Below, piece after piece: positions 1 to 64,000 of a DNA stretch of 64,000 bases. Source of the stretch: Rhodopseudomonas rhenobacensis. Its GTDB lineage: Bacteria; Pseudomonadota; Alphaproteobacteria; Rhizobiales; Xanthobacteraceae. Under the pieces are notes generated by a model. That model was not told the origin of the DNA. It searched no databases and saw nothing but the letters and a program-made list of their open reading frames with translations. The stretch spans positions 1 to 64,000 of the forward strand of contig NZ_JACHIH010000016.1 in assembly GCF_014203125.1 (NCBI RefSeq). The letters run 5' to 3'. The stretch's first letter is position 1. Each line of letters begins with the position of its first letter. The translations under genes were made by a program, and so were the position numbers.

Positions 1-72
1 CGGCCGCGCGCCCCCCCCCCTCATTCATCCCCACCCCCGGCGGGGCCGTTTGCGGGGCGCCGCCCCCCCCCG

Positions 73-117
<45 letters not shown>

Positions 118-144
118 GCATCCGCGAGGTCGGGCTCGATGAGA

Positions 145-218
145 CGCCCCCTCACCCGACCCGGCTTCGCTTTCGCTACGCCGGGTCGACCTCTCCCCGC
201 AGGCGGGGAGAGGTGAGG
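145..218. repeat. Intergenic palindromic repeat, family C (copy 1)
   Basis: Two nested inverted repeats: one built on CGACCCGGC/GCCGGGTCG and one on CTCTCCCCGC/GCGGGGAGAG. Nearly the same unit recurs at 47281-47440, and its second arm recurs at 59824-59850. This is a typical dispersed extragenic repeat of Rhodopseudomonas/Bradyrhizobium genomes, placed just upstream of the first transporter gene. Confidence 0.75.
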
Positions 219-271
219 CCCGCGGCCGGCATTGCAGCACGATGATGAGATATCAACCTCGACCAGCCACC

Positions 272-277
272 AAGGAA
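272..277 (+). promoter_or_regulatory. Shine-Dalgarno AAGGAA deciding the start at 283
   Basis: AAGGAA lies five bases before an in-frame GTG at 283. The reading frame is open further upstream from a TTG at 232, but no ribosome site precedes that codon, so 283 is the better start for the permease. Confidence 0.55.
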
Positions 278-282
278 GCCCC

Positions 283-1059
283 GTGATACGTCCCCTGGAT
301 CCCGTGAGCGCGAGGCAGCGCGTCGTTTACGGCCTTGCGTTCTTCGTGGTGTTCGTCGCGCTGTGGAGTTGGGCGACGTTCGGCGGCCATGTCTCGCGGA
401 CCTTCCTCGCCGATCCCTTGACCATGCTGCGCGAAGGCTGGGACCTGTTGACCAAATACGATTTCCTCTCCGACATCGGCATGACGATCTGGCGGGTGAT
501 CGGCGGCTTTACGCTGGCGGCCGTGGTGGCGGTGCCGCTCGGCGTGCTGATGGGCGCCTACAAGCCGATCGAGGCGCTGCTGGAGCCGTTCGTCTCGTTC
601 GCGCGCTATCTGCCGGCCTCCGCCTTCATTCCGCTGCTGATCCTGTGGGCCGGCATCGGCGAGATGCAGAAGCTGTTGGTGATCTTCATCGGCTCGGTGT
701 TCCAGATCATCCTGATGATCGCGGTGAATGTCGGCGGCACCCGGCGCGATCTGGTCGAAGCCGCCTATACGCTGGGGGCCAGCGACAGCGGCATCATCCG
801 CCGCGTGCTGTTGCCCTCTTCGGCGCCGGAGATCGCCGAGATTTTGAGGCTGGTGCTGGGCTGGGCCTGGACCTACGTCATCGTCGCCGAACTGATCGGC
901 TCGTCGTCCGGCATCGGCCACATGATCACCGACAGCCAGGCGCTGCTCAACACCGGCCAGATCATCTTCGGCATCATCGTCATCGGACTGATCGGGCTGG
1001 TCTCCGACTTCCTGTTCAAGGCGTTCAACGCCTGGCTGTTTCCCTGGAAGCTGGCATGA
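283..1059 (+). CDS. ABC transporter permease, NitT/TauT (SsuC/TauC) family
   Basis: Integral inner-membrane subunit of an ABC importer of the nitrate/taurine/sulfonate class, 258 aa from the GTG at 283. About six hydrophobic segments are visible. The cytoplasmic EAA loop, which contacts the ATPase, reads EAAYTLGASDSGIIRRVLLP, and the protein ends in a short FPWKLA tail. Its stop overlaps the start of the ATPase gene by four bases (ATGA), so the two are translationally coupled. No substrate-binding protein gene lies upstream inside the window. The substrate is unknown; downstream hydrolase and cyclodeaminase genes suggest a nitrogenous organic acid, which is inference only. Confidence 0.88.
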   Translation: MIRPLDPVSARQRVVYGLAFFVVFVALWSWATFGGHVSRTFLADPLTMLREGWDLLTKYDFLSDIGMTIWRVIGGFTLAAVVAVPLGVLMGAYKPIEALLEPFVSFARYLPASAFIPLLILWAGIGEMQKLLVIFIGSVFQIILMIAVNVGGTRRDLVEAAYTLGASDSGIIRRVLLPSSAPEIAEILRLVLGWAWTYVIVAELIGSSSGIGHMITDSQALLNTGQIIFGIIVIGLIGLVSDFLFKAFNAWLFPWKLA

Positions 1060-1841
1060 CCGAGCTTGTGATCGATCAGGTGTCGCGCACCTTTCCGGCG
1101 CGCGCCGGCCACGAACCGACCAGGGCGCTGGAGCCGACCACGCTCCGCGTCGGCAACAACGACTTCGTCACCATTCTCGGCCCGTCGGGCTGCGGCAAGT
1201 CGACCTTGCTGCGCATCATCGCCGGGCTCGACCGGCCGAGCAGCGGCCGCGTGCTGCTCGACGGCCGCGAGGTCACCGGCCCCGGCGCCGATCGCGGCGT
1301 GGTGTTTCAATCCTACACGCTGTTTCCCTGGCTGAGCGTGCGCGACAACATCGCCTTCGGCCTGCGCGAGCGCGGCGTGCCGGAGGCTGAGCGCGGCAGA
1401 ATCGCCGACGGCTTCATCGCGCGGGTCGGGCTCGCCGGCTTTGAAGATCATTGGCCGAAGCAATTGTCCGGCGGCATGCAGCAACGCACCGCGATCGCCC
1501 GCGCGCTCGCCAATGATCCGAAGATCCTGCTGCTCGACGAACCGTTCGGCGCGCTCGACAATCAGACCCGCGCCTTGATGCAGGAGATGCTGCTCGGGAT
1601 CTGGGAGCGCGAGCAGAAGACCGTGCTGTTCGTCACCCACGACATCGAAGAGGCGATCTTTCTCGGCGGCCGCGTCATCGTGATGACCGCGCGGCCCGGC
1701 CGCATCAAGGCCGAGATCGCCGTCGATCTGCCGCATCCGCGCTCCTACAAGATCAAGACCACGCCGGAATTCGTCCAGCTGAAAGAGCGCCTGGTCGAAG
1801 AGATCCGCGCCGAAGCATTGAAAGTCGCCGCCGATGTCTGA
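1056..1841 (+). CDS. ABC transporter ATP-binding protein, NitT/TauT family
   Basis: ATPase subunit (261 aa) partnering the preceding permease. All nucleotide-binding motifs are present: Walker A GPSGCGKST, Q-loop in VFQSYTLFPWLSV, signature LSGGMQQR, Walker B ILLLDEPFGALD and switch histidine in VTHDIEEA. The start ATG overlaps the permease stop, and the gene's end overlaps the next gene by eight bases, so at least three genes form one transcript. Family membership is clear. Substrate specificity cannot be read from an ATPase. Confidence 0.92.
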   Translation: MTELVIDQVSRTFPARAGHEPTRALEPTTLRVGNNDFVTILGPSGCGKSTLLRIIAGLDRPSSGRVLLDGREVTGPGADRGVVFQSYTLFPWLSVRDNIAFGLRERGVPEAERGRIADGFIARVGLAGFEDHWPKQLSGGMQQRTAIARALANDPKILLLDEPFGALDNQTRALMQEMLLGIWEREQKTVLFVTHDIEEAIFLGGRVIVMTARPGRIKAEIAVDLPHPRSYKIKTTPEFVQLKERLVEEIRAEALKVAADV

Positions 1842-3066
1842 CGCTGAATTGCCGGTCGACGGCGCCCGCGTGCTCGCCGATCTCACGACGTTGCGCGGCT
1901 TCGGCGCCTACGAGACCGGCGTACACAAGCCGACCTTCTCCGAGCCGCATCTGCGCTCGCTGCATTGGCTCGCCGATGAATTGCCCGAGGCCGGACTCAG
2001 CGCCACCATCGACGGCATCGGCAATGTGCTCGGCCAAAGCACCAAGCCCGGCTTGAAGCTGCTGGCCGGATCGCATCTGGAGAGCCAGAACTACGCGGGC
2101 TGGCTCGATGGGCCGCTCGGCGTGATCTACGCGCTGGAAGCCGCGCGGGTGATCAACAATGACCCGAGCATTGCCGGGTCGGTCGAGGTGGCGTCGTGGT
2201 GCGACGAGGAAGGCCATTTCGGGTCATTGCTCGGCAGCCGCTCCTATGTGGGCGACGTCAGCGAGGCCGAGCTCGACGCCGCGCGCGACCGCAGCACCGG
2301 CCGGCCGATGCGCGAGGCGCTGCGCGACGCAGGGCTTGAAGGACGGGCGCGTATCACCGCCGAACCCGGCCGCCATATCGGCTATCTCGAAGCCCATATC
2401 GAACAGGGCGACACGCTGGAAAGCGGCGGGCTTGCGATCGGCGTGGTGACGTCGATCGTCGGCATCTGGCAATATCGCATCGGGTTTGCCGGCGAACAGA
2501 ATCACGCCGGCACCACGCGGATGGCGGTGCGCAAGGACGCCGGCCTGGCGCTGGCGAAGTTCTTCGTCGCGATCGACGCGCGTTTCCCCGCGGCCTGCGG
2601 CCCGCGCACGGTGTGGACCACCGGGCGCATTTCGCTCGAACCCGGCGCGCCGAGCATCATCCCAGGCCACGCCGAGATGCTGTTTCAGATTCGCGACGAC
2701 GATCCGGCGGTGATCGAACGGCTGGAGAGTTTGCTACGCAGCCTGGCGGAGGACGCCACCGCGCACGGCCCGTGCCGCGTCACCGTGGAGCGGGTCCGCA
2801 CCGGCGCGCCGGCGCGGATGGACCCGATGTTCCATCATGCCATCGAGACGGCGAGCGCCACGCTCGCCAACGGCCGCTCACTGCACATGCCGAGCGGCGC
2901 CGGCCACGACGCCCAGGTGCTCGCCCGCATCATGCCGGCGGGGATGCTGTTCGTGCCGTCGATCGGCGGCGTCAGCCACCATTGGACCGAAGACACCAGC
3001 GACGCCGACATCGTCACCGGCGCCCGGGTGTTCGCCGAGGCCTGCCGGCGTCTGCTGGCGGGATGA
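1834..3066 (+). CDS. M20-family amidase (N-carbamoyl-L-amino acid hydrolase / allantoate amidohydrolase type)
   Basis: Cytoplasmic di-zinc amidohydrolase of 410 aa, the usual length for the hydantoinase/carbamoylase branch of M20 peptidases. Metal-ligand motifs are recognisable: the histidine of GSHLE, the aspartate of LDGPLGV, the paired glutamates of CDEEGHF, the histidine of AHIEQG and the late histidine of SGAGHDAQ. Members remove carbamoyl or ureido groups from N-carbamoyl amino acids, allantoate or ureidoglycolate, releasing ammonia. It sits between a NitT/TauT transporter and an ornithine-cyclodeaminase-like gene, so the imported compound may be a carbamoylated or ureido amino acid. 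The exact substrate is not determinable from sequence. Confidence 0.85.
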   Translation: MSDAELPVDGARVLADLTTLRGFGAYETGVHKPTFSEPHLRSLHWLADELPEAGLSATIDGIGNVLGQSTKPGLKLLAGSHLESQNYAGWLDGPLGVIYALEAARVINNDPSIAGSVEVASWCDEEGHFGSLLGSRSYVGDVSEAELDAARDRSTGRPMREALRDAGLEGRARITAEPGRHIGYLEAHIEQGDTLESGGLAIGVVTSIVGIWQYRIGFAGEQNHAGTTRMAVRKDAGLALAKFFVAIDARFPAACGPRTVWTTGRISLEPGAPSIIPGHAEMLFQIRDDDPAVIERLESLLRSLAEDATAHGPCRVTVERVRTGAPARMDPMFHHAIETASATLANGRSLHMPSGAGHDAQVLARIMPAGMLFVPSIGGVSHHWTEDTSDADIVTGARVFAEACRRLLAG

Positions 3067-3132
3067 CATCGGACCAACAGGCCGCGCCGCCTCGGCCTGC
3101 CGCCGACCAAGCCGCGCACCGCGCGGCAACAT

Positions 3133-3137
3133 GGAGA
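3133..3137 (+). promoter_or_regulatory. Shine-Dalgarno GGAGA deciding the start at 3144
   Basis: GGAGA is six bases before an in-frame TTG at 3144. The frame is also open from an ATG at 3063 that overlaps the previous stop, but the 27 residues between are proline/alanine-rich and unlike the family N-terminus. Confidence 0.45.
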
Positions 3138-3143
3138 ATCCAC

Positions 3144-4145
3144 TTGCCCCCGATCTACATCGATTTCCTCAACCGCCTCGACATCGAAGAACTGCAGATC
3201 ACGGACGACGAGATTCTTGCGGCGGTGGAAGGCGGGCTGCTGAGCCAGGGCCGCGGCGAGACCGTGATCGAGCCGCGAATGCATCTGGAGCCGGGCGTCG
3301 CCAACGGCCACTTCAACGTGCTGCGCGGCGCGATCAAGCCGCCGATCGATTCCGCCGGCGTGAAGATCGTCGGCGATTTCGTCGACAACTACAAACTCGG
3401 CTTCCCCTCGGAGCTGGCGATGCTGGCGCTGTTCGATCCGCGCACCGGCGCGCCGAAGGCGATCCTCGACGCCAGCGGCATCACCGACATGCGTACCGGC
3501 GCGGTGACCGCGATCGGCGCCAAGCATCTGGCGCGGAAGAATTCGAAGATCCTCGGCCATGTCGGCGCCCGCGGCACCGCCTATTGGAACGTGCGGCTGC
3601 TGGATCACCTGTTCGACTTCGACGAAATCCGCGTGCATTCGCGCCGCCCGGAGAGCCGCGACGCGTTTGCCGAGCGGCTGAGCCAGGATCTCGGCAAGCC
3701 GGTGATCGCGACGGCCGACTGGAAGAGCTGCGTGGAGGGCGCCGACATCGTGGTCGAGGCCTCGCGGCTCGATCAGCCCACCCCGATGCTGAAGACCGAG
3801 TGGATCAAGCAAGGCGCGCTGGTGGTGCCCTACGGCACGATGAGCGCGGTCGAATTGTCGCTCACCGACATCATGGCGAAGATGGTGGTCGACGACTGGG
3901 GCCAGTGCAAGGGCGGCAAGTTCGGCAGCCTGCGCGCCCATGTCGAGGCCGGCAAATTGTCGGAGACGACGCTGCACGCCGAGTTGGGCCAGATCGTCGC
4001 CGGCCTCAAGCCCGGCCGGCAGAGCGAGGAGGAGACCAATCTGTTCTGGCATCGCGGTCTGTCGCTGTCGGACATCGCGCTCGGTCATGCCATGCTGGAA
4101 AAATCCAAGCGGCTCGGCATCGGCCAGCGGCTGCGCTTCGCCTGA
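3144..4145 (+). CDS. Ornithine cyclodeaminase / mu-crystallin family NAD(P)-dependent enzyme
   Basis: 333 aa from TTG 3144 (360 aa if ATG 3063 is used). The fold family includes ornithine cyclodeaminase, alanine dehydrogenase and ketimine reductase, all acting on amino or imino acids. The substrate-site region (ASGITDMRTGAVTAIGAKHL) matches the family, and a Rossmann segment follows at GHVGARGTAYWNVRLL. The first glycine motif there departs from the usual GxGxQA. The gene is probably co-transcribed with the upstream hydrolase, whose amino acid product would be a sensible substrate. The precise reaction is not assigned because this family changes substrate readily. Confidence 0.82.
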   Translation: MPPIYIDFLNRLDIEELQITDDEILAAVEGGLLSQGRGETVIEPRMHLEPGVANGHFNVLRGAIKPPIDSAGVKIVGDFVDNYKLGFPSELAMLALFDPRTGAPKAILDASGITDMRTGAVTAIGAKHLARKNSKILGHVGARGTAYWNVRLLDHLFDFDEIRVHSRRPESRDAFAERLSQDLGKPVIATADWKSCVEGADIVVEASRLDQPTPMLKTEWIKQGALVVPYGTMSAVELSLTDIMAKMVVDDWGQCKGGKFGSLRAHVEAGKLSETTLHAELGQIVAGLKPGRQSEEETNLFWHRGLSLSDIALGHAMLEKSKRLGIGQRLRFA

Positions 4146-4168
4146 GTACTTCGCAAAGTAACCGTTCC

Positions 4169-4276
4169 GTCATTGCGAGCCGAGGACGGCGCGCAGCGCC
4201 GGCCGAACAGCGAAGCAATCCAGGGGCTGCACGCGAAGCCCTGGATTGCTTCGTCGCAACAGTTCCTCGCAATGAC
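4169..4276. repeat. Intergenic palindromic repeat, family A (copy 1)
   Basis: Large imperfect inverted repeat bounded by GTCATTGCGAG and CTCGCAATGAC, with an inner pair GAAGCAATCCAG / CTGGATTGCTTC. Further copies at 5212-5292 and 14120-14225. It separates the cyclodeaminase gene from the binding-protein gene and may fold into a long hairpin that attenuates read-through. Confidence 0.8.
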
Positions 4277-4347
4277 GAACTTGAGCGCCGGATTTCGTTG
4301 AGAGCATGATGAGTCAAACTCTGGGATTGGCCACGGGAGCTTCCGCG

Positions 4348-5160
4348 ATGTCCTGGATCGCCAATGCGCGGATGTATGCGGTCGATCCTGCTGCTGCGGC
4401 GGCGTGGCGCGAGTTGTTCGGCTGGCTGGCGGCGGCGAGCGGCGTCGAGCTGAAGGTGATCGACCACGCCTACCCCTCGCCGCTGTCAGAATTGTGGGTG
4501 CGGCCGGATCTCGGCTGCGGTTTCATGTGCGGCTTGCCGTTTACCCACGCGATGCCCAAGCCGCAGCCGGTCGCGGCGCCGGTGCCGCTGAACGCGGCGC
4601 TGTCGGGACGGCCGCTGTACCAGACGCGACTGGTCGTGCGCGCGGAGTCAGACTATCAAACGCTGGAAGATACGTTCGGCGGCCGCCTCGGCTACACCGT
4701 TGCGGAGTCGCATTCCGGCTACAACGCGCTGCGCCATCATCTGCTGCCGTTCTGGCGCACCCGCGGGACTAACCTCTATCGCGAGAGCATCGGTCCGCTG
4801 GTGACGCCGCGGCGGGTGATCGAGGCGGTGCTCGCCGGCGCCATCGACGTCGGCCCGCTGGACGGCTACGCGCTGGAGCTGATGCTGCGGCACCAACCGG
4901 ATCTCGCGGGTAGGATCAGGGTCGTCGCCAGCACCGAGGCTGCGCCGATTCCATTTCTGATCGCGAGCCCGCAATGTCCGCCGGCGGTGGTGGAGGCACT
5001 GCGATCGGCGTTGCTATCTTTCGGCGATGACGCGCAATGCGCAGGCTTGCGCGACCGGCTGTGCCTGCTGGGTTTTGCGCCGGTGCGTGTCGTGGATTAC
5101 GATGTGATCGCGGCTTGGGAGGCCGAGGCCGAGGCGGCGGGCTACATGCAGCCGGGCTGA
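4348..5160 (+). CDS. PhnD-like phosphate/phosphonate-type substrate-binding domain protein, no signal peptide
   Basis: 270 aa from ATG 4348, which has GGGAG eight bases upstream; ATGs at 4306/4309 are alternatives. The fold is that of type-2 periplasmic binding proteins of the PhnD family (WIANARMYAV start, GCGFMCGLPFTHA, later DVGPLDGYALELML). The predicted N-terminus starts straight into the first beta strand, and neither start gives a hydrophobic leader. Such leaderless relatives occur in many Rhizobiales, but their role is not established. It could serve the SBP-less transporter upstream only if exported by another route; a cytosolic ligand sensor is equally possible. Repeat copies flank it on both sides. 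Confidence 0.7.
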   Translation: MSWIANARMYAVDPAAAAAWRELFGWLAAASGVELKVIDHAYPSPLSELWVRPDLGCGFMCGLPFTHAMPKPQPVAAPVPLNAALSGRPLYQTRLVVRAESDYQTLEDTFGGRLGYTVAESHSGYNALRHHLLPFWRTRGTNLYRESIGPLVTPRRVIEAVLAGAIDVGPLDGYALELMLRHQPDLAGRIRVVASTEAAPIPFLIASPQCPPAVVEALRSALLSFGDDAQCAGLRDRLCLLGFAPVRVVDYDVIAAWEAEAEAAGYMQPG

Positions 5161-5211
5161 CGATGCCGGCCTGCGTGCGATGACTCTCGGTCAGCAGGGA
5201 TCGCCAGCTCC

Positions 5212-5292
5212 GTCATTGCGAGGAGCTCTTGCGACGAAGCAATCCAGTCCTCGCAGGTTGCCTCTGGATTGCTTCGCTTCGCTCGCAATGAC
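5212..5292. repeat. Intergenic palindromic repeat, family A (copy 2)
   Basis: Shorter copy of the repeat at 4169, bounded by GTCATTGCGAGGAGC and CTCGCAATGAC with the inner GAAGCAATCCAG / CTGGATTGCTTC pair. It lies between the convergent ends of the PhnD-like gene and hutD, where it could act as a bidirectional terminator. Confidence 0.8.
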
Positions 5293-5321
5293 GCGGCGAA
5301 GGGGGCCGATTTGACGTTAAG

Positions 5322-5909
5322 TCATCCGGCTAGTGGCGTCGCGCGCAGCAAGACCAGATAGCAGACGCCTCCCGGCGCCGGCACGATCTGCGCGCCGGCA
5401 TCGGCTCGCTGCAACAACGCGGCGTCACGCGGCGCCAGCGCCTCGCTTTCGCTGGCCGTGGTCAGCTCGATGCTGCCACGCAACGCAACAACAACCGCGA
5501 TCTCATCGTCAGCGAAATCGCAGCGCATCGGCTGCGCACAGCGCAGCAGGCGATGCGCATAGCGGCCGCGCCGGGTCATCACGTTGAGGTCGGTGATCTC
5601 GCCGTCGAGCAGCTTTGCCTGCGTCGCGACGTCGCCGGCAAACCCGAGCGGCCTACTGTCCGGCGTCAATATCAGCGGCGCCGCCTCGCCGATCATCAGT
5701 TCGAGTCCGTTGCCCTGCACGACCGCGAGCGTGCGGTCGATGCCCGGAAAGCGCGAGAACGGACCGTCCGAGGCCACCCGCGCCATGCTGATCCGCCAGT
5801 CGAACGTCTCCAGCGAGGCACCCTCGGGTGACGCGGCGATCTGCGTGGTCGAGCCGCCGCCGTTCTTCCACGGCATGGTGCGGCAGTTAGCAGCCCGAAT
5901 GATCCGCAC
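5322..5909 (-). CDS. hutD: HutD family protein
   Basis: 195 aa from a GTG at 5909; the frame is open further upstream, but that would run into hutU. HutD is a cupin-fold protein found with histidine utilisation genes. It has been proposed to bind formylglutamate and limit hut expression, and it is not an enzyme of the pathway. Diagnostic family sequence is clear: RTMPWKNGGGSTTQIA, FDWRISMARV and DGPFSRFPGIDRTL. It begins 10 bases after the hutU stop and is the last gene of the hutI-hutU-hutD transcript. Confidence 0.9.
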   Translation of the reverse strand: MRIIRAANCRTMPWKNGGGSTTQIAASPEGASLETFDWRISMARVASDGPFSRFPGIDRTLAVVQGNGLELMIGEAAPLILTPDSRPLGFAGDVATQAKLLDGEITDLNVMTRRGRYAHRLLRCAQPMRCDFADDEIAVVVALRGSIELTTASESEALAPRDAALLQRADAGAQIVPAPGGVCYLVLLRATPLAG

Positions 5910-5919
5910 GGCGGCGCGC

Positions 5920-7584
5920 TCAGCGCAGGCTCGGCAGATCGAGATTTTTCTCGCGCGCACAGTCGATCGCCAGATCATAGCCGGCGTCGGCGTGGCGCAT
6001 CACGCCGGTCGCCGGATCGTTCCACAGCACCCGCCCAATGCGTTGCGCGGCTTCGGGCGTGCCGTCGCAGACGATCACCATGCCGGCGTGCTGCGAATAC
6101 CCCATGCCGACGCCGCCGCCGTGATGCAGCGACACCCAGGTGGCACCAGACGCGCAATTCAACAATGCGTTGAGCAATGGCCAATCCGACACCGCGTCGG
6201 AGCCGTCCTTCATCGATTCGGTTTCGCGGTTGGGCGACGCCACCGAGCCGGAATCCAGATGATCGCGGCCGACCACGATCGGCGCTTTCAATTCGCCGCG
6301 CGCCACCATCTCGTTGAAGGCGAGGCCGAGGCGATGGCGGTCGCCGAGCCCGACCCAGCAGATCCGCGCCGGCAGCCCCTGGAACGCGATGCGCTCGCGC
6401 GCCATGTCGAGCCAGTGATGCAGCGCGGCGTTGTCCGGCAGCAGCTCCTTCACCTTGGCGTCGGTGCGATAGATGTCCTCGGGATCGCCGGACAGCGCCG
6501 CCCAGCGGAACGGTCCGATGCCGCGGCAGAACAGCGGCCTGATGTAGCCTGGCACGAAGCCTGGAAAATCGAACGCGTCCTTGACGCCTTCGTCGAACGC
6601 CATCTGCCGAATGTTGTTGCCGTAGTCGACCACCGGAATGCCGAGGCGGTGGAAGGCCAGCATGGCGCGGACGTGCTCGGCCATCGATTGCTTGGCGGCT
6701 TTCGCCACTGACGCAGCATCGCTCTCGCGGCGCGATTGCCATTCGGCAAGGGTCCAGCCCTTCGGCAGATAGCCGTTCACCGGATCATGCGCCGAGGTCT
6801 GATCGGTGACGATGTCGGGCCGCACGCCGCGCTTGACCAACTCCGGAAACACATCGGCGGCGTTGCCGAGTAGCCCCACCGAGACGGGTTTGCCGTCGCG
6901 CGCGGCCTGCGCCATCATCTCCAGCGCCTCGTCGAGCGTAGCAGCCTGGCGATCGAGATAACGCGTGCGCAGCCGCATTTCGATCCGCGACGGCTGGCAT
7001 TCCACCGCAAGACACGACGCGCCCGCCATCACCGCGGCGAGCGGCTGCGCGCCGCCCATGCCGCCGAGCCCGCCGGTGAGAATCCATTTGCCGGTGAGAT
7101 TGCCGCCGAAATGCTGGCGGCCGATCTCGACGAAGGTCTCGTAGGTGCCCTGGATGATGCCCTGGCTGCCGATGTAGATCCACGAGCCCGCGGTCATCTG
7201 GCCGTACATCATCAGGCCCTTGCGATCGAGCTCGGAAAAATGCTCCCAATTCGCCCAATGCGGCACCAGGTTGGAGTTGGCGATCAGCACCCGCGGCGCG
7301 TCGGCATGGGTGCGGAATACGCCGACCGGCTTGCCGGATTGCACCAGCAGCGTCTCGTCGCCTTCGAGCCGCTTCAGCGTCGAGACGATGCGATCGAAAC
7401 TCTCCCAGTCGCGCGCGGCGCGGCCGATGCCGCCATAGACCACGAGTTCGTTCGGCCGCTCGGCGACATCGGGATCGAGATTGTTCATCAGCATCCGCAG
7501 CGGCGCCTCGGTCAGCCAGGATTTCGCCGAAAGCTCAGGGCCGCGCGCGGCGCGGATGATACGGGCGTTGTCGATGCGGGTCAT
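5920..7584 (-). CDS. hutU: Urocanate hydratase
   Basis: 554 aa, the normal length for urocanase, from ATG 7584 with AAGGA ten bases upstream. It converts urocanate to 4-imidazolone-5-propionate using tightly bound NAD+ in the cytoplasm, the second step of histidine degradation. Family landmarks include [12 protein letters not shown] near the N-terminus, [13 protein letters not shown] and the [16 protein letters not shown] region that contains the conserved C-terminal active-site surroundings. It follows hutI by 23 bases and precedes hutD by 10. No hutH is interposed, unlike in many hut operons. Confidence 0.97.
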
Positions 7585-7607
7585 AGGCGGGATGTCCTTG
7601 GCGTCTG

Positions 7608-8843
7608 TTAGTTGCGTGAGGGCGCGACGGCGTCGGGCGTGCCGCGCCAGACCCGCGCATGCAGCGGATTGAAGCCCATGCGATAGACCAGCTCGGCGGG
7701 GCGCTCGATGTCCCAGATCGCGAGGTCGCAGGATTTGCCGACCTCGAGGCTGCTGGTCTCTGCGAACAGCCCGAGCGCCCGCGCCGCCTCGCGGGTCACC
7801 GCGGCGATGCATTCGTCGACGGTCAACCGAAACAGCGTCGCGCCCATGTTCATGGTCAAGAGCAGCGAGGTCAGCGGCGAGGTGCCGGGATTGCTGTCGG
7901 TGGCCAGCGCAATCGATACGCCGTGGCGGCGCATCGCGGCGATCGGCGGGGTCTTCGTTTCGCGAATGAAATAGTACGCGCCGGGCAGCACCACGGCGAC
8001 CGTGCCGGCGCGCGCCATCGCGGCGATGCCGGCGTCATCGGCGTATTCCAGATGATCTGCCGACAGCGCGCCGAAGCTGGCGGCTAGTGCGGCGCCGTGC
8101 AGGTTGGACAACTGATCGGCATGCAGCCGGACCGGCAGGCCGAGCGCGCGCGCCTTGCTAAATACCCGCGAAATTTGCTCCGGCGAGAACGCAATGCCTT
8201 CGCAGAACGCATCGACGGCATCGGCGAGACCCTCGGCGGCAATTGCCGGCAGCATGGTCTCGCAGACCGCGTCGATGTAGCGATCCTTGTCGCCAGATAG
8301 TTCCGGCGGCACCGCGTGGGCGCCGAGAAAGGTGGTCCGCACCGAAACCGCGCGGTGTTCCGCCAAAAGCCGCGCGGCCTGCAATTGCCGCCGCTCGGTC
8401 GCAAGCTCGAGGCCGTAGCCGGACTTGATCTCGAGCGTGGTGACGCCCTCCGCAATCAGCGCGTCGAGCCGCGGCAGCGCGGCGGCGACCAGCGCCGCGG
8501 TGTCGGCTTGCCGCGTCGCGTTGACCGTTGATACGATGCCGCCGCCGGCGCGGGCGATCTCTTCGTAGCTGGCGCCGGCCAGCCGCCGCTCGAATTCATG
8601 GGCGCGGTTGCCGCCGTAAACGAGATGGGTGTGACAATCGATCAGTCCGGGCGTGATCCAGCGCCCGCCGCAGTCGATCCGCTCACGCGCATCGAGATCG
8701 GGCGCCTCGGCGGCGGGGCCGGCGTAGACGATGCGGCCGTCGCGGCTGGCGATCAGGCCGTCCTCGATCACGCCGAGGCCTTGGCGCGACGGCGCGAGCG
8801 TTGCTATGCGGCAGCGGTGCCAGATCCGATCAACGACGCTCAT
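7608..8843 (-). CDS. hutI: Imidazolonepropionase
   Basis: 411 aa metal-dependent amidohydrolase that opens imidazolone propionate to N-formimino-L-glutamate, the third step of histidine breakdown. Metal and substrate motifs are visible: the HxH of [17 protein letters not shown], the GYGLE region, histidine of LHADQL, and ATDSNPGT with the metal-binding aspartate. It is the first gene of the minus-strand hut transcript and is divergent from hutF. The shared intergenic region carries a HutC-like box at 8886-8895. Confidence 0.96.
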
Positions 8844-8885
8844 GATGACGATCCACTATGGGAGGCGCTTGGCAGGCGATCCATT

Positions 8886-8895
8886 TGTCTATACA
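8886..8895. promoter_or_regulatory. HutC-like operator TGTCTATACA between hutI and hutF
   Basis: Pseudo-palindrome TGTNTANACA, matching the general form of HutC/GntR-family operators (TGTNTANACA, often TGTATATACA). The reverse complement, TGTATAGACA, occurs at 13976-13985 upstream of an ABC transporter operon. In the plus direction both sites run on into an A/T-rich stretch and then GGAGGCGC. A degenerate third copy of the right flank lies at 8856-8868. The neighbouring hutC gene is the obvious candidate regulator. Confidence 0.7.
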
Positions 8896-8936
8896 TATTG
8901 GAGGCGCTTTCATCTGTCCAGCCCACAGCGATCATC

Positions 8937-8941
8937 GGAGG
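8937..8941 (+). promoter_or_regulatory. Shine-Dalgarno GGAGG deciding the hutF start at 8947
   Basis: GGAGG lies five bases before the GTG at 8947. The frame remains open upstream into the hutI coding region, so this site fixes the start at a GTG. Confidence 0.65.
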
Positions 8942-8946
8942 CCTGC

Positions 8947-10302
8947 GTGTCCGGATTATTCTTTGAGGATGCGTTGTTGCCGCAAGGCTGGGCGCGCAAC
9001 GTCCGACTGCTGATCGACGCCGGCCGCTTCGCCAGCATCGAGTCCGGAGCTACGCCGCAGCCCGGCGACGAGCGGCATCGCATCGGCCTGCCGGGGATCT
9101 GCAATCTGCACAGCCACGCGTTCCAGCGCGGCATGGCGGGGCTCGCCGAATTCAGCAGCTCGTCCGCCGACAGTTTCTGGACCTGGCGCGAGGTGATGTA
9201 TCGCTTCGTCGGCCGCATGAGCCCCGACGATATCGAGGCGGTGGCGGCGCAGGCCTATGTGGAGATGCTGGAGGGCGGCTTCACGCGGGTCGGCGAATTT
9301 CACTACATCCATCACGATGCTGCCGGCACGCCTTACGACAACATCGCCGAACTGGCCGAGCGGATCGCAGCCTCCGCGCAGGCGACCGGAATAGGGCTGA
9401 CGCTGCTGCCGGTGTTCTACGCGCATGGCGGATTCGGCGGCCGCGAGCCGAGCCCGGCGCAGCGCCGCTTCATCAACGGCATCGACGGATTTTCGCGGTT
9501 GCTCGAGGCGAGCCGCCGCGCGGTCGCCGGACTGCCTGGCGCCGTGGTCGGCGTCGCGCCGCATTCGCTGCGCGCGGTGACGGCAGATGAACTCGCCACG
9601 GTGCTGGCGCTCGCCGGCGAAGGGCCGATTCACATCCACATCGCCGAGCAAATGCTGGAAGTGGACGACTGCGTCGCCTGGAGCGGGCAGCGGCCGCTGC
9701 AATGGCTGTTCGAGCGCGCCGGCGTCGATCGCCGCTGGTGCCTCGTGCACGCCACCCACGCCGACGCCGAGGAGTTGTCGCGAATTGCTGCGAGCGGCGC
9801 GGTGGTTGGGCTCTGTCCGATCACCGAGGCCAATCTCGGCGACGGCGTTTTCGACGCGCCGCGGTTTCTCGACGCCGGCGGCCGCTACGGCATCGGCTCG
9901 GATTCCAATGTGCAGATCGGGCTTGCCGACGAATTGCGGCTTTTGGAATACGGCCAGCGGCTGGCGCAGCGCGGCCGCAACGTCATGGCGCGCGACGGCT
10001 CGACCGGCCGCGCGCTGTTCGAGGCGTCGCTGCAAGGCGGCGCGCAGGCGCTCGGGCTTCAGCCGACGGGCTTGGTGGAAGGCGCGATCGCCGATTTGAT
10101 CAGCCTTCAGACGAGTCACATCGCGCTCGCCGGCCGCGCCGGCGACGCGATCCTCGACAGCTGGATCTTTGCGGGCCAAGAGAAGCTGGTGGATTGCGTC
10201 TGGGCCGGCGGCGTCCAGCTGGTGAGCGGCGGCCGGCATCACGACCGCGAGCCGGTGGCGCAGCGGTTTCGGCGCACCTTGGAGCGATTGTTGGCGGCAT
10301 GA
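8947..10302 (+). CDS. hutF: Formimidoylglutamate deiminase
   Basis: 451 aa from GTG 8947. It converts N-formimino-L-glutamate to N-formyl-L-glutamate and ammonia, which places this organism on the five-step histidine pathway that normally ends with HutG. Amidohydrolase-superfamily metal ligands are visible: NLHSHAFQRGM, HIHIAEQ, VHATHAD and GSDSNVQIGLADELRLLE. It is transcribed away from hutI and overlaps hutC by four bases (ATGA), so enzyme and regulator are coupled. No hutG is present in the window. Confidence 0.95.
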   Translation: MSGLFFEDALLPQGWARNVRLLIDAGRFASIESGATPQPGDERHRIGLPGICNLHSHAFQRGMAGLAEFSSSSADSFWTWREVMYRFVGRMSPDDIEAVAAQAYVEMLEGGFTRVGEFHYIHHDAAGTPYDNIAELAERIAASAQATGIGLTLLPVFYAHGGFGGREPSPAQRRFINGIDGFSRLLEASRRAVAGLPGAVVGVAPHSLRAVTADELATVLALAGEGPIHIHIAEQMLEVDDCVAWSGQRPLQWLFERAGVDRRWCLVHATHADAEELSRIAASGAVVGLCPITEANLGDGVFDAPRFLDAGGRYGIGSDSNVQIGLADELRLLEYGQRLAQRGRNVMARDGSTGRALFEASLQGGAQALGLQPTGLVEGAIADLISLQTSHIALAGRAGDAILDSWIFAGQEKLVDCVWAGGVQLVSGGRHHDREPVAQRFRRTLERLLAA

Positions 10303-11030
10303 GCATCGAGCAGAAATCGGCCGGGACGGTGGCGCTGTATCAGCGCATTCGTACCGATCTCGAAACCAGGATCCTGTCGGGGGAATGGCCGCCGGGCTAT
10401 CGCGTGCCGTTCGAGCACGAATTGATGCAGTCCTATTCCTGCTCGCGGATGACGGTGAACAAGGTGCTCTCGGCGCTGGCCGCGGCGGGCCTCGTGGTGC
10501 GCCGGCGCCGCGCCGGCAGTTTCGTGTCGCGGCCGCGCGCGCAATCCGCGGTGCTGCAGATTCCCGACCTCAAGGCCGAGGTGGAAAAGCGCGGCGAGCG
10601 CTACGGCTATCAACTCTTGAAGCTCACCAAGCGGATCGCCACCGCGAACGACCGAGCCCGGCTCGCGGTCGGTGCCCGCGAATCGGTGCTGGCGCTGCGC
10701 TGCCGGCACGACGCCGACGGCGAGCCGTTCGCGATCGAGGACCGGCTGATCAATCCGCAGGCGGTGCCGGTGGCGTTGCAGCAGGACTTCTCCGTGATCC
10801 CGCCGAACACCTGGCTGGTCGGCCAGGTGCCGTGGACCGAGGCCGAGCATCGCATCATCGCCTGCAACGCCGCAGGCGCCGACGCCGCCGAGCTGAAGCT
10901 CGACGAGGGCACCGCCTGCCTGGTGATCGAACGCAAGACCTGGCGCAACGGCGAGCCGATCACCGCGGTGCGGCTGACCCATCCCGGCCACCTCTACAAT
11001 CTGATCGCGCGGTTCACCCCGACCGGATAA
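10299..11030 (+). CDS. hutC: Histidine utilization repressor, GntR family (HutC)
   Basis: 243 aa transcription factor. The N-terminal winged helix (about residues 10-75) contains the GntR pattern LYQRIRTDLETRILSGEWPPG and SCSRMTVNKVLSALAAAGLV. The C-terminal UTRA ligand-binding domain ends in HPGHLYNLIARF, typical of HutC. In the family urocanate releases the repressor from TGTNTANACA-type operators. Two such boxes occur in this window, one at hutI/hutF and one at the transporter operon 11231-13942, which suggests those are its targets. The start overlaps the hutF stop. Confidence 0.93.
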   Translation: MSIEQKSAGTVALYQRIRTDLETRILSGEWPPGYRVPFEHELMQSYSCSRMTVNKVLSALAAAGLVVRRRRAGSFVSRPRAQSAVLQIPDLKAEVEKRGERYGYQLLKLTKRIATANDRARLAVGARESVLALRCRHDADGEPFAIEDRLINPQAVPVALQQDFSVIPPNTWLVGQVPWTEAEHRIIACNAAGADAAELKLDEGTACLVIERKTWRNGEPITAVRLTHPGHLYNLIARFTPTG

Positions 11031-11073
11031 ATCGTCTTCGGTTGGGATTGACGCATTCCACTCAAATACAGCC

Positions 11074-11187
11074 GTCATTCCGGATTGCGAGTTCGCAAGA
11101 ACGAGCAAGTCCGGAATCCATACTCCCTGCAGGGGTTATGGATTCCGGGCTCACTCGCAGCTTGCGCTGCTCGCGCCCCGGAATGAC
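11074..11187. repeat. Intergenic palindromic repeat, family B (copy 1)
   Basis: Inverted repeat bounded by GTCATTCCGG and CCGGAATGAC with inner GGAATCCAT / ATGGATTCC arms. Other copies at 49013-49127 and 53976-54092. It lies between the convergent ends of hutC and the transporter operon, so it could terminate transcription in both directions. Confidence 0.8.
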
Positions 11188-11230
11188 GGCTTGGGAAGCT
11201 CGAAGCGCATCGATCTAACTCGAGATGTAG

Positions 11231-12274
11231 CTACTTCTTTTTGGCGCCGTCGACATACTGGTTGGTCCACAGATCGTTCTCCGATGCGGCGGCGTCGAAC
11301 TCCTTGCCGAAATTGGTGCCGACCTCCTTGGAGAACGTCAGCAGGTTCTGGAAGCTCTTGGCGTCGAGCTGGCCGCCGCTGGCGACGCCGCTGCGCATCG
11401 CCGTGATCGCCGCGACGATCGAATCCGGATCGGCCTTGGCGAAGAACTGCTTCTGGATGGCGAGCGCGGTCGGCTCCGGCTTGTCGACAAGCGCGACGCT
11501 CGCCGCCTGCAGCGCGCGCGCGGTCTTGACGATCAGCTCCGACGTCTTGGCGTCGATCGGCTTCTTCGCCGCGAGCACCAGGTAAGGCTGATCGGCGAGC
11601 AGCGGAAAGTCGTCGCCGAGCGACACCAGCACCACACCGCTGCCGGACTTGCTCGCCAGATAGCCTTCCGGCGGCGACAGCACGAAGGCGTCGATGCGCT
11701 TGTTTTCCAGTGCGGCCTGCAGCGCCACCGGATTGCCGACTTGCGCCACCTTGATGTCGGCCTTGGGATCGAGCCCGCCCTTGCCGGCGAGCCAGCGCGC
11801 CGCGGTCTCCTGGGTGCCGCCGATCGCCGCCACCCCGATCACCGCGCCCTTCAGCGCGGCGAGCCGCTTCGGCAGCGGATCATCCGCCTTGACCTTGGCG
11901 GCTTCGAGGAACGCCGGCGACACCACGAGCTGCAGCGTCACCTTCGACATCAGCGTGTAGACGATTTCGAACGGTTGGCCCTTGGCGGCGGCGCGCAGCA
12001 CGGTTTCGGAGCCGACCGCGGCGAGATCGATGTCGCCGGAATCGAGTGCGGCGAGCGCCGCGGAATCGCCGCCCGGCATCATCACGCCGGTGGCGTTGAG
12101 GCCCTCCGGCGCAAAGGTGTTCAGCGCGCGCGCCGCCCACAGCGGCAGGAAGCTCAGCGTCGAAACCCCCTGCCCGATCCGCACCGGCTGTTGCGCCGAC
12201 GCCAGCTGAGGGATCAGCGACAGTGTTGCGGCGAGCGCCGCTACGCGGGTCAGTTTCGCGATCGATCGCATCAT
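11231..12274 (-). CDS. ABC transporter substrate-binding protein, NitT/TauT family (candidate hut-regulon importer)
   Basis: 347 aa periplasmic binding protein. The N-terminus has a positively charged start, a hydrophobic core (AALAATLSLIPQ) and an ASA-Q cleavage site, a typical Sec signal. The body matches SsuA/ThiY-like proteins (VRIGQGVSTLSFLPLW, DIDLAAVGSETVL, GAVIGVAAIGGTQET). ATGs at 12274 and 12271 are both usable; the GAGAGG upstream suits the second slightly better. It is last in a minus-strand operon after ATPase and permease genes. A HutC-like box precedes that operon, so the ligand may be histidine, urocanate or another imidazole compound (inference). Confidence 0.85.
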   Translation of the reverse strand: MMRSIAKLTRVAALAATLSLIPQLASAQQPVRIGQGVSTLSFLPLWAARALNTFAPEGLNATGVMMPGGDSAALAALDSGDIDLAAVGSETVLRAAAKGQPFEIVYTLMSKVTLQLVVSPAFLEAAKVKADDPLPKRLAALKGAVIGVAAIGGTQETAARWLAGKGGLDPKADIKVAQVGNPVALQAALENKRIDAFVLSPPEGYLASKSGSGVVLVSLGDDFPLLADQPYLVLAAKKPIDAKTSELIVKTARALQAASVALVDKPEPTALAIQKQFFAKADPDSIVAAITAMRSGVASGGQLDAKSFQNLLTFSKEVGTNFGKEFDAAASENDLWTNQYVDGAKKK

Positions 12275-12296
12275 AGGCCTCTCACGGTGAAGGACA

Positions 12297-13133
12297 TCAG
12301 ATATCGCTTGGCCCCTGGCCGGACGGTTTGCGCCAGCGCAGCAACCGCCGCTCCAGCCGCCCGGTGACGGCGTTGGCGCCGACCACGAAGGCCAGCAGGA
12401 TGACGATGCCGGCGAACACGCCGGCCGGATCATAGGTCGACGAGGCCTCGTGGATGAATAGCCCCAAGCCCTGGATCGACGAGGTGAACTCGCCGACGAT
12501 GACGCCGATCACCGCATAGGGCACCGCCATCCGCATGCCGAGGATCACATAGGGCGCCGCCGCCGGCAGATAGACGTGATAGGTGAGCTGCCGCTGATTG
12601 GCGCCCATCACCAAAGCGAGATTGACGACTTCGCGATCGACGCCGCGCACCCCGGCATAGACGTTGTAGAACACCAGGAAGAACACCATGATCGAGGCCA
12701 GCGCCACCTTGGAGCCGACGCCGATGCCGAACCAGATGATGAACAGCGGCGCCAGTGCGATCTTCGGCACGCCGTAGAACGCCATCACATAAGGCTCGAA
12801 GATCCGCGCCAGCCGCGGCGAGCGCCCCAGCGCGTAGCCGCCCAGAATGCCCGCGGCGACGCCGATGCCGTAGCCCATCACCAGTTCCTGGCCGGTGGTC
12901 CACAGATGCGGATAGATCTCGCCGGAGGCGAACAGTTCGAACAGCCGCTGCGCGATCGCGGTCGGCTTGCTGATGTAGATCTCCTTGATCAACCGGCCCG
13001 ACGACCATTGCCAGAACGCCAGCAGCGCGATGCCGGGCAGCAGCACCAACAGCCGGTGCGCCCAGTCGCCGCGCGGCTTGGCGCTCACGGTGACGTCGGC
13101 GGGTTTCTCAGCGGTGGCGACCAGATCATTCAT
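12297..13133 (-). CDS. ABC transporter permease, NitT/TauT family
   Basis: 278 aa inner-membrane permease with an N-terminal cytoplasmic stretch and about six membrane segments. The ATPase-contact loop is recognisable in ALVMGANQRQLTYHVYLPAA, and the C-terminal part reads IQGLGLFIHEASSTYDPAGVFAG, typical of SsuC-type subunits. Its start overlaps the ATPase stop by four bases (ATGA), and the binding-protein gene follows after 22 bases. The whole unit is divergent from nothing; its upstream region holds a HutC-like operator. Confidence 0.9.
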   Translation of the reverse strand: MNDLVATAEKPADVTVSAKPRGDWAHRLLVLLPGIALLAFWQWSSGRLIKEIYISKPTAIAQRLFELFASGEIYPHLWTTGQELVMGYGIGVAAGILGGYALGRSPRLARIFEPYVMAFYGVPKIALAPLFIIWFGIGVGSKVALASIMVFFLVFYNVYAGVRGVDREVVNLALVMGANQRQLTYHVYLPAAAPYVILGMRMAVPYAVIGVIVGEFTSSIQGLGLFIHEASSTYDPAGVFAGIVILLAFVVGANAVTGRLERRLLRWRKPSGQGPSDI

Positions 13134-13942
13134 GGCGTGGCCTCCATCGCCGGGGCGCGGTGCCGGATGTTGATCTGCGAGCGGAACACCGACCACACCG
13201 CGTCATAGGCCGCCTCATAGCCGGGATTGCGGAACGGCTCGAACACGTCGCGCGGCCGCGCCAGATCGATCGGGATGGTCGCCAAGAGATGCGACGGCCG
13301 TTGCCCCATGATCACCACGCTATCCGCCAGCACCACCGCTTCGGTGATGTCGTGGGTGACGAACAGGATGGTGGCGCCGGCATCCTGCGCCAGTGTCTGC
13401 AAATCGTGCTGCATCACCATTCGGGTCTGCGCATCGAGCGCGCCGAACGGCTCGTCCATCAGGATCACGTCGGGCCGGTAGATCAGCGTGCGGGCGATCG
13501 AGCCGCGCTTCTGCATCCCGCCGGACAATTGGCTCGGGTAGTAGTCCTCGAAGCCGCTGAGCCCGACCGAGGCCAAGGCTTCGGCGACGCGCTGTCGGCG
13601 CTCGGCCACCGCGATGCCGCGCAGCAGCAGCGGCAACTCGACATTCTCGGAAAGCGTTTTCCAGGGAAACAGCTGCGCCTGCTGCGGCACGAAGCCGACC
13701 TCGCGGTTGACCGCGTCGATCAGCCGGCCGCGGTGGCGCACGGTGCCGCGCGTCGGCTTCAGCAGCCCGGCCGCCATCTGCAACAGCGTGCTCTTGCCGC
13801 AGCCGGAAGGGCCGATCACGGCGACGAATTTGCCGCTGGCGACCTCGAAGCTGAGGCCGTCCAATACGCGGATCGGAGCCTGACTGCCCGGCGCGGGGAA
13901 GTCCTGGCCGATCCCCTCGAACGCAAGAACGGCGTCACTCAT
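13130..13942 (-). CDS. ABC transporter ATP-binding protein, NitT/TauT family
   Basis: 270 aa ATPase and first gene of the operon. Motifs: Walker A GPSGCGKST, Q-loop in VGFVPQQAQLFPW, signature LSGGMQKR, Walker B VILMDEPFGALD and switch region FVTHDITEA. The C-terminal extension of about 40 residues is common in this class. Start chosen at ATG 13942 with GAGGAG nine bases upstream; longer in-frame starts would overlap the operator at 13976-13985. The ATPase-permease-SBP order is a complete importer. Confidence 0.9.
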   Translation of the reverse strand: MSDAVLAFEGIGQDFPAPGSQAPIRVLDGLSFEVASGKFVAVIGPSGCGKSTLLQMAAGLLKPTRGTVRHRGRLIDAVNREVGFVPQQAQLFPWKTLSENVELPLLLRGIAVAERRQRVAEALASVGLSGFEDYYPSQLSGGMQKRGSIARTLIYRPDVILMDEPFGALDAQTRMVMQHDLQTLAQDAGATILFVTHDITEAVVLADSVVIMGQRPSHLLATIPIDLARPRDVFEPFRNPGYEAAYDAVWSVFRSQINIRHRAPAMEATP

Positions 13943-13975
13943 CAAGCGCGGCTCCTCACCTCGGGTCATCCGACT

Positions 13976-13985
13976 TGTATAGACA
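13976..13985. promoter_or_regulatory. HutC-like operator TGTATAGACA upstream of the transporter operon
   Basis: This is the exact reverse complement of the box at 8886-8895, with matching right flank (ATAATGGGGAGGCGC against ATATTGGAGGCGC). It lies about 34 bases before the ATPase start codon, a position that suits repression. The shared box is the main evidence that this transporter belongs to the hut regulon. Confidence 0.65.
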
Positions 13986-14119
13986 TAATGGGGAGGCGCC
14001 GCGGAAGGCAAGGTCAGATGCGCAGCAGCGACTGCGCAATCCTGAGGCAGTGGGCGCGGGCGCGCCGGCGGATGCGCCGGTCTCAGAGGCTGATGATCAA
14101 TGAATCAGGCACTCAACAC

Positions 14120-14225
14120 GTCATTGCAAGGAGCACTTGCGACGAAGCAATCCAGGGCTCCGCAAGATGCCCTGGATTGCTTCGCTGTTCGGCCGGCGCT
14201 GCGCGCCGGCCTCCGCTCGCAATGA
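14120..14225. repeat. Intergenic palindromic repeat, family A (copy 3)
   Basis: Copy of the repeat at 4169, bounded by GTCATTGCAAGG and CTCGCAATGAC and containing the inner GAAGCAATCCAG / CTGGATTGCTTC pair. Its central segment (GCCGGCGCTGCGCGCCGGC region) resembles that of copy 1 in the opposite order. It sits just downstream of the acyl-CoA ligase gene. Confidence 0.8.
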
Positions 14226-14236
14226 CAAAGCCCCGC

Positions 14237-15781
14237 TCAGCTCGCCTCGGGCTCTTTCAACAGATCGCCGACCTTGTCGCGCAATTCGCGCTTCAACACC
14301 TTGCCGAGCGAATTGCGCGGCAGCTCGTTGACGATGAAGACGTGTTTCGGCTTCTTGTAGCCGGCGACCAGGCCGCGCACCGCCTCGACGATGGATTGCG
14401 GCGTCGGGCTCTGGCCGGGCTGCGGCTCGACGAACGCCACCACCGCCTCGCCGAAGATCTCGTCCGGAATGCCGATCACCGCGGCTTCGGCGACGTCGGG
14501 ATTGGCCAGCAGCGCCAGCTCGACTTCCTTGGTGTAGATGTTGAAGCCGCCGCTCAGCACCATGTCCTTCTTGCGGTCGACGATATAGAGGTAGCCGTCG
14601 TCGTCGGCGCGGGCGACGTCGCCGGTGCGGATCCAGCCGTCCTCGATGGCTTTGGCGGTCTCTTCCGGGCGGTTGTAGTAGCCGCGCATCACCGAATAGC
14701 GGCCGGGTTCGCCGACCCGCACCAGCAACTCGCCGGCCTCGCCGGTGGCGACGGCGTTGCCGGCGTCGTCGACGATCCGCACCTCGACGCCCGGCGTCGG
14801 CCGGCCGATCGAAGCCGCGTGTTCGAACTGTTCCTCGTGCGACAGCGAGGTCACGCCGCCGACCTCGGTCATCGCGAAGAACGACACCAGCCGCACCTGC
14901 GGCAACAGCGCGATGAAGCGGCGTTTCAGATCGACCGGAAAAGCTTCGCCGGTGACCACGATGCGGCGCAGCGACGCGCATTTTTCCGGATCGGCTTCGA
15001 TCTGTGGCAGCATCATCCGGCACACCGTCGGCACCATGCCGATCACGCTGATCTGTTCGTTCGCGATGGTTTCGATGGTCTGCTTGGGATCGAATTTCTT
15101 CATCACCACCAACGTGCCGCCGAGCGTCAACGCGTTGGACAGCCGCGCGAAGCCGGTGCGATGCGCCAACGGCGTGGTGACCAGATAATGATCGTCGCGC
15201 GAAATCCCCCACTCCACCGCGTTGATGAAGCAATGCTGGGTGACGATGTTGGCGTGGGTGATGATCGCGCCCTTCGGGCTACCGGTGGTGCCCGAGGTGT
15301 ACATGATCACCGCGTCGTCGGACTGCACCGACAACAGCGGCAGCGGCGCGATCGCGGCCTCGCGCAATCGCGCATAGTCGAACGCGCCGTCGACGCTTGT
15401 CCCGACCGCGATCCGCAGCGCGTCGGGATTGGCCTGCAGCGCGCCTTGGATCGCATCGCCCGGGCCTTCGAACGCGATCGCGAAGGGCTGGCTGTCGGCG
15501 CAGATGTGCTGCACTTCGTGCGAGGTCAGCCGGGTGGTGACCGGCACCACGATGGCGCCGAGCGAGAACGCCGCGTAGAACAATTCGACGATCTCGACGC
15601 CGTTGTTGAGAAACACCACGATGCGGTCGCCCGCACCGAGTCCCTGTTGCCGCAGCCCGCTGGCGACGTGGGCGATGCGGCGCTCGAGATCGCGATAGGC
15701 GATGCGCTCATTGCCGCAGACCAAGGCGGTCTTGTCGGGGAAGCGCACCGCCTGCGCGCGCAGGATGGTATCCAGTCGCAT
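14237..15781 (-). CDS. Acyl-CoA synthetase (AMP-forming), class I adenylate-forming family
   Basis: 514 aa enzyme that activates a carboxylic acid to its CoA thioester with ATP. The phosphate-binding loop YTSGTTGSPKGAI, the FFAMTE motif, the RTGDVARADDDGYLYIVDR hinge region with the following KKD, and the late catalytic lysine in NSLGKVLKREL are all intact. It is the last gene of an operon containing a NitT/TauT transporter, an enoyl-CoA hydratase, a thiolase-like protein and a DUF35 protein, so it likely activates the imported acid. The substrate (short-chain, alicyclic or aromatic) cannot be told from sequence. Confidence 0.88.
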   Translation of the reverse strand: MRLDTILRAQAVRFPDKTALVCGNERIAYRDLERRIAHVASGLRQQGLGAGDRIVVFLNNGVEIVELFYAAFSLGAIVVPVTTRLTSHEVQHICADSQPFAIAFEGPGDAIQGALQANPDALRIAVGTSVDGAFDYARLREAAIAPLPLLSVQSDDAVIMYTSGTTGSPKGAIITHANIVTQHCFINAVEWGISRDDHYLVTTPLAHRTGFARLSNALTLGGTLVVMKKFDPKQTIETIANEQISVIGMVPTVCRMMLPQIEADPEKCASLRRIVVTGEAFPVDLKRRFIALLPQVRLVSFFAMTEVGGVTSLSHEEQFEHAASIGRPTPGVEVRIVDDAGNAVATGEAGELLVRVGEPGRYSVMRGYYNRPEETAKAIEDGWIRTGDVARADDDGYLYIVDRKKDMVLSGGFNIYTKEVELALLANPDVAEAAVIGIPDEIFGEAVVAFVEPQPGQSPTPQSIVEAVRGLVAGYKKPKHVFIVNELPRNSLGKVLKRELRDKVGDLLKEPEAS

Positions 15782-15787
15782 GATGCC

Positions 15788-16204
15788 CTAGACCAGTTTG
15801 AAGGCGGGATATTGCACGTCGTTGCTGAGTTGATCCCAGGTCACTTCGACGCGCTGGCCGATCGCCACCTTGTCGGGATCGCTGCCCAGCACGTTGCCGA
15901 GGATGCGCACGCCCTCGTCCAACTCGACGGTCGCGACCGACAGCGGCAAGCGGCCGTCGAGGCCGGGCCCCGGCACCCGGATCACCGTGCAGGCGTAGAT
16001 CGTGCCCTTGCCGGAGACCTCGCGCCATTCCAGGTTGCGGCTGCCGGTGAAGATCGAGACCGGCCGCGGATAGTGCTGGAATCGCCCGGTGTCCTTGCAA
16101 TATTGCAAGACCAGCTTGCCCTGCTTGGCGCCGTCCCAGAACGCCTGGGTGTCGACATAGGTGGACGGCTTGGGGACCGGACGGCCCGCTTTCTCTTCAG
16201 CCAT
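15788..16204 (-). CDS. DUF35 OB-fold acyl-CoA-associated protein, zinc ribbon degenerate
   Basis: 138 aa. The family has an N-terminal rubredoxin-like zinc ribbon and a C-terminal OB fold and forms complexes with thiolase-like proteins. Here the OB part is well preserved (VSGKGTIYACTVIRVPG and GQRVEVTW), but the ribbon is not. The first cysteine (LQYCKDTG) lacks its CxxC partner, and the second pair is replaced by VSIFTGS. Zinc binding is therefore unlikely. Its stop is two bases from... the ligase region begins six bases after it, and the thiolase gene ends two bases before its start, so the pair are certainly co-expressed. Confidence 0.85.
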   Translation of the reverse strand: MAEEKAGRPVPKPSTYVDTQAFWDGAKQGKLVLQYCKDTGRFQHYPRPVSIFTGSRNLEWREVSGKGTIYACTVIRVPGPGLDGRLPLSVATVELDEGVRILGNVLGSDPDKVAIGQRVEVTWDQLSNDVQYPAFKLV

Positions 16205-16206
16205 GC

Positions 16207-17382
16207 TCAGGCCTCCAGGATCATGGCGGCGCTGGTTCCCCAGTTCCGCGCGTAAGGGATGACGCCGATGCCGGTGATCAGCGCGTTGGTCGGATTGGCG
16301 ACCTGACGGCCGCCGCCTTCGCCGAACATCTGGCGCACCGCTTCGGCGAGGTTGAGCCCGCCACTGGCGAGCCCGGGTTGGCCGGCGGAGATCTGCCCGC
16401 CTCCGGTGTTGAGCGGCAGCGTGCCCTTGAACGACAGGTCAGTGTCGAGCGTGAAGTCGCTGCCCTGGCCGCGCTTGCAGAAGCCGAAGTCCTCGAACTT
16501 CATCATCACCGCGATGGTGAAGTCGTCATAGGGCTGGAACATCTTGATGTCCTTCGCGGCGAGCCCGGACTGCTTGTAGAGCTTCGGCGCGATCTTGGAG
16601 AACCCGGTCTCGGTGATGTCCGGGCAGGACTGGTTGCCGTTGACGTTGGTGATCTCGGCATACGCGGTCGGATACACCATCTTGCTGATGCCGAGGCTCT
16701 TCGCCTTGGCCTCGCTGGTGACCAGGAAGGCGTTGGCGCCGTCGCAGAACATCACGCAGTCCAACAGCCGCAGCGGATCGGCGATGATTCGCGACTTGTT
16801 GTAGTCGTCCATCGTGATCGGGGTCTTGAACTTGGCGTAGGCGTTGTCGTTGTGCAGCGCGTGGTTGCGCTGGGTGATGGCGATCTTGCCGAGCGCGTCG
16901 GAGTTCAAGCCGTATTGATGCTTGTAGCGGCTCATCAGCAGGCCGAAGGTCGCGGGAGGTCCCTGCACGCCCGGCGGATCCTGGAATTCGCCGCGATAGG
17001 CGCCGTAATTGGCGCGCCATGATGTGCTCGGCGCATCCGCCGACAACACCACCACCACCTCGCACAAGCCGTCGCGAATGGCAGAGGCCGCACGCGCCAC
17101 GCCGCCGGTGGCCGAACAGCCGCCGGTGCCGCCATAGTTCAGCCAGGTCGGCGTCAACCCGAGCGCCTCGGTCATGTAGACCGCGAAGAACGGATTCGGG
17201 CATTCGCTGAGCGGCGCGGTGACGGCGAGGCCATCGATCGCGTCCTTCTCGATGCCGGTCGCGGCCAATAGCTTCGCCAGCGCTTCGCCGCCGAGGTCGT
17301 AGGCGCTGCGGCCGGATTTGTACTCGATCGCCGTCTCCGAATAGCCGGCGATCACGATGTCGCGTTTGCTGCTCATGGTCAT
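16207..17382 (-). CDS. Thiolase-like protein (SCP-x / lipid-transfer type), GHP histidine replaced
   Basis: 391 aa thiolase-fold protein. The nucleophilic-cysteine region reads NYGGTGGCSATGG. In the C-terminal motif the usual GHP, which supplies the catalytic histidine in classical thiolases, is AGQPGLASGG. Related thiolase/DUF35 pairs include archaeal acetoacetyl-CoA thiolase complexes and the steroid side-chain aldolase Ltp2/ChsH2, so a retro-aldol cleavage instead of thiolysis is possible. The start overlaps the hydratase stop by four bases. DUF35 follows two bases later. Family is clear; reaction is not. Confidence 0.85.
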   Translation of the reverse strand: MTMSSKRDIVIAGYSETAIEYKSGRSAYDLGGEALAKLLAATGIEKDAIDGLAVTAPLSECPNPFFAVYMTEALGLTPTWLNYGGTGGCSATGGVARAASAIRDGLCEVVVVLSADAPSTSWRANYGAYRGEFQDPPGVQGPPATFGLLMSRYKHQYGLNSDALGKIAITQRNHALHNDNAYAKFKTPITMDDYNKSRIIADPLRLLDCVMFCDGANAFLVTSEAKAKSLGISKMVYPTAYAEITNVNGNQSCPDITETGFSKIAPKLYKQSGLAAKDIKMFQPYDDFTIAVMMKFEDFGFCKRGQGSDFTLDTDLSFKGTLPLNTGGGQISAGQPGLASGGLNLAEAVRQMFGEGGGRQVANPTNALITGIGVIPYARNWGTSAAMILEA

Positions 17383-18173
17383 TCTCCGCGGAACGCTGGC
17401 GATCGCTTTTCCTTGAAGGCCTTCAGGCCCTCGTCGCGATCTTTGGTGAAATACAGCAGGAAGGAGGCGTCGCCTTCGGCCTCGAAGCCGTCGGGCAGCG
17501 CCATATCGATGCCGCGGTCGATCACCGACTTGGTCATCATCACCGGGATCGGCGCGTTGTCACTGATGCTCTTCGCGATCTCGCGCGCCTTGTCGATGGC
17601 CTGTCCCGCCTCGGTGACGTGGTTGACCATGCGGTAGCGCTCGGCTTCAGCGGCGGTAATGCGCCGCCCGGTCCACATCAATTCCTTGGCGAGCGGCTTG
17701 CCGATCAGCCGCGGCAGCGTCTGAGTGCCGCCGCCGCCCGGCATCATGCCGAGCTTGATTTCCGGCAAGCCGAACTTGGCGTTGGCGCCGGCGACGATGA
17801 TGTCGCCGACCAGCGCCAGCTCGAGCCCGCCGCCGAGCGCAAAACCTTCGATCGCCGCGATCAGCGGCTTGGTGAACGAGCCGATCTCGCGAAACAGCCG
17901 GTTGACTTTGCGGTTGCGCTTGCGGAAGCGATAGAAATCGAAATAGCCGTTTTCGGCGATCTGGAATTCGCTGGTGTCGATCCCGGTGCAGAACGCCTTG
18001 TCGCTGCCGCGCAGGATCACCGCGCGGACCTCGCGGTCGTGCTCGACCTCGGCGAGAATCGCCAGGATTTCCTCCGCGGTCTGTTCGCGCAGCGAGTTCA
18101 GCTTGTCGGGCCGGTTGATGGTGATCTCGATCCAGCCGCTCTCGCGCGACAGGATGACGTCCTGATAGTTCAT
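17379..18173 (-). CDS. Enoyl-CoA hydratase / isomerase family protein
   Basis: 264 aa crotonase-fold enzyme. Both catalytic glutamates of true hydratases are present, in GGGLELALVGD and GLPEIKLGMMPGGGG, and the oxyanion-hole region is CTGIDTSEF. It should therefore hydrate an enoyl-CoA. The gene lies 37 bases downstream of the transporter ATPase and overlaps the thiolase-like gene, linking import and CoA metabolism in one transcript. With the ligase and thiolase/DUF35 pair it makes a short activation-hydration-cleavage route. No acyl-CoA dehydrogenase is encoded nearby, so an already unsaturated substrate is suggested. Confidence 0.88.
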   Translation of the reverse strand: MNYQDVILSRESGWIEITINRPDKLNSLREQTAEEILAILAEVEHDREVRAVILRGSDKAFCTGIDTSEFQIAENGYFDFYRFRKRNRKVNRLFREIGSFTKPLIAAIEGFALGGGLELALVGDIIVAGANAKFGLPEIKLGMMPGGGGTQTLPRLIGKPLAKELMWTGRRITAAEAERYRMVNHVTEAGQAIDKAREIAKSISDNAPIPVMMTKSVIDRGIDMALPDGFEAEGDASFLLYFTKDRDEGLKAFKEKRSPAFRGE

Positions 18174-18210
18174 GGGTGCTCCAGGGTGTTTTGGTTTCGG
18201 TTGTCGGTTG

Positions 18211-18966
18211 TCAGCTGCCGGACTCTTCGCCGCCCATCGCGGCTGCGATCTGCGCGTGCAGCTCGGCGATCCGCGCCGGATCGGCGCGCGCGGCGTCGTC
18301 GATGTGAACTTCGAGGGCGATCTTCGCCGGCTGGCTCAGCACGATGGCGCGATCGGCCATTTCCAGCGCGTCGTCGATGCGATGGGTGATCAGCACGCAG
18401 GTTTTGCCGAGCTCGCGGGCGATCTGGTAGAAATCGCGGCGCAGCGTGCCCGAGGTGACGTGATCGAGCTGGCTGAAGGATTCGTCGAGGAACACGATCT
18501 CCGGATCGATCGCCAGCGCGCGCGCCAGCGACACCCGCTGCCGCATCCCGCCGGAGAGTTCATGGACGTATTTGTCGTCGGCGCCGTCGAGCCGCACCCG
18601 TGCCAGCCACTCCTTGGCGCGGCGGCGGGCGTCCGGCTTGGAGACGCCGAGGATCAACAGGCCGAGTTCGGCGTTCTCCACCGCGGTGCGCCACGGCAAC
18701 AGCCGGTCGGTCTGGAACGACACCGACAGCCGGCCCTTCAGCGCCTTGAAGGAATCGTGCGGATCGAAGCCTGCGACCCGCACCGAGCCGGAGTTCGGCG
18801 AGGTGGTGCCCATGATCAGATTGAGCACCGTGCTCTTGCCGGCGCCGGTCTGGCCGAGCAGCACCACGATCTCGCCGCGACGCACCACCATCGACAGGTT
18901 GTCGACCGCGAGATAGCTGCCGAAACTCTTGGTGACGCCTTTGACTTCGATGAGATTGTCGATCAT
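18211..18966 (-). CDS. ABC transporter ATP-binding protein, NitT/TauT family
   Basis: 251 aa ATPase. Walker A is GQTGAGKST, signature LSGGMRQRVSLARAL and switch LITHRIDDA. Walker B reads IVFLDESFSQLD, with serine in place of the usual proline after DE; the catalytic glutamate is retained. The start overlaps the permease stop (ATGA). It completes the binding protein-permease-ATPase transporter at the head of the CoA-pathway operon. Confidence 0.88.
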   Translation of the reverse strand: MIDNLIEVKGVTKSFGSYLAVDNLSMVVRRGEIVVLLGQTGAGKSTVLNLIMGTTSPNSGSVRVAGFDPHDSFKALKGRLSVSFQTDRLLPWRTAVENAELGLLILGVSKPDARRRAKEWLARVRLDGADDKYVHELSGGMRQRVSLARALAIDPEIVFLDESFSQLDHVTSGTLRRDFYQIARELGKTCVLITHRIDDALEMADRAIVLSQPAKIALEVHIDDAARADPARIAELHAQIAAAMGGEESGS

Positions 18967-19835
18967 CGCACCACCGCCTCCGCACGCCAGCGCAGCGTGA
19001 CCTTCTCGACCGCGTTGACCGCCGCCTGCAGCACTAGGTTGAGAATCACCAGGAAGAACGTCCAGGCCAGCACCTGGTCGATCCGGAACGTCGACTGCGC
19101 CAGATTCATCCGCGCGCCGATGCCGACCGCGGACGCCACCAGCTCGGCGAAGATCACCATGCGGATCGCGTAGCCGATCACCGACTTGGTGGTGAGGAAG
19201 ATGTAGGGCACGATGTGCGGCAGGATCAGATAGCGCAGCACCTGCCAGCGCGACGGCCGGAAGCTCTCGATCATGTCGACCAGATCCTTCGGCAGCGCGC
19301 GCACCCCCTCATAGACGTTGAGCGCGTAGAACGGCAGCAGGATCACCAGCAGGATGAAGAAGATCCGGGTTTCCGGGTTCTTGAACCAGAACACCGCGAT
19401 CAGCATCCAGGACAGCGCCGGAATCCCGGTGTCGATCAGGATGATCGCCTTCAGATACGGCCGGATCCAGCGCACCGTGCCCATCGCCAGGCCAATCAAT
19501 ACGCCCAGCGACATCGCCACCGCGACCGCGGCGGTGAGCCGGATCAAGGTGACGCCGACATGGTAGGGATCGGCGAAGAACAATTCGCGCGCCGCGGCCC
19601 ACACCGTCACCGGCGACGGCATGATGTAGTCCGGCACGTAGCGGCTGGTGATCTCCATCGCGATCAGCATCACGATCACCACCACGGCGGTGGCGAACAG
19701 GTCGCGACGGTTTTCCGGATTGCGTTGCGGCCGCACCACCGCGGCGAGCGGCTTGACCAGCTGGTCGGCCGGTGCCGCGGCGCGCGGTGGGGGATTGCTG
19801 TTGACGCTCACTGCCATGTTGTCCGCCACACTCAT
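18963..19835 (-). CDS. ABC transporter permease, NitT/TauT family
   Basis: 290 aa from ATG 19835, which immediately follows the binding-protein stop; ATG 19817 is an alternative. A polar ~45-residue cytoplasmic N-terminus is followed by about six membrane segments. The ATPase-contact loop is visible around MIESFRPSRWQVLRYLILP. The transported acid is unknown, but co-transcription with a CoA ligase makes a carboxylate likely. Confidence 0.88.
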   Translation of the reverse strand: MSVADNMAVSVNSNPPPRAAAPADQLVKPLAAVVRPQRNPENRRDLFATAVVVIVMLIAMEITSRYVPDYIMPSPVTVWAAARELFFADPYHVGVTLIRLTAAVAVAMSLGVLIGLAMGTVRWIRPYLKAIILIDTGIPALSWMLIAVFWFKNPETRIFFILLVILLPFYALNVYEGVRALPKDLVDMIESFRPSRWQVLRYLILPHIVPYIFLTTKSVIGYAIRMVIFAELVASAVGIGARMNLAQSTFRIDQVLAWTFFLVILNLVLQAAVNAVEKVTLRWRAEAVVR

Positions 19836-20816
19836 TCAGATCGCAAAGAAGCTGTCGTCGACCGGCTTGGTCAAAAGCCCGTTGCGGGCGAGGAACTCGC
19901 TGGCTTTCAGCACCGAGTTGCGCGACGCAGGATCCGACATCGGCCGGAAGTTGAAGGTCAGCCGCTTCGAGCCCATCGCCTCTTTCAAGATGTCGTTGGC
20001 CACCCCGGTCTTGGCGCCGAACAGGTCGACCGCCTTGGCGGTGTCGGCGTTGATGCCCTTGAGGCAGTCCTCGAACACGCTGGCGATCTTGGCGGCGATG
20101 CCGGGGTTCTTGTCCAAGAGCTCCTGGCGGATGCCGACGCCGAAATACGGCAGGTCGCCCTCGCCGATCTTGTGATAGGCGTCGCCGGCCTTGAAGATCA
20201 CCCGCAGGTCCGGCTTCTTGACCAGGCCGGTGGTGATGTTCGGCTCCCACGACAAGGCGGCGTCGGCGCGGTCGGCCATGACCAGGGTGACCGAGGCCGC
20301 CGGATTGTCGACGTTCTGGATGGTGGCGTCCTTCTCGATGTCGAGGCCGCTGCCTTCCTTGATCAAGGCCCGCACCATCCGATAGGTGCCGGTCGACTGC
20401 AGCGCCGCGATGGTCTTGCCGCGGAGCTGCGTCACGTCGCTGACGCCCGTCTTCGGCGCGAGAAGCGCGATCATGTTGGCGTCGGTGATGGTGCAGAGAT
20501 ATTTGATCGGCACGCCGGCCTGATGCCGCGCCGCGAAGGTGTCCCAGCTGCCAATGCAGACGTCGTAATTGCCGGCGACGAAATCATTGTAGTAGGTCGA
20601 GACCGCGGTGTAGGGCGCGGGATCGGGCAGCGTCAGCCCGTGCTTTTGGCCAAGCTTGTTAGCAAGGATGTATTGCACCGGCAGCACGGTGAAGCCGGGC
20701 TGCAGCGAGGCCCAACGCACCGCGACGTCGGCAGCCAAGGCCGGCCGGCCCGCGGCGAGTAGCGCGGCCGCCGCTGCCGATCCGAACGCGAAATCGCGTC
20801 GTGTCAATCCGTTCAT
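19836..20816 (-). CDS. ABC transporter substrate-binding protein, NitT/TauT family, Tat-type leader
   Basis: 326 aa periplasmic binding protein. The N-terminus MNGLTRRDFAFGSAAAA carries a twin-arginine motif (RRDF) before a hydrophobic alanine-rich stretch and ALAAD cleavage, so export by the Tat pathway is likely. The body matches SsuA/NitT-type proteins (YDVCIGSWDTFAARHQAGV, RADAALSWEPN). GGGAGAG precedes ATG 20816. It heads the operon running to 14237 and is divergent from a LysR gene. The intergenic region is the expected LysR binding zone. Confidence 0.87.
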   Translation of the reverse strand: MNGLTRRDFAFGSAAAAALLAAGRPALAADVAVRWASLQPGFTVLPVQYILANKLGQKHGLTLPDPAPYTAVSTYYNDFVAGNYDVCIGSWDTFAARHQAGVPIKYLCTITDANMIALLAPKTGVSDVTQLRGKTIAALQSTGTYRMVRALIKEGSGLDIEKDATIQNVDNPAASVTLVMADRADAALSWEPNITTGLVKKPDLRVIFKAGDAYHKIGEGDLPYFGVGIRQELLDKNPGIAAKIASVFEDCLKGINADTAKAVDLFGAKTGVANDILKEAMGSKRLTFNFRPMSDPASRNSVLKASEFLARNGLLTKPVDDSFFAI

Positions 20817-21012
20817 GTTTCTCTCCCGAGGTCGCGTTCGTTGCGCGTTTGTTGCGGGTGCGTGCGGCTTTGCCGCTCCGCCCCGATGTGTTGACTGCAG
20901 TCTAACCTTGCCAAAGCCGAGACGTGGGCGCAATTTCGACCCTGCAACGTTCCAAAAATGAGACGATAGGCCGCGCGCGATGTTGCGCTGCGGCCGGGAG
21001 GCAACGATCCGG

Positions 21013-21954
21013 ATGACGCGCAAGCTCGACCTCAACGCGCTGTTGCTGTTCTTTGAAGTCACCAATGCGCGCAGCATCAGCGCCGCGGCGGCGAAGCTCG
21101 GGATTCCGAAATCCACCATCAGCCGCAAGATCCAGTTCCTCGAGGATCAGACCGGCGCCACGCTGTTCCGCAAGGGCAGCCGCAAGCTCACCACCACCGA
21201 CATTGGCCAGACGCTGTACGAGCATTGCGAGCGGATCGCCGCCGAGATCGAGGAAGCCGGGCTCGGCACCGCGCGGATGCAGACCGAATTGCGCGGCACG
21301 CTGCGGGTCAGCATGCCGGTGGACTTCGGCATCGGCTGGCTGTCGAGCGCGATCGCCGCCTTCGCGGTGACCTATCCGGATATCCATCTGGTGATCGACG
21401 CCAACAGCCGCTGGGTCGACGTCACCGTCGAGCCCTACGACGTCGCGGTGCAGCTCGGCCCGTTGCCGCAGACCCAGGGCGGCACCAGGCCGCTCGCGAG
21501 CATCACCCGCGGCGTCTATGCCAGTCCGGAGTTCTTGCGGCGCGCCGGCTCGCCGCTCAACATCGACGATTTCGGCCGGTTCGACTGCGTCGTCACCGAA
21601 CATCAGCGCGCCGAAGGGGTGTGGAACTTCCGCAGCGCGCAGGGCGCCAAGGTGATCAACGTCGCCGGCCGGATCACCGTCAATCACATCGGCATCGCCC
21701 GCGAACTGGTGATCGGCGGCGTCGGGCTCGGCATCCTGCCGAACATCATGTGCCAGAACGACGTCCGGGCGAAGCGGCTGAGCCGGGTGCTGACCGATTG
21801 GGAAAGCCCGGCGCTGCAGGTCTCGGCGACGTTTCCCGGCAAGCGCAAAGAGTCGCGGCGCTTGCGCACCTTCCTGGATTTTCTCGAACAAAAACTGAAG
21901 ATCGAGGGCGATCCGCGCGCCCGCGGCCCCGCCGCGCGGCAGGCCGGCGGCTAG
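21013..21954 (+). CDS. LysR family transcriptional regulator
   Basis: 313 aa from ATG 21013; an ATG at 20980 is an alternative but lacks a ribosome site, whereas CGGGAGG precedes 21013. The N-terminal helix-turn-helix reads NARSISAAAAKLGIPKSTISRKIQFLEDQTG, followed by the LysR substrate-binding domain (RVSMPVDFGIGWLSSAIAAF). The gene is divergent from the binding-protein gene at 20816 and likely controls the transporter/CoA operon in response to its substrate. Its end converges on the aldehyde dehydrogenase gene 27 bases away. Confidence 0.9.
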   Translation: MTRKLDLNALLLFFEVTNARSISAAAAKLGIPKSTISRKIQFLEDQTGATLFRKGSRKLTTTDIGQTLYEHCERIAAEIEEAGLGTARMQTELRGTLRVSMPVDFGIGWLSSAIAAFAVTYPDIHLVIDANSRWVDVTVEPYDVAVQLGPLPQTQGGTRPLASITRGVYASPEFLRRAGSPLNIDDFGRFDCVVTEHQRAEGVWNFRSAQGAKVINVAGRITVNHIGIARELVIGGVGLGILPNIMCQNDVRAKRLSRVLTDWESPALQVSATFPGKRKESRRLRTFLDFLEQKLKIEGDPRARGPAARQAGG

Positions 21955-21981
21955 GCTGGCGCCGCGCGGCGGGTGCATCCG

Positions 21982-23439
21982 CTACACCACGCCGCAGCTC
22001 TGATAGACGTGCTTGATCTCGAGGAAGTCGATCAGCGCATCGTAGCCGTGCAGGCGGCCGAGCCCGCTGCGGCGATAACCGCCGGTCTCGGCTTCGGCGA
22101 ACAGCTTGTTGTGGTCGTTGATCCACACCGTGCCGTTGCGCAGCGCCCTCGCCACCCGCATCGCGCGGGCGCCGTCATGGGTCCAGACGCTGGCGGACAG
22201 CCCATAGTCGCTGTGATTAGCGCGGGCCACCGCCTCTTTCTCATCCTCGAATTTTTCCAGCACCACCAGCGGCCCGAAAATTTCCTCCTGGACGAAGAAC
22301 GCCGAGGTGTCGCGATGCGCCACGAGCGTCGGCGACAGGAAGTAACCGTTGGCGAGATCGTCGGGCCGGCTGCCACGCAGCACCACCTCGTCGGCGGCCT
22401 GCATCGCCTCGTCGGTGCGCTTCGCCACGGCGGCCAGCGCGGCTGCGTCGATCAGCGGCCCCATCTCCGCGCCCGCCGCACTGCCCGGCGCAATCCGGAT
22501 ATTCGCCAGCGCGGCTTTCAGCGCCGATTTCATCTCGTCATAGCGCGAGGCGTGCACCAAGACGCGGCGCGCGGCGGTGCATTGCTGGCCGGCGATGATG
22601 GTCGCGGCATTGGCGAGCTTCGGCGCCACGTCGGCGATATCGGCGTCGTCGAACACCAGGCAGGCGGATTTGCCGCCGAGCTCGAGCGACAGTTTCTTCA
22701 TGGTCGGCGCCGCCGCCGCCATGATCCGCGCGCCGGTGGCGTTGGAGCCGGTGAAGCTGATGACGTCGACATCGCTCGACGTCACCAGATGCTCGGCGAC
22801 TTCGTGGCCCTGCTCGCTGACCAGATTGACCACGCCGCGCGGCAACCCCTCGACCTCCTGCAGGCATTTGATGATGGATGCGGTGATCTGCGCGGTCTGC
22901 GGCGCCGGCTTGATCACCACGGTGCAGCCGGCGGCAAGCGCCGGGGTCAGCGCGCGGATCAACAACACCGCCGGCGCATTCCACGGAATGATCAATCCTG
23001 CGACGCCTGCCGGCTCTTTCAGCAACGTCGAGAAGCTGCCCGGCTCGACCTCGAACACATGGCCGGGGATGTACCGCGTGAGCCCGGCGTAATAGCGGAT
23101 CTCGGAGACACTGCCGGCGATTTCGCCGCGCGACTGCGGCAGCGGCTTGCCGTTCTCCAGCGTCAGCAGCCGGGCGAGTTGGTCGGCCTGCGCCTCCATC
23201 CGGTCGGCCCAGCGCAGCATCACCATCTGCCGCGCCCGCGGGTTCTGCGACCACTCCGGCCGCTCGAAGGCGCGCCGCGCCGCCGCCACCGCGGCCTGCG
23301 CATCGGCGACGCCGCTGGCCGCGTAGCCGCCGATCGCGTCGCCGCTTGACGGATCGCGGCTCGGCGCGGTTGCGCCGGATTGCGCCGGCTGCCAGGCGCC
23401 GTCGATCAGATTATCCGCGTGCAGAGAAGTCATGCCCAT
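21982..23439 (-). CDS. Aldehyde dehydrogenase family protein at the end of the hmf operon
   Basis: 485 aa NAD(P)-dependent aldehyde dehydrogenase. The catalytic glutamate (LSLELGGKSACLVF) and cysteine (IIAGQQCTAARRV) are intact, as is the FTGSNATG cofactor motif. It begins 75 bases downstream of hmfE on the same strand. Placement suggests oxidation of furfural or a hydroxymethylfurfural-derived aldehyde to the furan acid handled by the island, but the family is broad and this is inference from context. ATG 23433 is an alternative start. Confidence 0.88.
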   Translation of the reverse strand: MGMTSLHADNLIDGAWQPAQSGATAPSRDPSSGDAIGGYAASGVADAQAAVAAARRAFERPEWSQNPRARQMVMLRWADRMEAQADQLARLLTLENGKPLPQSRGEIAGSVSEIRYYAGLTRYIPGHVFEVEPGSFSTLLKEPAGVAGLIIPWNAPAVLLIRALTPALAAGCTVVIKPAPQTAQITASIIKCLQEVEGLPRGVVNLVSEQGHEVAEHLVTSSDVDVISFTGSNATGARIMAAAAPTMKKLSLELGGKSACLVFDDADIADVAPKLANAATIIAGQQCTAARRVLVHASRYDEMKSALKAALANIRIAPGSAAGAEMGPLIDAAALAAVAKRTDEAMQAADEVVLRGSRPDDLANGYFLSPTLVAHRDTSAFFVQEEIFGPLVVLEKFEDEKEAVARANHSDYGLSASVWTHDGARAMRVARALRNGTVWINDHNKLFAEAETGGYRRSGLGRLHGYDALIDFLEIKHVYQSCGVV

Positions 23440-23514
23440 CGTCTCCCCAAAGAATGCTTCGGGCGGCGCGTCGTTTGGCGCGCGCCGCCTCGTCAGTGAA
23501 CCGATCCGGACGCC

Positions 23515-24321
23515 TCAGCGCCCGGTGAACTTCGGCGCGCGCTTGCTGTTGAAGGCTTCGACGCCTTCCTTGAAGTCGTCGGACTGCCGCAGCCGGCTGT
23601 AGCAATGGCCTTCCAGCTCGATCGCGATCGCCAGCGTGGAGTCCTCGGTGTCGTTCAGAAGCTTCTTGGCGGTGCGCTGCGCCAGCGGCGAGAACGCGCG
23701 CAACTCGTCGACCAACTTGTCGGTGGCCTTTTCCAGGTCGGCGTCGGCCATGCATTCGGTGGCGATGCCCCACTCCAGCGCCTGCTTGCCGGGAATCCGC
23801 TTGGAGCGCATCACAATGTCTTTGGTGCGGGTGATACCGATCATCTTCTGCAGCCGTGCGGAGCCGCCGGAGCCCGGGATCTGGCCGAGCTTCTGTTCCG
23901 GCAGCGCGTATTGCGTGGTCTCCGAGGCGAGGCGGAAATCGCAGGCCAGCGACAATTCGAAACCGACGCCGAAGCAATAGCCGCGATTGGCGACGATCAC
24001 CGGCTTGGCGCAGCGCGCCGGGGCTGCGATGTTCCACGCCAGCTTGGAGACGTGCTCCGGCGAGGCTTCCATGAAGCCGCCGATATTGCCGCCGCTGGAA
24101 AAATGCTCGCCGACCGAGCGCACCACGATGACGCGCACGCGATCGTCCTCGTCGAGGGTTTCGAACACCAGCCGCAACTGATCGCGCTGCGGCATGCTGA
24201 CGACGTTGTAGGGCGGCCGATCGAGGATGATGTCGGCGCGCTCGTGGGCTTCGTCGATCTCGACGTGAAAACCATCGAGCTTGCCGAGGCGGGGATCGGT
24301 GAAGGCGTAGGTTGACGGCAT
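23515..24321 (-). CDS. hmfE: Crotonase-family protein, probable 2-oxoglutaroyl-CoA hydrolase (HmfE)
   Basis: 268 aa crotonase-fold protein. In the furoate pathway HmfE cleaves the CoA ester formed after hydration of 5-hydroxy-2-furoyl-CoA, releasing 2-oxoglutarate. The two acidic positions of the family are present (GVGFELSLACD, LPEQKLGQIPGSGG), and the oxyanion-hole region is FSSGGNIGGF. Assignment rests mainly on gene order: large, medium and small molybdenum subunits, ligase, then this gene, the hmfABCDE order known from Cupriavidus basilensis HMF14. It follows the ligase gene by 27 bases. Confidence 0.75.
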   Translation of the reverse strand: MPSTYAFTDPRLGKLDGFHVEIDEAHERADIILDRPPYNVVSMPQRDQLRLVFETLDEDDRVRVIVVRSVGEHFSSGGNIGGFMEASPEHVSKLAWNIAAPARCAKPVIVANRGYCFGVGFELSLACDFRLASETTQYALPEQKLGQIPGSGGSARLQKMIGITRTKDIVMRSKRIPGKQALEWGIATECMADADLEKATDKLVDELRAFSPLAQRTAKKLLNDTEDSTLAIAIELEGHCYSRLRQSDDFKEGVEAFNSKRAPKFTGR

Positions 24322-24348
24322 TCGGAATGTCCTTCTGTTGAGAGAATT

Positions 24349-25917
24349 TCAGGCGGCGCCGGGCGGCGCGCTTTCCGGCTCGTAGTCGCCGGTGACCAGC
24401 AGCCGGCGCAGCAATTTGCCGACCGGGGATTTCGGCAGCGCGTCGACGAACACGAAGCGGCGCGGCCGCTTGAAATTGGCGAGCCCCGAGGCCTGGCAGA
24501 ACTGCTCCAGCTCGCGCTCGGTCACCTGTGCGCTGCGCTTGACGAACGCCACGACGATCTTGCCCCAGCGCTCGTCGGGCAGCCCGACCACCGCGACTTC
24601 GCCGACCGCGTCGTGCAGCGACAGGCAGCTCTCGACTTCGACGGGGGAGACGTTCTCGCCGCCGGTGATGATCATGTCGTCGACCCGGCCGGTGACGAAC
24701 AGGTCGCCGTCGCGATCCATGAAGCCGGTGTCGCCGGTGAAGTACCAGCCCTCGCGCAACGCCTTGGCGTCGGCTTCCGGCCGCCGCCAATAGCCCTCGA
24801 AGGCCTCATCGCTGGAAAGATGCGCGATGATCTCGCCCTCTTCGTCGGTCGCAGCGACGTCACTGACCGAGCCGGCGTTCAGCTCCACCACCCGGATGTG
24901 CTGATTGATGCCGGCGCGGCCGGCGGAGCCGGGCTTGGCCACCGCGTTCTGATCGATCGCAAACGTGTAGACTTCCGAGCTGCCGTAGTGATTGACGAAC
25001 AGCTCCGGCCGAAACGCCTGATCGAGCTTCTTCAACAGCCCGTCGGTCATCGACGCCCCGGCGAAGCCGAGCTTGCGCACGCTCGACACGTCGCTGCCGG
25101 CAAAGTCGGCGTGATACACCAGGTCGTGGTACAGCGTCGGCACCAGATAAAGATTGCTGATCTTCTCCGCGGCGATCAGCTGCAGCGCCTGGCGCGGATC
25201 GTAGCGCGGCAGGCAGACGAAGGTGCCGCCGATCAGCGACATCGCCAGCAGCGAGCGCACCCCCATGGTGTGATAGAGCGGCATCACGCCGAGCGTGCGT
25301 TCGCCGCGGCCGTAAAGATTCTGCGCCAGATGGGCGACCGCAGCGGCGCGCTCGGTGCGATGCCGTCGCGGCACGCCCTTCGGCTTCGAGGTGGTACCCG
25401 AGGTATAGAGCATGATCGACCACGCCTCGGCGCTGACCCGCGGCAGCGCGTCGGCGGCCTCGGCGGCGATCATACTAGAAAAGCTGAACGTCTTATTAGC
25501 AACGCTCGCGTCGGCATCGCCATCGAGCGAGATCCGCCGCAGCGATTGCGCCAACTTCGATTGCGCCACGGCCTCGGCGCTGACGTCCTGATAGGCCACC
25601 GCGCAGGATTCCGAATTCTCGATGCAGAAATCCAGCTCGTCGGCCTTCACACGCCAGTTCACCGGGGTGATGACGATGCCGGCGAACTGGCAGGCCCAGT
25701 GAATCGTCGCGGCTTCCCAGCGGTTCTGCAGCGCGGTGACCAGATGATCGCCGGGCTTCAGCCCGATCCGATCGAACGCTTCCACCAGCGACGAAATCTT
25801 GCCGTACCATTGCCGGTAGCTCAGCCGCAGATCGCCGTCGACGATGGCGATGGCATCGGGATCGCGCGCCACGCTGGCGATGAAACTGCGTCCGAGATCA
25901 AACATCGCGATGGTCAC
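24349..25917 (-). CDS. hmfD: Acyl-CoA ligase, probable 2-furoate-CoA ligase (HmfD)
   Basis: 522 aa adenylate-forming ligase. Motifs: LYTSGTTSKPKGVP, YGSSEVYTF, YFTGDTGFMDRDGDLFVTGR, then DDMIITGGENVSPVEVE, and the C-terminal lysine in SPVGKLLRRLL. It would activate 2-furoate to furoyl-CoA with ATP, the committed step before ring hydroxylation. Its start overlaps the 3' end of hmfC by 20 bases, so it is co-translated with the dehydrogenase. Function is inferred from operon order; the ligase family alone is not specific. Confidence 0.78.
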   Translation of the reverse strand: MTIAMFDLGRSFIASVARDPDAIAIVDGDLRLSYRQWYGKISSLVEAFDRIGLKPGDHLVTALQNRWEAATIHWACQFAGIVITPVNWRVKADELDFCIENSESCAVAYQDVSAEAVAQSKLAQSLRRISLDGDADASVANKTFSFSSMIAAEAADALPRVSAEAWSIMLYTSGTTSKPKGVPRRHRTERAAAVAHLAQNLYGRGERTLGVMPLYHTMGVRSLLAMSLIGGTFVCLPRYDPRQALQLIAAEKISNLYLVPTLYHDLVYHADFAGSDVSSVRKLGFAGASMTDGLLKKLDQAFRPELFVNHYGSSEVYTFAIDQNAVAKPGSAGRAGINQHIRVVELNAGSVSDVAATDEEGEIIAHLSSDEAFEGYWRRPEADAKALREGWYFTGDTGFMDRDGDLFVTGRVDDMIITGGENVSPVEVESCLSLHDAVGEVAVVGLPDERWGKIVVAFVKRSAQVTERELEQFCQASGLANFKRPRRFVFVDALPKSPVGKLLRRLLVTGDYEPESAPPGAA

Positions 25918-26419
25918 TCCTAGATAGCTCTGCGAGTTCGGCGGCCGCTTCGAGCGCCGCCTGGACGATCGGCGTGTAGCCGGTGCAGCGGCACAGATGA
26001 CCGCTCAGCAGATCGCGGATCTCGGCTTCGCTTGGCTTCGGATGGGCGCGCAAATAGTGATCGAGCGACATCAGGATGCCGGCGGTGCAGAAGCCGCATT
26101 GCAAAGCGTGGTTGCGGCGGAACGCGGCTTGCAACACGCCGAGCCGGTCCGGCGCCGGCGCCAGGCCCTCGACGGTGCGTAGTTCGCAGCCGTCGATCTG
26201 CACCGCGAGCGTCAAACAGGCGCGGGCGAGCTCGCCGTCGACGGTGATGGTGCAGGCGCCGCAGACGCCGTGTTCGCAGCCGACATGGGTGCCGGTGGCG
26301 CCGATGGTCTGGCGCAGGAAATCGGTGAGGAGTAGCCGCGGCTCGGCCTCGCCTTGCACCGGCTTGCCGTTGAGCGTGAAGCGCACCAAGTGGCGCTGGG
26401 CGGAGGACAGCCTTGTCAT
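25898..26419 (-). CDS. hmfC: 2Fe-2S subunit of a molybdenum hydroxylase, probable furoyl-CoA dehydrogenase (HmfC)
   Basis: 173 aa, the standard small-subunit size. The plant-type ferredoxin cluster is CEHGVCGACT with a fourth cysteine further on (ARACLTL). The C-terminal cluster has CGFCTAG and CRCTGYTPIV. Electrons from the molybdenum site pass through these two clusters to FAD. Start chosen at ATG 26419, which overlaps the hmfB stop (ATGA). The xanthine-dehydrogenase-family trio is certain; the furoyl-CoA substrate is from context. Confidence 0.85.
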   Translation of the reverse strand: MTRLSSAQRHLVRFTLNGKPVQGEAEPRLLLTDFLRQTIGATGTHVGCEHGVCGACTITVDGELARACLTLAVQIDGCELRTVEGLAPAPDRLGVLQAAFRRNHALQCGFCTAGILMSLDHYLRAHPKPSEAEIRDLLSGHLCRCTGYTPIVQAALEAAAELAELSRSDHRDV

Positions 26420-27228
26420 TGCAGCACCTCGCGCACCAAATCGCGGCCGATCAGTCGCACCAGGTCGCGGCGATAGCGCGCGGTGGCGTGGACGTCGTCG
26501 CGGGCGTCGAGCTCGTGGGCAAAGCCGTTCAGCGCGTCGTCGAGCGCGGAGCCTTCGAGCCGCGGCCAATCGCGCGCGGTCGGCACGTCGGCGACGCCGC
26601 CGACCGCGAAGCGCACGCCGTCCTTGGTGGCGACCGCGGCGCAGGCCACGATGGCGAAATCGCCGTGCCGTCGCGCCACTTCGCGGAACGCGCAGCGCGC
26701 ATTGCCGGACGGAAACGACACCGCCTCGATCAGTTCATCGTCGGCGCGTGCCGTCGCCATCATGCCGGCGAAAAATTCGCGCGCCGCGACCTTGCGCTGC
26801 TTGCCGGCGCTGCGCAGATGCAGTTCGCCGCCGAGCGCGACCAAAGCGAGCGGCAATTCGGCGCTGGGATCGGCATGCGCCAGCGAGCCGCACACCGTGC
26901 CGCGGCTCCTCGTCTGGGCGTGGCCGGTCCACGGCAGGGCTTTTGAAAGCAGTGGCAAACTTGTGGCAAGCTCCGGCCAGGCCAACAGCGCCGCCTGCCG
27001 CACCCCTGCGCCGATTTTGACGCTGCCGGACGTCGAGTCGATGCGGTCGAGCTCGCGCAGCCGCATGATGTCGATCAGCACTTTCGGCCGCGCCAGCCGC
27101 ATGTTCAGCATCGCCATCAGTGACTGACCGCCGGCGATGATGCGGGCGTCGCCGCCGTGCTGCGCCAGCACCTCGATCGCTTCGCCGAGCGTCTCAGCGC
27201 GGACGTAGTCGAACGCCGCCGGCTTCAT
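26416..27228 (-). CDS. hmfB: FAD-binding medium subunit, probable furoyl-CoA dehydrogenase (HmfB)
   Basis: 270 aa from ATG 27228, which overlaps the hmfA stop (ATGA). The N-terminal FAD motifs of the CoxM/xanthine dehydrogenase family are visible: ARIIAGGQSLMAMLNMRL and TRSRGTVCGSLAHADPSAEL. The C-terminal CO-dehydrogenase flavoprotein domain follows. It transfers electrons from the iron-sulfur subunit to an acceptor. Between hmfA and hmfC in a tight three-gene set. Confidence 0.85.
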   Translation of the reverse strand: MKPAAFDYVRAETLGEAIEVLAQHGGDARIIAGGQSLMAMLNMRLARPKVLIDIMRLRELDRIDSTSGSVKIGAGVRQAALLAWPELATSLPLLSKALPWTGHAQTRSRGTVCGSLAHADPSAELPLALVALGGELHLRSAGKQRKVAAREFFAGMMATARADDELIEAVSFPSGNARCAFREVARRHGDFAIVACAAVATKDGVRFAVGGVADVPTARDWPRLEGSALDDALNGFAHELDARDDVHATARYRRDLVRLIGRDLVREVLQ

Positions 27229-30227
27229 CGCGACCACCCGATTAGTCGCAGAAGGCGCGTCAGCCAGGACTCGCTCGGCACCGGCTTGCCGCCGGCGGTG
27301 GCGGCGAGCGCCGTGAAGAATCTTCCGATGATGACGCGCGTCGCGCCGTCGAGCAATCGGCCGCCGATGCTGGCGACCTTGCCGCCGATCGCCGCCTCAT
27401 AGACGTAAGTCATCGTGGTGCCGCCGTTGCTATCAGGCGCAAGCGTGATGCGGCCTTCGCCGCCGCCGAAGCCGAGCGCGCCCTCGGCGGTGCCGCCGAG
27501 CGTCACCGCGCGCGGCGGATCGAGATCGGAGAGCTTGACGTCGGCGCGATAGCGCCCGGTCACCGGACCAATGCCGAGCGTCACCTCGGCGCGAAAATGC
27601 GTGTCGGAGATTTTGTCGACGCGCTCGCAGCCGGGGATCACGCTCTTCAGCGTCTCCGGATCGAGCAGCATCGCCCAGACTTGTTGCGGCGGCGCGCCGA
27701 CCGACGCGCTCCCCTCGCCGCGCAGCTTGCGGTCGTTGCCACCGGCGCGTGGCGCCACGGGCGCACGGCCGCCCGCGGGGGCGGCGGGCTCATCGCCGCG
27801 CACGATCTGAGCCAACCGCGCCGGCGCCAGTGGCAACGTGATATCCTTGATGCCGAGCGCATCGGCGACCGCGTTGGCGATGCACACCGGCGTCGACATG
27901 CAATTGCCCTCGCCGACGCCCTTGGCGCCGAGCGGCGTGAACGGCGACGGCGTTTCCATATGCAGGATCGTAGGCTCCGGCACTTCCATGGTGGTCGGCA
28001 ACAAGTAATCGGCGAGCGTGCCGGTGAGGAAGCTGCCGTCGGGCGCGTAGGCGTATTCTTCGTAGAGCGCGGCGCCGATCGCCTGCGCGAAGCCGCCGCG
28101 GATCTGGCCGTCGACCATGCCGGGATGCAGGATGGTGCCGCAATCGTGCATGGTGACGTAGCGATCGATCTTGGTTTCCAGCGTCACGGGGTCGATCTCG
28201 ACGCCGCAGAAATCGAAGATGAAGCCGTGGCACAGCGAGGAGTTCACCCGGTCGGAATCATCCGGCGCTGCCAATTCGGGCGGCGTCCAGAACACGGTTT
28301 CGCGCAAGGTGTTGCCGACGTCGTCCGGCAACGAGCCCGGCGACCAATGGCTCAGCGCGGCGAGCCGCGTGAACGCGATGCTGTTGTCGGGGTTGGACTT
28401 GGAGCCGACCCGGCCGCCGCGGAACACCACGTCGGCAAAGTCGATGTTCAACTGGCTCGCGGCAACACGCGCCAGCCGCTCCGCGAGGCGTCCGGCGGCG
28501 AGTTTGGCGGTGCCGGCCACCGCAGCGGCAAAGCGGCTCGCGTAGTTGCCGGACGCGATCGACCAGGCATCCTTCGAAGTATCGATCTCGGTATTGACGC
28601 GGACGTCGGCGGGCGCAACGCCGAACACGTCGGCGACCACCTGCGACAGCACGGTGCGATGGCCCTGGCCCTGCGGCACCGAGGCGACGTGCACGGTGAT
28701 GCCGCCGACCGGATCGAGCGCCACGGTGGCTGTGGCCTGCGCGCCGTTCTTCGGCCCGGCCTTGCGGCGCTCCGCCGCGGTCAGCACCGTGGTGATGTAG
28801 CCCATGTTGGAGACGCTGGGCTCGACCACGGCGGTGTAGCCGATGCCATAGAGCCGGCCCTGCGCCCGCGCCGCGTCGCGCCGTGCCTTCAGCTCGGCGA
28901 GCCCGCCGCCTTGGACGCCGCGCGCGATCGCCTCTTGGTAGTCGCCGGAATCCAGCAGCGCGCCGGTCGCGGTGCGATAGGGAAACGATCCGGCCGGAAC
29001 CAGATTGCGTTTGATCACCTCGAGCGGATCGAGGCCGAGTTCGACCGCGATGCGCTGCAGCAGCCGCTCCAGCGCGAAATACACTTGCGGGCCGCCGAAG
29101 CCGCGGTTGAGCCCGGTGGGGGTCTTGTTCGTCACAACCACGCGGTTGCGCACCGCGACGTTGTCGATCGCATAGGCGCCGGTGAGATTGCCGTGCATCC
29201 GGTACAGCGTCGCCGGCTCCGGCGCGCGCAAATGCGCGCCGCAATCCTCGACCTGATCCCAGTCGAGCGCGAGTATCTTGCCGTCGGCGGCGACCGCCGC
29301 CGCGATGGAGGTCGCGCGATTAGTCGCCGACACCGAGGCGGTGAGATGTTCGAGCCGGTCCTCGATCCATTTCACCGGGCGGCCGACCACCCGCGAGGCC
29401 GCGGCGATCAGCACGATATAGGGAAACACCCCCTGCTTGATGCCGAAGCTGCCGCCGGAATCCGGCGGCGTGCGCAGCCGCAGCCGATTGCCCGGCACCT
29501 TCAGCGCGCGCGAGATCACCGCGTGGATGCTGAACGGCCCCTGGAAATTGGCCAGCACGTCGAAGGCATCTTCCGCTGCGTCGTAATCGGCGACCACGCC
29601 ATAGGTTTCGATCGGGGTGCAGGAATTGCGCGGATACTTGATGGCGATGGAGATTTGATGCGGCGCCTCGGCGAAGGCGCGCTCAGGATCGCCGTAGCGG
29701 AAGCTGCGATCGCTGGCGACGTTGCCGGCAAAGCCGTCGTGCAGCACCACCGCGTCGGGTGACAGCGCTTTGAGCGGATCGATCACCGCTTCGCGCACCT
29801 GATAGTCGACCTCGATCAGATCGACGCCGTCCTCGGCGACGTAGCGATCGGTCGCGACGACGATCGCCACGGCCTCGCCCGCATAGCGCACCCGGCCGAC
29901 CGCGATCGGCCAGCATTGCACCGGCGCCTTGACGCCGACCACGAGGCTCGAGGTCAGCGCGGTGATATCTTCGCCGGTGAGCACCGCGACGACGCCCGCG
30001 ACCTTTAACGCGGCTTCGGTGCGGATCGCCAAGATGTCGGCGTGGGCGTGCGGCGAGCGCAGCATCGCGGCGTAAAGCGTGCCGGGCCGAGTTCCAAGGT
30101 CATCGATGAATCGCCCGCGTCCGGTGAGCAATGCTGCGTCTTCGACGCGCTCGATCGAGCGGCCGACCCAAGGCCGGTCGACGTCGCGCTCGATTGCCGC
30201 ATCGGCGGGTTTCGCCATCCTGAACAC
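27225..30227 (-). CDS. hmfA: Molybdenum-binding large subunit fused to a CoxG-like domain, probable furoyl-CoA dehydrogenase (HmfA)
   Basis: 1000 aa, longer than a typical ~780-residue CoxL subunit. Residues ~20-780 form the aldehyde oxidase/xanthine dehydrogenase a/b hammerhead and molybdopterin domains: DSGGSFGIKQG, the active-site loop GLNRGFGGPQ and the catalytic glutamate in LGAKGVGEGN. After a proline/alanine linker, residues ~815-960 form an SRPBCC/CoxG domain (VWAMLLDPETLKSVIPGCE). The enzyme would hydroxylate C5 of 2-furoyl-CoA with water. GTG 30227 or ATG 30218 may start. The hydrolase, ligase and small subunits follow in hmf order. Confidence 0.85.
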   Translation of the reverse strand: MFRMAKPADAAIERDVDRPWVGRSIERVEDAALLTGRGRFIDDLGTRPGTLYAAMLRSPHAHADILAIRTEAALKVAGVVAVLTGEDITALTSSLVVGVKAPVQCWPIAVGRVRYAGEAVAIVVATDRYVAEDGVDLIEVDYQVREAVIDPLKALSPDAVVLHDGFAGNVASDRSFRYGDPERAFAEAPHQISIAIKYPRNSCTPIETYGVVADYDAAEDAFDVLANFQGPFSIHAVISRALKVPGNRLRLRTPPDSGGSFGIKQGVFPYIVLIAAASRVVGRPVKWIEDRLEHLTASVSATNRATSIAAAVAADGKILALDWDQVEDCGAHLRAPEPATLYRMHGNLTGAYAIDNVAVRNRVVVTNKTPTGLNRGFGGPQVYFALERLLQRIAVELGLDPLEVIKRNLVPAGSFPYRTATGALLDSGDYQEAIARGVQGGGLAELKARRDAARAQGRLYGIGYTAVVEPSVSNMGYITTVLTAAERRKAGPKNGAQATATVALDPVGGITVHVASVPQGQGHRTVLSQVVADVFGVAPADVRVNTEIDTSKDAWSIASGNYASRFAAAVAGTAKLAAGRLAERLARVAASQLNIDFADVVFRGGRVGSKSNPDNSIAFTRLAALSHWSPGSLPDDVGNTLRETVFWTPPELAAPDDSDRVNSSLCHGFIFDFCGVEIDPVTLETKIDRYVTMHDCGTILHPGMVDGQIRGGFAQAIGAALYEEYAYAPDGSFLTGTLADYLLPTTMEVPEPTILHMETPSPFTPLGAKGVGEGNCMSTPVCIANAVADALGIKDITLPLAPARLAQIVRGDEPAAPAGGRAPVAPRAGGNDRKLRGEGSASVGAPPQQVWAMLLDPETLKSVIPGCERVDKISDTHFRAEVTLGIGPVTGRYRADVKLSDLDPPRAVTLGGTAEGALGFGGGEGRITLAPDSNGGTTMTYVYEAAIGGKVASIGGRLLDGATRVIIGRFFTALAATAGGKPVPSESWLTRLLRLIGWSR

Positions 30228-30312
30228 GTGCTCCCGGTCGCGCTTGTTTTTCGCGCGTTCCGTAACTTGTCAGGTGGAAGGGCTATCGAGCCATGCCGAG
30301 CGTGCTCGGCAA

Positions 30313-30328
30313 TTACCAAACCGTCTCA
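30313..30328 (-). promoter_or_regulatory. Candidate shared operator TTACCAAACCGTCTCA upstream of hmfA
   Basis: The 16 bases differ at one position from 39407-39422 upstream of livK. Relative to the minus-strand genes both read TGAGAC(G/C)GTTTGGTAA. This copy is ~85 bases before the hmfA start, in the araC-hmfA gap. A chance match this long between two promoter regions of plausibly linked genes is unlikely but not excluded. Confidence 0.4.
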
Positions 30329-30351
30329 TTCGCGAAACGGCCGCGCGGCAA

Positions 30352-31194
30352 TCAGCTCGCCAGCCGCGACACGTTGCGGAATTCGCGCGGGCCGACGCCG
30401 GAGTGATTGCGGAAGAACCGGGTGAAATGCGCGGGCTCGGCGAAGCCCAGCCGCTCGCCGATTTCGGCGAACGGCGCGTCCTGATGCAGCACCGCCTGCA
30501 CCGCGTGTTCCATCCGCACCACGTTGAGATAGACCTTCGGCGGCATGCCTTCGGAATTCTCGAATAGCCGGAAGAAATGCGCGCGCGACAGCCCTGCCGC
30601 CTTGGCGAACTTGTCCATGTTCGGCGCCTGCCCGGCTTCGGCGCGCATCGCGTCGATCGCCCGCCGGATCCGCCAATCGCGTCCGGTCACCGCCATCTCG
30701 CGGATCGAAGCCGGGAAGCTGCGCCACGGCGTGAAGCGTTCGATCACCGCCACCATCAGGTCGGACAACAACGTCTCGTGCACGGAGACGTTGTCGGGCC
30801 GCGACATCATCTCGGCGGCGAGCGCCATGGTGAGGTTGCGAATCCGCGGCGAGATTTCGCCGGAGGGTTGGCTGAAGAACCCGGGGGCGCCGCTCGCCGC
30901 CCAGCCCGGTCGAAATCGCTTCAGCCATTGCGGCTCGACATAGAGCGCGAGGATCAGCGTGCAAGGCCGGCTCGGATCATGCACATAAGCGTGCGGCTGC
31001 CAGCCATTGACCAGCACCGCGCAGCTATCGGTGAGCGGATAGACCTGGTCGCCGACCGCGAACTGGGTGTCGGCGCCTTCGACCTTCAAGAGAACGTGGC
31101 AATGCGGATGGGCGTGCCGCACCAGCGAACAGTCCATGTCCAACAAGGCGACGCGGCCGAATTCGCCATGGGCGATACGCAACGCAGTCGACAT
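30352..31194 (-). CDS. AraC family transcriptional regulator
   Basis: 280 aa. The N-terminal half is a cupin-type sensor domain (LVRHAHPHCHVLLKVEG and VYPLTDSCAVLVNGWQPHAY). The C-terminal ~100 residues contain the two AraC helix-turn-helices (MDKFAKAAGLSRAHFFRLF and EIGERLGFAEPAHFTRFFRN). It lies between hmfF and hmfA on the same strand and ends 125 bases before hmfA, so it is the likely local activator of hmfABCDE, sensing a furan acid or CoA ester. In Cupriavidus the described hmf regulators are LysR type, so this is a different arrangement. Confidence 0.9.
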   Translation of the reverse strand: MSTALRIAHGEFGRVALLDMDCSLVRHAHPHCHVLLKVEGADTQFAVGDQVYPLTDSCAVLVNGWQPHAYVHDPSRPCTLILALYVEPQWLKRFRPGWAASGAPGFFSQPSGEISPRIRNLTMALAAEMMSRPDNVSVHETLLSDLMVAVIERFTPWRSFPASIREMAVTGRDWRIRRAIDAMRAEAGQAPNMDKFAKAAGLSRAHFFRLFENSEGMPPKVYLNVVRMEHAVQAVLHQDAPFAEIGERLGFAEPAHFTRFFRNHSGVGPREFRNVSRLAS

Positions 31195-31206
31195 CGCATC
31201 CTCCGC

Positions 31207-31415
31207 TCAGACGTTGGTCCTCCAGGGGATCAATCTCCGTTCGATCTCGTCCAACACGATGGAGAAAACGAACCGAGACTGGCGATCACCAGAAGGCCAA
31301 CATACATGGTGTCGACGGTCAGCACCTGCCAGGCGTTTCAGATCATCAATCCGATGCCGTCGTTGGACGCCACCATTTCCGATATCGCGATCAGGATCAA
31401 CCCCATGCGATGGAT
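31207..31415 (-). pseudogene. Decayed 3' fragment of a NitT/TauT ABC permease gene
   Basis: Read on the minus strand from ~31415, the frame gives RMGLILIAISEMVASNDG, then GIGLMI and an in-frame TGA at 31338-31340. It continues as NAWQVLTVDTMYVGLLVIAS and loses one base near 31272-31276. In the shifted frame FVFSIVLDEIERRLIPWRTN leads to the stop at 31207. This is unmistakably the C-terminus of an SsuC/TauC-type permease, about 68 codons of an expected ~260, with one nonsense and one frameshift lesion. The fragment is squeezed between hmfF and araC. Confidence 0.85.
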
Positions 31416-31418
31416 ACG

Positions 31419-32840
31419 CTAGGCGGACAGAATCCCTGCCAGCGCCGCTTTCGGATCGCTCTGCAGCGCGCGCGACAAATCGACGTCCTCCAGGCCATGA
31501 ACGTGAATGCGCTTGAACACCATCGGCTCGGCTTCGATCGGCTTGGTGGCGTCGAGGCCCATCTTGGCGCTGATGCCGCCGTCGCTGGAAGGATCGAGCT
31601 TGGAGCCCTGCGCGCCGGACACGACTAACAAGTCGCGATCGGCCTGGAACCGGGTGGCGATCGCCCATTCGATCTCGTGCGGATCGTCGATGTCGACATC
31701 CATGTCGACGATCACCACCTGCTTCACGTCGTAATGACCGCCGAACGCCCCCATGATAATGTTCTTCGGCTCGCCATTGTTGGTCTTGTCGATCTTCACC
31801 ACGAGGTGATAGCGGCACACCCCGCCGCGCGTCAGCCGCACGTCGCGAACGCTGGAAAAGCTGCGCTGCAGATGCTCCAGCAGCGTCGCCTCGCGGGGAA
31901 TTTCGCCGAGCACCAGATGCTCCATGCCGCCGCCGACGATGGTGTGGAAGATCGGATTGGCGCGATGGGTGATGGCGTCGACCTGAATGACTTCGCGATC
32001 GGCGCGCGGGCCGTAATATTGCGGAAATTCGCCGAACGGGCCTTCCGGCTCGCGCACTCTCGGCAAGATGCGGCCTTCGATCACGATCTCGGCGTGCGCC
32101 GGCACCCGTACCGCGTTGGTGCGGCACTTCACCATCTCGATCGGATGGCCGAGCAGCGCGCCGGCGATTTCCATCTCGTCCTCGTCGACCGCGGCGATTG
32201 CCTGCGACGCCAGGATGCAGGCCGGATGCACGCCGATCACCAGCGCGATCTCCAGCGCCTGCCCGGCTTGCTCCGCCATCTTGAAGTAATGCAGGGTGTG
32301 GCGCGGCAACAGCAGCACGCCGATCCGATCGGGGCCACTGACCTGGCAGCGATGGATCGAGACGTTCTGGATTCCGGTCACAGGATTGCGCGCGATCAGC
32401 AATGCGGCGGTGATATAGGGCCCGCTGTCGTGCTCATTGTGCTTGGGGATCGGCAACTGCTTTAAGAGATCGACGTCGCGGTGGATCACCTGTTGTGCCG
32501 GGGCCTCATTGACCTCGATCCAGGGCAGCGGATGCCGCACGGCGTCCTGAAACCGGGTCAGCAGCTGATCGGTCGGCACGCCGAGCGAGTCGGCGACCCA
32601 GCTGCGGTCGGCGAAGATGTTGGCGACCACCGGGATCGCGTGCTGGCCGGGCTGCGGAAACAGCACCGCGCTGTCGCGCTCCAGCACCTTGGCCACCGCG
32701 GCGAGCTCGTCGATCAGCGCAACGCCGTCGCGCGCCACCGCGAGACGATCGTTCGCCGCGAGCTGCCGGAGCCAACTGCGCAGATCCGGCGTGGCGTTGT
32801 GCCCGGCGACGGCGTGAAGGCTGCTTGTCTGGGTCATCAT
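31419..32840 (-). CDS. hmfF: UbiD-family decarboxylase, probable furan-2,5-dicarboxylate decarboxylase (HmfF)
   Basis: 473 aa from ATG 32840 (ATG 32837 and GTG 32861 also possible; AGAGGA sits just upstream of the ATG pair). The UbiD active-site motif REPEGPFGEFPQYYG with the catalytic glutamates is intact, as is the SIHRCQVSGPDRIG region with the conserved arginine. The enzyme needs prenylated FMN, supplied by the UbiX-type gene immediately upstream. In Cupriavidus hmfF and hmfG decarboxylate furan-2,5-dicarboxylate to 2-furoate, which feeds hmfABCDE. Other aromatic acids remain possible substrates. Confidence 0.8.
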   Translation of the reverse strand: MMTQTSSLHAVAGHNATPDLRSWLRQLAANDRLAVARDGVALIDELAAVAKVLERDSAVLFPQPGQHAIPVVANIFADRSWVADSLGVPTDQLLTRFQDAVRHPLPWIEVNEAPAQQVIHRDVDLLKQLPIPKHNEHDSGPYITAALLIARNPVTGIQNVSIHRCQVSGPDRIGVLLLPRHTLHYFKMAEQAGQALEIALVIGVHPACILASQAIAAVDEDEMEIAGALLGHPIEMVKCRTNAVRVPAHAEIVIEGRILPRVREPEGPFGEFPQYYGPRADREVIQVDAITHRANPIFHTIVGGGMEHLVLGEIPREATLLEHLQRSFSSVRDVRLTRGGVCRYHLVVKIDKTNNGEPKNIIMGAFGGHYDVKQVVIVDMDVDIDDPHEIEWAIATRFQADRDLLVVSGAQGSKLDPSSDGGISAKMGLDATKPIEAEPMVFKRIHVHGLEDVDLSRALQSDPKAALAGILSA

Positions 32841-32861
32841 GTCCTCTGGCAACGGGGGCAC

Positions 32862-33479
32862 TTAGTTCGACCGATCGGTCGCGGCGGGGCGGCGCTGCAG
32901 CGCCGGGTCTTCGCCCCAGCGCGGCGCCACGCCGACGTCGATGTCGTAAAGATCGAGCACCCGCCCGACGGTGTGGTCGACCATGTCCGCGATGCTGTCC
33001 GGCTTGGCGTAGAACGCCGGCACCGGCGGCGCGATGATGGCGCCGATCTCCGACAGCGCGGTCATGGTGCGCAGGTGCCCGGTGTGCAGCGGCGATTCGC
33101 GCACCATCAGCACCAGGCGGCGGCGCTCCTTCAGCGTGACGTCGGCGGCGCGGGTCAGCAGCGTGGTGGTGACGCCCGAGGCGATTTCCGACATCGAGCG
33201 CATCGAGCACGGCGCGACGATCATCCCCATGGTGCGGAACGAGCCGGAGGCGAGCGCGGAGGCCATGTCGTCGATTGCGTGATGGACGTCGGCCAGCGCC
33301 TTGACGTCGGCGATCTTCAGCCTGGTCTCGTAGGCGAAGGTGATCTCCGCGGTCTTCGACATCACCAGATGGGTCTCGACCCCGGCGTTGCGCAACAGCT
33401 GCAGCAGCCGCACGCCATAGATCACCCCGGACGCGCCGGAAATGCCGACGACCAGGCGTCGCCGCGAAGGCTGCATCAT
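32862..33479 (-). CDS. hmfG: UbiX-family flavin prenyltransferase (HmfG)
   Basis: 205 aa from ATG 33479. It joins dimethylallyl phosphate to FMN to make the prenylated FMN cofactor of UbiD enzymes. Family motifs: RLVVGISGASGVIYGVRLL at the start, MIVAPCSMRSMSEIASG and RRLVLMVRESPLHTGHLRTM. It ends 21 bases before the hmfF start, the common ubiX-ubiD pairing. The first gene of the furan island transcript, divergent from a LysR gene. Confidence 0.88.
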   Translation of the reverse strand: MMQPSRRRLVVGISGASGVIYGVRLLQLLRNAGVETHLVMSKTAEITFAYETRLKIADVKALADVHHAIDDMASALASGSFRTMGMIVAPCSMRSMSEIASGVTTTLLTRAADVTLKERRRLVLMVRESPLHTGHLRTMTALSEIGAIIAPPVPAFYAKPDSIADMVDHTVGRVLDLYDIDVGVAPRWGEDPALQRRPAATDRSN

Positions 33480-33628
33480 GGTTTCCACCCGAACTCCCTT
33501 GGTTCCGCGCGTCATCGTTGATCGGACGCGCGGCCAGAGCGCCGACGCTACGCGCCGCATCCGATCACCGCAAATAATAGATTTTGATTTTCTCGATCAT
33601 CGAAAGTGATGGTAGGGTCCGTGGCGAC

Positions 33629-33633
33629 GGAGG
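33629..33633 (+). promoter_or_regulatory. Shine-Dalgarno GGAGG deciding the LysR start at 33641
   Basis: GGAGG is seven bases before ATG 33641. The frame is open from ATG 33584, but that start lies in the probable promoter and lacks a ribosome site. Confidence 0.6.
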
Positions 33634-33640
33634 ATGCCCG

Positions 33641-34570
33641 ATGGATTTCAAGCAGATGCAGTATTTCCTGTGCCTGGCGCAGGAGGGCAACGTCACCCGC
33701 GCGGCGCGGCAGCTCAACATCGTGCAGCCGGCGCTCAGCATGCAGATCGCCAAGCTGGAGAAATCCGTCGGCAAGCAGTTGTTCTATCGCCAGGCGCACG
33801 GCGTGGCGCTGACCGCGGCGGGCGAAACGCTGGCGAGGCTCGCCGGCGCGATCATGCAGAATATCGATCACGCCCGCGAAGAAATGGCGCGGCTCGACGG
33901 CAAGATCTCCGGGCGGGTGTCGATCGGCATGATCACCTCGGCGGCGCAGAGCACCCTGGCCACGTCCTCGGCAAAGATCGCGGCGCGCTATCCGGAAATC
34001 CAGCTGTCGGTGTGCGAGGGCTATACCGAGGTGCTGCTGGACTGGGTGACCACAGGCCAGCTCGACATCGCCATCGTCAACATGCCGCCGGGCAAATCCA
34101 CGCTCACCGCGCACCACATCCTCGACGAGCAGATGATGCTGGCGCGGCGGCCCGGCAGCGCGCTGGTGCTGCCGGCGATCGTTCCCTATGCGCGGCTGAA
34201 GGACATCGACATCGTGATCCCATCGCGGCGCCATGGCCTGCGCCGCATTCTCGACGCCGCCGCGGCGGAGGCCGGGTTCAGCCTGAAGCCGCGGCTGGAG
34301 ATCGATACGCTGTCGGCGGTCTGCGAGGTGGTGGCGACCACCGACCTCGTCACCGTGCTGCCGGGCATCGCGCTGCACGCAGCGCTCGCGGAAGGCCGGC
34401 TGCAGGCGCATCGGCTGAAGAAGCCGGCGATCACCCGCGCCGTGGCCTGGACCACCCACCCGCGCCGCGTGGTGTCGGCGGCGATGACCGCGGTGATGGA
34501 GATCATCTCGGCGGATCTGTTGGCGGCGGCGAAACAAGCCTCGCGGCTCACGTTCACAGCACCGCGATGA
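33641..34570 (+). CDS. LysR family transcriptional regulator, divergent from hmfGF
   Basis: 309 aa. N-terminal helix-turn-helix MDFKQMQYFLCLAQEGNVTR followed by AARQLNIVQPALSMQIAKLE; C-terminal substrate-binding domain (GRVSIGMITSAAQSTLA, TDLVTVLPG). Divergent from hmfG across ~160 bases that include an A/T-rich stretch (33571-33610), the expected LysR operator zone. LysR regulators accompany hmf genes in Cupriavidus, so control of hmfGF is likely. Its 3' end overlaps the convergent livF end by 17 bases. Confidence 0.9.
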   Translation: MDFKQMQYFLCLAQEGNVTRAARQLNIVQPALSMQIAKLEKSVGKQLFYRQAHGVALTAAGETLARLAGAIMQNIDHAREEMARLDGKISGRVSIGMITSAAQSTLATSSAKIAARYPEIQLSVCEGYTEVLLDWVTTGQLDIAIVNMPPGKSTLTAHHILDEQMMLARRPGSALVLPAIVPYARLKDIDIVIPSRRHGLRRILDAAAAEAGFSLKPRLEIDTLSAVCEVVATTDLVTVLPGIALHAALAEGRLQAHRLKKPAITRAVAWTTHPRRVVSAAMTAVMEIISADLLAAAKQASRLTFTAPR

Positions 34571-35267
34571 CGTCCATCAGCCGGGCGCGGTCGACGGCGT
34601 CCTTGGCGTTGCCGGTGAGCACCACGGCGCCGCGCTCCAGCGCGTAGAAGCGGTCGGCGACGCCGAGCGCGCCGTCGACATTCTGCTCCACCAGCAGGAT
34701 GATGGTGCCGGCCGCCTTCATTTCCTTGATGATGGCGAAGATGTCGGCGACGATCATCGGTGCGAGGCCCTCGCTCGGCTCGTCGATCAAGGCCAGACGC
34801 GGCTGGCCGACCATGATCCGCGCCATCGCCAGCATCTGCTGCTCGCCGCCGGACAGCGTGGTGCCGGCCTGCCGCCGCCGTTCGGCGAGCCGCGGCATCC
34901 GCTCGTAGATCAGCTCGATCTCGCGGTTTTGTTCGGCGCGGCTGCGACCCTTGCGCTGCATCAGGCCGAGCTTGAGATTTTCCTCGACGCTGAGGCCGGG
35001 AAAGATCCGGCGATCTTCCGGCACGAAGCCGACGCCGTGGTGGCAGACTTTATCTGCCGTCAAGCCATCGAGCCGCTGGCCGTCGAGCGTGATGGCGCCG
35101 CCGGAGGCGCCGACCCAGCCCGCCACCGCCTTCATCAGCGTGGTCTTGCCGACGCCGTTGCGGCCGAAGATGCCGATCACTTCGCCGGGCGCAGCTTCGA
35201 GCGAGACGCCCTGGATGATGTGCGACAGCCCGTAATGCACCTGAAGCTGATCGATGCTGAACATCAC
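34554..35267 (-). CDS. livF: Branched-chain-type ABC transporter ATP-binding protein
   Basis: 237 aa LivF-type ATPase. Walker A GRNGVGKTT, signature LSGGEQQML, Walker B LALIDEPSEGLAP and switch LLVEQNVDGA. It pairs with the LivG-type ATPase whose stop overlaps its start (ATGA). The HAAT family carries branched-chain amino acids but also aromatic and other carboxylates in this group of bacteria. Adjacent furan genes make furan acids a reasonable alternative cargo. Symbol reflects family, not proven substrate. Confidence 0.88.
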   Translation of the reverse strand: MMFSIDQLQVHYGLSHIIQGVSLEAAPGEVIGIFGRNGVGKTTLMKAVAGWVGASGGAITLDGQRLDGLTADKVCHHGVGFVPEDRRIFPGLSVEENLKLGLMQRKGRSRAEQNREIELIYERMPRLAERRRQAGTTLSGGEQQMLAMARIMVGQPRLALIDEPSEGLAPMIVADIFAIIKEMKAAGTIILLVEQNVDGALGVADRFYALERGAVVLTGNAKDAVDRARLMDVIAVL

Positions 35268-36004
35268 GCGTGCCCGAAATAAGCTGACTTCACCGCGGGA
35301 TCAGCCCGCACCACCGCCGGCGCGCCTTCGGCGAGCTTGCGGCCTTGATGCATCACCACGATGTGGTTGGAGATATCCATCACCACGCCGATGTCGTGCT
35401 CGATCAACAGAATGGTGACGTCGCGCGCCAGATCGCGGATCAGCGCGGCGGTGTCGGCGGTGTCGGAATGACTCATGCCCTGGGTCGGCTCATCCAGCAA
35501 CAGGATGCTGGGCTCGGTGGCGAGCGCCACCGCGATTTCGAGCCGGCGCTGTTCGCCGTGCGACAGCGCGCCCGCCAACTCGCCGGCTTTCGGCGCCAGC
35601 GCGAAGCGTTCGACCAGTTCATGCACCCGCGCCAGCGCCCGCTCGCTGCGACGCACCGGCAGCAGGAAGCGTCCGGTGGTTTCGAGGCGCTGCGCCGCCA
35701 GCCGCAGGTTCTCGAACACGGTGAGCTCGAAGAACAGATTGGTGATCTGAAACGAGCGCCCCATTCCGGCGCGCTGCATCAGATAGGGCGGTCGTCCCGT
35801 CAGATCGACGCCGCGCAGCATCACCTTGCCGGAACTCGGCCGAATCATGCCACTGATCAGATTGAACAGCGTGGATTTGCCGGCGCCGTTGGGGCCGATG
35901 ATGGTGGTGATCGCATTCGATTCGGCGTCGAACGAGACGCCGTCGACGGCGCGGATGCCGCCGAAGCGGACGCCGAGCCCGCGGACTTCCAGCACCACGC
36001 TCAT
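35264..36004 (-). CDS. livG: Branched-chain-type ABC transporter ATP-binding protein
   Basis: 246 aa LivG-type ATPase. Walker A GPNGAGKST, signature LSHGEQRRLEIA (histidine in place of the second glycine position, common in LivG), Walker B ILLLDEPTQGMSH and switch LLIEHDIGVVMD. The C-terminal tail (LAEGAPAVVRADPAVKSAYFG) is the classic LivG ending. Overlaps both neighbours by four bases, showing tight translational coupling. Confidence 0.9.
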   Translation of the reverse strand: MSVVLEVRGLGVRFGGIRAVDGVSFDAESNAITTIIGPNGAGKSTLFNLISGMIRPSSGKVMLRGVDLTGRPPYLMQRAGMGRSFQITNLFFELTVFENLRLAAQRLETTGRFLLPVRRSERALARVHELVERFALAPKAGELAGALSHGEQRRLEIAVALATEPSILLLDEPTQGMSHSDTADTAALIRDLARDVTILLIEHDIGVVMDISNHIVVMHQGRKLAEGAPAVVRADPAVKSAYFGHA

Positions 36005-37038
36005 CGCTTGCCTCCGCGCAGCATGCGCTCGATCAGCGGCCGCACCACACCCATGATGCCCTTCGGCAGAAAGATCACCGTGGCCATGAACAGCAGCCCG
36101 ATCACGATCAGATGGTGTTCGGTCAACGAGCCGATCACCGATTTCAGCACGGTGAGGATCACGCCGCCGTACAGCGCGCCGGCGAGCGTGCCGACGCCGC
36201 CGATCACCACGGTGATCACCGCGTTGCCCGAGGTGGTGAAGAACAGCAGTTCCGGCGACACGAAGCCGCGCAGCATCGGATACAGCGCGCCGGACAACGA
36301 GGCGATCACCGCCGCCAGCACATAGGCCGACAGCCGCAGATTGCGGGTCGAGTAGCCGAGCGACGGCACCCGGCGCTCGTTGGCGCGCAGCGCCAGCAGC
36401 ACGCGGCCGAACGGCGTATCCAGGAGATAAGCGCAGACCGCGTAAAGCACGACGATGAAGCCGAGCGTGAACAGGAAGAACCCGGCCGGCGAATTCGACA
36501 TCACGGTGATCACGCCGAGGTCGATCGGCACCACCGGCACGCCGATCAGGCCGTCGGAGGCGCCGAGCGAACGGGTGTTGTAGACGGCGCGCGCGGCGAC
36601 CTGCGCCAACCCGAAGGTGACGAGGGCGAAGTACACGCCGCGGACCCGGTTGGCGATCAATCCGGCGAGAAAGCCGATCACCAGCGCGACCACCAGCGCG
36701 GCGGCCATCGCCGCCCAGAACGACGGCACTTCCTTCAGCACCACCGCGGAGACGTAAGCGCCGAGCCCGAAATACAACGCCTGGCCGAGCGACAACAGCC
36801 CGGTGTAGCCGAGCAGGATATCCACCGACAGCGCGAGGCCCGCGAAGATCAGCGCCTCGGTGCCGAGCCGCAGAAAGAACCTGTCGTCCTGGATCACGCC
36901 GACCGCGGCGAAGATCAACGCCGCGACCACGAACAGCGCGACCAGCACGTGGCTTGCCCGCATCGCCAGGCCGAGCCGATCGATCACCCGCTTCGGCCGC
37001 GCGGTCCCTTTGGCTTCAACAACGTTGATATCAACCAT
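36001..37038 (-). CDS. livM: Branched-chain-type ABC transporter permease
   Basis: 345 aa inner-membrane LivM-type permease with a ~25-residue cytoplasmic lead and roughly nine membrane spans. Family-specific segments include LLGYTGLLSLGQALYFGLGA and GVYFALVTFGLAQVAARAVY. It overlaps livG by four bases and livH by eight. Works with LivH to form the translocation channel. Confidence 0.9.
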   Translation of the reverse strand: MVDINVVEAKGTARPKRVIDRLGLAMRASHVLVALFVVAALIFAAVGVIQDDRFFLRLGTEALIFAGLALSVDILLGYTGLLSLGQALYFGLGAYVSAVVLKEVPSFWAAMAAALVVALVIGFLAGLIANRVRGVYFALVTFGLAQVAARAVYNTRSLGASDGLIGVPVVPIDLGVITVMSNSPAGFFLFTLGFIVVLYAVCAYLLDTPFGRVLLALRANERRVPSLGYSTRNLRLSAYVLAAVIASLSGALYPMLRGFVSPELLFFTTSGNAVITVVIGGVGTLAGALYGGVILTVLKSVIGSLTEHHLIVIGLLFMATVIFLPKGIMGVVRPLIERMLRGGKR

Positions 37039-37924
37039 GACCGAGCCGCCCGAACAGGCCCTGCGGCCGAAGCACCAGCACCAGCACCATGATGCTGAAC
37101 ACGATCGGATCGCTCCACACCGGCGACACCACGAGGCTGGAGAGCGCCTGGATCTGGGTGATCACCAGCCCGGCCACCACGGCACCGGCGATCGAGCCCA
37201 TGCCGCCGACGATCACCACGGTGAAGGCGAGGAAGATGAAGTCGCGGCCCATGGTCGGGAACACCGAATAGATCGGCGCCAGCAGCACGCCGGCGAGCCC
37301 GGCCAACGCCACCCCGAACGCAAAGGTGCCGGCGAACACCCGCTCCACCGGCACGCCGAGCGAGGCCGCCATGTTGCGGTCGAAGGCCGCGGCGCGCACC
37401 ATGGCGCCGAGCCTCGTTTTGTTGACCACGAGCGCCACCGCGATCACGATCGCAGCGCCAAGCCCGATCAGGAACATCCGATAGGTCGGCAGGATCACGC
37501 CCATCACCTCGACGGCGCCGGGGATCGGCGTCGCCGGGCGCTGCGTGGTCGGGCCGAACACCACCTTCAGCCCCTCCTCGAGCACGAGGCCGAGGCCGAA
37601 GGTCAACAGCAGCGTGGTGACGTGGCGGTCCGGCATGTTGAACACCCGCTGGATCAGCCCGCGCTCGACCACATAGCCGATCGGCATCATCAGCAGCGGC
37701 ACGATCACGATCAGCAGCCAGAAGCTCACGCCCGAGGCGCCGAGCGCCAGCGCCAGATAGGCGCCGAGCGCGTAGAACTCGCCATGCGCCATGTTGATGA
37801 CGTCGAGCAGGCCGAAGATGATGGTGAGGCCGAGCGCCACCAGCACCACCGCCATGCCGAGCGACAGCCCGGTCACCATCTGCGGCGCCAGCACGAACTG
37901 GATGTAGTCGAGAAACATCGTCAA
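37031..37924 (-). CDS. livH: Branched-chain-type ABC transporter permease
   Basis: 297 aa LivH-type permease. The N-terminal GLTIIFGLLDVINMAHGEFY and the later MGSIAGAVVAGLVITQIQAL are characteristic of the family. The start is ATG 37924 or 37918. It follows the binding-protein gene by 61 bases and overlaps livM. Confidence 0.9.
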   Translation of the reverse strand: MTMFLDYIQFVLAPQMVTGLSLGMAVVLVALGLTIIFGLLDVINMAHGEFYALGAYLALALGASGVSFWLLIVIVPLLMMPIGYVVERGLIQRVFNMPDRHVTTLLLTFGLGLVLEEGLKVVFGPTTQRPATPIPGAVEVMGVILPTYRMFLIGLGAAIVIAVALVVNKTRLGAMVRAAAFDRNMAASLGVPVERVFAGTFAFGVALAGLAGVLLAPIYSVFPTMGRDFIFLAFTVVIVGGMGSIAGAVVAGLVITQIQALSSLVVSPVWSDPIVFSIMVLVLVLRPQGLFGRLGHG

Positions 37925-37985
37925 CCGCCCTTACCGAACCGCCGCCGGACGCTGCCGGCGGCGAATGAGCTGCGCATCGTGGGGC

Positions 37986-39158
37986 TCAAAACCGCTTGCA
38001 ATCGTCGGGGCCGATGGCTTCTTCGCCCGAGACATTGCCGACGATCTTGAACTGGCCGCCGCTGACGCGGACCACATACATCGGCTGGATCGCCTGGTGA
38101 TCGCCGGCGCGCATGGTCTTCTTGCCCTGCGGCGTGGCCCATTCCAGCCCGCGCATCGCCTCGCGCACCTTGTCGGTGTCGGTGGACTTCGCCTTTTCGA
38201 CCGCAGCCTTGTAGAAATAGATCAGGCCGTAGCTGTCGGCGCCGTAGAGATCGGGGTCGGACTTGTTGGCGGCCTTGAAGGCGGCGACGAAGGTCTTGTT
38301 CTCCGGCGTATCGATCTGCGTCGAATAGCCGACGCCGGTGCCGAAGCCCTCGGCGGCAGCGCCGATCGCCGCGATGTTCTGCGAGGTCACGGTGCCCGAC
38401 GCACCGACCACCAGCAGGTCTTTCAGCAGGCCGAAATCCTGCATCTGGGTCAACAGCCGCACGGTGTCGTTGCCGGCGACCGAGGTGTAGAGCACCTCCG
38501 GGCGGGCCTGGCGCAGCTGCCCGAAATATTGCGTGAAGTCCTTGCTGTCGAGCGGCGCGAACACCTCGCCGGCCGGCGTGGCGCCGAGCGCTTCGACGGT
38601 CTTCTTGAAGGTCGCCACGGTGGAGCGGCCCATCTCGTAGTCGGGGCCGAGGAAATACACTTTGGCTTTGGGCTTCTGCTTGATCACCCAGGCGGCGAGC
38701 GCGGTGGATTGCTGGCCGGCGCGGGCGTTGACGCGGAATACGTTCGGCGAACATTTGTCGGTGGTGATGGAATCCGCGAACGACACCGTGGTGGCGATCA
38801 GCTTGCCGGCGCGCTCGGCGGTCTGCCCGACCGCCAGCGTCGAGCCGGAATTCACCGTGCCGGTGAGGAAATCCACCTTCTGCACGTCGAACAGTTTTTC
38901 AGCCTTCTGCACCGCAACCGACGGATTGGCTTCCTCGTCCTCGAAGATCAGCTGCACTTGGCGGCCCATGATGCCGCCGGCGGCGTTGACCTCGCTGGCG
39001 GCGAGCTCGAGACCCCAGCGCACCTGCTGGCCGATCGGCGTGTAGGTGCCGGACAAAGGCGTGACGACGCCGATCTTGATCGGATCGGCCGCGAATGCCG
39101 GCGCGGTCAGCGCCGTGGTGGCGCACAAGCTCGCCAGTATGAGTGTTGTCCTGATCAC
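37986..39158 (-). CDS. livK: Branched-chain-type ABC transporter substrate-binding protein
   Basis: 390 aa periplasmic binding protein with a clear Sec signal (TLILASLCATTALTAPAFA-A). The mature part begins DPIKIGVVTPLSGTYTPIGQ, the standard opening of the LivJ/LivK fold, and contains MGRQVQLIFEDEEANPSVA. Family members in Rhodopseudomonas bind aromatic acids as well as amino acids. First gene of the five-gene transporter operon and preceded by the motif shared with the hmfA promoter, so a furan acid ligand is a testable guess. Confidence 0.88.
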   Translation of the reverse strand: MIRTTLILASLCATTALTAPAFAADPIKIGVVTPLSGTYTPIGQQVRWGLELAASEVNAAGGIMGRQVQLIFEDEEANPSVAVQKAEKLFDVQKVDFLTGTVNSGSTLAVGQTAERAGKLIATTVSFADSITTDKCSPNVFRVNARAGQQSTALAAWVIKQKPKAKVYFLGPDYEMGRSTVATFKKTVEALGATPAGEVFAPLDSKDFTQYFGQLRQARPEVLYTSVAGNDTVRLLTQMQDFGLLKDLLVVGASGTVTSQNIAAIGAAAEGFGTGVGYSTQIDTPENKTFVAAFKAANKSDPDLYGADSYGLIYFYKAAVEKAKSTDTDKVREAMRGLEWATPQGKKTMRAGDHQAIQPMYVVRVSGGQFKIVGNVSGEEAIGPDDCKRF

Positions 39159-39664
39159 GTGCTCTCCTCCCGGTGAAGTGTCTTGGTGACTGCGGCACTC
39201 TGTCGGTGCTGCTTAGGGTCGGCGCGGCGTCGATGACCGCCGCATTGGTCGATCACCCCGCCACCATCGAAGACGTCTGCCGCGACGCTGCAGGCTTGCC
39301 GGGGCGACCCGCCAGGCCGATCTCGCGGCAAGCCGCGCAACAGCGTCGCTTTCGCAATGTTGTGAAAGAACCGGCAGAGCACAGCGATGCCGGTCGTTCT
39401 TACGACTTACCAAACGGTCTCAATATGTTCGCTGCGGTGCACGGCGGGGTGGCGGCCAATGGCGGACGGAGGCGCGGCAATCGGCCGAGGTCCGCGGCGG
39501 CGACGGCGGCTTGGCCGCGTCCACCAGGAACGCGCGCCGATTGCTCACAGACGCCCTTCAATCGGCTCAGAGCACTGCAAGCGATCTGCGATGGGGCAAC
39601 GCAAAGTGCTTGCAGCTGAGATAGGCCGCGCCGAGGCAACATCTGTCGCGCTTTTACAAGAGGA
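39159..39664. other. Gene-free stretch upstream of livK
   Basis: About 500 bases separate livK from the AlbA_2 gene. Short open frames here have no recognisable domains and overlap each other on both strands. The notable content is a GTCGT-N4-ACGAC inverted repeat at 39393-39406, directly followed by the 16-base motif shared with hmfA. The livK promoter must lie in this stretch. Confidence 0.6.
39407..39422 (-). promoter_or_regulatory. Candidate shared operator TTACCAAACGGTCTCA upstream of livK
   Basis: Matches 30313-30328 at 15 of 16 positions and in the same orientation relative to the downstream gene. It is ~250 bases before the livK start, further than the hmfA copy is from its gene, so if functional it implies a long leader or a distal site. 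Confidence 0.4.
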
Positions 39665-41128
39665 TTAGCTCGCCGATCCTGCCCAATAGGGTAGATACCG
39701 CGCGTTTCTTCGTCCTTGCCCCTCTTCTGCCGGGATTATTCGCCCAGATCGAACTAATTCTGAAATTACAGAAGAAACGGCCTGATATTCCTCGTCCGGC
39801 AAAGAAAAGCGCTCCCGAAGAGTGGAATTGCTCATATAGTTGTGCTGCATCCATCGTAGCACGCAATGGAAGAAACCGGCTCGTAGCTTCTCCTGTTTTG
39901 ACATTTCGCTGAATGGCCGAGGGCTAAACAGCACCACGCGCATTGAATTCTCTGAGGATACAAATTCGGGTGGTGGCAAATGCAAGCGCTCAACCTCTAT
40001 CATCGCTTTGTCAAGGCCACTGCCGCGCTCTTCGCAAAGGTTTAACTGCCTCATCATCATCGCGAGCTTTTCGTTTCTAGAACGCCTTTCGTCCAGTAAC
40101 CTGTCTGTGGCAATCAGACAGTTGCCGGGATTTGTGAATTCCACTCGGTCAGCATAGATTTCAACAAGAGGTCCGGCGCCCGTGATCGTCAAATCTTGGT
40201 GGATCATCGAGTTAGCGATGATCTCTCGAATTGCAATTTCTGGATACCGAGGCGTGTTACGTCTCACACCGTCGATATATCGCTCTTCTTTTGGTAAGTG
40301 TGCCATCAACCACTTCATCATATTCACAAAGCCCGCCGCATATCCCATACTCGCTTCGCGGCTTAGATCAGAACGGCTTTTGTCTCGTCCACTATAACTG
40401 ACGATGCGCATTGCCTTCCCCTGTATGGGAGGGAACTTAGTGACATCTTTCGCCAGAAGGATTGCACCCAAATTAGTGATGTCAAATTTGCCCTCTAGGT
40501 TATCTCGGACAAGACCACACCCTTCTAGCTTTCGAAGGATTTCATTATTGAGCGACGGAAGCGGTTCGTTTAGCAAACTGTAGAAAGCATCAATCTCAAG
40601 TAAAGCTAGAGCGCCTTCAGGACTCTGATTGGTCAGGGCTACTGCTTCCTCGAATTTTCGGCGACTAGTTGCCAGCCAAAGGGAGCGCTCATGGTTTGGG
40701 AAGTCAGCAAGCCTTTTCTTATTCTCGCCAATTCGAATGTACTCGATGCCAGCAAACCTTACCGGTCGATCATAGGTCGGCTCGATCGCCAAAATTGCGA
40801 ACTTCATACCGCCGCATTCGAAATCCAAGAATTCCATCATCAGCCGGGGCTCAATCACGCGGCTGATCCAGTTGGGGAAATTTTCCGCCCCTTTGCGAAG
40901 ATCAGCGAGCACAGTCGAGGTGCCCACTCTGGCTCCTGTCCCGTCTTCAACTCCGAAAACGAGGAACGCGCGGTCTTTCCCAGCAAGCATTGCTGAGTTC
41001 GACAGCGCCGAGACGTATTCGCCAATTTCCCCAACGTCCGAGAGGTTGCATTTGAATTCTAACCACTCGACCTCGCGGGGCTCTTTCAGGAGCCTTTCGA
41101 GGAGAGCGCAAGGATCGTCCACTGCCAT
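39665..41128 (-). CDS. AlbA_2 (Schlafen-type) DNA-binding domain protein with GHKL-like C-terminal domain
   Basis: 487 aa from ATG 41128 (AAGG seven bases upstream; a longer frame reaches 41197). The N-terminal ~130 residues are an AlbA_2 domain (EVEWLEFKCNLSDVGEIGEY, FLVFGVEDGTG). The middle and C-terminal part matches the ATP-binding module usually found with it (REIIANSMIHQDL, VEFTNPGNCL, NLCEERGSGLDKAM), ending in a winged-helix-like segment. Such proteins are called predicted regulators or helicase-like; some occur in defence islands. Base composition is visibly AT-richer than both neighbours and codon use is different, which indicates recent acquisition. Confidence 0.8.
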   Translation of the reverse strand: MAVDDPCALLERLLKEPREVEWLEFKCNLSDVGEIGEYVSALSNSAMLAGKDRAFLVFGVEDGTGARVGTSTVLADLRKGAENFPNWISRVIEPRLMMEFLDFECGGMKFAILAIEPTYDRPVRFAGIEYIRIGENKKRLADFPNHERSLWLATSRRKFEEAVALTNQSPEGALALLEIDAFYSLLNEPLPSLNNEILRKLEGCGLVRDNLEGKFDITNLGAILLAKDVTKFPPIQGKAMRIVSYSGRDKSRSDLSREASMGYAAGFVNMMKWLMAHLPKEERYIDGVRRNTPRYPEIAIREIIANSMIHQDLTITGAGPLVEIYADRVEFTNPGNCLIATDRLLDERRSRNEKLAMMMRQLNLCEERGSGLDKAMIEVERLHLPPPEFVSSENSMRVVLFSPRPFSEMSKQEKLRAGFFHCVLRWMQHNYMSNSTLRERFSLPDEEYQAVSSVISELVRSGRIIPAEEGQGRRNARYLPYWAGSAS

Positions 41129-41430
41129 CCGCGTACCTTCGTTAGACGTTTTATCCCCCTTATATCGAACTCCCAGGAGCGTCATGGAAAGGGACAAAAA
41201 ATTTTAATTGCTTTCAATGAGTTATCCAAATCCGATGCGGAATTCTTTATCCTTGTTTTGAGTGGATTCGGAAGTCGCCATCGCTGACGCAAGGTACTGC
41301 CGCGTGAGGCTCGTAGGACGAATTTTGGAAATTGGTAGGGCGGGGCAAGCCTGACGCAGGCCTAACCGACGCGAGCCTCGCCACGACCATGCCAGGGCAA
41401 AGGTATATCGTACTGGTAAAATTGGGAAAA
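41129..41430. other. AT-rich intergenic stretch between the AlbA_2 gene and tRNA-Phe
   Basis: The low-GC composition of the AlbA_2 gene continues to about 41330 and then gives way to host-like GC-rich sequence. No integrase, no inverted terminal repeats and no copy of the tRNA 3' end were found on either side of the AlbA_2 gene. Confidence 0.5.
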
Positions 41431-41506
41431 TGGTGCCCAGGGGCGGGATCGAACCACCGACACTGCGATTTTCAGTCGCATGCTCTACCAACTGAGCTAC
41501 CTGGGC
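41431..41506 (-). tRNA. tRNA-Phe (GAA)
   Basis: 76 bases including an encoded CCA. On the minus strand: acceptor GCCCAGG/CCTGGGC, D-arm with AGCTCAGTTGGTAGAGC, anticodon loop CTGAAAA giving anticodon GAA, T-arm GGTGG-TTCGATC-CCGCC. A single well-formed cloverleaf. Confidence 0.97.
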
Positions 41507-41729
41507 GCCGCCCCGGAACGTCCAGGGAGCGCCGGGTTATAGTCAGGCCAGACAGCGCTGTCCACCCGCCCGACGTCGATTTACGCAGTGAAAAATTCTG
41601 GCTGTTCAAGAGCCGTCCGGCGGCGCGGCCCATCCGCCCTGGCAAGGGAGGGGGGCCGGCTCACGATCCCCTGCCGCGGATCTCGATTCAGGGAAAAGCC
41701 ATGCTCGATCAAGATCTAGCGCACCGCGC

Positions 41730-41915
41730 TCAATCGGCGTCGTCGTCGTCGTCCTTGGCGGCCGGGATGCTGTAGGAATTCGACAGCCAGCGGTTGAGGT
41801 CGACGTCGCGGCAGCGCTCGGAGCAGAACGGCCGCGAGGCCTCGGTGGCCGGCTTGCCGCAGATCGGGCAGCGCTTCTCCGGCTTGGCCGCCTTGGCCGG
41901 CTTCTCAGCTGGCAT
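41730..41915 (-). CDS. yacG: DNA gyrase inhibitor YacG
   Basis: 61 aa zinc-finger protein. The four zinc cysteines are in CPICGKPA and FCSERC, followed by [16 protein letters not shown], all hallmarks of YacG. In E. coli YacG binds GyrB and inhibits DNA gyrase. The acidic tail KDDDDDAD is common in alphaproteobacterial members. Its start lies inside the 3' end of maf (11-base overlap), the usual maf-yacG order in this group. Confidence 0.93.
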
Positions 41916-42528
41916 TGAGCCAACCGGCGCGAATCGGGAAGCCCTCGCCGCCGAGCAGCGAGATGGTCTCGTACAAAGGCAGCCCGACGATGTTGGTATA
42001 GGAGCCGACGATCTTGACCACGAAGGTGCCGGCGATGCCCTGCACCGCGTAGCCGCCGGCCTTGCCGCGCCACTCGCCGCAGCCGACATAGGCCGCGATG
42101 TCGTCCTCGTTGAGCCGCTTGAACCGCACTTTGGTCTCGATCAGGCGCTGCCGGAAGCTTTCCTTCGGCGTCACCAGGCAGATCGCGGTGTAGACCCGGT
42201 GGTTGCGGCCAGAGAGCAGCCGCAGGCACTGCGAGGCCTCGTCGACCAATTCGGCCTTCGGCAGGATGCGGCGGCCGACCGCCACCACGGTGTCGGCGGC
42301 GAGCACGAAAGAGCCGCGCAAATCGTCGTCGAGCTGCACCGATTTCAGCGCCGCCTCGGCCTTGGCGCGGGCCAGGCGATTGGCGCAGGAACGCGGCAAT
42401 TCGCCCCGCGTCGGGGTCTCGTCGATGTCGGCCGGACGCAGCGCGTCGGGCTCGATGCCGGCCTGGTTGAGCAGGGCGAGCCGCCGCGGCGAGCCGGAGG
42501 CGAGAACGAATTTGGGACGGCCGAGCAT
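41905..42528 (-). CDS. maf: Maf family nucleotide pyrophosphatase
   Basis: 207 aa from ATG 42528. Maf proteins hydrolyse non-canonical nucleoside triphosphates, and some act at septum formation. Motifs: [19 protein letters not shown] at the N-terminus, AADTVVAVG, and [19 protein letters not shown] with the conserved glutamine-glycine region. Upstream in-frame codons run into the repeat region and are rejected. Overlaps yacG. Confidence 0.93.
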
Positions 42529-42897
42529 GCGGGGATTTTCGGGGCTGGAGGGGTGCGCGCGGAACCTATCGGATGCGTCCGGCTTCGACAACCGCGCAGG
42601 GAGAGTTTCGCCGCGGCGACGCATCAAGCCGCCGTGTCCCGGGCGTGGAGCAGCGCGGCTTCGCGCTGGTCCGCAGAACCGGGACCGTTACGAATGCTGG
42701 CTCTCGGGGTGCCCATCGCGAAGACTGCGGTCCGTCACGGCCCCGGATCTGCAGCGCACCACGCCGCAAGCGCGGCGTAGTGCACTGCGTCCGGGGCACG
42801 TTGGGGAGAGGCCACAAGCGCGGCGCGTTGCACTGCGTCCGGGGCACGTGCGTTGAGAGGCCGCAGCGCGGCGTTATGCGCGGCGTCGAAGGCCGCC
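42529..42897. other. Gene-free stretch with tandem repeats upstream of maf
   Basis: No supported gene. The proximal part must hold the maf promoter. The distal part contains the ~48-base tandem repeats at 42767-42880. Open frames across it on both strands are compositional and lack domains. Confidence 0.55.
42767..42880. repeat. ~48-base tandem repeat, about 2.4 copies
   Basis: Unit starting CAAGCGCGGCG and containing CACTGCGTCCGGGGCACG begins at 42767 and 42815, with a diverged partial third copy from 42864. The copies are nearly identical outside a 5-base block. Function unknown; it lies between the phosphatase gene and maf. Confidence 0.75.
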
Positions 42898-43365
42898 TCA
42901 CTCATTCCCCAGGCCATGGCGGCCGAATCGTTTGCGGATGTGCGCGCGCAGGCCGTCGCGGACCTCGCGATAGGCCTGCAGCCGCTGCTCGCGGTTGCCG
43001 TCGAGCCCGGTGGGGTCCGCGGTCGGCCAGTATTCGACCTCGACGGCGTGGGTGCGGGTCAGTTCCAGCGCCTTGTGGTGCGCCTCCGGCGACAGCGTGA
43101 TGATCAGGTCGAAGTTCAGTCCCTCGTAATCATCGAGCTCGTCGATGGTGGTGGGCTTGTGCTTGGTGATGTCCTCGCCGAGCTCGGCCATCGCCGCCAC
43201 CGCGAACGGATCGAGCTCCTGCTTCTTCACCCCGGCGGAGCGCACATACATGGTGCGCGGCGCGATCTGCCGCAGCAGGCTCTCCGCCATCGGCGAGCGC
43301 ACGGCGTTCATCCCGCAGGCGAACAGTACGGCTTGCGGATGGCGCGACCGCGCCGGGGCCGGCAT
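42898..43365 (-). CDS. Low-molecular-weight protein tyrosine phosphatase family protein
   Basis: 155 aa. The P-loop signature CX5RS is present near the N-terminus as FACGMNAVRSPMAE, and the general-acid aspartate region is likely EYWPTADPTG. Members are cytoplasmic phosphatases or arsenate reductases; no extra reductase cysteines are evident, so phosphatase is preferred. The order phosphatase-UPF0262-hisD is conserved in Rhizobiales, but what it dephosphorylates is unknown. Confidence 0.87.
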   Translation of the reverse strand: MPAPARSRHPQAVLFACGMNAVRSPMAESLLRQIAPRTMYVRSAGVKKQELDPFAVAAMAELGEDITKHKPTTIDELDDYEGLNFDLIITLSPEAHHKALELTRTHAVEVEYWPTADPTGLDGNREQRLQAYREVRDGLRAHIRKRFGRHGLGNE

Positions 43366-43431
43366 CGGCTATATCCGCAGGATGGCGCGCGGGCGAAGGC
43401 TCGATCCAAGCCCGCACGCGGCGTTCATCGC

Positions 43432-43923
43432 TCAGCCCTTCCAGTGCAGCACGGAGATCAGCGTGAACAGCCGCCGCGCGGTCTCGAAGTCGATCCGCAC
43501 CTTGCCGGCGAGCCGCTCCTGCAGCGTGCGCGAGCCTTCGTCATGGATGCCGCGGCGGCCCATGTCGATGGCCTCGATCTTGTCCGGCGTGGCGGTGCGG
43601 ATCGCCTGATAATAGCTGTCGCAGATCATGAAGTAGTCCTTCACGATGCGGCGGAACGGCGACAGCGACAACAGGTGCACCATCACCGGGCTGCCGTCCT
43701 CGCGGCGGATGTCGAACATCAGCCGGTTGCCGGTGATGCCGATATGCAGCGTGAACGGGCCTTCGCCGACGCCCTCCGGCGCGAATAGGTTCTTCTCGAC
43801 CAGGTCGTAGATCGCGATCGCGCGCTCGTGCTCGATGTCGGGACCGGAACGCCCGATCGATTCCTCGTCCAGCGTCACCGCCACGATGCAATTTCGGGAA
43901 TCGTCTGGTTCCTGCTGGCTCAT
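43432..43923 (-). CDS. UPF0262 family protein
   Basis: 163 aa protein of unknown function, conserved in alphaproteobacteria next to hisD. Typical segments include [16 protein letters not shown] and [20 protein letters not shown]. No signal peptide or membrane segment. Start ATG 43923 overlaps the hisD stop (ATGA), so it is co-translated with histidinol dehydrogenase. Confidence 0.9.
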
Positions 43924-45215
43924 CGCAAATTGAGGCGCAATCCAACCGAGCGCGCATGGGCATCGAGGCCTTCGGCCTTGCCCAGCGTCATTGCCGCCGG
44001 GCCCAGCGCACGCAGTTGCTCGGGCCCGCATTTCAGCATCGAGGTTCGCTTCATGAAGTCAAGCACGCCGAGGCCGGAAGAGAACCGCGCCGACCGCGCG
44101 GTCGGCAGCACGTGGTTGGAGCCGCCGACGTAATCGCCGATCGCCTCCGGCGTGTGCGGGCCTAAGAAGATCGCTCCGGCATTGCGGACCCGGCCGGCCA
44201 CCGCCTCGGGATCGACGGTCATGATTTCCAGATGTTCGGCGGCGAGCGCATTGGCGATTTCGGCGGCCTCGTCGAGATTGGAGACCAGGATCACCGCGCC
44301 GAAGTCAGTCCATGACGCGGTCGCGATGGCGGCGCGCGACAGCGTGGTGAGCTGCGCGGCGATGGCGCGCTCGACCTGGTCGGCGAGGTCGGCGTCGTCG
44401 GTGATCAGGATCGACTGCGCGTTGGCGTCGTGCTCGGCCTGCGCCAGCATGTCGGCGGCGATCCAGTCCGGATTGCCGGTGGCGTCGGCGATGATCACCA
44501 CCTCGGAGGGGCCGGCGATCATGTCGATGCCGACCTTGCCGAACACCAGCCGCTTGGCGGCGGCCACATAGGCGTTGCCGGGGCCGACGATCTTCGACAC
44601 CGGCGCGATGGTCGCGGTGCCGTAGGCCAGCGCCGCCACCGCCTGGGCGCCGCCGACGCGGTAGATCTCGGTGACGCCGCCGAGTTGGGCAGCGGCCAGC
44701 ACCAAAGGATTGAGCTTGCCGTCCGGGGTCGGCACCACCATCACCAGCCGCTCGACGCCGGCGACCTTGGCGGGCACCGCGTTCATCAGCACCGAGGACG
44801 GATACGACGCGGTGCCGCCGGGGACGTACAGCCCGACCGCCTCGATCGCGCTCCAGCGCCAGCCGAGCTCGACGCCGAGCGCGTCGGTGAAGCGGTCGTC
44901 CTTGGGCAATTGCCGGCGGTGAAACGATTCGATGCGGTCGCGCGCCAGTTTCAAGGCGTCGATGGTCTCGGCATCGCAGGCGGCGACCGCGGCGGCGACC
45001 TCGTCCGGGCCGATCGCGAGGCCGGCGGCCTCGAGCGGCAGCCGGTCGAATTTGGCGGTGGCCTCCAGCAAGGCGGCGTCGCCGCGCTTGGCGACGTCAT
45101 CGACGATGCCGCGGGTGGCGGTCTCGATGTCGAGCGAGGCCTCCCGCTTGGTGGCGAGGAACGCGTTGAATCGGGTGGCGAAATCGGCGTTGCGGCGATC
45201 GAGGCGGATGGGCAT
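43920..45215 (-). CDS. hisD: Histidinol dehydrogenase
   Basis: 431 aa from ATG 45215. Catalyses the last two oxidations of histidine biosynthesis, L-histidinol to L-histidine with NAD+. Signature parts: [33 protein letters not shown], zinc/substrate site [21 protein letters not shown] and GSNHVLPT. The upstream frame to 45260 crosses a hairpin and is not used. Forms a transcript with UPF0262 and probably the phosphatase. Confidence 0.97.
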
Positions 45216-45226
45216 TTGCGGGTTCC

Positions 45227-45257
45227 AGCAGGGTCTTCGTCCGAAGGGCCCCCTGCT
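45227..45257. terminator. Hairpin between DUF2948 gene and hisD
   Basis: AGCAGGG (45227-45233) pairs with CCCTGCT (45251-45257), with an inner TTCG/CGAA match. It has no T-run on the minus strand and lies 12 bases upstream of the hisD start, so it could attenuate read-through or influence hisD translation. Confidence 0.3.
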
Positions 45258-45347
45258 CAATGACGTGGCAAGAAATCGCCGTCAACCCTTGGGTTTCATA
45301 GAAGTCGGGTTTGGCGGGAGCGGCGGGGTGGCAGGTCGGCCGCCCGA

Positions 45348-45818
45348 TCAGGGGCCGGCGGCGCCGCCGCCGGGATCGGTGGCGAGATCGTCGGCGCCGA
45401 GATCGTCGGGGCCAAGATCGTCAGGACCAAGATCGGTCAGTTCGCACTCCAGGCATTCGAGGTCGAGCCGCAGCGCGCCGCCATTGCGGAACATCAGCAG
45501 CGCCGCGCCGCCCGGGGCATCCCCGGGATAGAACTCGATGCCGAGCAATTCCAGGATCGCGCCCGGCGTGTTGAGCTCGATATTACGCGATTTGCAGGCC
45601 AACACCCGGTCGAACCGCAATGCTGCGATCAGCCGGCCCGGCAACGGTTCGCCGGCCAGCGTCTGGTCCCAGTCCGGCCGGCTCAACCCCAGCACCAGCC
45701 GCTTCTCCTGCTGCCGCCAGACGATGTCGCCGGCGTGCAACCTTGCGTCCTGGACATGGGCGGAGATCACGGCGAGATCGTCGGCATCGAGCGCGATCAG
45801 CTTGAGCAGCCCGGTCAC
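45348..45818 (-). CDS. DUF2948 family protein with acidic C-terminal repeats
   Basis: 156 aa from GTG 45818. The family start VTGLLKLIALDADDLAVISA and the WRQQEKRLVLGLSRPDWD segment identify DUF2948, an uncharacterised family between murA and hisD in Rhizobiales. The last ~25 residues are an acidic repeat DLGPD-DLGPD-DLGAD-DLATD, encoded by a 15-base tandem repeat. Other GTG codons (45833) are possible starts. Function unknown. Confidence 0.85.
   Translation of the reverse strand: MTGLLKLIALDADDLAVISAHVQDARLHAGDIVWRQQEKRLVLGLSRPDWDQTLAGEPLPGRLIAALRFDRVLACKSRNIELNTPGAILELLGIEFYPGDAPGGAALLMFRNGGALRLDLECLECELTDLGPDDLGPDDLGADDLATDPGGGAAGP
45384..45440. repeat. 15-base tandem repeat inside the DUF2948 gene
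   Basis: Units begin at 45384, 45399, 45414 and 45429, each a variant of GAGATCGTCGGSGCC. Copies preserve the reading frame and encode the pentapeptide DLGxD, so copy-number change would lengthen or shorten the tail without a frameshift. Confidence 0.75.
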
Positions 45819-45834
45819 GGCGTCACCCTGCACC

Positions 45835-47124
45835 TTATCCGCTGATGCGCTCGATGGTGGCGCCGCAGGCGGAGAGCTTTTCCTCGAGCCGCTCGAAGCC
45901 GCGGTCGAGATGATAGATCCGGTTGACCATGGTCTCGCCTTCGGCGGCAAGGCCTGCGATCACCAGCGACACCGAGGCGCGCAAGTCGGTCGCCATCACC
46001 GGCGCACCGCGCAATTTGGCGACGCCGTCGATGGTGGCGGTCTCGCCGTCGAGATGAATCCGCGCGCCGAACCGCGCCAATTCCTGGACGTGCATGAAGC
46101 GGTTTTCGAAGATCGTCTCGGTAATGTGCGAGGCGCCCTTGGCGCAGGCCATCAGCGCCATCAGCTGCGCCTGCAGATCGGTCGGGAAGCCCGGGAACGG
46201 CGCGGTGGTGACGGTGACCGGATTGATCCCGGCGCCGTTGCGGGTGACCCGGATGCCGTCATTGTTGACGGTGATGGTGGCGCCGGCCTCGGTCAACACG
46301 TCGAGCGCCGATTGCAGCAATTCCGGCCGCGCGCCGGACAATTGCACATCGCCGCCGGTCATCGCCACCGCCATCGCATAGGTGCCGGTCTCGATGCGGT
46401 CCGGCAGCACGGTGTGGCGGGCGCCGTGCAGCTTGGCGACGCCTTCGATGGTGATGCGCGGGGTGCCGGCGCCGGTGATCTTGGCGCCCATCTTGTTGAG
46501 GCAATCGGCGACGTCGACGATTTCCGGCTCGCAGGCGGCGTTGCTGATGGTCGTGGTGCCCTTTGCCAGCGTCGCGGCCATCAGCGCCACATGGGTGCCG
46601 CTGACGGTCACCTTGGGGAACTCGATCGCCGCACCCTTGAGGCCGCCGGGAGCCTCGGCAATCACATAGCCGCCGTCGATGGTGAGGGTGGCGCCGAGCT
46701 TTTCCAGCGCCATGATCAACAGATCGACCGGCCGGGTGCCGATCGCGCAGCCGCCGGGCAGCGAGACTTTCGCCTGGTGCATCCGCGCCAGCAGCGGCGC
46801 GATCACCCAGAACGAGGCGCGCATCTTCGAGACCAGCTCATAGGGCGCGGTGGTGTCGATGATGTTCTTCGCCGAAATGTGCAGGGTCTGGCCCTGATAT
46901 TCGTGGTCGCCGGGGCGCTTGCCGGCGGCCATGATGTCGACGCCGTGGTTGCCGAGAATGCGCTGCAATTGCGCGACATCGGCGAGCCGCGGCACGTTGT
47001 CGAGGATCAGGGTTTCGTCGGTCAAAAGACCGGCGATCATCAGCGGCAGTGCTGCGTTCTTGGCGCCGGAGATCGGAATGGTGCCGTTGAGCTGTGCGCC
47101 GCCGACGATGCGAATCCGATCCAT
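45835..47124 (-). CDS. murA: UDP-N-acetylglucosamine 1-carboxyvinyltransferase
   Basis: 429 aa, usual length. First committed step of peptidoglycan synthesis, enolpyruvyl transfer from PEP to UDP-GlcNAc. The N-terminal [11 protein letters not shown] holds the conserved lysine-asparagine pair, and the catalytic cysteine that binds fosfomycin is in [14 protein letters not shown]. Followed 16 bases later by the DUF2948 start. Confidence 0.97.
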
Positions 47125-47472
47125 GCCTGGTCCTGCCGATTGCTGCTGGGTTGCTGTGCCGACGTTCTAGGCGTGTCCGCCTGGGATTGCAAAAGCCGCG
47201 GGATTTGCGGCGATTTCATGGGAACTCGGCTGGTTTTGCCGGATTTGGGGCAAAAATGCCGGGCTTGGCGTGGCCCTGGCCCCTTCCCTCGCCCCGCTTG
47301 CGGGGAGAGGGTGGCGTGACAAGCGAAGCTTGTCGCGTCGGGTGAGGGGGCGCCGCGTTTTGCCGAGGCGCCCCCTCACCCGACCCGGCTCCGCTGCGCT
47401 ACGCCGGGTCGACCTCTCCCCGCACGCGGGGAGAGGTGGGGGGCGCGGCGGGCGCATCCGACGAGCTTGAGA
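47125..47472. other. Gene-free stretch upstream of murA
   Basis: Apart from the murA promoter region this stretch is mostly the large family C repeat at 47281-47440. No open frame with recognisable domains. Confidence 0.6.
47281..47440. repeat. Intergenic palindromic repeat, family C (copy 2, long form)
   Basis: Two mirrored units: CTTGCGGGGAGAGG ... GGTGAGGGGGCGCC on one side and GGCGCCCCCTCACC ... CCTCTCCCCGC on the other. The right half is nearly identical to 145-218. The whole can fold into a very long hairpin between murA and the next gene. Confidence 0.8.
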
Positions 47473-48132
47473 TCACCCGACCTTGTTGATGTCGGCGCTC
47501 TCCAGCACTGGCTTCGGATAGCCGTCGCGGGCGACGGTAATCATGGCGCGGCCGACCCGCTCGGTGGTGGTCATGGCGTTCGGCGCGACCTTGCTGAGCC
47601 AGCTCCACAGCGGCGCGCCGAGCCGATAGATCGTGTTGATCCACGGCGTCTTCGACTCGATGCCGTGCAACGGCTGGATCGCGGCGGGGCGGAACATGTA
47701 GGCCCGAAACGGCAGCTTCAACAGATCGTTCTCGGTCTTGCCCTTGACGCGCGCCCACATCAGCCGGCCCTGCTCGGTGGAGTCGGTGCCGCGGCCGCTG
47801 ACATAGATGAAGGTCATCGCCGGATTGAGCTTCGCCAGCGTCCGCGCCGCCGCCAGCGTGATGTCGTAGGTCAATTGCCGGTAGTGCCGCTCGTTCATCC
47901 CGACCGAACTGACGCCGAGGCAGAAGAAGCAGGCGTCATAGCCAGCCAACTGGGATTCGATGTCGGAGAAATCCAGAAAATCCTCGCGCAGGATTTCGTG
48001 CAGCTTGTCGATCTTCCGATGCGTCGAGCTGCGGCCGATCACCAGCACGCGTTCGACCAGCGGATCGCGCAGGCATTCCCGCAACACACCCTGCCCGACC
48101 ATCCCGGTTGCGCCGAACAAGATCACCTTCAT
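47473..48132 (-). CDS. NAD(P)-binding Rossmann-fold (atypical SDR) protein
   Basis: 219 aa from ATG 48132. N-terminal nucleotide-binding motif MKVILFGATGMVGQG and a YVSGRGTDSTEQG segment typical of atypical short-chain dehydrogenases related to HTATIP2/YwnB-type NAD(P)H-binding proteins. The classical YxxxK pair is not evident (KGKTENDLL follows), so it may bind cofactor without classic SDR chemistry. Isolated gene flanked by repeat and a membrane-protein gene; role unknown. Confidence 0.8.
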   Translation of the reverse strand: MKVILFGATGMVGQGVLRECLRDPLVERVLVIGRSSTHRKIDKLHEILREDFLDFSDIESQLAGYDACFFCLGVSSVGMNERHYRQLTYDITLAAARTLAKLNPAMTFIYVSGRGTDSTEQGRLMWARVKGKTENDLLKLPFRAYMFRPAAIQPLHGIESKTPWINTIYRLGAPLWSWLSKVAPNAMTTTERVGRAMITVARDGYPKPVLESADINKVG

Positions 48133-48282
48133 GCAGCGTTCCATCCCTCGCGCGACACCAGCCACCGCCTGATGCCGATGCGGGCCGCGCCGCAATCATA
48201 CGCGACTTGACGGGACAGATACAGCCGCGGCGCCGGCAGGGCGTCGCGGCGCATGGGCACAACTTTGCCGCGCGACGCGCGA

Positions 48283-48783
48283 TCAGGCGGCGCTGGTCAG
48301 CGCCGGTCGGAACCGTCGTGTGGCCAGCACAATCACGACGACGAAGAAAGCCAGCAGCGCACCCTGCGCCGCGAAGAACGGCGGCTCGGTCTGGGTCGGC
48401 GCCAGTGCATTGAGCAACGAGATTTTCACGAACCCCTGAACCACCAGCACGAACATGTTGAGATACAGCGAGAGCAGCGCTGTTATCACGTAGATCGGCC
48501 GCCACACGCCTTCGAGCCGTCGCAGGTAAAGCGCGATCACCGCCGCGGCGAGCAGCAGCAGCGAGATGATCCCGACGATGTGCGACGGCAACAATTGCGC
48601 AAAGGGAAAGAAGAACCCGGTGACGCTGGTCAGGATCGTGGCGGCGAGGAACAGCGCGGTCCAGCCGCGCAGCGGATTCGAAGTGAGCAGTCCGACCATC
48701 GCGATCAGCCCCGCGGCGATCGCGACCAGGCTGATCAGAACATGGATGAGCGTAAACGTCGACAGACTGAGACCGAGAATCAT
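48283..48783 (-). CDS. Small multispan membrane protein, unknown function
   Basis: 166 aa with about four to five hydrophobic helices (for example TLIHVLISLVAIAAGLIAMV, GIISLLLLAAAVIALYL, ALLAFFVVVIVLA). No catalytic or transport motif recognised. Similar short membrane proteins are frequent in Bradyrhizobium-type genomes. Stands alone between the Rossmann protein gene and a gene-poor stretch. Confidence 0.75.
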   Translation of the reverse strand: MILGLSLSTFTLIHVLISLVAIAAGLIAMVGLLTSNPLRGWTALFLAATILTSVTGFFFPFAQLLPSHIVGIISLLLLAAAVIALYLRRLEGVWRPIYVITALLSLYLNMFVLVVQGFVKISLLNALAPTQTEPPFFAAQGALLAFFVVVIVLATRRFRPALTSAA

Positions 48784-49169
48784 CGTCGCCTCCCGTCGTG
48801 CAAACTGATTAAGTAATCAACTTTGTCGTCCAAGCGAGGTTAAGTGAAAATTCCGACGCTGGCTAGTTGCTGCAACGCGCAACGCCGCACAGCTTTGCGG
48901 CAGGTCGATCAAGAAATGTTGAGCATCATGCCACAATTCGTCGCGGGCGAAACCGCTGCGATACGAGTGACGCGCGTTCGAGTTAGATGGATGCGCATCG
49001 CAATCGGCAGAAGTCATTCCGGGGCGCGAGCAGCGAAGCTGCGAGCGAACCCGGAACCCAGTACTCACCGCCCTGGAATACTGGATTCCGGACTTGCTCG
49101 TTCTTCGAACTCGCAACCCGGAATGACGACGCAACTCGATTTGATGCCTCAACTCGACCGAATACTGCG
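48784..49169. other. Gene-free stretch with one family B repeat
   Basis: Contains the promoter region for the membrane-protein gene on its left side and the repeat 49013-49127 on its right. The middle ~180 bases show no recognisable feature. Confidence 0.55.
49013..49127. repeat. Intergenic palindromic repeat, family B (copy 2)
   Basis: Same unit as 11074-11187 and 53976-54092: GTCATTCCGGGGCGCGAGCAG at one end, CCCGGAATGAC at the other and a TACTGGATTCCGG arm inside. Lies just beyond the stop of the hydrolase gene. Confidence 0.8.
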
Positions 49170-50108
49170 CTAACGATCGAGAAATTCGACCAGCTTCGGA
49201 ATCACCTGATCCGGCGCCTCTTCCATCAGCCAGTGCCCCGCGCCGGTGATGACCACGCCATCGACATGGCTCGCGACCAGCTTCGCCTGCGTGATCAAGA
49301 CCTCGCCGGAGGCTTTCTCGCCGCTCAGCACCAGCATCGGCCTAGTCAGCGGCGTCTTGGCAAAGCCTGCGAAATCCGCGGCGTCCTGCTCGAAGGCGCG
49401 GAACACTTCGAAGCCGGCGGCCATATGGCCCGGCTGCGCATAAGCCTCGGCGTAGAATTTCCGATCCGCCTCCGGCACCGATTTGGTCGGGTCGGCGGCG
49501 AAGTCGTTCCAGAAGTGCTCGAAATAGATCCGCTCGCGACCGCTGACCAGCGCCAGCGGCGTCTTGCCGTAGAAATGAAAATGCCAGAGGTCGCGCAACA
49601 GCCAGACACGGGTCCAATCGCCGACGCCGGGCAGGAACGCATCCATCAGCGCGATGCGCTCCACCTCGGCGGGATACTGCGCCGCATAGGCGTAGGCCAC
49701 CATCAGCCCGATATCGTGGCCGACGATCTTGACGCGGTCGATCTTGAGACTCTGCAGCAGCGCGTGAACGTCGCGCGCCAGCGCCGCCTTGGTGTAGCCG
49801 TCGGGCGGCGCGTCAGAGCTGCCGAAGCCGCGCAGATCCGGCGCTATCACCAGATGTTTGTCGGCGAGCCTTTCGATCAGCGGCCGCCACATCCGGCTGG
49901 TTTCGGCGTAGCCATGCAGCAGCACGATGGCGTCGCCCTGGCCGGCGCTCAGATAGTGCAACTTGACGCCGTTGACGGTGGCGAATTTGTCTTGCGGAGG
50001 TTCGGCCCGCGCCGAGGGGGGCGATGCTGCGATCATCGCCAGCCCGGCGATGATCAACCAGAACGTCCGTCCGAAGCCGTGAAACGTATTTCTCAGCAAG
50101 CGCATCAT
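49170..50108 (-). CDS. Exported alpha/beta-fold hydrolase, epoxide hydrolase/dehalogenase-like
   Basis: 312 aa (ATG 50108 or 50105). A Sec-type leader (FWLIIAGLAMIAASPPSARA) precedes the alpha/beta-hydrolase body. The nucleophile elbow is VGHDIGLM, with aspartate as nucleophile, as in epoxide hydrolases and haloalkane dehalogenases. The oxyanion motif is LLHGYAETSRMW and the catalytic histidine is in GAGHWLMEE. Likely periplasmic. Substrate not determinable; the DIG elbow favours epoxide or halo-acid chemistry over esterase. Confidence 0.85.
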   Translation of the reverse strand: MMRLLRNTFHGFGRTFWLIIAGLAMIAASPPSARAEPPQDKFATVNGVKLHYLSAGQGDAIVLLHGYAETSRMWRPLIERLADKHLVIAPDLRGFGSSDAPPDGYTKAALARDVHALLQSLKIDRVKIVGHDIGLMVAYAYAAQYPAEVERIALMDAFLPGVGDWTRVWLLRDLWHFHFYGKTPLALVSGRERIYFEHFWNDFAADPTKSVPEADRKFYAEAYAQPGHMAAGFEVFRAFEQDAADFAGFAKTPLTRPMLVLSGEKASGEVLITQAKLVASHVDGVVITGAGHWLMEEAPDQVIPKLVEFLDR

Positions 50109-50150
50109 CGACCTCCGGTCTGGTTCCGACTTGACGTGATTCAGTTGGCG

Positions 50151-51902
50151 TCACCGCACCGACGCCTGCTCCCGACACGGCGCCGGCGCCGCCGTCAGGC
50201 TGTCGGCGAGATAGCCGTGCAGTGCCGCGACCACCTGCGCGCCCTCGCCGATCGCGCCGCCGACCCGCTTGACCGAGCCGGAGCGCACGTCGCCGACCGC
50301 GAACACGCCCGGCACCGTGGTCTCGAGCAGCGTCACCGGCCGCTGATGCTGCGCCGACGTCGCGCCGGTGACGACGAAGCCGGCGCGGTCGAGCGCCACG
50401 CCGCAGCCGTCGAGCCAGCCGGTGGCGGGATCGGCGCCGACGAACAGAAACACGTTGCGGATCGGCATCCAGCTGGTCTCGCCGGACAGCCGGCTGCGCA
50501 ATTGCGCGCGCTCCAGCGAGGCGTCCGGCGCGCCCTCGATCGACACCACCTCGGTGTTGAACAACAGCTCGATGTTCGGCGTCGATTCGATGCGCTCGAT
50601 CAGGTAGCGCGACATGCTGGCGCCGAGCCCGCCGCCGCGGATCACCATGTGCACCTTGCTGGCGTGCGCCGACAGGAACACCGCGGCCTGGCCGGCGGAA
50701 TTGCCGCCGCCGACCAGGATCACCTCCTGCGCGGCGCACAGCCGCGCCTCGATCGGCGAGGCCCAGTACCACACGCCGCGGCCCTCGAACTTCTCGAGAT
50801 TGGTCATCTGCGGCCGCCGATAGCGCGCGCCGCTCGCCACCACGATCGCCTTCGCGCGCAACGGCGCGCCGTCGTCCAGCGTCAGCGAAAAATTGCCGTC
50901 CTCGCAGCCGCACTCCAGCGTCTTCACCGACACCGGGATCATGATCTCGGCGCCGAATTTCTGCGCCTGATTGTAGGCCCGCGCGGTCAGCGCCAGGCCG
51001 GAGATGCCGGTCGGAAAGCCGAGATAGTTCTCGATCCGCGCGCTGGCGCCGGCCTGGCCGCCGAACGCCCGTGCATCCAGCACCGCGACCGACAGCCCTT
51101 CGGAGGCGGCATAGACCGCGGTCGATAGCCCCGCGGGCCCGCTGCCGACGATTGCCACGTCGTAGAGTTTGTCGGGGCTGACCGCGGCGAGCATCCCCAT
51201 GGCGCGGGCGATCTCGACCTCCGACGGATTGCGCAGGATGCTGCCGTCCGGCGTCACCACCAGCGGCAGGTCGGCGGGCTGCGGCGCGGAGCGCGCCACC
51301 AGTTCGGCGGCGTCTTTGTCCTGCGCCGGATCAAGCAGGTGATGCGGATAGCCGTTGCGGGTGAGAAAGCCCTGCAGCCGCACCACGTCGCCGGAATTCG
51401 CCGCGCCGATCAGCACCGGGCCGCCGACGCCACCCTGGATCAGGCTGACGCGGCGCAGAATCAGCGCCCGCATGATGCGCTCGCCGAGGTCGGCTTCGGC
51501 GACCAACAGCGCGCGCAGCCGCTCCGGCGGGATCAGCAGGCATTCGACTTCGCCCTCGGCATGGCCGTCGACCAGCGCGAAGCGGTTGGACAATTGGCCG
51601 AGTTCGCCGAGGAACTGGCCGGGGCCCTGCTCGACCACCGGGGAGACGTGGCCGAGCCCGTCGCGTTGGGTGATCGCGACGTGGCCCGCGAGGATGACGA
51701 ACATGCCTGGTCCGGTCTTGCCGGTTTCGAACAGCGTGTCGCCGTCGTGATAGCGCCTGACCTCGCCGAACCGCCGCATCCGGTCGATTTCAGCCGGCGT
51801 CAGCTCAGGAAAGGTCTGTTCGTGCCGCGGATGCATCGCCGAGCGCGAGGCCGTCTCTCGGAGGCTGTCGTTGCGGCTGTCGTTTGCGGATTGAAGCGAC
51901 AT
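50151..51902 (-). CDS. Cyclic nucleotide-binding domain fused to thioredoxin-reductase-like FAD oxidoreductase
   Basis: 583 aa from ATG 51902 (AGAGGTG nine bases upstream). Residues ~25-150 form a cNMP-binding/CRP-like domain (GPGMFVILAGHVAITQ, FLGELGQLSNRFALVDG). A short thioredoxin-like linker follows. Residues ~245-570 are a TrxR-type FAD/NAD(P)H domain (VAIVGSGPAGLSTAVYAASE, VGGGNSAGQAAVFLS, VFAVGDVRSG). The redox CxxC expected in VxYCxxCD is replaced by GVWYWASPIEARLC, so it cannot act as a standard thioredoxin reductase. Possibly a nucleotide-gated flavin oxidoreductase. Confidence 0.87.
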   Translation of the reverse strand: MSLQSANDSRNDSLRETASRSAMHPRHEQTFPELTPAEIDRMRRFGEVRRYHDGDTLFETGKTGPGMFVILAGHVAITQRDGLGHVSPVVEQGPGQFLGELGQLSNRFALVDGHAEGEVECLLIPPERLRALLVAEADLGERIMRALILRRVSLIQGGVGGPVLIGAANSGDVVRLQGFLTRNGYPHHLLDPAQDKDAAELVARSAPQPADLPLVVTPDGSILRNPSEVEIARAMGMLAAVSPDKLYDVAIVGSGPAGLSTAVYAASEGLSVAVLDARAFGGQAGASARIENYLGFPTGISGLALTARAYNQAQKFGAEIMIPVSVKTLECGCEDGNFSLTLDDGAPLRAKAIVVASGARYRRPQMTNLEKFEGRGVWYWASPIEARLCAAQEVILVGGGNSAGQAAVFLSAHASKVHMVIRGGGLGASMSRYLIERIESTPNIELLFNTEVVSIEGAPDASLERAQLRSRLSGETSWMPIRNVFLFVGADPATGWLDGCGVALDRAGFVVTGATSAQHQRPVTLLETTVPGVFAVGDVRSGSVKRVGGAIGEGAQVVAALHGYLADSLTAAPAPCREQASVR

Positions 51903-51920
51903 GGGGCGGCGCACCTCTGG

Positions 51921-52136
51921 TTAGGCGTTGGGGTCCTGGGCTTCGGCGGTCGGCGGCGAGGTCTCGGATGGCTCGGGCGGCGTCGCGGCCGCCCGCCCGG
52001 GCGGCGGCGCGGGCTGCTCGGCGCGGCCGCGCAATTGCGATTTCCGCCGCTTCAGGTTTTCGCGCAAGGCATCGCGCAGCCGGCTTTGCCGCGCTATGTT
52101 GCGATCGGTCTTGGACAGCTCGGGCGCGTCGGTCAT
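51921..52136 (-). CDS. Small conserved hypothetical protein
   Basis: 71 aa starting MTDAPELSKTDRNIARQSRL. The N-terminal half is basic and helical (RDALRENLKRRKSQLRGR) and the C-terminal half is a disordered proline/alanine/glutamate tail. Similar short proteins are widespread in Bradyrhizobium relatives, but I know of no function. It is divergent from the NTF2-like gene and ends 18 bases before the oxidoreductase start, so it may lead that transcript. Confidence 0.6.
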   Translation of the reverse strand: MTDAPELSKTDRNIARQSRLRDALRENLKRRKSQLRGRAEQPAPPPGRAAATPPEPSETSPPTAEAQDPNA

Positions 52137-52175
52137 GGCGTGACGGTCGGTTCTCGCAGGTTCGGAAAGGTGATC

Positions 52176-52616
52176 ATGATCCCAACATATGCGCTGGCTG
52201 CTGCGCCGCAACAGACCCTCGCGGAATGGCATCGCTTCGTCGCAACCGGCAGCGAAGACGTGCTGCGGCCATTGCTGGCGGAGCACATCGTGTTCCGCTC
52301 GCCGTTCGTGCAGTCGCCGATCCCGGGTCGCGCCGCGACGCTGCTGGTGCTGACCACGGTGACGCAGATTTTCGAGGATTTCCAGTATCACCGCACGTTC
52401 GTTGCCGGATCGCACGACGCCGGGCTGGAATTCTCCGCCCACATCGGCAAATGGCAGCTCAAGGGCATCGACCTGATCCGGTTCAACGAGGCCGGCGAGA
52501 TGATCGAATTCGAGGTGATGGTGCGGCCGCTCAAGGCGTTGGCGGCGCTCGGCGAGGCGATGGGGAACCGGATCGGCCCGCAATTGCTGGCCTTGAAGGC
52601 CGCAGCGGCCGGATGA
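52176..52616 (+). CDS. NTF2-like / SnoaL-fold domain protein
   Basis: 146 aa from ATG 52176 with GGAAAGG five bases upstream. The sequence pattern (WHRFVATGSEDVLRPLLAEH, VFRSPFVQSPIPGR, GKWQLKGIDLIRFNEAGEM, IEFEVMVRPLKAL) is that of the NTF2-like superfamily, small cone-shaped ligand pockets used by isomerases, dehydratases or binding proteins. No catalytic residues can be assigned. Stands alone on the plus strand. Confidence 0.8.
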   Translation: MIPTYALAAAPQQTLAEWHRFVATGSEDVLRPLLAEHIVFRSPFVQSPIPGRAATLLVLTTVTQIFEDFQYHRTFVAGSHDAGLEFSAHIGKWQLKGIDLIRFNEAGEMIEFEVMVRPLKALAALGEAMGNRIGPQLLALKAAAAG

Positions 52617-52854
52617 CGTTTCGCGGGCGGCGTCGGGATGCTCGCAATCCTCGATTGAACAGGATGTCTTGCGAAACCGTGGCCGGCGTTTCGGGATCGG
52701 CCGCGGAGCTGGCTGGCACCTCAGCCGGTCCCGCCGCCCCCGCCAAAAGATGGTCAACAAGTCGTCGTCTGCCGCTTGCGTCGACGGATTCAATGTGGCA
52801 AGGATCGCCACGCGTTGCGGCGGCCCTCGGGGCTGATTCCCGCATCGATAAAAT

Positions 52855-52929
52855 GCTGCCGTAGCTCAGTGGTAGAGCACTCCATTGGTAATGGAGAGGT
52901 CCACAGTTCGACCCTGTGTGGCAGCACCA
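52855..52929 (+). tRNA. tRNA-Thr (GGT)
   Basis: 75 bases including the encoded CCA. Acceptor GCTGCCG/TGGCAGC with a terminal G-T pair, D-arm AGCTCAGTGGTAGAGC, anticodon stem CTCCA/TGGAG with loop TTGGTAA giving anticodon GGT, and T-arm CACAG-TTCGACC-CTGTG. Confidence 0.97.
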
Positions 52930-53069
52930 TTTTTCCCGCTGACATTTCAATAGCCTGCTGAAGGCATTGGGCATTTCGCGTCGTTCATGGCGCGGGACCG
53001 GCGCACAACGCCTTGAGAACTGCTTAACTGACAAAGCGCAGGCTTCATTGCGCAGCCGGGACCGCGCAA

Positions 53070-53846
53070 CTAAGCGGCGAGGCAGCCTTGCGCGACGATC
53101 ACCCTTGCGCCGGCATCGGCCAAACGCTGGCATTGCTGCGGCGAGGCGCCGGCGTCGGTGACCAGCGTCCAGCGCGGCGGCAGCGGCGCCCAGGCCTGTT
53201 GTTCGGCGCGGCCGAGCTTGCTGGCGTCGGCCAGCACGACCAGCTCCTTGGCCTGCTGCATCATCAGCGACTTCAGCGCCACCTGCTCGAGATCGGCCTC
53301 GCACAGGCCGCGGCCGGCGACCACGCCGTCGGCGCTCATGATGGCGCGGGTCGCCGACAGCCGGCGCAGCGCCTCGTTGGCGAGCGGCCCCATCGTGCTC
53401 ATGCTGGTCGAGCGCAGCGCGCCGCCCAGCACCACGAGCTCGATCGCCGGCGCCTTGGCGAGAAACGGCAACAATGCCAGATTGTTGGTGATGATGCGTA
53501 GCCGCCGCTGCAGCAAGAGCCGGCCGAATGCCGCCACCGTCGAGCCGGCGTCGAGGATCAGCGTGTCGCCGTCCTCGATCAGGTCGACCGCGGCGCGGGC
53601 GATCGCCTGCTTGGCATCGCCGTCGACTGCGAGGCGCTGCTCGAAGGTGGTCTCGATGGCGTGGCCGGTGAGAATCGCGCCGCCATAGGTGCGGCGAACC
53701 GCGTTGGTCTTGGAGAGCTGCTGCAGATCGCGCCGCACCGTGGAGGCGGAGACCGCAAAGCGCTGCGCCAACTCGTCGATATCGATCTCGCCGGCGTTCA
53801 GGGCCTCCAACAGGCGGGCGTGACGCTCCTTGCTGCGCATCGACAT
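53070..53846 (-). CDS. DeoR/GlpR family transcriptional regulator
   Basis: 258 aa. N-terminal helix-turn-helix with the DeoR pattern (IDIDELAQRFAVSASTVRRD) and RRTYGGAIL; C-terminal sugar-phosphate-sensing DeoR domain (LILDAGSTVAAFGRLL, ITNNLALLPFL, LGGALRSTSMSTMGP). It lies downstream of pdxA2-kinase-permease on the same strand and probably controls them, responding to a phosphorylated C4 acid. TTTGCGCAAA palindromes upstream of the permease gene are the likely operators. Confidence 0.9.
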   Translation of the reverse strand: MSMRSKERHARLLEALNAGEIDIDELAQRFAVSASTVRRDLQQLSKTNAVRRTYGGAILTGHAIETTFEQRLAVDGDAKQAIARAAVDLIEDGDTLILDAGSTVAAFGRLLLQRRLRIITNNLALLPFLAKAPAIELVVLGGALRSTSMSTMGPLANEALRRLSATRAIMSADGVVAGRGLCEADLEQVALKSLMMQQAKELVVLADASKLGRAEQQAWAPLPPRWTLVTDAGASPQQCQRLADAGARVIVAQGCLAA

Positions 53847-53975
53847 CGAACCTCAGATCCACTCCGCTTGGTGACGGCGTGCCGCCGGACGCCTTGAGGC
53901 AACCCCGTGGCACCGCCGTTTCGATAGCACGCGGGATCGCCGCAGTGGAATGCGGCGCTTCTCCGACCTTAAGCC

Positions 53976-54092
53976 GTCATTCCGGGGCGCGAGCAGCGCA
54001 AGCTGCGCGTGAACCCGGAATCCAATACTCACTGCCCTGGAATACTGGATTCCGGGTTCGCTCGTTCTGACGAACTCGCGCCCCGGAATGAC
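53976..54092. repeat. Intergenic palindromic repeat, family B (copy 3)
   Basis: Third copy of the unit at 11074 and 49013; 49013 and this copy are closest, sharing the GTCATTCCGGGGCGCGAGCAG end and the CCCTGGAATACTGGATTCCG arm. It separates pdxA2 from the DeoR gene. Confidence 0.8.
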
Positions 54093-54132
54093 AGCCTCGT
54101 TTTCAGTCGCCGCAGCGCGATTGATTGAATGC

Positions 54133-55140
54133 TCAGACCGCCGCGACGACCGGCTTCGGCGCCAGTTCGACCGCCTGGCGCAGCGCCTCGATCAGGCTGC
54201 GCTCGTCGGCGATGCCTTTGCCGGCGATGTCGAAGGCGGTGCCGTGGTCGACCGAGGTGCGGATCACCGGCAGGCCGACGGTGATGTTCACCCCGGCTTC
54301 AAGCCCGAGCACCTTGATCGGGCCGTGGCCCTGGTCGTGATACATCGCCACCACCATGTCGAAGTCGCCGCGGCCGGCGAGGAAGAACAGCGTGTCGGCG
54401 GGCAGCGGACCGCGGACGTCCCAGCCCTTGCGCTGGCAGGCTTCCACCGCCGGCGTGATCTTCTCGGCTTCCTCGCCGCGGCCGAACAAGCCGTTCTCGC
54501 CGGCGTGCGGATTGATCGCGCAGACCCCAATCTTCGGATTCTTGATGCCGGCGCGGACCAGCACTTCGTGGCCGCGGCTGATCACGCGCTCGACCAGGCC
54601 GGGCTCGATCTTGGCGATGGCGTCGATCAGGCCGATATGGGTGGTGACGTGGATCACCCGCAATTTCGGCGACACCAGCATCATCGAGACTTCCGGCGTG
54701 CCGGTGAGGTGCGCCAGCATTTCGGTGTGGCCGGGGAATTTGTGGCCGGCGGCGTGCAGCGCTTCCTTGGACAAGGGCGCGGTGCAGATGCCTTGCGCGA
54801 TTCCGGCCTGCACGATCTGCACGGCCTTCTCGATGAAGCGATAGGCCGCTTCGCCGGCGATCGGCGACATCTTGCCGAACGGCAGATCGTCAGGGACGAT
54901 ATTCAGATCGACGCACTGCACCGCCTTGGAGGCGAAGTTGGCGTCGCGGGCATCGCTCAACGAATCCACCTGCAGCGACAGCCCGCAGATCTTGCCGGCC
55001 TGGCGCAGCCGGTTGGCGTCGCCGATCACCAGCGCGTTGCAATTCTTCTGCGCGTCGGGATGCGCCAGCGCCTTCATGATCACCTCGGGCCCGATGCCGG
55101 CAGGATCGCCCATGGTGATCGCGATGGTCGGATGGGTCAT
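54133..55140 (-). CDS. pdxA2: PdxA2-type 4-phospho-D-threonate / erythronate 3-dehydrogenase
   Basis: 335 aa NAD-dependent metal dehydrogenase of the PdxA family. Metal-site histidines are visible in FPGHTEMLAHLTG, INPHAGENG and MYHDQGHGPIKVLGLEAG. The paralogue PdxA2, encoded beside a DUF1537 kinase, oxidises and decarboxylates 4-phospho-D-threonate or -erythronate to dihydroxyacetone phosphate, distinct from the vitamin B6 enzyme. The kinase and permease in the same operon support this catabolic role. Overlaps the kinase gene by four bases. Confidence 0.88.
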   Translation of the reverse strand: MTHPTIAITMGDPAGIGPEVIMKALAHPDAQKNCNALVIGDANRLRQAGKICGLSLQVDSLSDARDANFASKAVQCVDLNIVPDDLPFGKMSPIAGEAAYRFIEKAVQIVQAGIAQGICTAPLSKEALHAAGHKFPGHTEMLAHLTGTPEVSMMLVSPKLRVIHVTTHIGLIDAIAKIEPGLVERVISRGHEVLVRAGIKNPKIGVCAINPHAGENGLFGRGEEAEKITPAVEACQRKGWDVRGPLPADTLFFLAGRGDFDMVVAMYHDQGHGPIKVLGLEAGVNITVGLPVIRTSVDHGTAFDIAGKGIADERSLIEALRQAVELAPKPVVAAV

Positions 55141-56387
55141 GTGAAGCTTCCTTTGGTTCGAACGGCGGCAAGCCGTTCGCTGATACGGATCAGGCTGTGT
55201 TCGTCGCCGAACGCGCCGGCCTTGGTGGCGATCGGGACGACGAGCCGGCCCAGCGTGAGGCCGAGCGAGACGCCGGGCTCGATCTCGTCGGCGAGCCGGA
55301 TGCCGTTGACGCCGAACCGGGCCAATAGCGCCGCCGCGGTCTCGCCGCCGGTGGCGGCAAAGGCGCCGATCGACGGCGCGACGCTTTGCAGCGCCTCAGC
55401 CAGCCGCTGCGCCAGCTTGGGGCCGAGCGCCATGTCGGGATGATCATTCATCACGATCTCGACCAGGGCATCGCCGCCGCCGGACAGCCGTTGCATGACC
55501 GCGAGCGCCAGTTCGGCGCGGCCGGCGCCGTCGTTGAGCAGCGTCTCGGGGGTGACCGGGAAATGCGTCACGGTGCCGGTCGCTACCAGCTTGCACGCCG
55601 CGGCGCGCGAGGCGCCGGCCAGCGAGCCCACCACGATCAACGTGCCGCAGGCGCTGGTCGGGATCCGCAGCGGTGCGACGGCGTGCTCGGCCTGCAGACC
55701 GGCCAGCGCGTGTGCCAGCCCGCCGCTGCCGATGAAGAAGGTGGAAGGCGCTGCCGGCAGGCTGGCCTCGGCGATCAGATGCAGATCCTGGTCGGTCTCG
55801 GCATCGCACACCGCGACCACATCGCCCTGCCGCGCCAGCTCGACGAACGTGGCGCGCAGCTCGCCGCCGCGGATGGTGGCGAGCGTCACCTTCTCGCCGC
55901 CGACGCCGGCGCTCGCCAGCACGTCGACCAGATCGGCGTTCGGATAGGAATGGTCGCGCTGCCAGACCTCGGCCTGCTCGAGCGGCTGGCCGCCGACCAC
56001 GATGCGTCCGTCGATCGTGATGCGGCCGGTGGCCGGAAACGCCGGCGCGAATACGCCGAAGGCAGCGCCGGCGTGCGCCTTGAGATAGGCCATCGTCGCC
56101 GCGGTTTCTGCCGCGGGCTGGCCGCGCAGCGTCGAGTCGATCTTCTTGAACAGGATGCGATCCGCCGCCGCGAGCTGCGTCAGCACGTCGGTGTGGCGTT
56201 TCGCGGCGTCCGCGGCACTCAGGCCGCGGCTCGCTGCATCATAGGCCAACACCGGCAGCTGGTGATCCTGCGCGGCGTCGGCCTCGCCCCAGGTCACCGC
56301 AGCCGCGCGTCCCCTTCGACCGAAGGCGATCGCGCAGTCCGCGGCGCCGGTGAGATCATCCGCGAGGATCAACCAGCCATGGGTCAT
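55137..56387 (-). CDS. dtnK: Four-carbon acid sugar kinase family protein (DUF1537; probable D-threonate/erythronate kinase)
   Basis: 416 aa. The N-terminal acid-binding motif WLILADDLTGAADCAIAFG and the FKKIDSTLRGQ segment identify the DUF1537 kinases, which phosphorylate D-threonate, L-threonate or D-erythronate on O4 with ATP. The nucleotide-binding domain is C-terminal (FAATGGETAAALL). Paired with pdxA2 and without a separate acid dehydrogenase, the D-threonate route is the best fit; erythronate is the alternative. Starts two bases after the permease stop. Confidence 0.87.
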   Translation of the reverse strand: MTHGWLILADDLTGAADCAIAFGRRGRAAAVTWGEADAAQDHQLPVLAYDAASRGLSAADAAKRHTDVLTQLAAADRILFKKIDSTLRGQPAAETAATMAYLKAHAGAAFGVFAPAFPATGRITIDGRIVVGGQPLEQAEVWQRDHSYPNADLVDVLASAGVGGEKVTLATIRGGELRATFVELARQGDVVAVCDAETDQDLHLIAEASLPAAPSTFFIGSGGLAHALAGLQAEHAVAPLRIPTSACGTLIVVGSLAGASRAAACKLVATGTVTHFPVTPETLLNDGAGRAELALAVMQRLSGGGDALVEIVMNDHPDMALGPKLAQRLAEALQSVAPSIGAFAATGGETAAALLARFGVNGIRLADEIEPGVSLGLTLGRLVVPIATKAGAFGDEHSLIRISERLAAVRTKGSFT

Positions 56388-56389
56388 GG

Positions 56390-57430
56390 TCAGCGACCGG
56401 CCACGGGCGCGACGGGCGCCACCGGCACCGCAGGGGCGATGTCGTCAGCCAACGCCACGGTGTCGTCGGCTTCATCGGCACCGCGGCCGACGATGCCGGC
56501 GAGCCAGGCGGTGACGATCGGGGTCAGGATCGCGGTGACCACGACGCAGGCCGCAACCAGGATGGTGGCGGGCCGCGCGGCGTCCGCATAGGCCGGGTTG
56601 GCGGCGGCGACGATCGCCGGGACCGCTGCGGCATTGCCCGCGGTGGAGGCCGCAGCGACGCCGGCGATGCCGGTGCCGCCGGTGAGGCGATCGGCGAAGA
56701 ACAGCGGAATGCCGGTGACCACGACCACGGCGACGCCCATGCCGAGGCCGAGCAGGCCGGCCTGCCAGACCTTGGTGAGGTCAAGCCCGGTGCCGAGCGC
56801 GAAGGCGAAGAACGGGATCATCACCGGGACGGCGCGGCTGAGAAACGCGCGCATCTCGCGGTCGAGATTGCCGATGATCATGCCGACGATCAGCGGCAGG
56901 ATGGCGCCGACCAGGGTCTGCCAGGGGAACGCCGACAGACCGGCGACGCCGAGCGTCACCATGGTGAGGAACGGGCCGCTCTCCAGCGTCATGATGGTGT
57001 AGGCGCCGACGTCCTTGGGACGGCCGTACTGGCCCATCAGCGCCATGTAAAGGCCGCCATTGGTGTCGTTCATCGCCGCGACGATCGCCAGCGTCGAAAT
57101 CCCGGCGAACATGCCGCCGGTGACCGGCGACTCGCCGAGAATGCGGCCGAACACCACGCCGAGGATCACGGCGACGCCGACTTTTACGAACAGCAGCGTG
57201 CCGCCCTTCTTGACGATGTAGGGGGTGGAGCGGAAGTCGATGCTGGCGCCCATGCAGACGTAGAACACCGCCAGGATGGTGAGGGCGCCGGAGAACAGCG
57301 CGCCGGTGAAGGAGCCGAAGAATTGCGGGGTGCCGGGAAAGAACGTGGTGATCAACGCCCCGATCAACAGCGGGACCGTCATCATCCCGCCGGGCACTTT
57401 TTCGATCGCTCGCTTAATCGGAATCTGCAT
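56390..57430 (-). CDS. 2-keto-3-deoxygluconate permease (KdgT) family transporter
   Basis: 346 aa from ATG 57430. Membrane protein with about ten spans and family sequence [20 protein letters not shown] at the start, [19 protein letters not shown] in the middle and [20 protein letters not shown] later. The KdgT family imports 2-keto-3-deoxygluconate with protons. Here, next to a C4-acid kinase and dehydrogenase, it likely imports threonate or erythronate. A 25-residue alanine/proline/valine tail follows the last span. Confidence 0.88.
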
Positions 57431-57468
57431 GTTGTGACCTTCCCGCGCCGCGCGCACAATTTGATCAG

Positions 57469-57573
57469 TTTGCGCAATTTTATGTCGGCAACCGCGCCTG
57501 ATGGGGCTATTTATGCCCAGAACGCGCAAATCGCAAGCATCTTTGCGCGGTTTGCGCAAACTCTTTGCGCAAA
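57469..57573. promoter_or_regulatory. Array of TTTGCGCAAA operator-like palindromes
   Basis: Two perfect TTTGCGCAAA palindromes at 57551-57560 and 57564-57573, a TTTGCGCAAT at 57469-57478, and half-sites TTTGCGCGG at 57542 and GCGCAAA at 57524. All lie within ~145 bases upstream of the permease start. The linked DeoR-family regulator is the obvious candidate to bind them. Confidence 0.6.
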
Positions 57574-57639
57574 CGTGTCATGCGTGGATGCGCACGCGGA
57601 GTCATTCGGGGGCGAGGCGCGTTGCGGCGAGCCTCTTCT

Positions 57640-57803
57640 CCCCTCCCCCTTGCGGGGAGGGGGCGGGGGTGGGGTCCACAAGCACGGCGTTCGGATTCGC
57701 TCACCACTTGCAGATGGCCTGAGTGTGGCTCGCCCTGGATGATCCTGACGGCGCGGATCCCGCAGCTACCCCCACCCCCAACCCCTCCCCGCAAGGGGGA
57801 GGG
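57640..57803. repeat. G/C-rich inverted repeat (family C-like)
   Basis: CCCTCCCCCTTGCGGGGAGGGGG at the left is the near-exact reverse complement of the CCCCTCCCCGCAAGGGGGAGGG region at the right, ~110 bases apart. It resembles the outer arm of family C repeats and could form a strong hairpin. Confidence 0.7.
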
Positions 57804-57978
57804 AAGCGCGCTGCCGTTGTTGCCGGCTCTGCATTTCAATCTTGAGCGATAAGTGAGTCCAGGTCGCGCTTGGGCGATGAGTTAGTTCGGCAAGCAGAGG
57901 CTCTCAAGGAACAGACCGGACGCGTTCGCCGGTGCCGTCTGGCGCCTTCGCCCACCAGCAAAGCCACAAAGCGCAGCC

Positions 57979-58827
57979 TCACACCACCGCGCGGCGGCCG
58001 ATGATGGCGAAGCGCAGCCGGCTGGAGATGGCGTCGATCGCCGCCACCGCGACCATGATCATCAGGATCAGGAACGACACCTTCTGCCATTCCAGCACCC
58101 GGATCTGTTCGGCGAGCTGCAGCCCGATGCCGCCGGCGCCGACGATGCCGATGATGGTGGCGGAGCGGGTATTCGACTCGATGAAATACAACAGCTGCCC
58201 GGCGATCACCGGCAGCACCTGCGGCAACAGCCCGAAGCGGATCTCGTGCAGCGGCGTGCCGCCGGCGGCGCGGATGCCCTCGACCTGCTTCTGATCGGCG
58301 GTCTCGAAAGCTTCCGAGAACAATTTGCCGAACGAGCCGAAATCCGACACCGCTATCGCCAGCACGCCGGCGAACGGGCCGAGCCCGACCACGTTGATCC
58401 AGACCAGCGCCCAGATCAGCGTATCGACGCCGCGGATCGAATCCAGAAAGCGGCGCACCGGAAACCGCACCAGATTGGTCGGCACGATGTTGCGCGCGGC
58501 GAGCAGGCTGACCGGCAGCGCCATCGCGGCGGCCAGCGTGGTGCCGAGCACCGCGATCGACAGCGTCTCGCCCATCGCCGCAAGGTAAGTCGGCAACGAG
58601 GCGCCGGGATCGGGCGGGATCATCAGCAACACGAACCAGCCGAGCTGATTGAGCCCCGCCCACATCCGCTGCGGCGAGAACTCCAGCTCGTTGAGGCCGA
58701 AGATGAACAACGCGAGTGCTGCGAGGATCAGCGTCGGCACGCCCAGCCGCGACGACGCCGGGCGGTCGAACACCGCGGGATAACGCGCCTTCAGCGCGCG
58801 CAGATCGGAGGTCGGAAGCTCGCTCAT
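57979..58827 (-). CDS. phnE: Phosphonate ABC transporter permease PhnE (second)
   Basis: 282 aa inner-membrane permease. PhnE features: DTLIWALVWINVVGLGPFAG, DFGSFGKLFSEAFETAD and the coupling loop GTPLHEIRFGLLPQVLPVIA. The two-PhnE arrangement (phnE1-phnE2) is common in Rhizobiales. Start ATG 58827 overlaps the phnE1 stop (ATGA). It is the last gene of the phnCDE1E2 transcript. Confidence 0.92.
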   Translation of the reverse strand: MSELPTSDLRALKARYPAVFDRPASSRLGVPTLILAALALFIFGLNELEFSPQRMWAGLNQLGWFVLLMIPPDPGASLPTYLAAMGETLSIAVLGTTLAAAMALPVSLLAARNIVPTNLVRFPVRRFLDSIRGVDTLIWALVWINVVGLGPFAGVLAIAVSDFGSFGKLFSEAFETADQKQVEGIRAAGGTPLHEIRFGLLPQVLPVIAGQLLYFIESNTRSATIIGIVGAGGIGLQLAEQIRVLEWQKVSFLILMIMVAVAAIDAISSRLRFAIIGRRAVV

Positions 58828-59705
58828 GTGCGTTCTCCGCCGAACAGGCGGCCGCGCACCCAGCCGGTGCCGATGTCGATCACGAACACGGTGGCGATGA
58901 TCAGCAGCAGGATCGCGCTGACGTCGGAGTAATAGAATTTGCGGATCGCCACCACCAGCTCCTGGCCGATGCCGCCGGCGCCGACGAAGCCCATCACCGA
59001 GGCGCCGCGCACATTGATCTCGAAGCGCAGCAGCGCGTAGCCGGCGAAGCCCGCGGCGACCTGCGGCAGCACCGCAAAGCGCATGCAGGAGATCCAGCCG
59101 GCGCCGGTGGCGCGGACGCCTTCCACCGGCTTCATGTCGACGTTCTCGACGATCTCGGAGAACTGCTTGCCGAGCGCGCCGGTGGAATGGATCGCGATCG
59201 CCAGCACGCCGGCCATCGGCCCCAATCCGAAAGCGATGACGAAGATCAGCGCGAACACGATGTCCGGCACGGTGCGGCAGAATTCCAGGTAGCGCATCGC
59301 GACGATGCGCAGCCAGGGCTGCGGCGCGGTGTTCTTGGCGGCGACGAAATTCAGCACCAGCGCCAGCACCGCGCCGCTCAGCGTGCCGACATAGCTGATC
59401 AGCACGGTCTCGCCGAGCAGCGCCAGCCATTTATGAAAGCCCCAGAACCATTCGCCGGGATCCGACCACACCCGGGCGCCGCTCTCCAGCGTGAAGATGC
59501 GATCGAAATAGCTGACGAAATTGCCGATCTTGGCGACGAAGGTGGCCGGATCGACTTCGGCGCCGACGGCAGCCGCCAGCAGCGCGGCGACGGCGATCGC
59601 GGCGCTGAGCGCGAAGCGCAGCCGCTTGCGCGCCACCGCGCGGCGATAGCCGTCGTTCAGCGCGGCGAGCTGCTGCTCGGGCAGAACGGATATCGCAACC
59701 GCCAT
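58824..59705 (-). CDS. phnE: Phosphonate ABC transporter permease PhnE (first)
   Basis: 293 aa from ATG 59705; ATG 59732 lies in a 17-base tandem duplication and is a weaker choice. Characteristic FCRTVPDIVFALIFVIAFGL and HSTGALGKQFSEIVENVD, with the coupling segment WISCMRFAVLPQVAAGF. About six membrane spans. A hairpin lies between it and phnD, which may lower its expression relative to the binding protein. Confidence 0.9.
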   Translation of the reverse strand: MAVAISVLPEQQLAALNDGYRRAVARKRLRFALSAAIAVAALLAAAVGAEVDPATFVAKIGNFVSYFDRIFTLESGARVWSDPGEWFWGFHKWLALLGETVLISYVGTLSGAVLALVLNFVAAKNTAPQPWLRIVAMRYLEFCRTVPDIVFALIFVIAFGLGPMAGVLAIAIHSTGALGKQFSEIVENVDMKPVEGVRATGAGWISCMRFAVLPQVAAGFAGYALLRFEINVRGASVMGFVGAGGIGQELVVAIRKFYYSDVSAILLLIIATVFVIDIGTGWVRGRLFGGERT

Positions 59706-59720
59706 CAGATCCGACTTTCC

Positions 59721-59755
59721 AAAGTGCGACATAGAAAAAGTGCGACATAGAAAAG
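59721..59755. repeat. 17-base tandem duplication upstream of phnE1
   Basis: AAGTGCGACATAGAAAA occurs twice in direct succession just before the phnE1 start. The exact duplication adds a second in-frame ATG on the minus strand and looks recent. Confidence 0.75.
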
Positions 59756-59779
59756 GAGCCGGATCTTGCGACCCGGCTC
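59756..59779 (-). terminator. Hairpin with trailing T-rich tract between phnD and phnE1
   Basis: On the minus strand GAGCCGG, a ten-base loop and CCGGCTC are followed by CTTTTC. This resembles a weak intrinsic terminator or an mRNA-processing hairpin inside the phnCDE operon, which often keeps the binding protein more abundant than the permeases. Confidence 0.5.
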
Positions 59780-59823
59780 TCACCATAGCGGGCTCGTCGC
59801 TATCTTATTGGGCACCGACTTTC

Positions 59824-59850
59824 ACCTCTCCCCGCACGCGGGGAGAGGGT
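59824..59850. repeat. Partial family C repeat arm
   Basis: CACCTCTCCCCGCACGCGGGGAGAGGG, a compact palindrome identical to the terminal arm of the copy at 47281-47440. It lies between phnD and phnE1. Confidence 0.7.
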
Positions 59851-59910
59851 GGCGATGTCGCACCGCTACTATCACCCGCGACGCCGGGCTCCCCGGCAAC
59901 CGCTTCGTGC

Positions 59911-60852
59911 TTACGACGCCTTCTTCTTGCGCAGGGCGTCGACGAACTTGATCAGCTCGATGGTGGCGTCCCAATCCTTGGTGGTGGCGGCGTGGAAGCC
60001 CTTCTTCTGGCCGTCCGACAGCCGGTCGAACGCGGCCTTGTCCTTGGTCGGCGACTCCATGAACGCCTTGGCGATCGCCGCCTTGAGGTCGTCCGGCAGA
60101 TCGGAGCTGTAGGCATACATCGACGGTCCGATGATCGGCGCCGATTTGTGGATGATGCGGAAGTCATCCTTCTTGAACGGCGTGCCATCGGCGTGCTTCA
60201 GCATGCCCTTGGTCAGCATCTGCGCCAGCGTGGAGTCGTCGTCGCTGGTCCACTGGTTGGCGGCGACGTCGACGGTGCCCTGCGCCAGCGCCAAGATCGC
60301 GTTCTCGTGGCTGCCGGTGAACACCACCTTGCCGAAGTAAGCGTCGGCGTCGGAGATGCCCAGCTTGTCGAGCTCGAAGCGCGGCACGTTGTTGCCGGAG
60401 GTGGAGTTCGGATCGACCAGGCCGAGGTTCTTGCCCTTGAGATCGTCGATCGTCTTGAACGGCGTCTTGGCGTTGACGAAGAACACCGAATAGTAGCCGG
60501 TGCCGCCATCCGCATTGAGATCGCTGGCGAAGGCATCGGTCTTGACGCCGGTCAGCCGCGCGCGGGCGAACGACGCCGAGCCATAGGCCGCGATCTGGAT
60601 GTTGCCAGAACGCTGGCCCTCGATCACCGCGGCGTAATCGTTGGCGATCCGCAGGTTGACCTTGACGCCGAGCTCCTTGGACAGATAGGCGACGAACGGG
60701 GTCCAGCGCTCGGTGACGCCGGAGGCGTTTTCGGCGGGGACGATCGCAAAGGTCAGTTCGGGATACTTGGTCCTGTAGTCCTGCGCCGCGGCGGCGGAGG
60801 CGGTCATCGCCAGCGCGGCGGCGGCCAGAAGCATCGAACGACGGTTGATCAT
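59911..60852 (-). CDS. phnD: Phosphonate ABC transporter substrate-binding protein
   Basis: 313 aa from ATG 60852. Sec signal (SMLLAAAALAMTASAAAA-Q), then the PhnD body: LTFAIVPAENASGVTERWTP, AAYGSASFARARLTG, GLVDPNSTSGNNVPRF and DVAANQWTSDDDST. Binds phosphonates, phosphite or phosphate esters in the periplasm for PhnC/PhnE. It follows phnC by 66 bases in the same operon. Confidence 0.94.
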   Translation of the reverse strand: MINRRSMLLAAAALAMTASAAAAQDYRTKYPELTFAIVPAENASGVTERWTPFVAYLSKELGVKVNLRIANDYAAVIEGQRSGNIQIAAYGSASFARARLTGVKTDAFASDLNADGGTGYYSVFFVNAKTPFKTIDDLKGKNLGLVDPNSTSGNNVPRFELDKLGISDADAYFGKVVFTGSHENAILALAQGTVDVAANQWTSDDDSTLAQMLTKGMLKHADGTPFKKDDFRIIHKSAPIIGPSMYAYSSDLPDDLKAAIAKAFMESPTKDKAAFDRLSDGQKKGFHAATTKDWDATIELIKFVDALRKKKAS

Positions 60853-60918
60853 GGTGACATCCCTGTGGTTGTGGTGTGTTCGGTTGCGCGTTGGCAACCC
60901 TCGTCTGCGTGACGCGGC

Positions 60919-61734
60919 TTACGCCGCGGCTGCCCTGCCGAGCGCCGGCAGCATCGGTCCTGCGGGCTGCGGCGCCGAGGCCGCCCCCATCACCTCGTTG
61001 GCTTCGAGATCGTAGAGTTCGCGGGCGATGCTCTCGGTCAGCGCCGCGGGCGCGCCGTCGAACACGATGCGGCCGTTCGACATGCCGATCAGCCGGTCGC
61101 AATAGCTCCGCGCCAGATCGAGCGAGTGCAGGTTGCACAGCACGGTGATGCCGAAATGCTTGTTGATGCGCAGCAGCGCGTCCATCACGATCCTGGTGTT
61201 GCGCGGATCGAGCGAGGCGATCGGCTCGTCGGCCAGAATGATGTCGGGCTCCTGCACCAGCGCTCGGGCGATGGCGACGCGCTGCTGCTGGCCGCCGGAC
61301 AGCGAATCCGCGCGCTGCGCCGCGACGCCGCCCATGTCGAACTGTTCCAGCGCCGACATCGCCAGCGCGCGGTCGCGCTCCGGCCAGGCCTGCACCAGCG
61401 ACCGCCACGGCGGCATCTCGGCGAGCCGGCCCATCAGCACGTTGGTGAGCACGTCGAGCCGGCCGACCAGATTGAACTGCTGAAAGATCATCGCCGAGCG
61501 GGCGCGCCATTGCCGCAGCTCGCGGCCGCGCAGCGCGGTGACATCCTGGCCTTCGAACATGATGCGGCCCGCGGTCGGTTCGGCGAGCCGGTTGATCATC
61601 CGCAGCAAGGTCGACTTGCCGGCGCCGGAGCGGCCGATGACGCCGACGAAGCTGCCGGGCTTGACCGCGAACGACGCATCATCGACCGCGGCTTTCGAAC
61701 CGAAACAACATGTGAGTCCTTCGACAACCAGCAT
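60919..61734 (-). CDS. phnC: Phosphonate ABC transporter ATP-binding protein
   Basis: 271 aa. Walker [30 protein letters not shown] typical of PhnC, signature LSGGQQQR and Walker [14 protein letters not shown]. The switch histidine is in [10 protein letters not shown], again PhnC-like. First gene of phnCDE1E2; a Pho-box-like site lies ~50 bases upstream on its strand. Confidence 0.94.
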
Positions 61735-61785
61735 GCGCCACTCCTGACAAGACTACACACCGCTACCGCCGCCGCTTTACACTGG

Positions 61786-61804
61786 TGTGACGTTTGTTCG
61801 ACAG
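61786..61804 (-). promoter_or_regulatory. Candidate Pho box for phnCDEE
   Basis: On the minus strand CTGTCGAACAAACGTCACA: two half-sites with GTC cores 11 bases apart, as in PhoB boxes (CTGTCAT-N4-CTGTCAT). ~52-70 bases before the phnC start. Confidence 0.5.
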
Positions 61805-61831
61805 CGCACCGCTTGCCGCGCGTTGCAGGAT

Positions 61832-61848
61832 CGTCATTCAGCCGTCAC
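61832..61848 (+). promoter_or_regulatory. Candidate Pho box for the acetyltransferase-phnM operon
   Basis: CGTCATTCAGCCGTCAC: two CGTCA half-sites exactly 11 bases apart on the plus strand, ~64 bases before the acetyltransferase start. Together with the minus-strand site this gives a divergent PhoB-controlled promoter pair. Confidence 0.5.
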
Positions 61849-61911
61849 GGAATGCATCGAAGGAAGGCCATCCCCACCCTGGATGCGCGCGCATTCACAA
61901 CGGACGTGCTG

Positions 61912-62580
61912 ATGGCTGCTAAAAATCTCTCCGTGGTTCCCTCGATCGCGGCGACCGCCAGCGTGAACGACTGCACGCTCGGCGCCTATTGCGAAGTCGG
62001 CGCCCGCACCTCGCTGCTGGAAGTGGCGATGGGCGATTACTCCTACGTCGTCAACGACAGCCAGATCGCCTATGCGACGATCGGCAAGTTCTGCTCGATC
62101 GCGGCAATGACCCGGATCAATCCCGGCAATCACCCGATGCAGCGCGCAGCACAAGCGCATTTCACCTATCGGGCCAGCGCTTACTTCGACGGCGAAGCCG
62201 ACGACGCGGAGTTCTTCGCGTGGCGGCGGCAGCATCACGTGACGATCGGTCACGACGTCTGGATCGGCCACGGCGCGATTCTGCTGCCGGGCCGCAACAT
62301 CGGCACCGGCGCGGTGGTCGCAGCCGGCGCGGTGGTCACCAAGGACGTCGCGCCCTATAGCATCGTCGGCGGCAATCCGGCGAAGCCGATCCGGCAGCGG
62401 TTCTCCGAGCAAGTCGCGGAGCGGCTGATGGCGCTCGCCTGGTGGGACTGGGATCACGCCGCGCTGCGCCGCGCGCTGCCGGATTTCCGCAATCTTGCGA
62501 TCGAGGATTTTCTCGACAAATATCAACACCGCGCCGGGGCGCCGGCGCCAAGCAGTTTTGAGCGGAGCCAGCACGCATGA
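61912..62580 (+). CDS. Phosphonate-cluster hexapeptide acetyltransferase (DapH/CAT-like)
   Basis: 222 aa from ATG 61912; ATG 61852 is an in-frame alternative that would overlap the Pho box. Left-handed beta-helix hexapeptide-repeat protein: GDYSYVVNDSQIAYATIGKF, IGHDVWIGHGAILLPGRNIG, GAVVTKDVAPYSIVGGNPAK. This xenobiotic-acetyltransferase-like family recurs in C-P lyase clusters next to phnM, but its acceptor (perhaps an aminophosphonate or pathway intermediate) is not established. It overlaps phnM by four bases. Confidence 0.87.
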   Translation: MAAKNLSVVPSIAATASVNDCTLGAYCEVGARTSLLEVAMGDYSYVVNDSQIAYATIGKFCSIAAMTRINPGNHPMQRAAQAHFTYRASAYFDGEADDAEFFAWRRQHHVTIGHDVWIGHGAILLPGRNIGTGAVVAAGAVVTKDVAPYSIVGGNPAKPIRQRFSEQVAERLMALAWWDWDHAALRRALPDFRNLAIEDFLDKYQHRAGAPAPSSFERSQHA

Positions 62581-63767
62581 TTGGATTGACGATCGAGGGC
62601 AGCAGCGTGCTGCTGGGCGAGGATTTTTTCGAGGTCTGCGTCAAGCTCGACGGCGAGCGGATCGCCGAGATCGACCGCAAGCCCGATGGCGGCGCGCGGC
62701 TCGACGCGCGCGGACTGAAGCTGTTGCCGGGCATCGTCGACATTCACGGCGACGCCTTCGAGCGGCAGATGATGCCGCGCCCCGGCGTCGACTTCCCGAT
62801 CGACATCGCGTTGTGCGAAAGCGACCGCCAGGCGATCGGCAACGGCATCACCACGGTGTTCCACGCCGCGACCTGGTCGTGGGAGCCGGGGCTGCGCAGC
62901 GGCGCCAATGCCGAGCGATTGTTGACCGCGATCGAAACGCTGCGGCCGCAGCTCGCCGCCGACACCCGCTTCCACCTGCGCCACGAGACCTACAATCTCG
63001 ACGCCGAGCGCACCATCAAGCACTGGATCGCCGCCGGCCGCATCGATCTGTTGGCGTTCAACGATCACACCGACTCCACCGTCGCCAGCCTCAACACGCC
63101 GGCCAAGCGCAACCGCATGGTGGAGCGCGCCTGCGTCAGCCATGACGCGTTCGACAAGATCGTCGCGGCCGTGGTGTCGCGGCATCACGAGGTGCCGGGC
63201 TCGATCGCCCGGCTGGCGGAATCCGCCCGCGCGATGCAGCTGAAGATGCTGTCGCACGACGACGACAGCCCGGAGCTGCGGCAGGCGTTCCGCGACCAGG
63301 GCGTGGCGATCGCCGAATTTCCGGTCAACGAGCCGACCGCGGTTGCGGCGATCGAGGGCGGCGACTTCACGGTGTTCGGCGCGCCGAATGTGGTGCGCGG
63401 CGGCAGCCACACCGGCTGGACCAAGGCCGCCGACATGATCGCCAAGGGGCTGTGCTCGATTCTCGCCTCCGATTACTACTACCCGGCGCCGCTTTTGGCG
63501 GCGTTCCGGCTGGTCGCCGATGGCATCCTGCCGCTGCCGGACGCCTGGGCGCTGGTGTCGTCGGCGCCGGCCAAGGCGGTCGGGCTCACCGACCGCGGCG
63601 TGATCGCCGAAGGCCGCCGCGCCGATCTGATCCTGGTCGACGACAGGGTGGCGCTGCGGCCGCGGCTGGTCGCGGCGATCGCCGCCGGCCGCGTGGTCTA
63701 TCTCAGCGAGGCCTGGCGGCTCAGCGGCGGCAGCGCGCAGCAGCGCACTTCATTTGCAGCGGCGTGA
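62577..63767 (+). CDS. phnM: Alpha-D-ribose 1-methylphosphonate 5-triphosphate diphosphatase
   Basis: 396 aa metal-dependent amidohydrolase-fold enzyme of the C-P lyase pathway; removes pyrophosphate to give ribose 1-methylphosphonate 5-phosphate. PhnM signatures: PGIVDIHGDAFERQMMPRPG, NGITTVFHAATWSWEPG, FNDHTDS, MLSHDDDS and SILASDYYYPAPLLAAF. phnG-L needed to act with it are not in the window and presumably lie beyond the right edge. Confidence 0.95.
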   Translation: MIGLTIEGSSVLLGEDFFEVCVKLDGERIAEIDRKPDGGARLDARGLKLLPGIVDIHGDAFERQMMPRPGVDFPIDIALCESDRQAIGNGITTVFHAATWSWEPGLRSGANAERLLTAIETLRPQLAADTRFHLRHETYNLDAERTIKHWIAAGRIDLLAFNDHTDSTVASLNTPAKRNRMVERACVSHDAFDKIVAAVVSRHHEVPGSIARLAESARAMQLKMLSHDDDSPELRQAFRDQGVAIAEFPVNEPTAVAAIEGGDFTVFGAPNVVRGGSHTGWTKAADMIAKGLCSILASDYYYPAPLLAAFRLVADGILPLPDAWALVSSAPAKAVGLTDRGVIAEGRRADLILVDDRVALRPRLVAAIAAGRVVYLSEAWRLSGGSAQQRTSFAAA

Positions 63768-63787
63768 CGGCGGGCTATTCTGGATCG

Positions 63788-64000
63788 ATGTCCCGCTTTC
63801 CCCGTTACGCCATCTATTATGTCCCGGCCGCCGACAGCGCACTCGCTCGGTTCGGCGCCGCGTTGCTCGGTTACGACGTCCATCGCGGCGCCGAGCTCGA
63901 TTTTCCTGCCGATGTTGCGGCGGCTATTGAGGACTGGCGCGAACTGACCGCCGACCCGCGCGGCTACGGCTTCCACGCCACGCTGAAGGCGCCGTTCTCG
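63788..64000 (+). CDS. DUF1045 phosphonate-cluster protein (5' part, cut by the window edge)
   Basis: 71 codons from ATG 63788 to the edge. The start RYAIYYVPAADSALARFGAA and the later GYGFHATLKAPF match DUF1045, a family of the 2H-phosphoesterase type found with phnM and phnN in C-P lyase clusters. The characteristic HAT triplet is present; the second histidine motif would lie beyond the window. It begins 20 bases after the phnM stop. Confidence 0.8.
   Translation, partial: MSRFPRYAIYYVPAADSALARFGAALLGYDVHRGAELDFPADVAAAIEDWRELTADPRGYGFHATLKAPFS

Follow-up and report, generated by a model that had tools for sequence, protein, structure and literature searches.

In Cupriavidus basilensis HMF14, going by portions of PMC6678421 and PMC12064950, the hmf cluster comprises hmfABCDE, HmfF and HmfG, with a predicted chemistry like that of the locus examined here. 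The conversion of furan-2,5-dicarboxylate (FDCA) or 2-furoate to 2-oxoglutarate is the already known hmf pathway. Among the Pseudomonas clusters, that of P. umsongensis GO16 has an AraC-type regulator assigned to the lower pathway and a LysR-type regulator to the upper pathway (excerpts of PMC12064950). The GO16 cluster has an aldehyde dehydrogenase (ALDH), named PsfA, and a UbiX-type partner, as does our locus. According to the excerpted text, AraC is required for growth of P. pseudoalcaligenes CECT 5344 on furfural, and the cluster of that strain is without hmfFG and hmfH (PMC6678421), whereas hmfFG are present here. The transport genes also differ: HmfI and HmfT in GO16, an MFS gene in CECT 5344 (same excerpts) and a liv-type ABC transporter in our locus.

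On pDSHI01 of Dinoroseobacter shibae, UbiX, LysR, UbiD, ALDH, AraC, hmfABCDE and livKHMGF are all present and CoxG is fused, as here, but the gene order is different and livK stands closely behind hmfE without an operator of its own. The Geobacillus kaustophilus pHTA426 cluster has UbiD, the molybdenum large subunit, CoxG, the FAD and FeS subunits, a ligase and a hydratase in common with our locus. Its CoxG, however, is a separate next gene, identical to PDB 2PCS except for the first residue and a tag; an MFS transporter, XdhC and cofactor genes are present, and the HmfA core is 49% identical. The Mo-Cu CO dehydrogenase likewise pairs a large subunit of CoxL type with CoxG, but the window HmfA scores below its NCBIfam cut-offs and has CoxG fused instead of separate. 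What we take to be the Cu-binding motif of that enzyme is absent from the HmfA studied here.

Layout of the locus

The DNA analysed (the window) is a stretch of 64,000 nucleotides from the soil bacterium Rhodopseudomonas rhenobacensis. Open reading frames, Pfam, NCBIfam and translations confirm the place, minus strand and order that a sequence-only reading had given to hmfG-hmfF, araC, hmfABCDE and an ALDH gene. The UbiX flavin prenyltransferase gene hmfG (32862-33479, in a frame open to 33560) has its likely start at 33479, the end point proposed earlier, and its product lies above two UbiX cut-offs (TIGR00421 and NF004685). It is followed by hmfF (31419-32861; prFMN-dependent UbiD-family FDCA decarboxylase by Pfam, NCBIfam and match to PtHmfF) and the gene of an AraC-family activator (30352-31194; HTH_18, AraC_binding). 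The contiguous hmfABCDE genes encode molybdenum, FAD and FeS subunits, a CoA ligase and a hydratase: hmfA (27225-30227; Ald_Xan_dh_C, MoCoBD_1, MoCoBD_2, COXG), a 2-furoyl-CoA dehydrogenase molybdopterin subunit of 1000 aa by ORF; hmfB (26416-27237; FAD_binding_5, CO_deh_flav_C); hmfC, the [2Fe-2S] subunit (25898-26419 with a predicted start, frame open to 26569; Fer2, Fer2_2); hmfD (24349-25917; AMP-binding), an AMP-forming CoA ligase assigned as 2-furoyl-CoA synthetase; and hmfE (23515-24321), of the enoyl-CoA hydratase family, with crotonase models below cut-off among the NCBIfam matches listed. The ALDH gene (21982-23439; Pfam Aldedh; 485 aa) ends the series.

The divergent LysR gene reported at hmfG was borne out by Pfam (33584-34570, plus strand; HTH_1, LysR_substrate). 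Its likely start is near 33641, and the control region between it and hmfG (33480-33640) holds an inverted-repeat block conserved in an alignment of 31 regions including that of the window. The genes had been called overlapping, which applies to hmfA/hmfB (13 bp), hmfC/hmfD (20 bp by ORF) and, given the predicted hmfC start at 26419, hmfB/hmfC (ATGA). The other joints are gapped or merely adjoining: hmfG and hmfF meet with neither gap nor overlap, and gaps of 224, 124, 27 and 75 bp separate hmfF from araC, araC from hmfA, hmfD from hmfE and hmfE from the ALDH gene, respectively. All genes of the earlier list are present, but neither the liv-type ABC transporter (34554-39158) nor the CoxG part of HmfA was in it.

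The order hmfA-B-C recurs in 78 of 80 homologous loci (tblastn, best 80 of 196 loci), and in the remaining two (L041 and L057) the sequence ends inside hmfA. The order ABCDE, likened earlier to that of C. basilensis, is the same in annotated Cupriavidus and Dinoroseobacter records, so the arrangement is not due to chance. The window proteins are 54-80% identical to the cluster proteins of these two genera, which, with PtHmfF, stood in for the C. basilensis HMF14 sequences as the measure of identity to characterised HmfA-G. HmfD is 61-65% identical to its two annotated counterparts, and HmfE is 80% identical to that of C. pinatubonensis and 70% to that of D. shibae.

Our locus differs from that of C. 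basilensis HMF14 in that AraC separates hmfF from hmfA, a transporter of the liv ABC type is tied to the cluster and no HmfH orthologue could be found. HmfT of C. basilensis is a carrier of the MFS type. The earlier statement that the window lacks hmfH agrees with the failure to find a GMC_oxred_C match there. The search of the genome for an HmfH orthologue yielded three GMC proteins 28-37% identical to the hmf-neighbouring GMC proteins of relatives, the best comparison giving 43% identity over about half the length; furoate and FDCA can be used without HmfH. AraC, LysR and ALDH had been presented as departures from known clusters, a view that does not hold, since all three occur in D. shibae and AraC is found in Pseudomonas clusters (excerpts of PMC6678421 and PMC12064950). 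The idea that AraC makes the cluster unusual was rejected on the same published grounds.

HmfA and its fused CoxG domain

By NCBIfam, HmfA falls well short of the thresholds set for CO dehydrogenase, xanthine dehydrogenase and 4-hydroxybenzoyl-CoA reductase; against the CO dehydrogenase large-subunit models it scores 474 bits (cut-off 950) and 431 bits (cut-off 991). In the PDB it comes closest to CoxL (396 bits) and quinoline oxidoreductase (392 bits), with no furoyl-CoA dehydrogenase among the matches, and its likeness to hmf enzymes is seen indirectly, through 59-63% identity to the large subunits of annotated ABCDE clusters. The protein carries a fused CoxG domain (residues 839-977; 27297-27713, minus strand; PF06240, E 7.7e-28 when the genome was searched, 94 bits against a Pfam cut-off of 22.2) and a basic tail. 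The top Foldseek matches of a model of the CoxG domain are 2PCS and 2NS9, then 8UDS; a model of full-length HmfA (mean pLDDT 70) was left out of the analysis. CoxG is in the same reading frame as HmfA in 80 of 80 loci (best 80 of 196), two of them cut by contig ends. The tail is net positive in all 81 fused proteins analysed, after removal of the unfused L086 and of L041 and L057, both truncated where their contigs end. The structure of the tail is weakly supported because its helix block has a pLDDT of 52-57 in the CoxG-domain model.

A CoxG fusion in all HmfA proteins was ruled out by 13 short HmfA proteins of relatives that have no CoxG domain. They came from 15 examined regions, the other two being L129, a distant fused form included by choice, and L132, cut by a contig end and uncounted; by hand count, about 30 HmfA matches among those listed end near residue 805-828. 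The short forms are nested inside the fused group of an HmfA-core tree, with four changes in all, so the domain is dispensable and not essential, and losses of CoxG are likelier than one gain. The tree was built by a quick method from 54 of 103 core sequences, with some long branches and mixed support, and the loci are related, some of them almost duplicates (L005 and L137 share one and the same HmfA core sequence). CoxG genes are present in all ten short-HmfA genomes searched, and in G445 and G473 a second HmfA-like protein likewise carries a CoxG fusion.

From these sequence features, the CoxG domain and tail are likely a membrane or quinone arm. In our proposal they would keep the enzyme attached to the membrane and assist the transfer of its electrons to the quinone pool. 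It is a serious possibility, if somewhat short of an even chance, that CoxG serves as a membrane anchor only and that electrons of HmfABC go directly from FAD to quinone, as proposed for the CO dehydrogenase of O. carboxidovorans. The coxG mutants of that organism still use CO, though with a generation time lengthened sevenfold, and their extracts lack particulate CO dehydrogenase (excerpts of PMC4240915); the net-positive tail is also in keeping with an anchor. According to PMC11962113, Sulfolobus CoxG anchors a dehydrogenase able to reduce quinone without it, and since the CoxG-partnered G3PDH reduces quinone without CoxG, anchoring is favoured over carrying. A part in electron passage is nevertheless suggested by the CoxG fold, which the model indicates is kept in the HmfA domain, and by a survey that, citing Kropp et al. 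2025, describes CoxG as a quinone-binding carrier (excerpt of PMC13240472).

The aldehyde dehydrogenase, the operator and the transporter

The ALDH is a candidate furfural or 5-formyl-2-furoate dehydrogenase. NCBIfam gave it no specific function, its score being below cut-off for the 25 models listed of 45 matched. Its gene is placed between hmfE and a CoA-ligase/hydratase/thiolase module (14237-21954), and in L038 a 52% identical ALDH is encoded next to hydratase, thiolase and ligase genes, so that the window ALDH may belong to the module and not to furan breakdown. We consider this unlikely, as the gene directly follows hmfE, D. shibae and two further genomes have ALDH orthologues of 63-68% identity close to hmfF, and proteins 77-84% identical are encoded after hmfE on the same strand in seven loci (L004, L029, L030, L042, L044, L060 and L083). 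The NCBIfam search of the module as a feeder pathway gave no specific assignment.

An AraC-type operator is predicted before hmfA (30293-30328, minus strand), with an exact half-site at 30313-30328 and a weak second half, and a second copy lies before livK (39390-39422, minus strand). The operator before hmfA is conserved in 80 of 80 loci with adjoining AraC, the window included, where the half-site matches at least 9 of 11 positions (L034, with a short upstream region, and L136, without hmfA, were set aside). Among loci without AraC it matches at most 8 of 11 in 20 of 22, and the two exceptions have an AraC orthologue elsewhere in the genome. In the 5.18-Mb genome the exact half-site occurs twice, before hmfA and before livKHMGF, and its reversed control not at all. 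Of 296 family genomes, 11 have the long operator (none has its reversed control), and all of these belong to the 85 with HmfA, the other 74 of which lack an exact long operator; few candidates were scored per genome in these searches (two in the HmfA search). The full operator before the window hmfA matches 23 of 30 positions. Scores over these 30 positions, where the lowest observed is 20 and the highest shuffled control also 20 (once in 380), rest on a consensus built from the same sequences. The genome half-site count, the 296-genome search and the AraC presence/absence comparison are more independent, although the loci of the last are mostly the same. A scan of the window allowing up to two mismatches gave two matches, both exact, a count that is not significant by itself because 19 of 100 shuffles also reached at least two.

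The liv-type transporter is encoded on the minus strand by livK (37986-39158; Peripla_BP_6), for a solute-binding protein and predicted furan-acid receptor, livH (37031-37924) and livM (36001-37038) for permeases, and livG (35264-36004) and livF (34554-35267) for ATPases. In relatives the operator precedes livK or TctC receptors, and the next gene was TctC in all four checked of 21 further minus-strand operator sites. The half-site is thus common to hmfA and livK and precedes livK or TctC in relatives, and therefore the operator predicts a furan-acid importer. Where livK stands apart from hmf, the half-site is perfect (three of three loci); where livK lies 90-167 bp behind hmfE, it matches 7-9 of 11 positions at best (nine of nine loci). 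L135 has livK 0.6 kb behind hmfE yet with an operator of its own. That the transporter is an ordinary amino-acid importer and a mere neighbour of hmf is distinctly improbable, although the family is annotated as of branched-chain amino acid or urea type and no more than 10-11 of 80 loci (best 80 of 196) have liv genes close to hmf. LivK falls below both NCBIfam urea-receptor cut-offs. The liv gene set has one of the only two exact half-sites in the genome, it follows hmfE closely in nine loci, and in G553 the operator alone led to livK, about 0.6 kb downstream on a separate 3.4-kb contig without hmfA.

The proposed furan-acid route and its meaning

HmfF scores 472 bits against the solved FDCA decarboxylase PtHmfF (6h6v) and 193 bits against the next family; by score, it does not group with other UbiD families, in line with its earlier assignment. 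The furan-specificity residues His315 and Arg323 are kept, and the pair is present in 45 of 49 HmfF matches, the remaining four ending before the site. Their PtHmfF counterparts, counted on the phmmer alignment, are His296 and Arg304, the latter presumably with a role in furan specificity. The His is numbered 297 in the excerpted PMC7976604. That the cluster acts instead of on furans on a similar acid with a five-membered ring (pyrrole-2-carboxylate or thiophene-2-carboxylate) is very unlikely: the chemistry would be alike and pyrrole-2-carboxylate decarboxylases are also of the UbiD family, but the pyrrole enzyme PA0254 scores only 70 bits against HmfF and has Asn at the position of the His (excerpts of PMC7976604), whereas the window HmfF keeps the His/Arg pair.

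Breakdown of furan acids by the route known from other bacteria is the very probable role of the cluster. We hold with good confidence that it forms a regulon for furan-acid catabolism, of the hmf type already known, including the proposed import, AraC coupling and CoxG arm. The genes, families, order, HmfF residues, operator with its distribution and CoxG fusion were read from the sequence; we infer the substrates, DNA binding, electron acceptor and transport direction. The liv-type transporter would import 2-furoate and/or FDCA, HmfG would supply prenylated FMN to HmfF, and HmfF would decarboxylate FDCA to 2-furoate. The ALDH may feed in by oxidation of furfural or 5-formyl-2-furoate. HmfD would make 2-furoyl-CoA, the molybdenum enzyme HmfABC would hydroxylate it, and HmfE may help to release 2-oxoglutarate. 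AraC is proposed to bind the direct-repeat operators before hmfA and livK, and uptake and the lower pathway would therefore be switched on together; the divergent LysR would control hmfGF.

The pathway itself is known; the operator linking a liv importer to hmf and the CoxG fusion with its tail could be new. Among the matches listed (for some searches the best 10 or 15), no earlier description of a CoxG fused in this way, of this operator or of ABC transport in furan-acid uptake was found in the open-access literature. A wider proposition, which may equally well prove right or wrong, is that many Proteobacteria have a furoyl-CoA dehydrogenase with its own quinone-shuttling, membrane-anchoring arm, the fused CoxG and basic amphipathic tail, and also one AraC/direct-repeat operator that couples the enzyme to interchangeable importers, liv-type ABC in some lineages and TctC-receptor systems in others. 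The CoxG fusion makes the electron destination of furoyl-CoA dehydrogenase a simple truncation question, and 2PCS, named "conserved protein" in the databank, is a CoxG of solved structure whose gene lies in a furan-type cluster. FDCA serves as a monomer for bioplastics, and according to PMC12064950 its transporters have been scantly described. If the proposition is true, the operator would read out importers of furoate and FDCA, hardly described so far, and its naming of likely importers is potentially new and practical.

Layout, enzyme families and spread of the hmf cluster

The hmf cluster lies on the minus strand; read from 33.5 down to 22.0 kb, its genes are hmfG, hmfF, araC, hmfA, hmfB, hmfC, hmfD, hmfE and an aldehyde dehydrogenase gene, with one LysR gene divergent from hmfG. 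ORF calls, Pfam, NCBIfam and the translations confirm the gene content, order, single strand and divergent LysR given in the sequence-only reading; the gene overlaps that it also described hold at the A/B, B/C (inferred start) and C/D joints and fail at all others. Beside the cluster, at 14237-21954, lie genes for a CoA ligase, a thiolase, a hydratase, an NMT1-type ABC transporter and a second LysR; parts of this module are retained next to hmf in three fetched loci of other genomes (L004, L005, L029) and occur in another order in L038.

HmfF matches PtHmfF (6h6v), the solved furan-2,5-dicarboxylate (FDCA) decarboxylase, with 472 bits over residues 26-464, against 193 bits for the second-best family of that database. 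By score, HmfF thus falls with the FDCA decarboxylase; grouping with other UbiD families was what the sequence-only reading had named as refuting it. His315 and Arg323 align with PtHmfF His296 and Arg304 (positions counted on the alignment), and both are kept in 45 of 49 HmfF matches of the fetched loci, the remaining four stopping before the site. We take PtHmfF Arg304 to be a residue with a role in furan specificity. The histidine, numbered 297 in PMC7976604, is described in an excerpt of that paper as key for furan substrates. HmfG scores above two UbiX cut-offs of NCBIfam. Grouping of HmfA with other CoxL families, likewise named as a refutation, is countered indirectly, as HmfA falls far under the NCBIfam cut-offs for CO dehydrogenase, xanthine dehydrogenase and 4-hydroxybenzoyl-CoA reductase. 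In the PDB, HmfA scores highest against a CoxL (396 bits), followed by quinoline 2-oxidoreductase (392 bits), and its matches there include no furoyl-CoA dehydrogenase; HmfD scores highest against 4-chlorobenzoyl-CoA ligase (250 bits). Compared with the Cupriavidus pinatubonensis set, identity is 59% for HmfA, 54% for HmfB, 61% for HmfC, 61% for HmfD and 80% for HmfE; the corresponding values for D. shibae are 63%, 60%, 64%, 65% and 70%.

HmfA was found at E 1e-200 in 85 of 296 genomes of the family, and HmfF at E 1e-80 in 5 of 398 genomes drawn from the phylum, source genome counted. HmfA-centred loci were fetched from 80 genome contigs (the best 80 of 196 matches), mostly from Bradyrhizobium and other Alphaproteobacteria. 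The order hmfA-B-C is present in 78 of these, and the other two end within hmfA. The loci have limited length, so the remaining counts are lower bounds: AraC in at least 74, hmfF in at least 44, hmfG in at least 42, an aldehyde dehydrogenase of at least 50% identity in at least 15 and liv genes in at least 10-11. One locus, L036, holds hmfF as two separate matches (79% and 56%) and may be broken or duplicated there.

Entry into the pathway

The sequence-only reading found no hmfH in the window, and this stands: the genome encodes three GMC oxidoreductases, all on other contigs. GMC-like genes lie near hmf in 12 fetched loci (L006, L007, L009, L012, L018, L025, L039, L042, L044, L060, L065, L077), the family being confirmed by Pfam for L006, L042, L065 and L077. 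Because the genome's own GMC proteins are off-contig and share only 28-37% identity with those near hmf in relatives (maximum 43%, over half the length), this organism probably starts the pathway from furoate, FDCA, furfural or 5-formyl-2-furoate rather than from HMF acid. In a Pseudomonas study (PMC12064950), the lower pathway is attributed to AraC and the upper one to LysR. An alignment of 31 LysR-hmfG gaps contains a conserved inverted-repeat block, which by analogy would fit LysR acting on the upper pathway.

Elsewhere in the window, urocanase and imidazolonepropionase genes (histidine utilisation) occupy 5920-8843, surrounded by more ABC transporter genes, and a KdgT permease and an SBD_N/NBD_C-type kinase lie at 55137-57559, with a DeoR regulator nearby (53070-53846).

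The probable AraC operator and its predicted importers

Alignment of 76 regions between AraC and hmfA, from the window and 75 loci, revealed a shared block, TGAGACGnnTnGGTAAGTCGTGAGAnnGGnCGGTAT, which consists of two half-sites spaced 20 bp apart. The exact half-site TGAGACNNNNNGGTAA occurs twice in the whole 5.18-Mb genome, before hmfA (30313-30328) and before livK (39407-39422), while the reversed control gives 0. This exact search is the meaningful one because a window-only scan allowing two mismatches reaches two or more matches in 19 of 100 shuffles as well. Across 83 loci (1.71 Mb), 90 exact half-sites were observed against 0.36 expected from base composition.

Where AraC adjoins hmfA, the half-site score is at least 9/11 in 80 of 80 loci (window counted; perfect in 70), and in loci without AraC 8/11 or less in 20 of 22, counts that are inflated by the shared ancestry of the loci. 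In the two exceptions, L037 and L077, the genome encodes the AraC orthologue at another place (72% and 68%). Among 15 genomes without AraC in the hmf region, 12 have no AraC match at 1e-20 and three have matches of 29-41%; the same test in five operator-bearing genomes returned orthologues at 59-85%. Such co-variation is expected of a regulator and its site.

In the window the operator lies 265 bp upstream of livK, the first gene of the livKHMGF transporter (34554-39158, minus strand), and it also precedes livK in L004, L027, L133, L134, L135 and L136. The last, a 3.4-kb contig of genome G553, was detected through the operator alone and carries the start of a livK homologue (80%). In nine loci where livK follows hmfE by 90-167 bp, no half-site scoring above 9/11 was found; in L135, where about 0.6 kb separates hmfE from livK, a site of its own precedes livK. 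In 21 loci an additional site is found on the opposite strand, and the next gene encodes a TctC receptor in 4 of 4 checked. The longer operator occurs in 11 of the 296 family genomes (17 sites; reversed pattern 0), all within the 85 HmfA genomes, the other 74 having no exact match to the strict pattern. The best reading of these sequence patterns is that AraC would control hmfABCDE together with a furan-acid importer whose type varies by lineage. Another candidate importer is an ABC transporter between hmfF and araC in L005, L030, L040, L042, L044, L060 and L083, its ATPase and permease being NMT1-like (25-38% identity). Between livK and tRNA-Phe (41431-41506), a Schlafen AlbA_2/RecG-C-like gene (39665-41197) may represent a small tRNA-associated insertion.

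The CoxG domain of HmfA

Pfam places a CoxG domain at HmfA residues 839-977. It lies in the HmfA reading frame in all of the best 80 loci (two cut by contig ends) and in the Cupriavidus (L084) and D. shibae (L085) loci, whereas in Geobacillus pHTA426 the large subunit is unfused and CoxG is the directly following gene. That Geobacillus protein (L086:10418-10876, beside furan-type genes) is PDB 2PCS in sequence, first residue and tag excepted; 2PCS was deposited only under the name 'conserved protein'. A model of the domain (pLDDT 81) matches 2PCS, 2NS9 and M. smegmatis CoxG 8UDS, the title of which mentions a lipid-anchoring C-terminus. The C-terminal 24 residues of HmfA carry a net positive charge in 81 of 81 proteins, and this tail tends to be amphipathic, the observed moment being reached by 9% of shuffles on average.

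Membrane recruitment is described for CoxG of O. carboxidovorans (in a portion of PMC4240915) and of Sulfolobus (in a portion of PMC11962113), and quinone binding is cited in a passage of PMC13240472. By analogy with these published roles of CoxG, the domain likely serves furoyl-CoA dehydrogenase, of which HmfA-B-C are the proposed subunits, as a membrane or quinone arm. Thirteen short HmfA proteins without CoxG, nested inside the fused group in the tree, count against a universal need for it; CoxG genes are present elsewhere in 10 of 10 short-HmfA genomes tested. The source genome also has a stand-alone CoxG gene (156 aa; L090, contig C23).

Neither the operator-importer link nor the CoxG arm was found in print in open-access literature listings. 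Judged from its sequence, the cluster of this Bradyrhizobium/Afipia relative probably encodes an ordinary, functional hmf pathway and adds one more example to a pathway already known; what makes the locus worthwhile is the AraC operator, with the importers that it predicts, together with the likely CoxG arm of HmfA.
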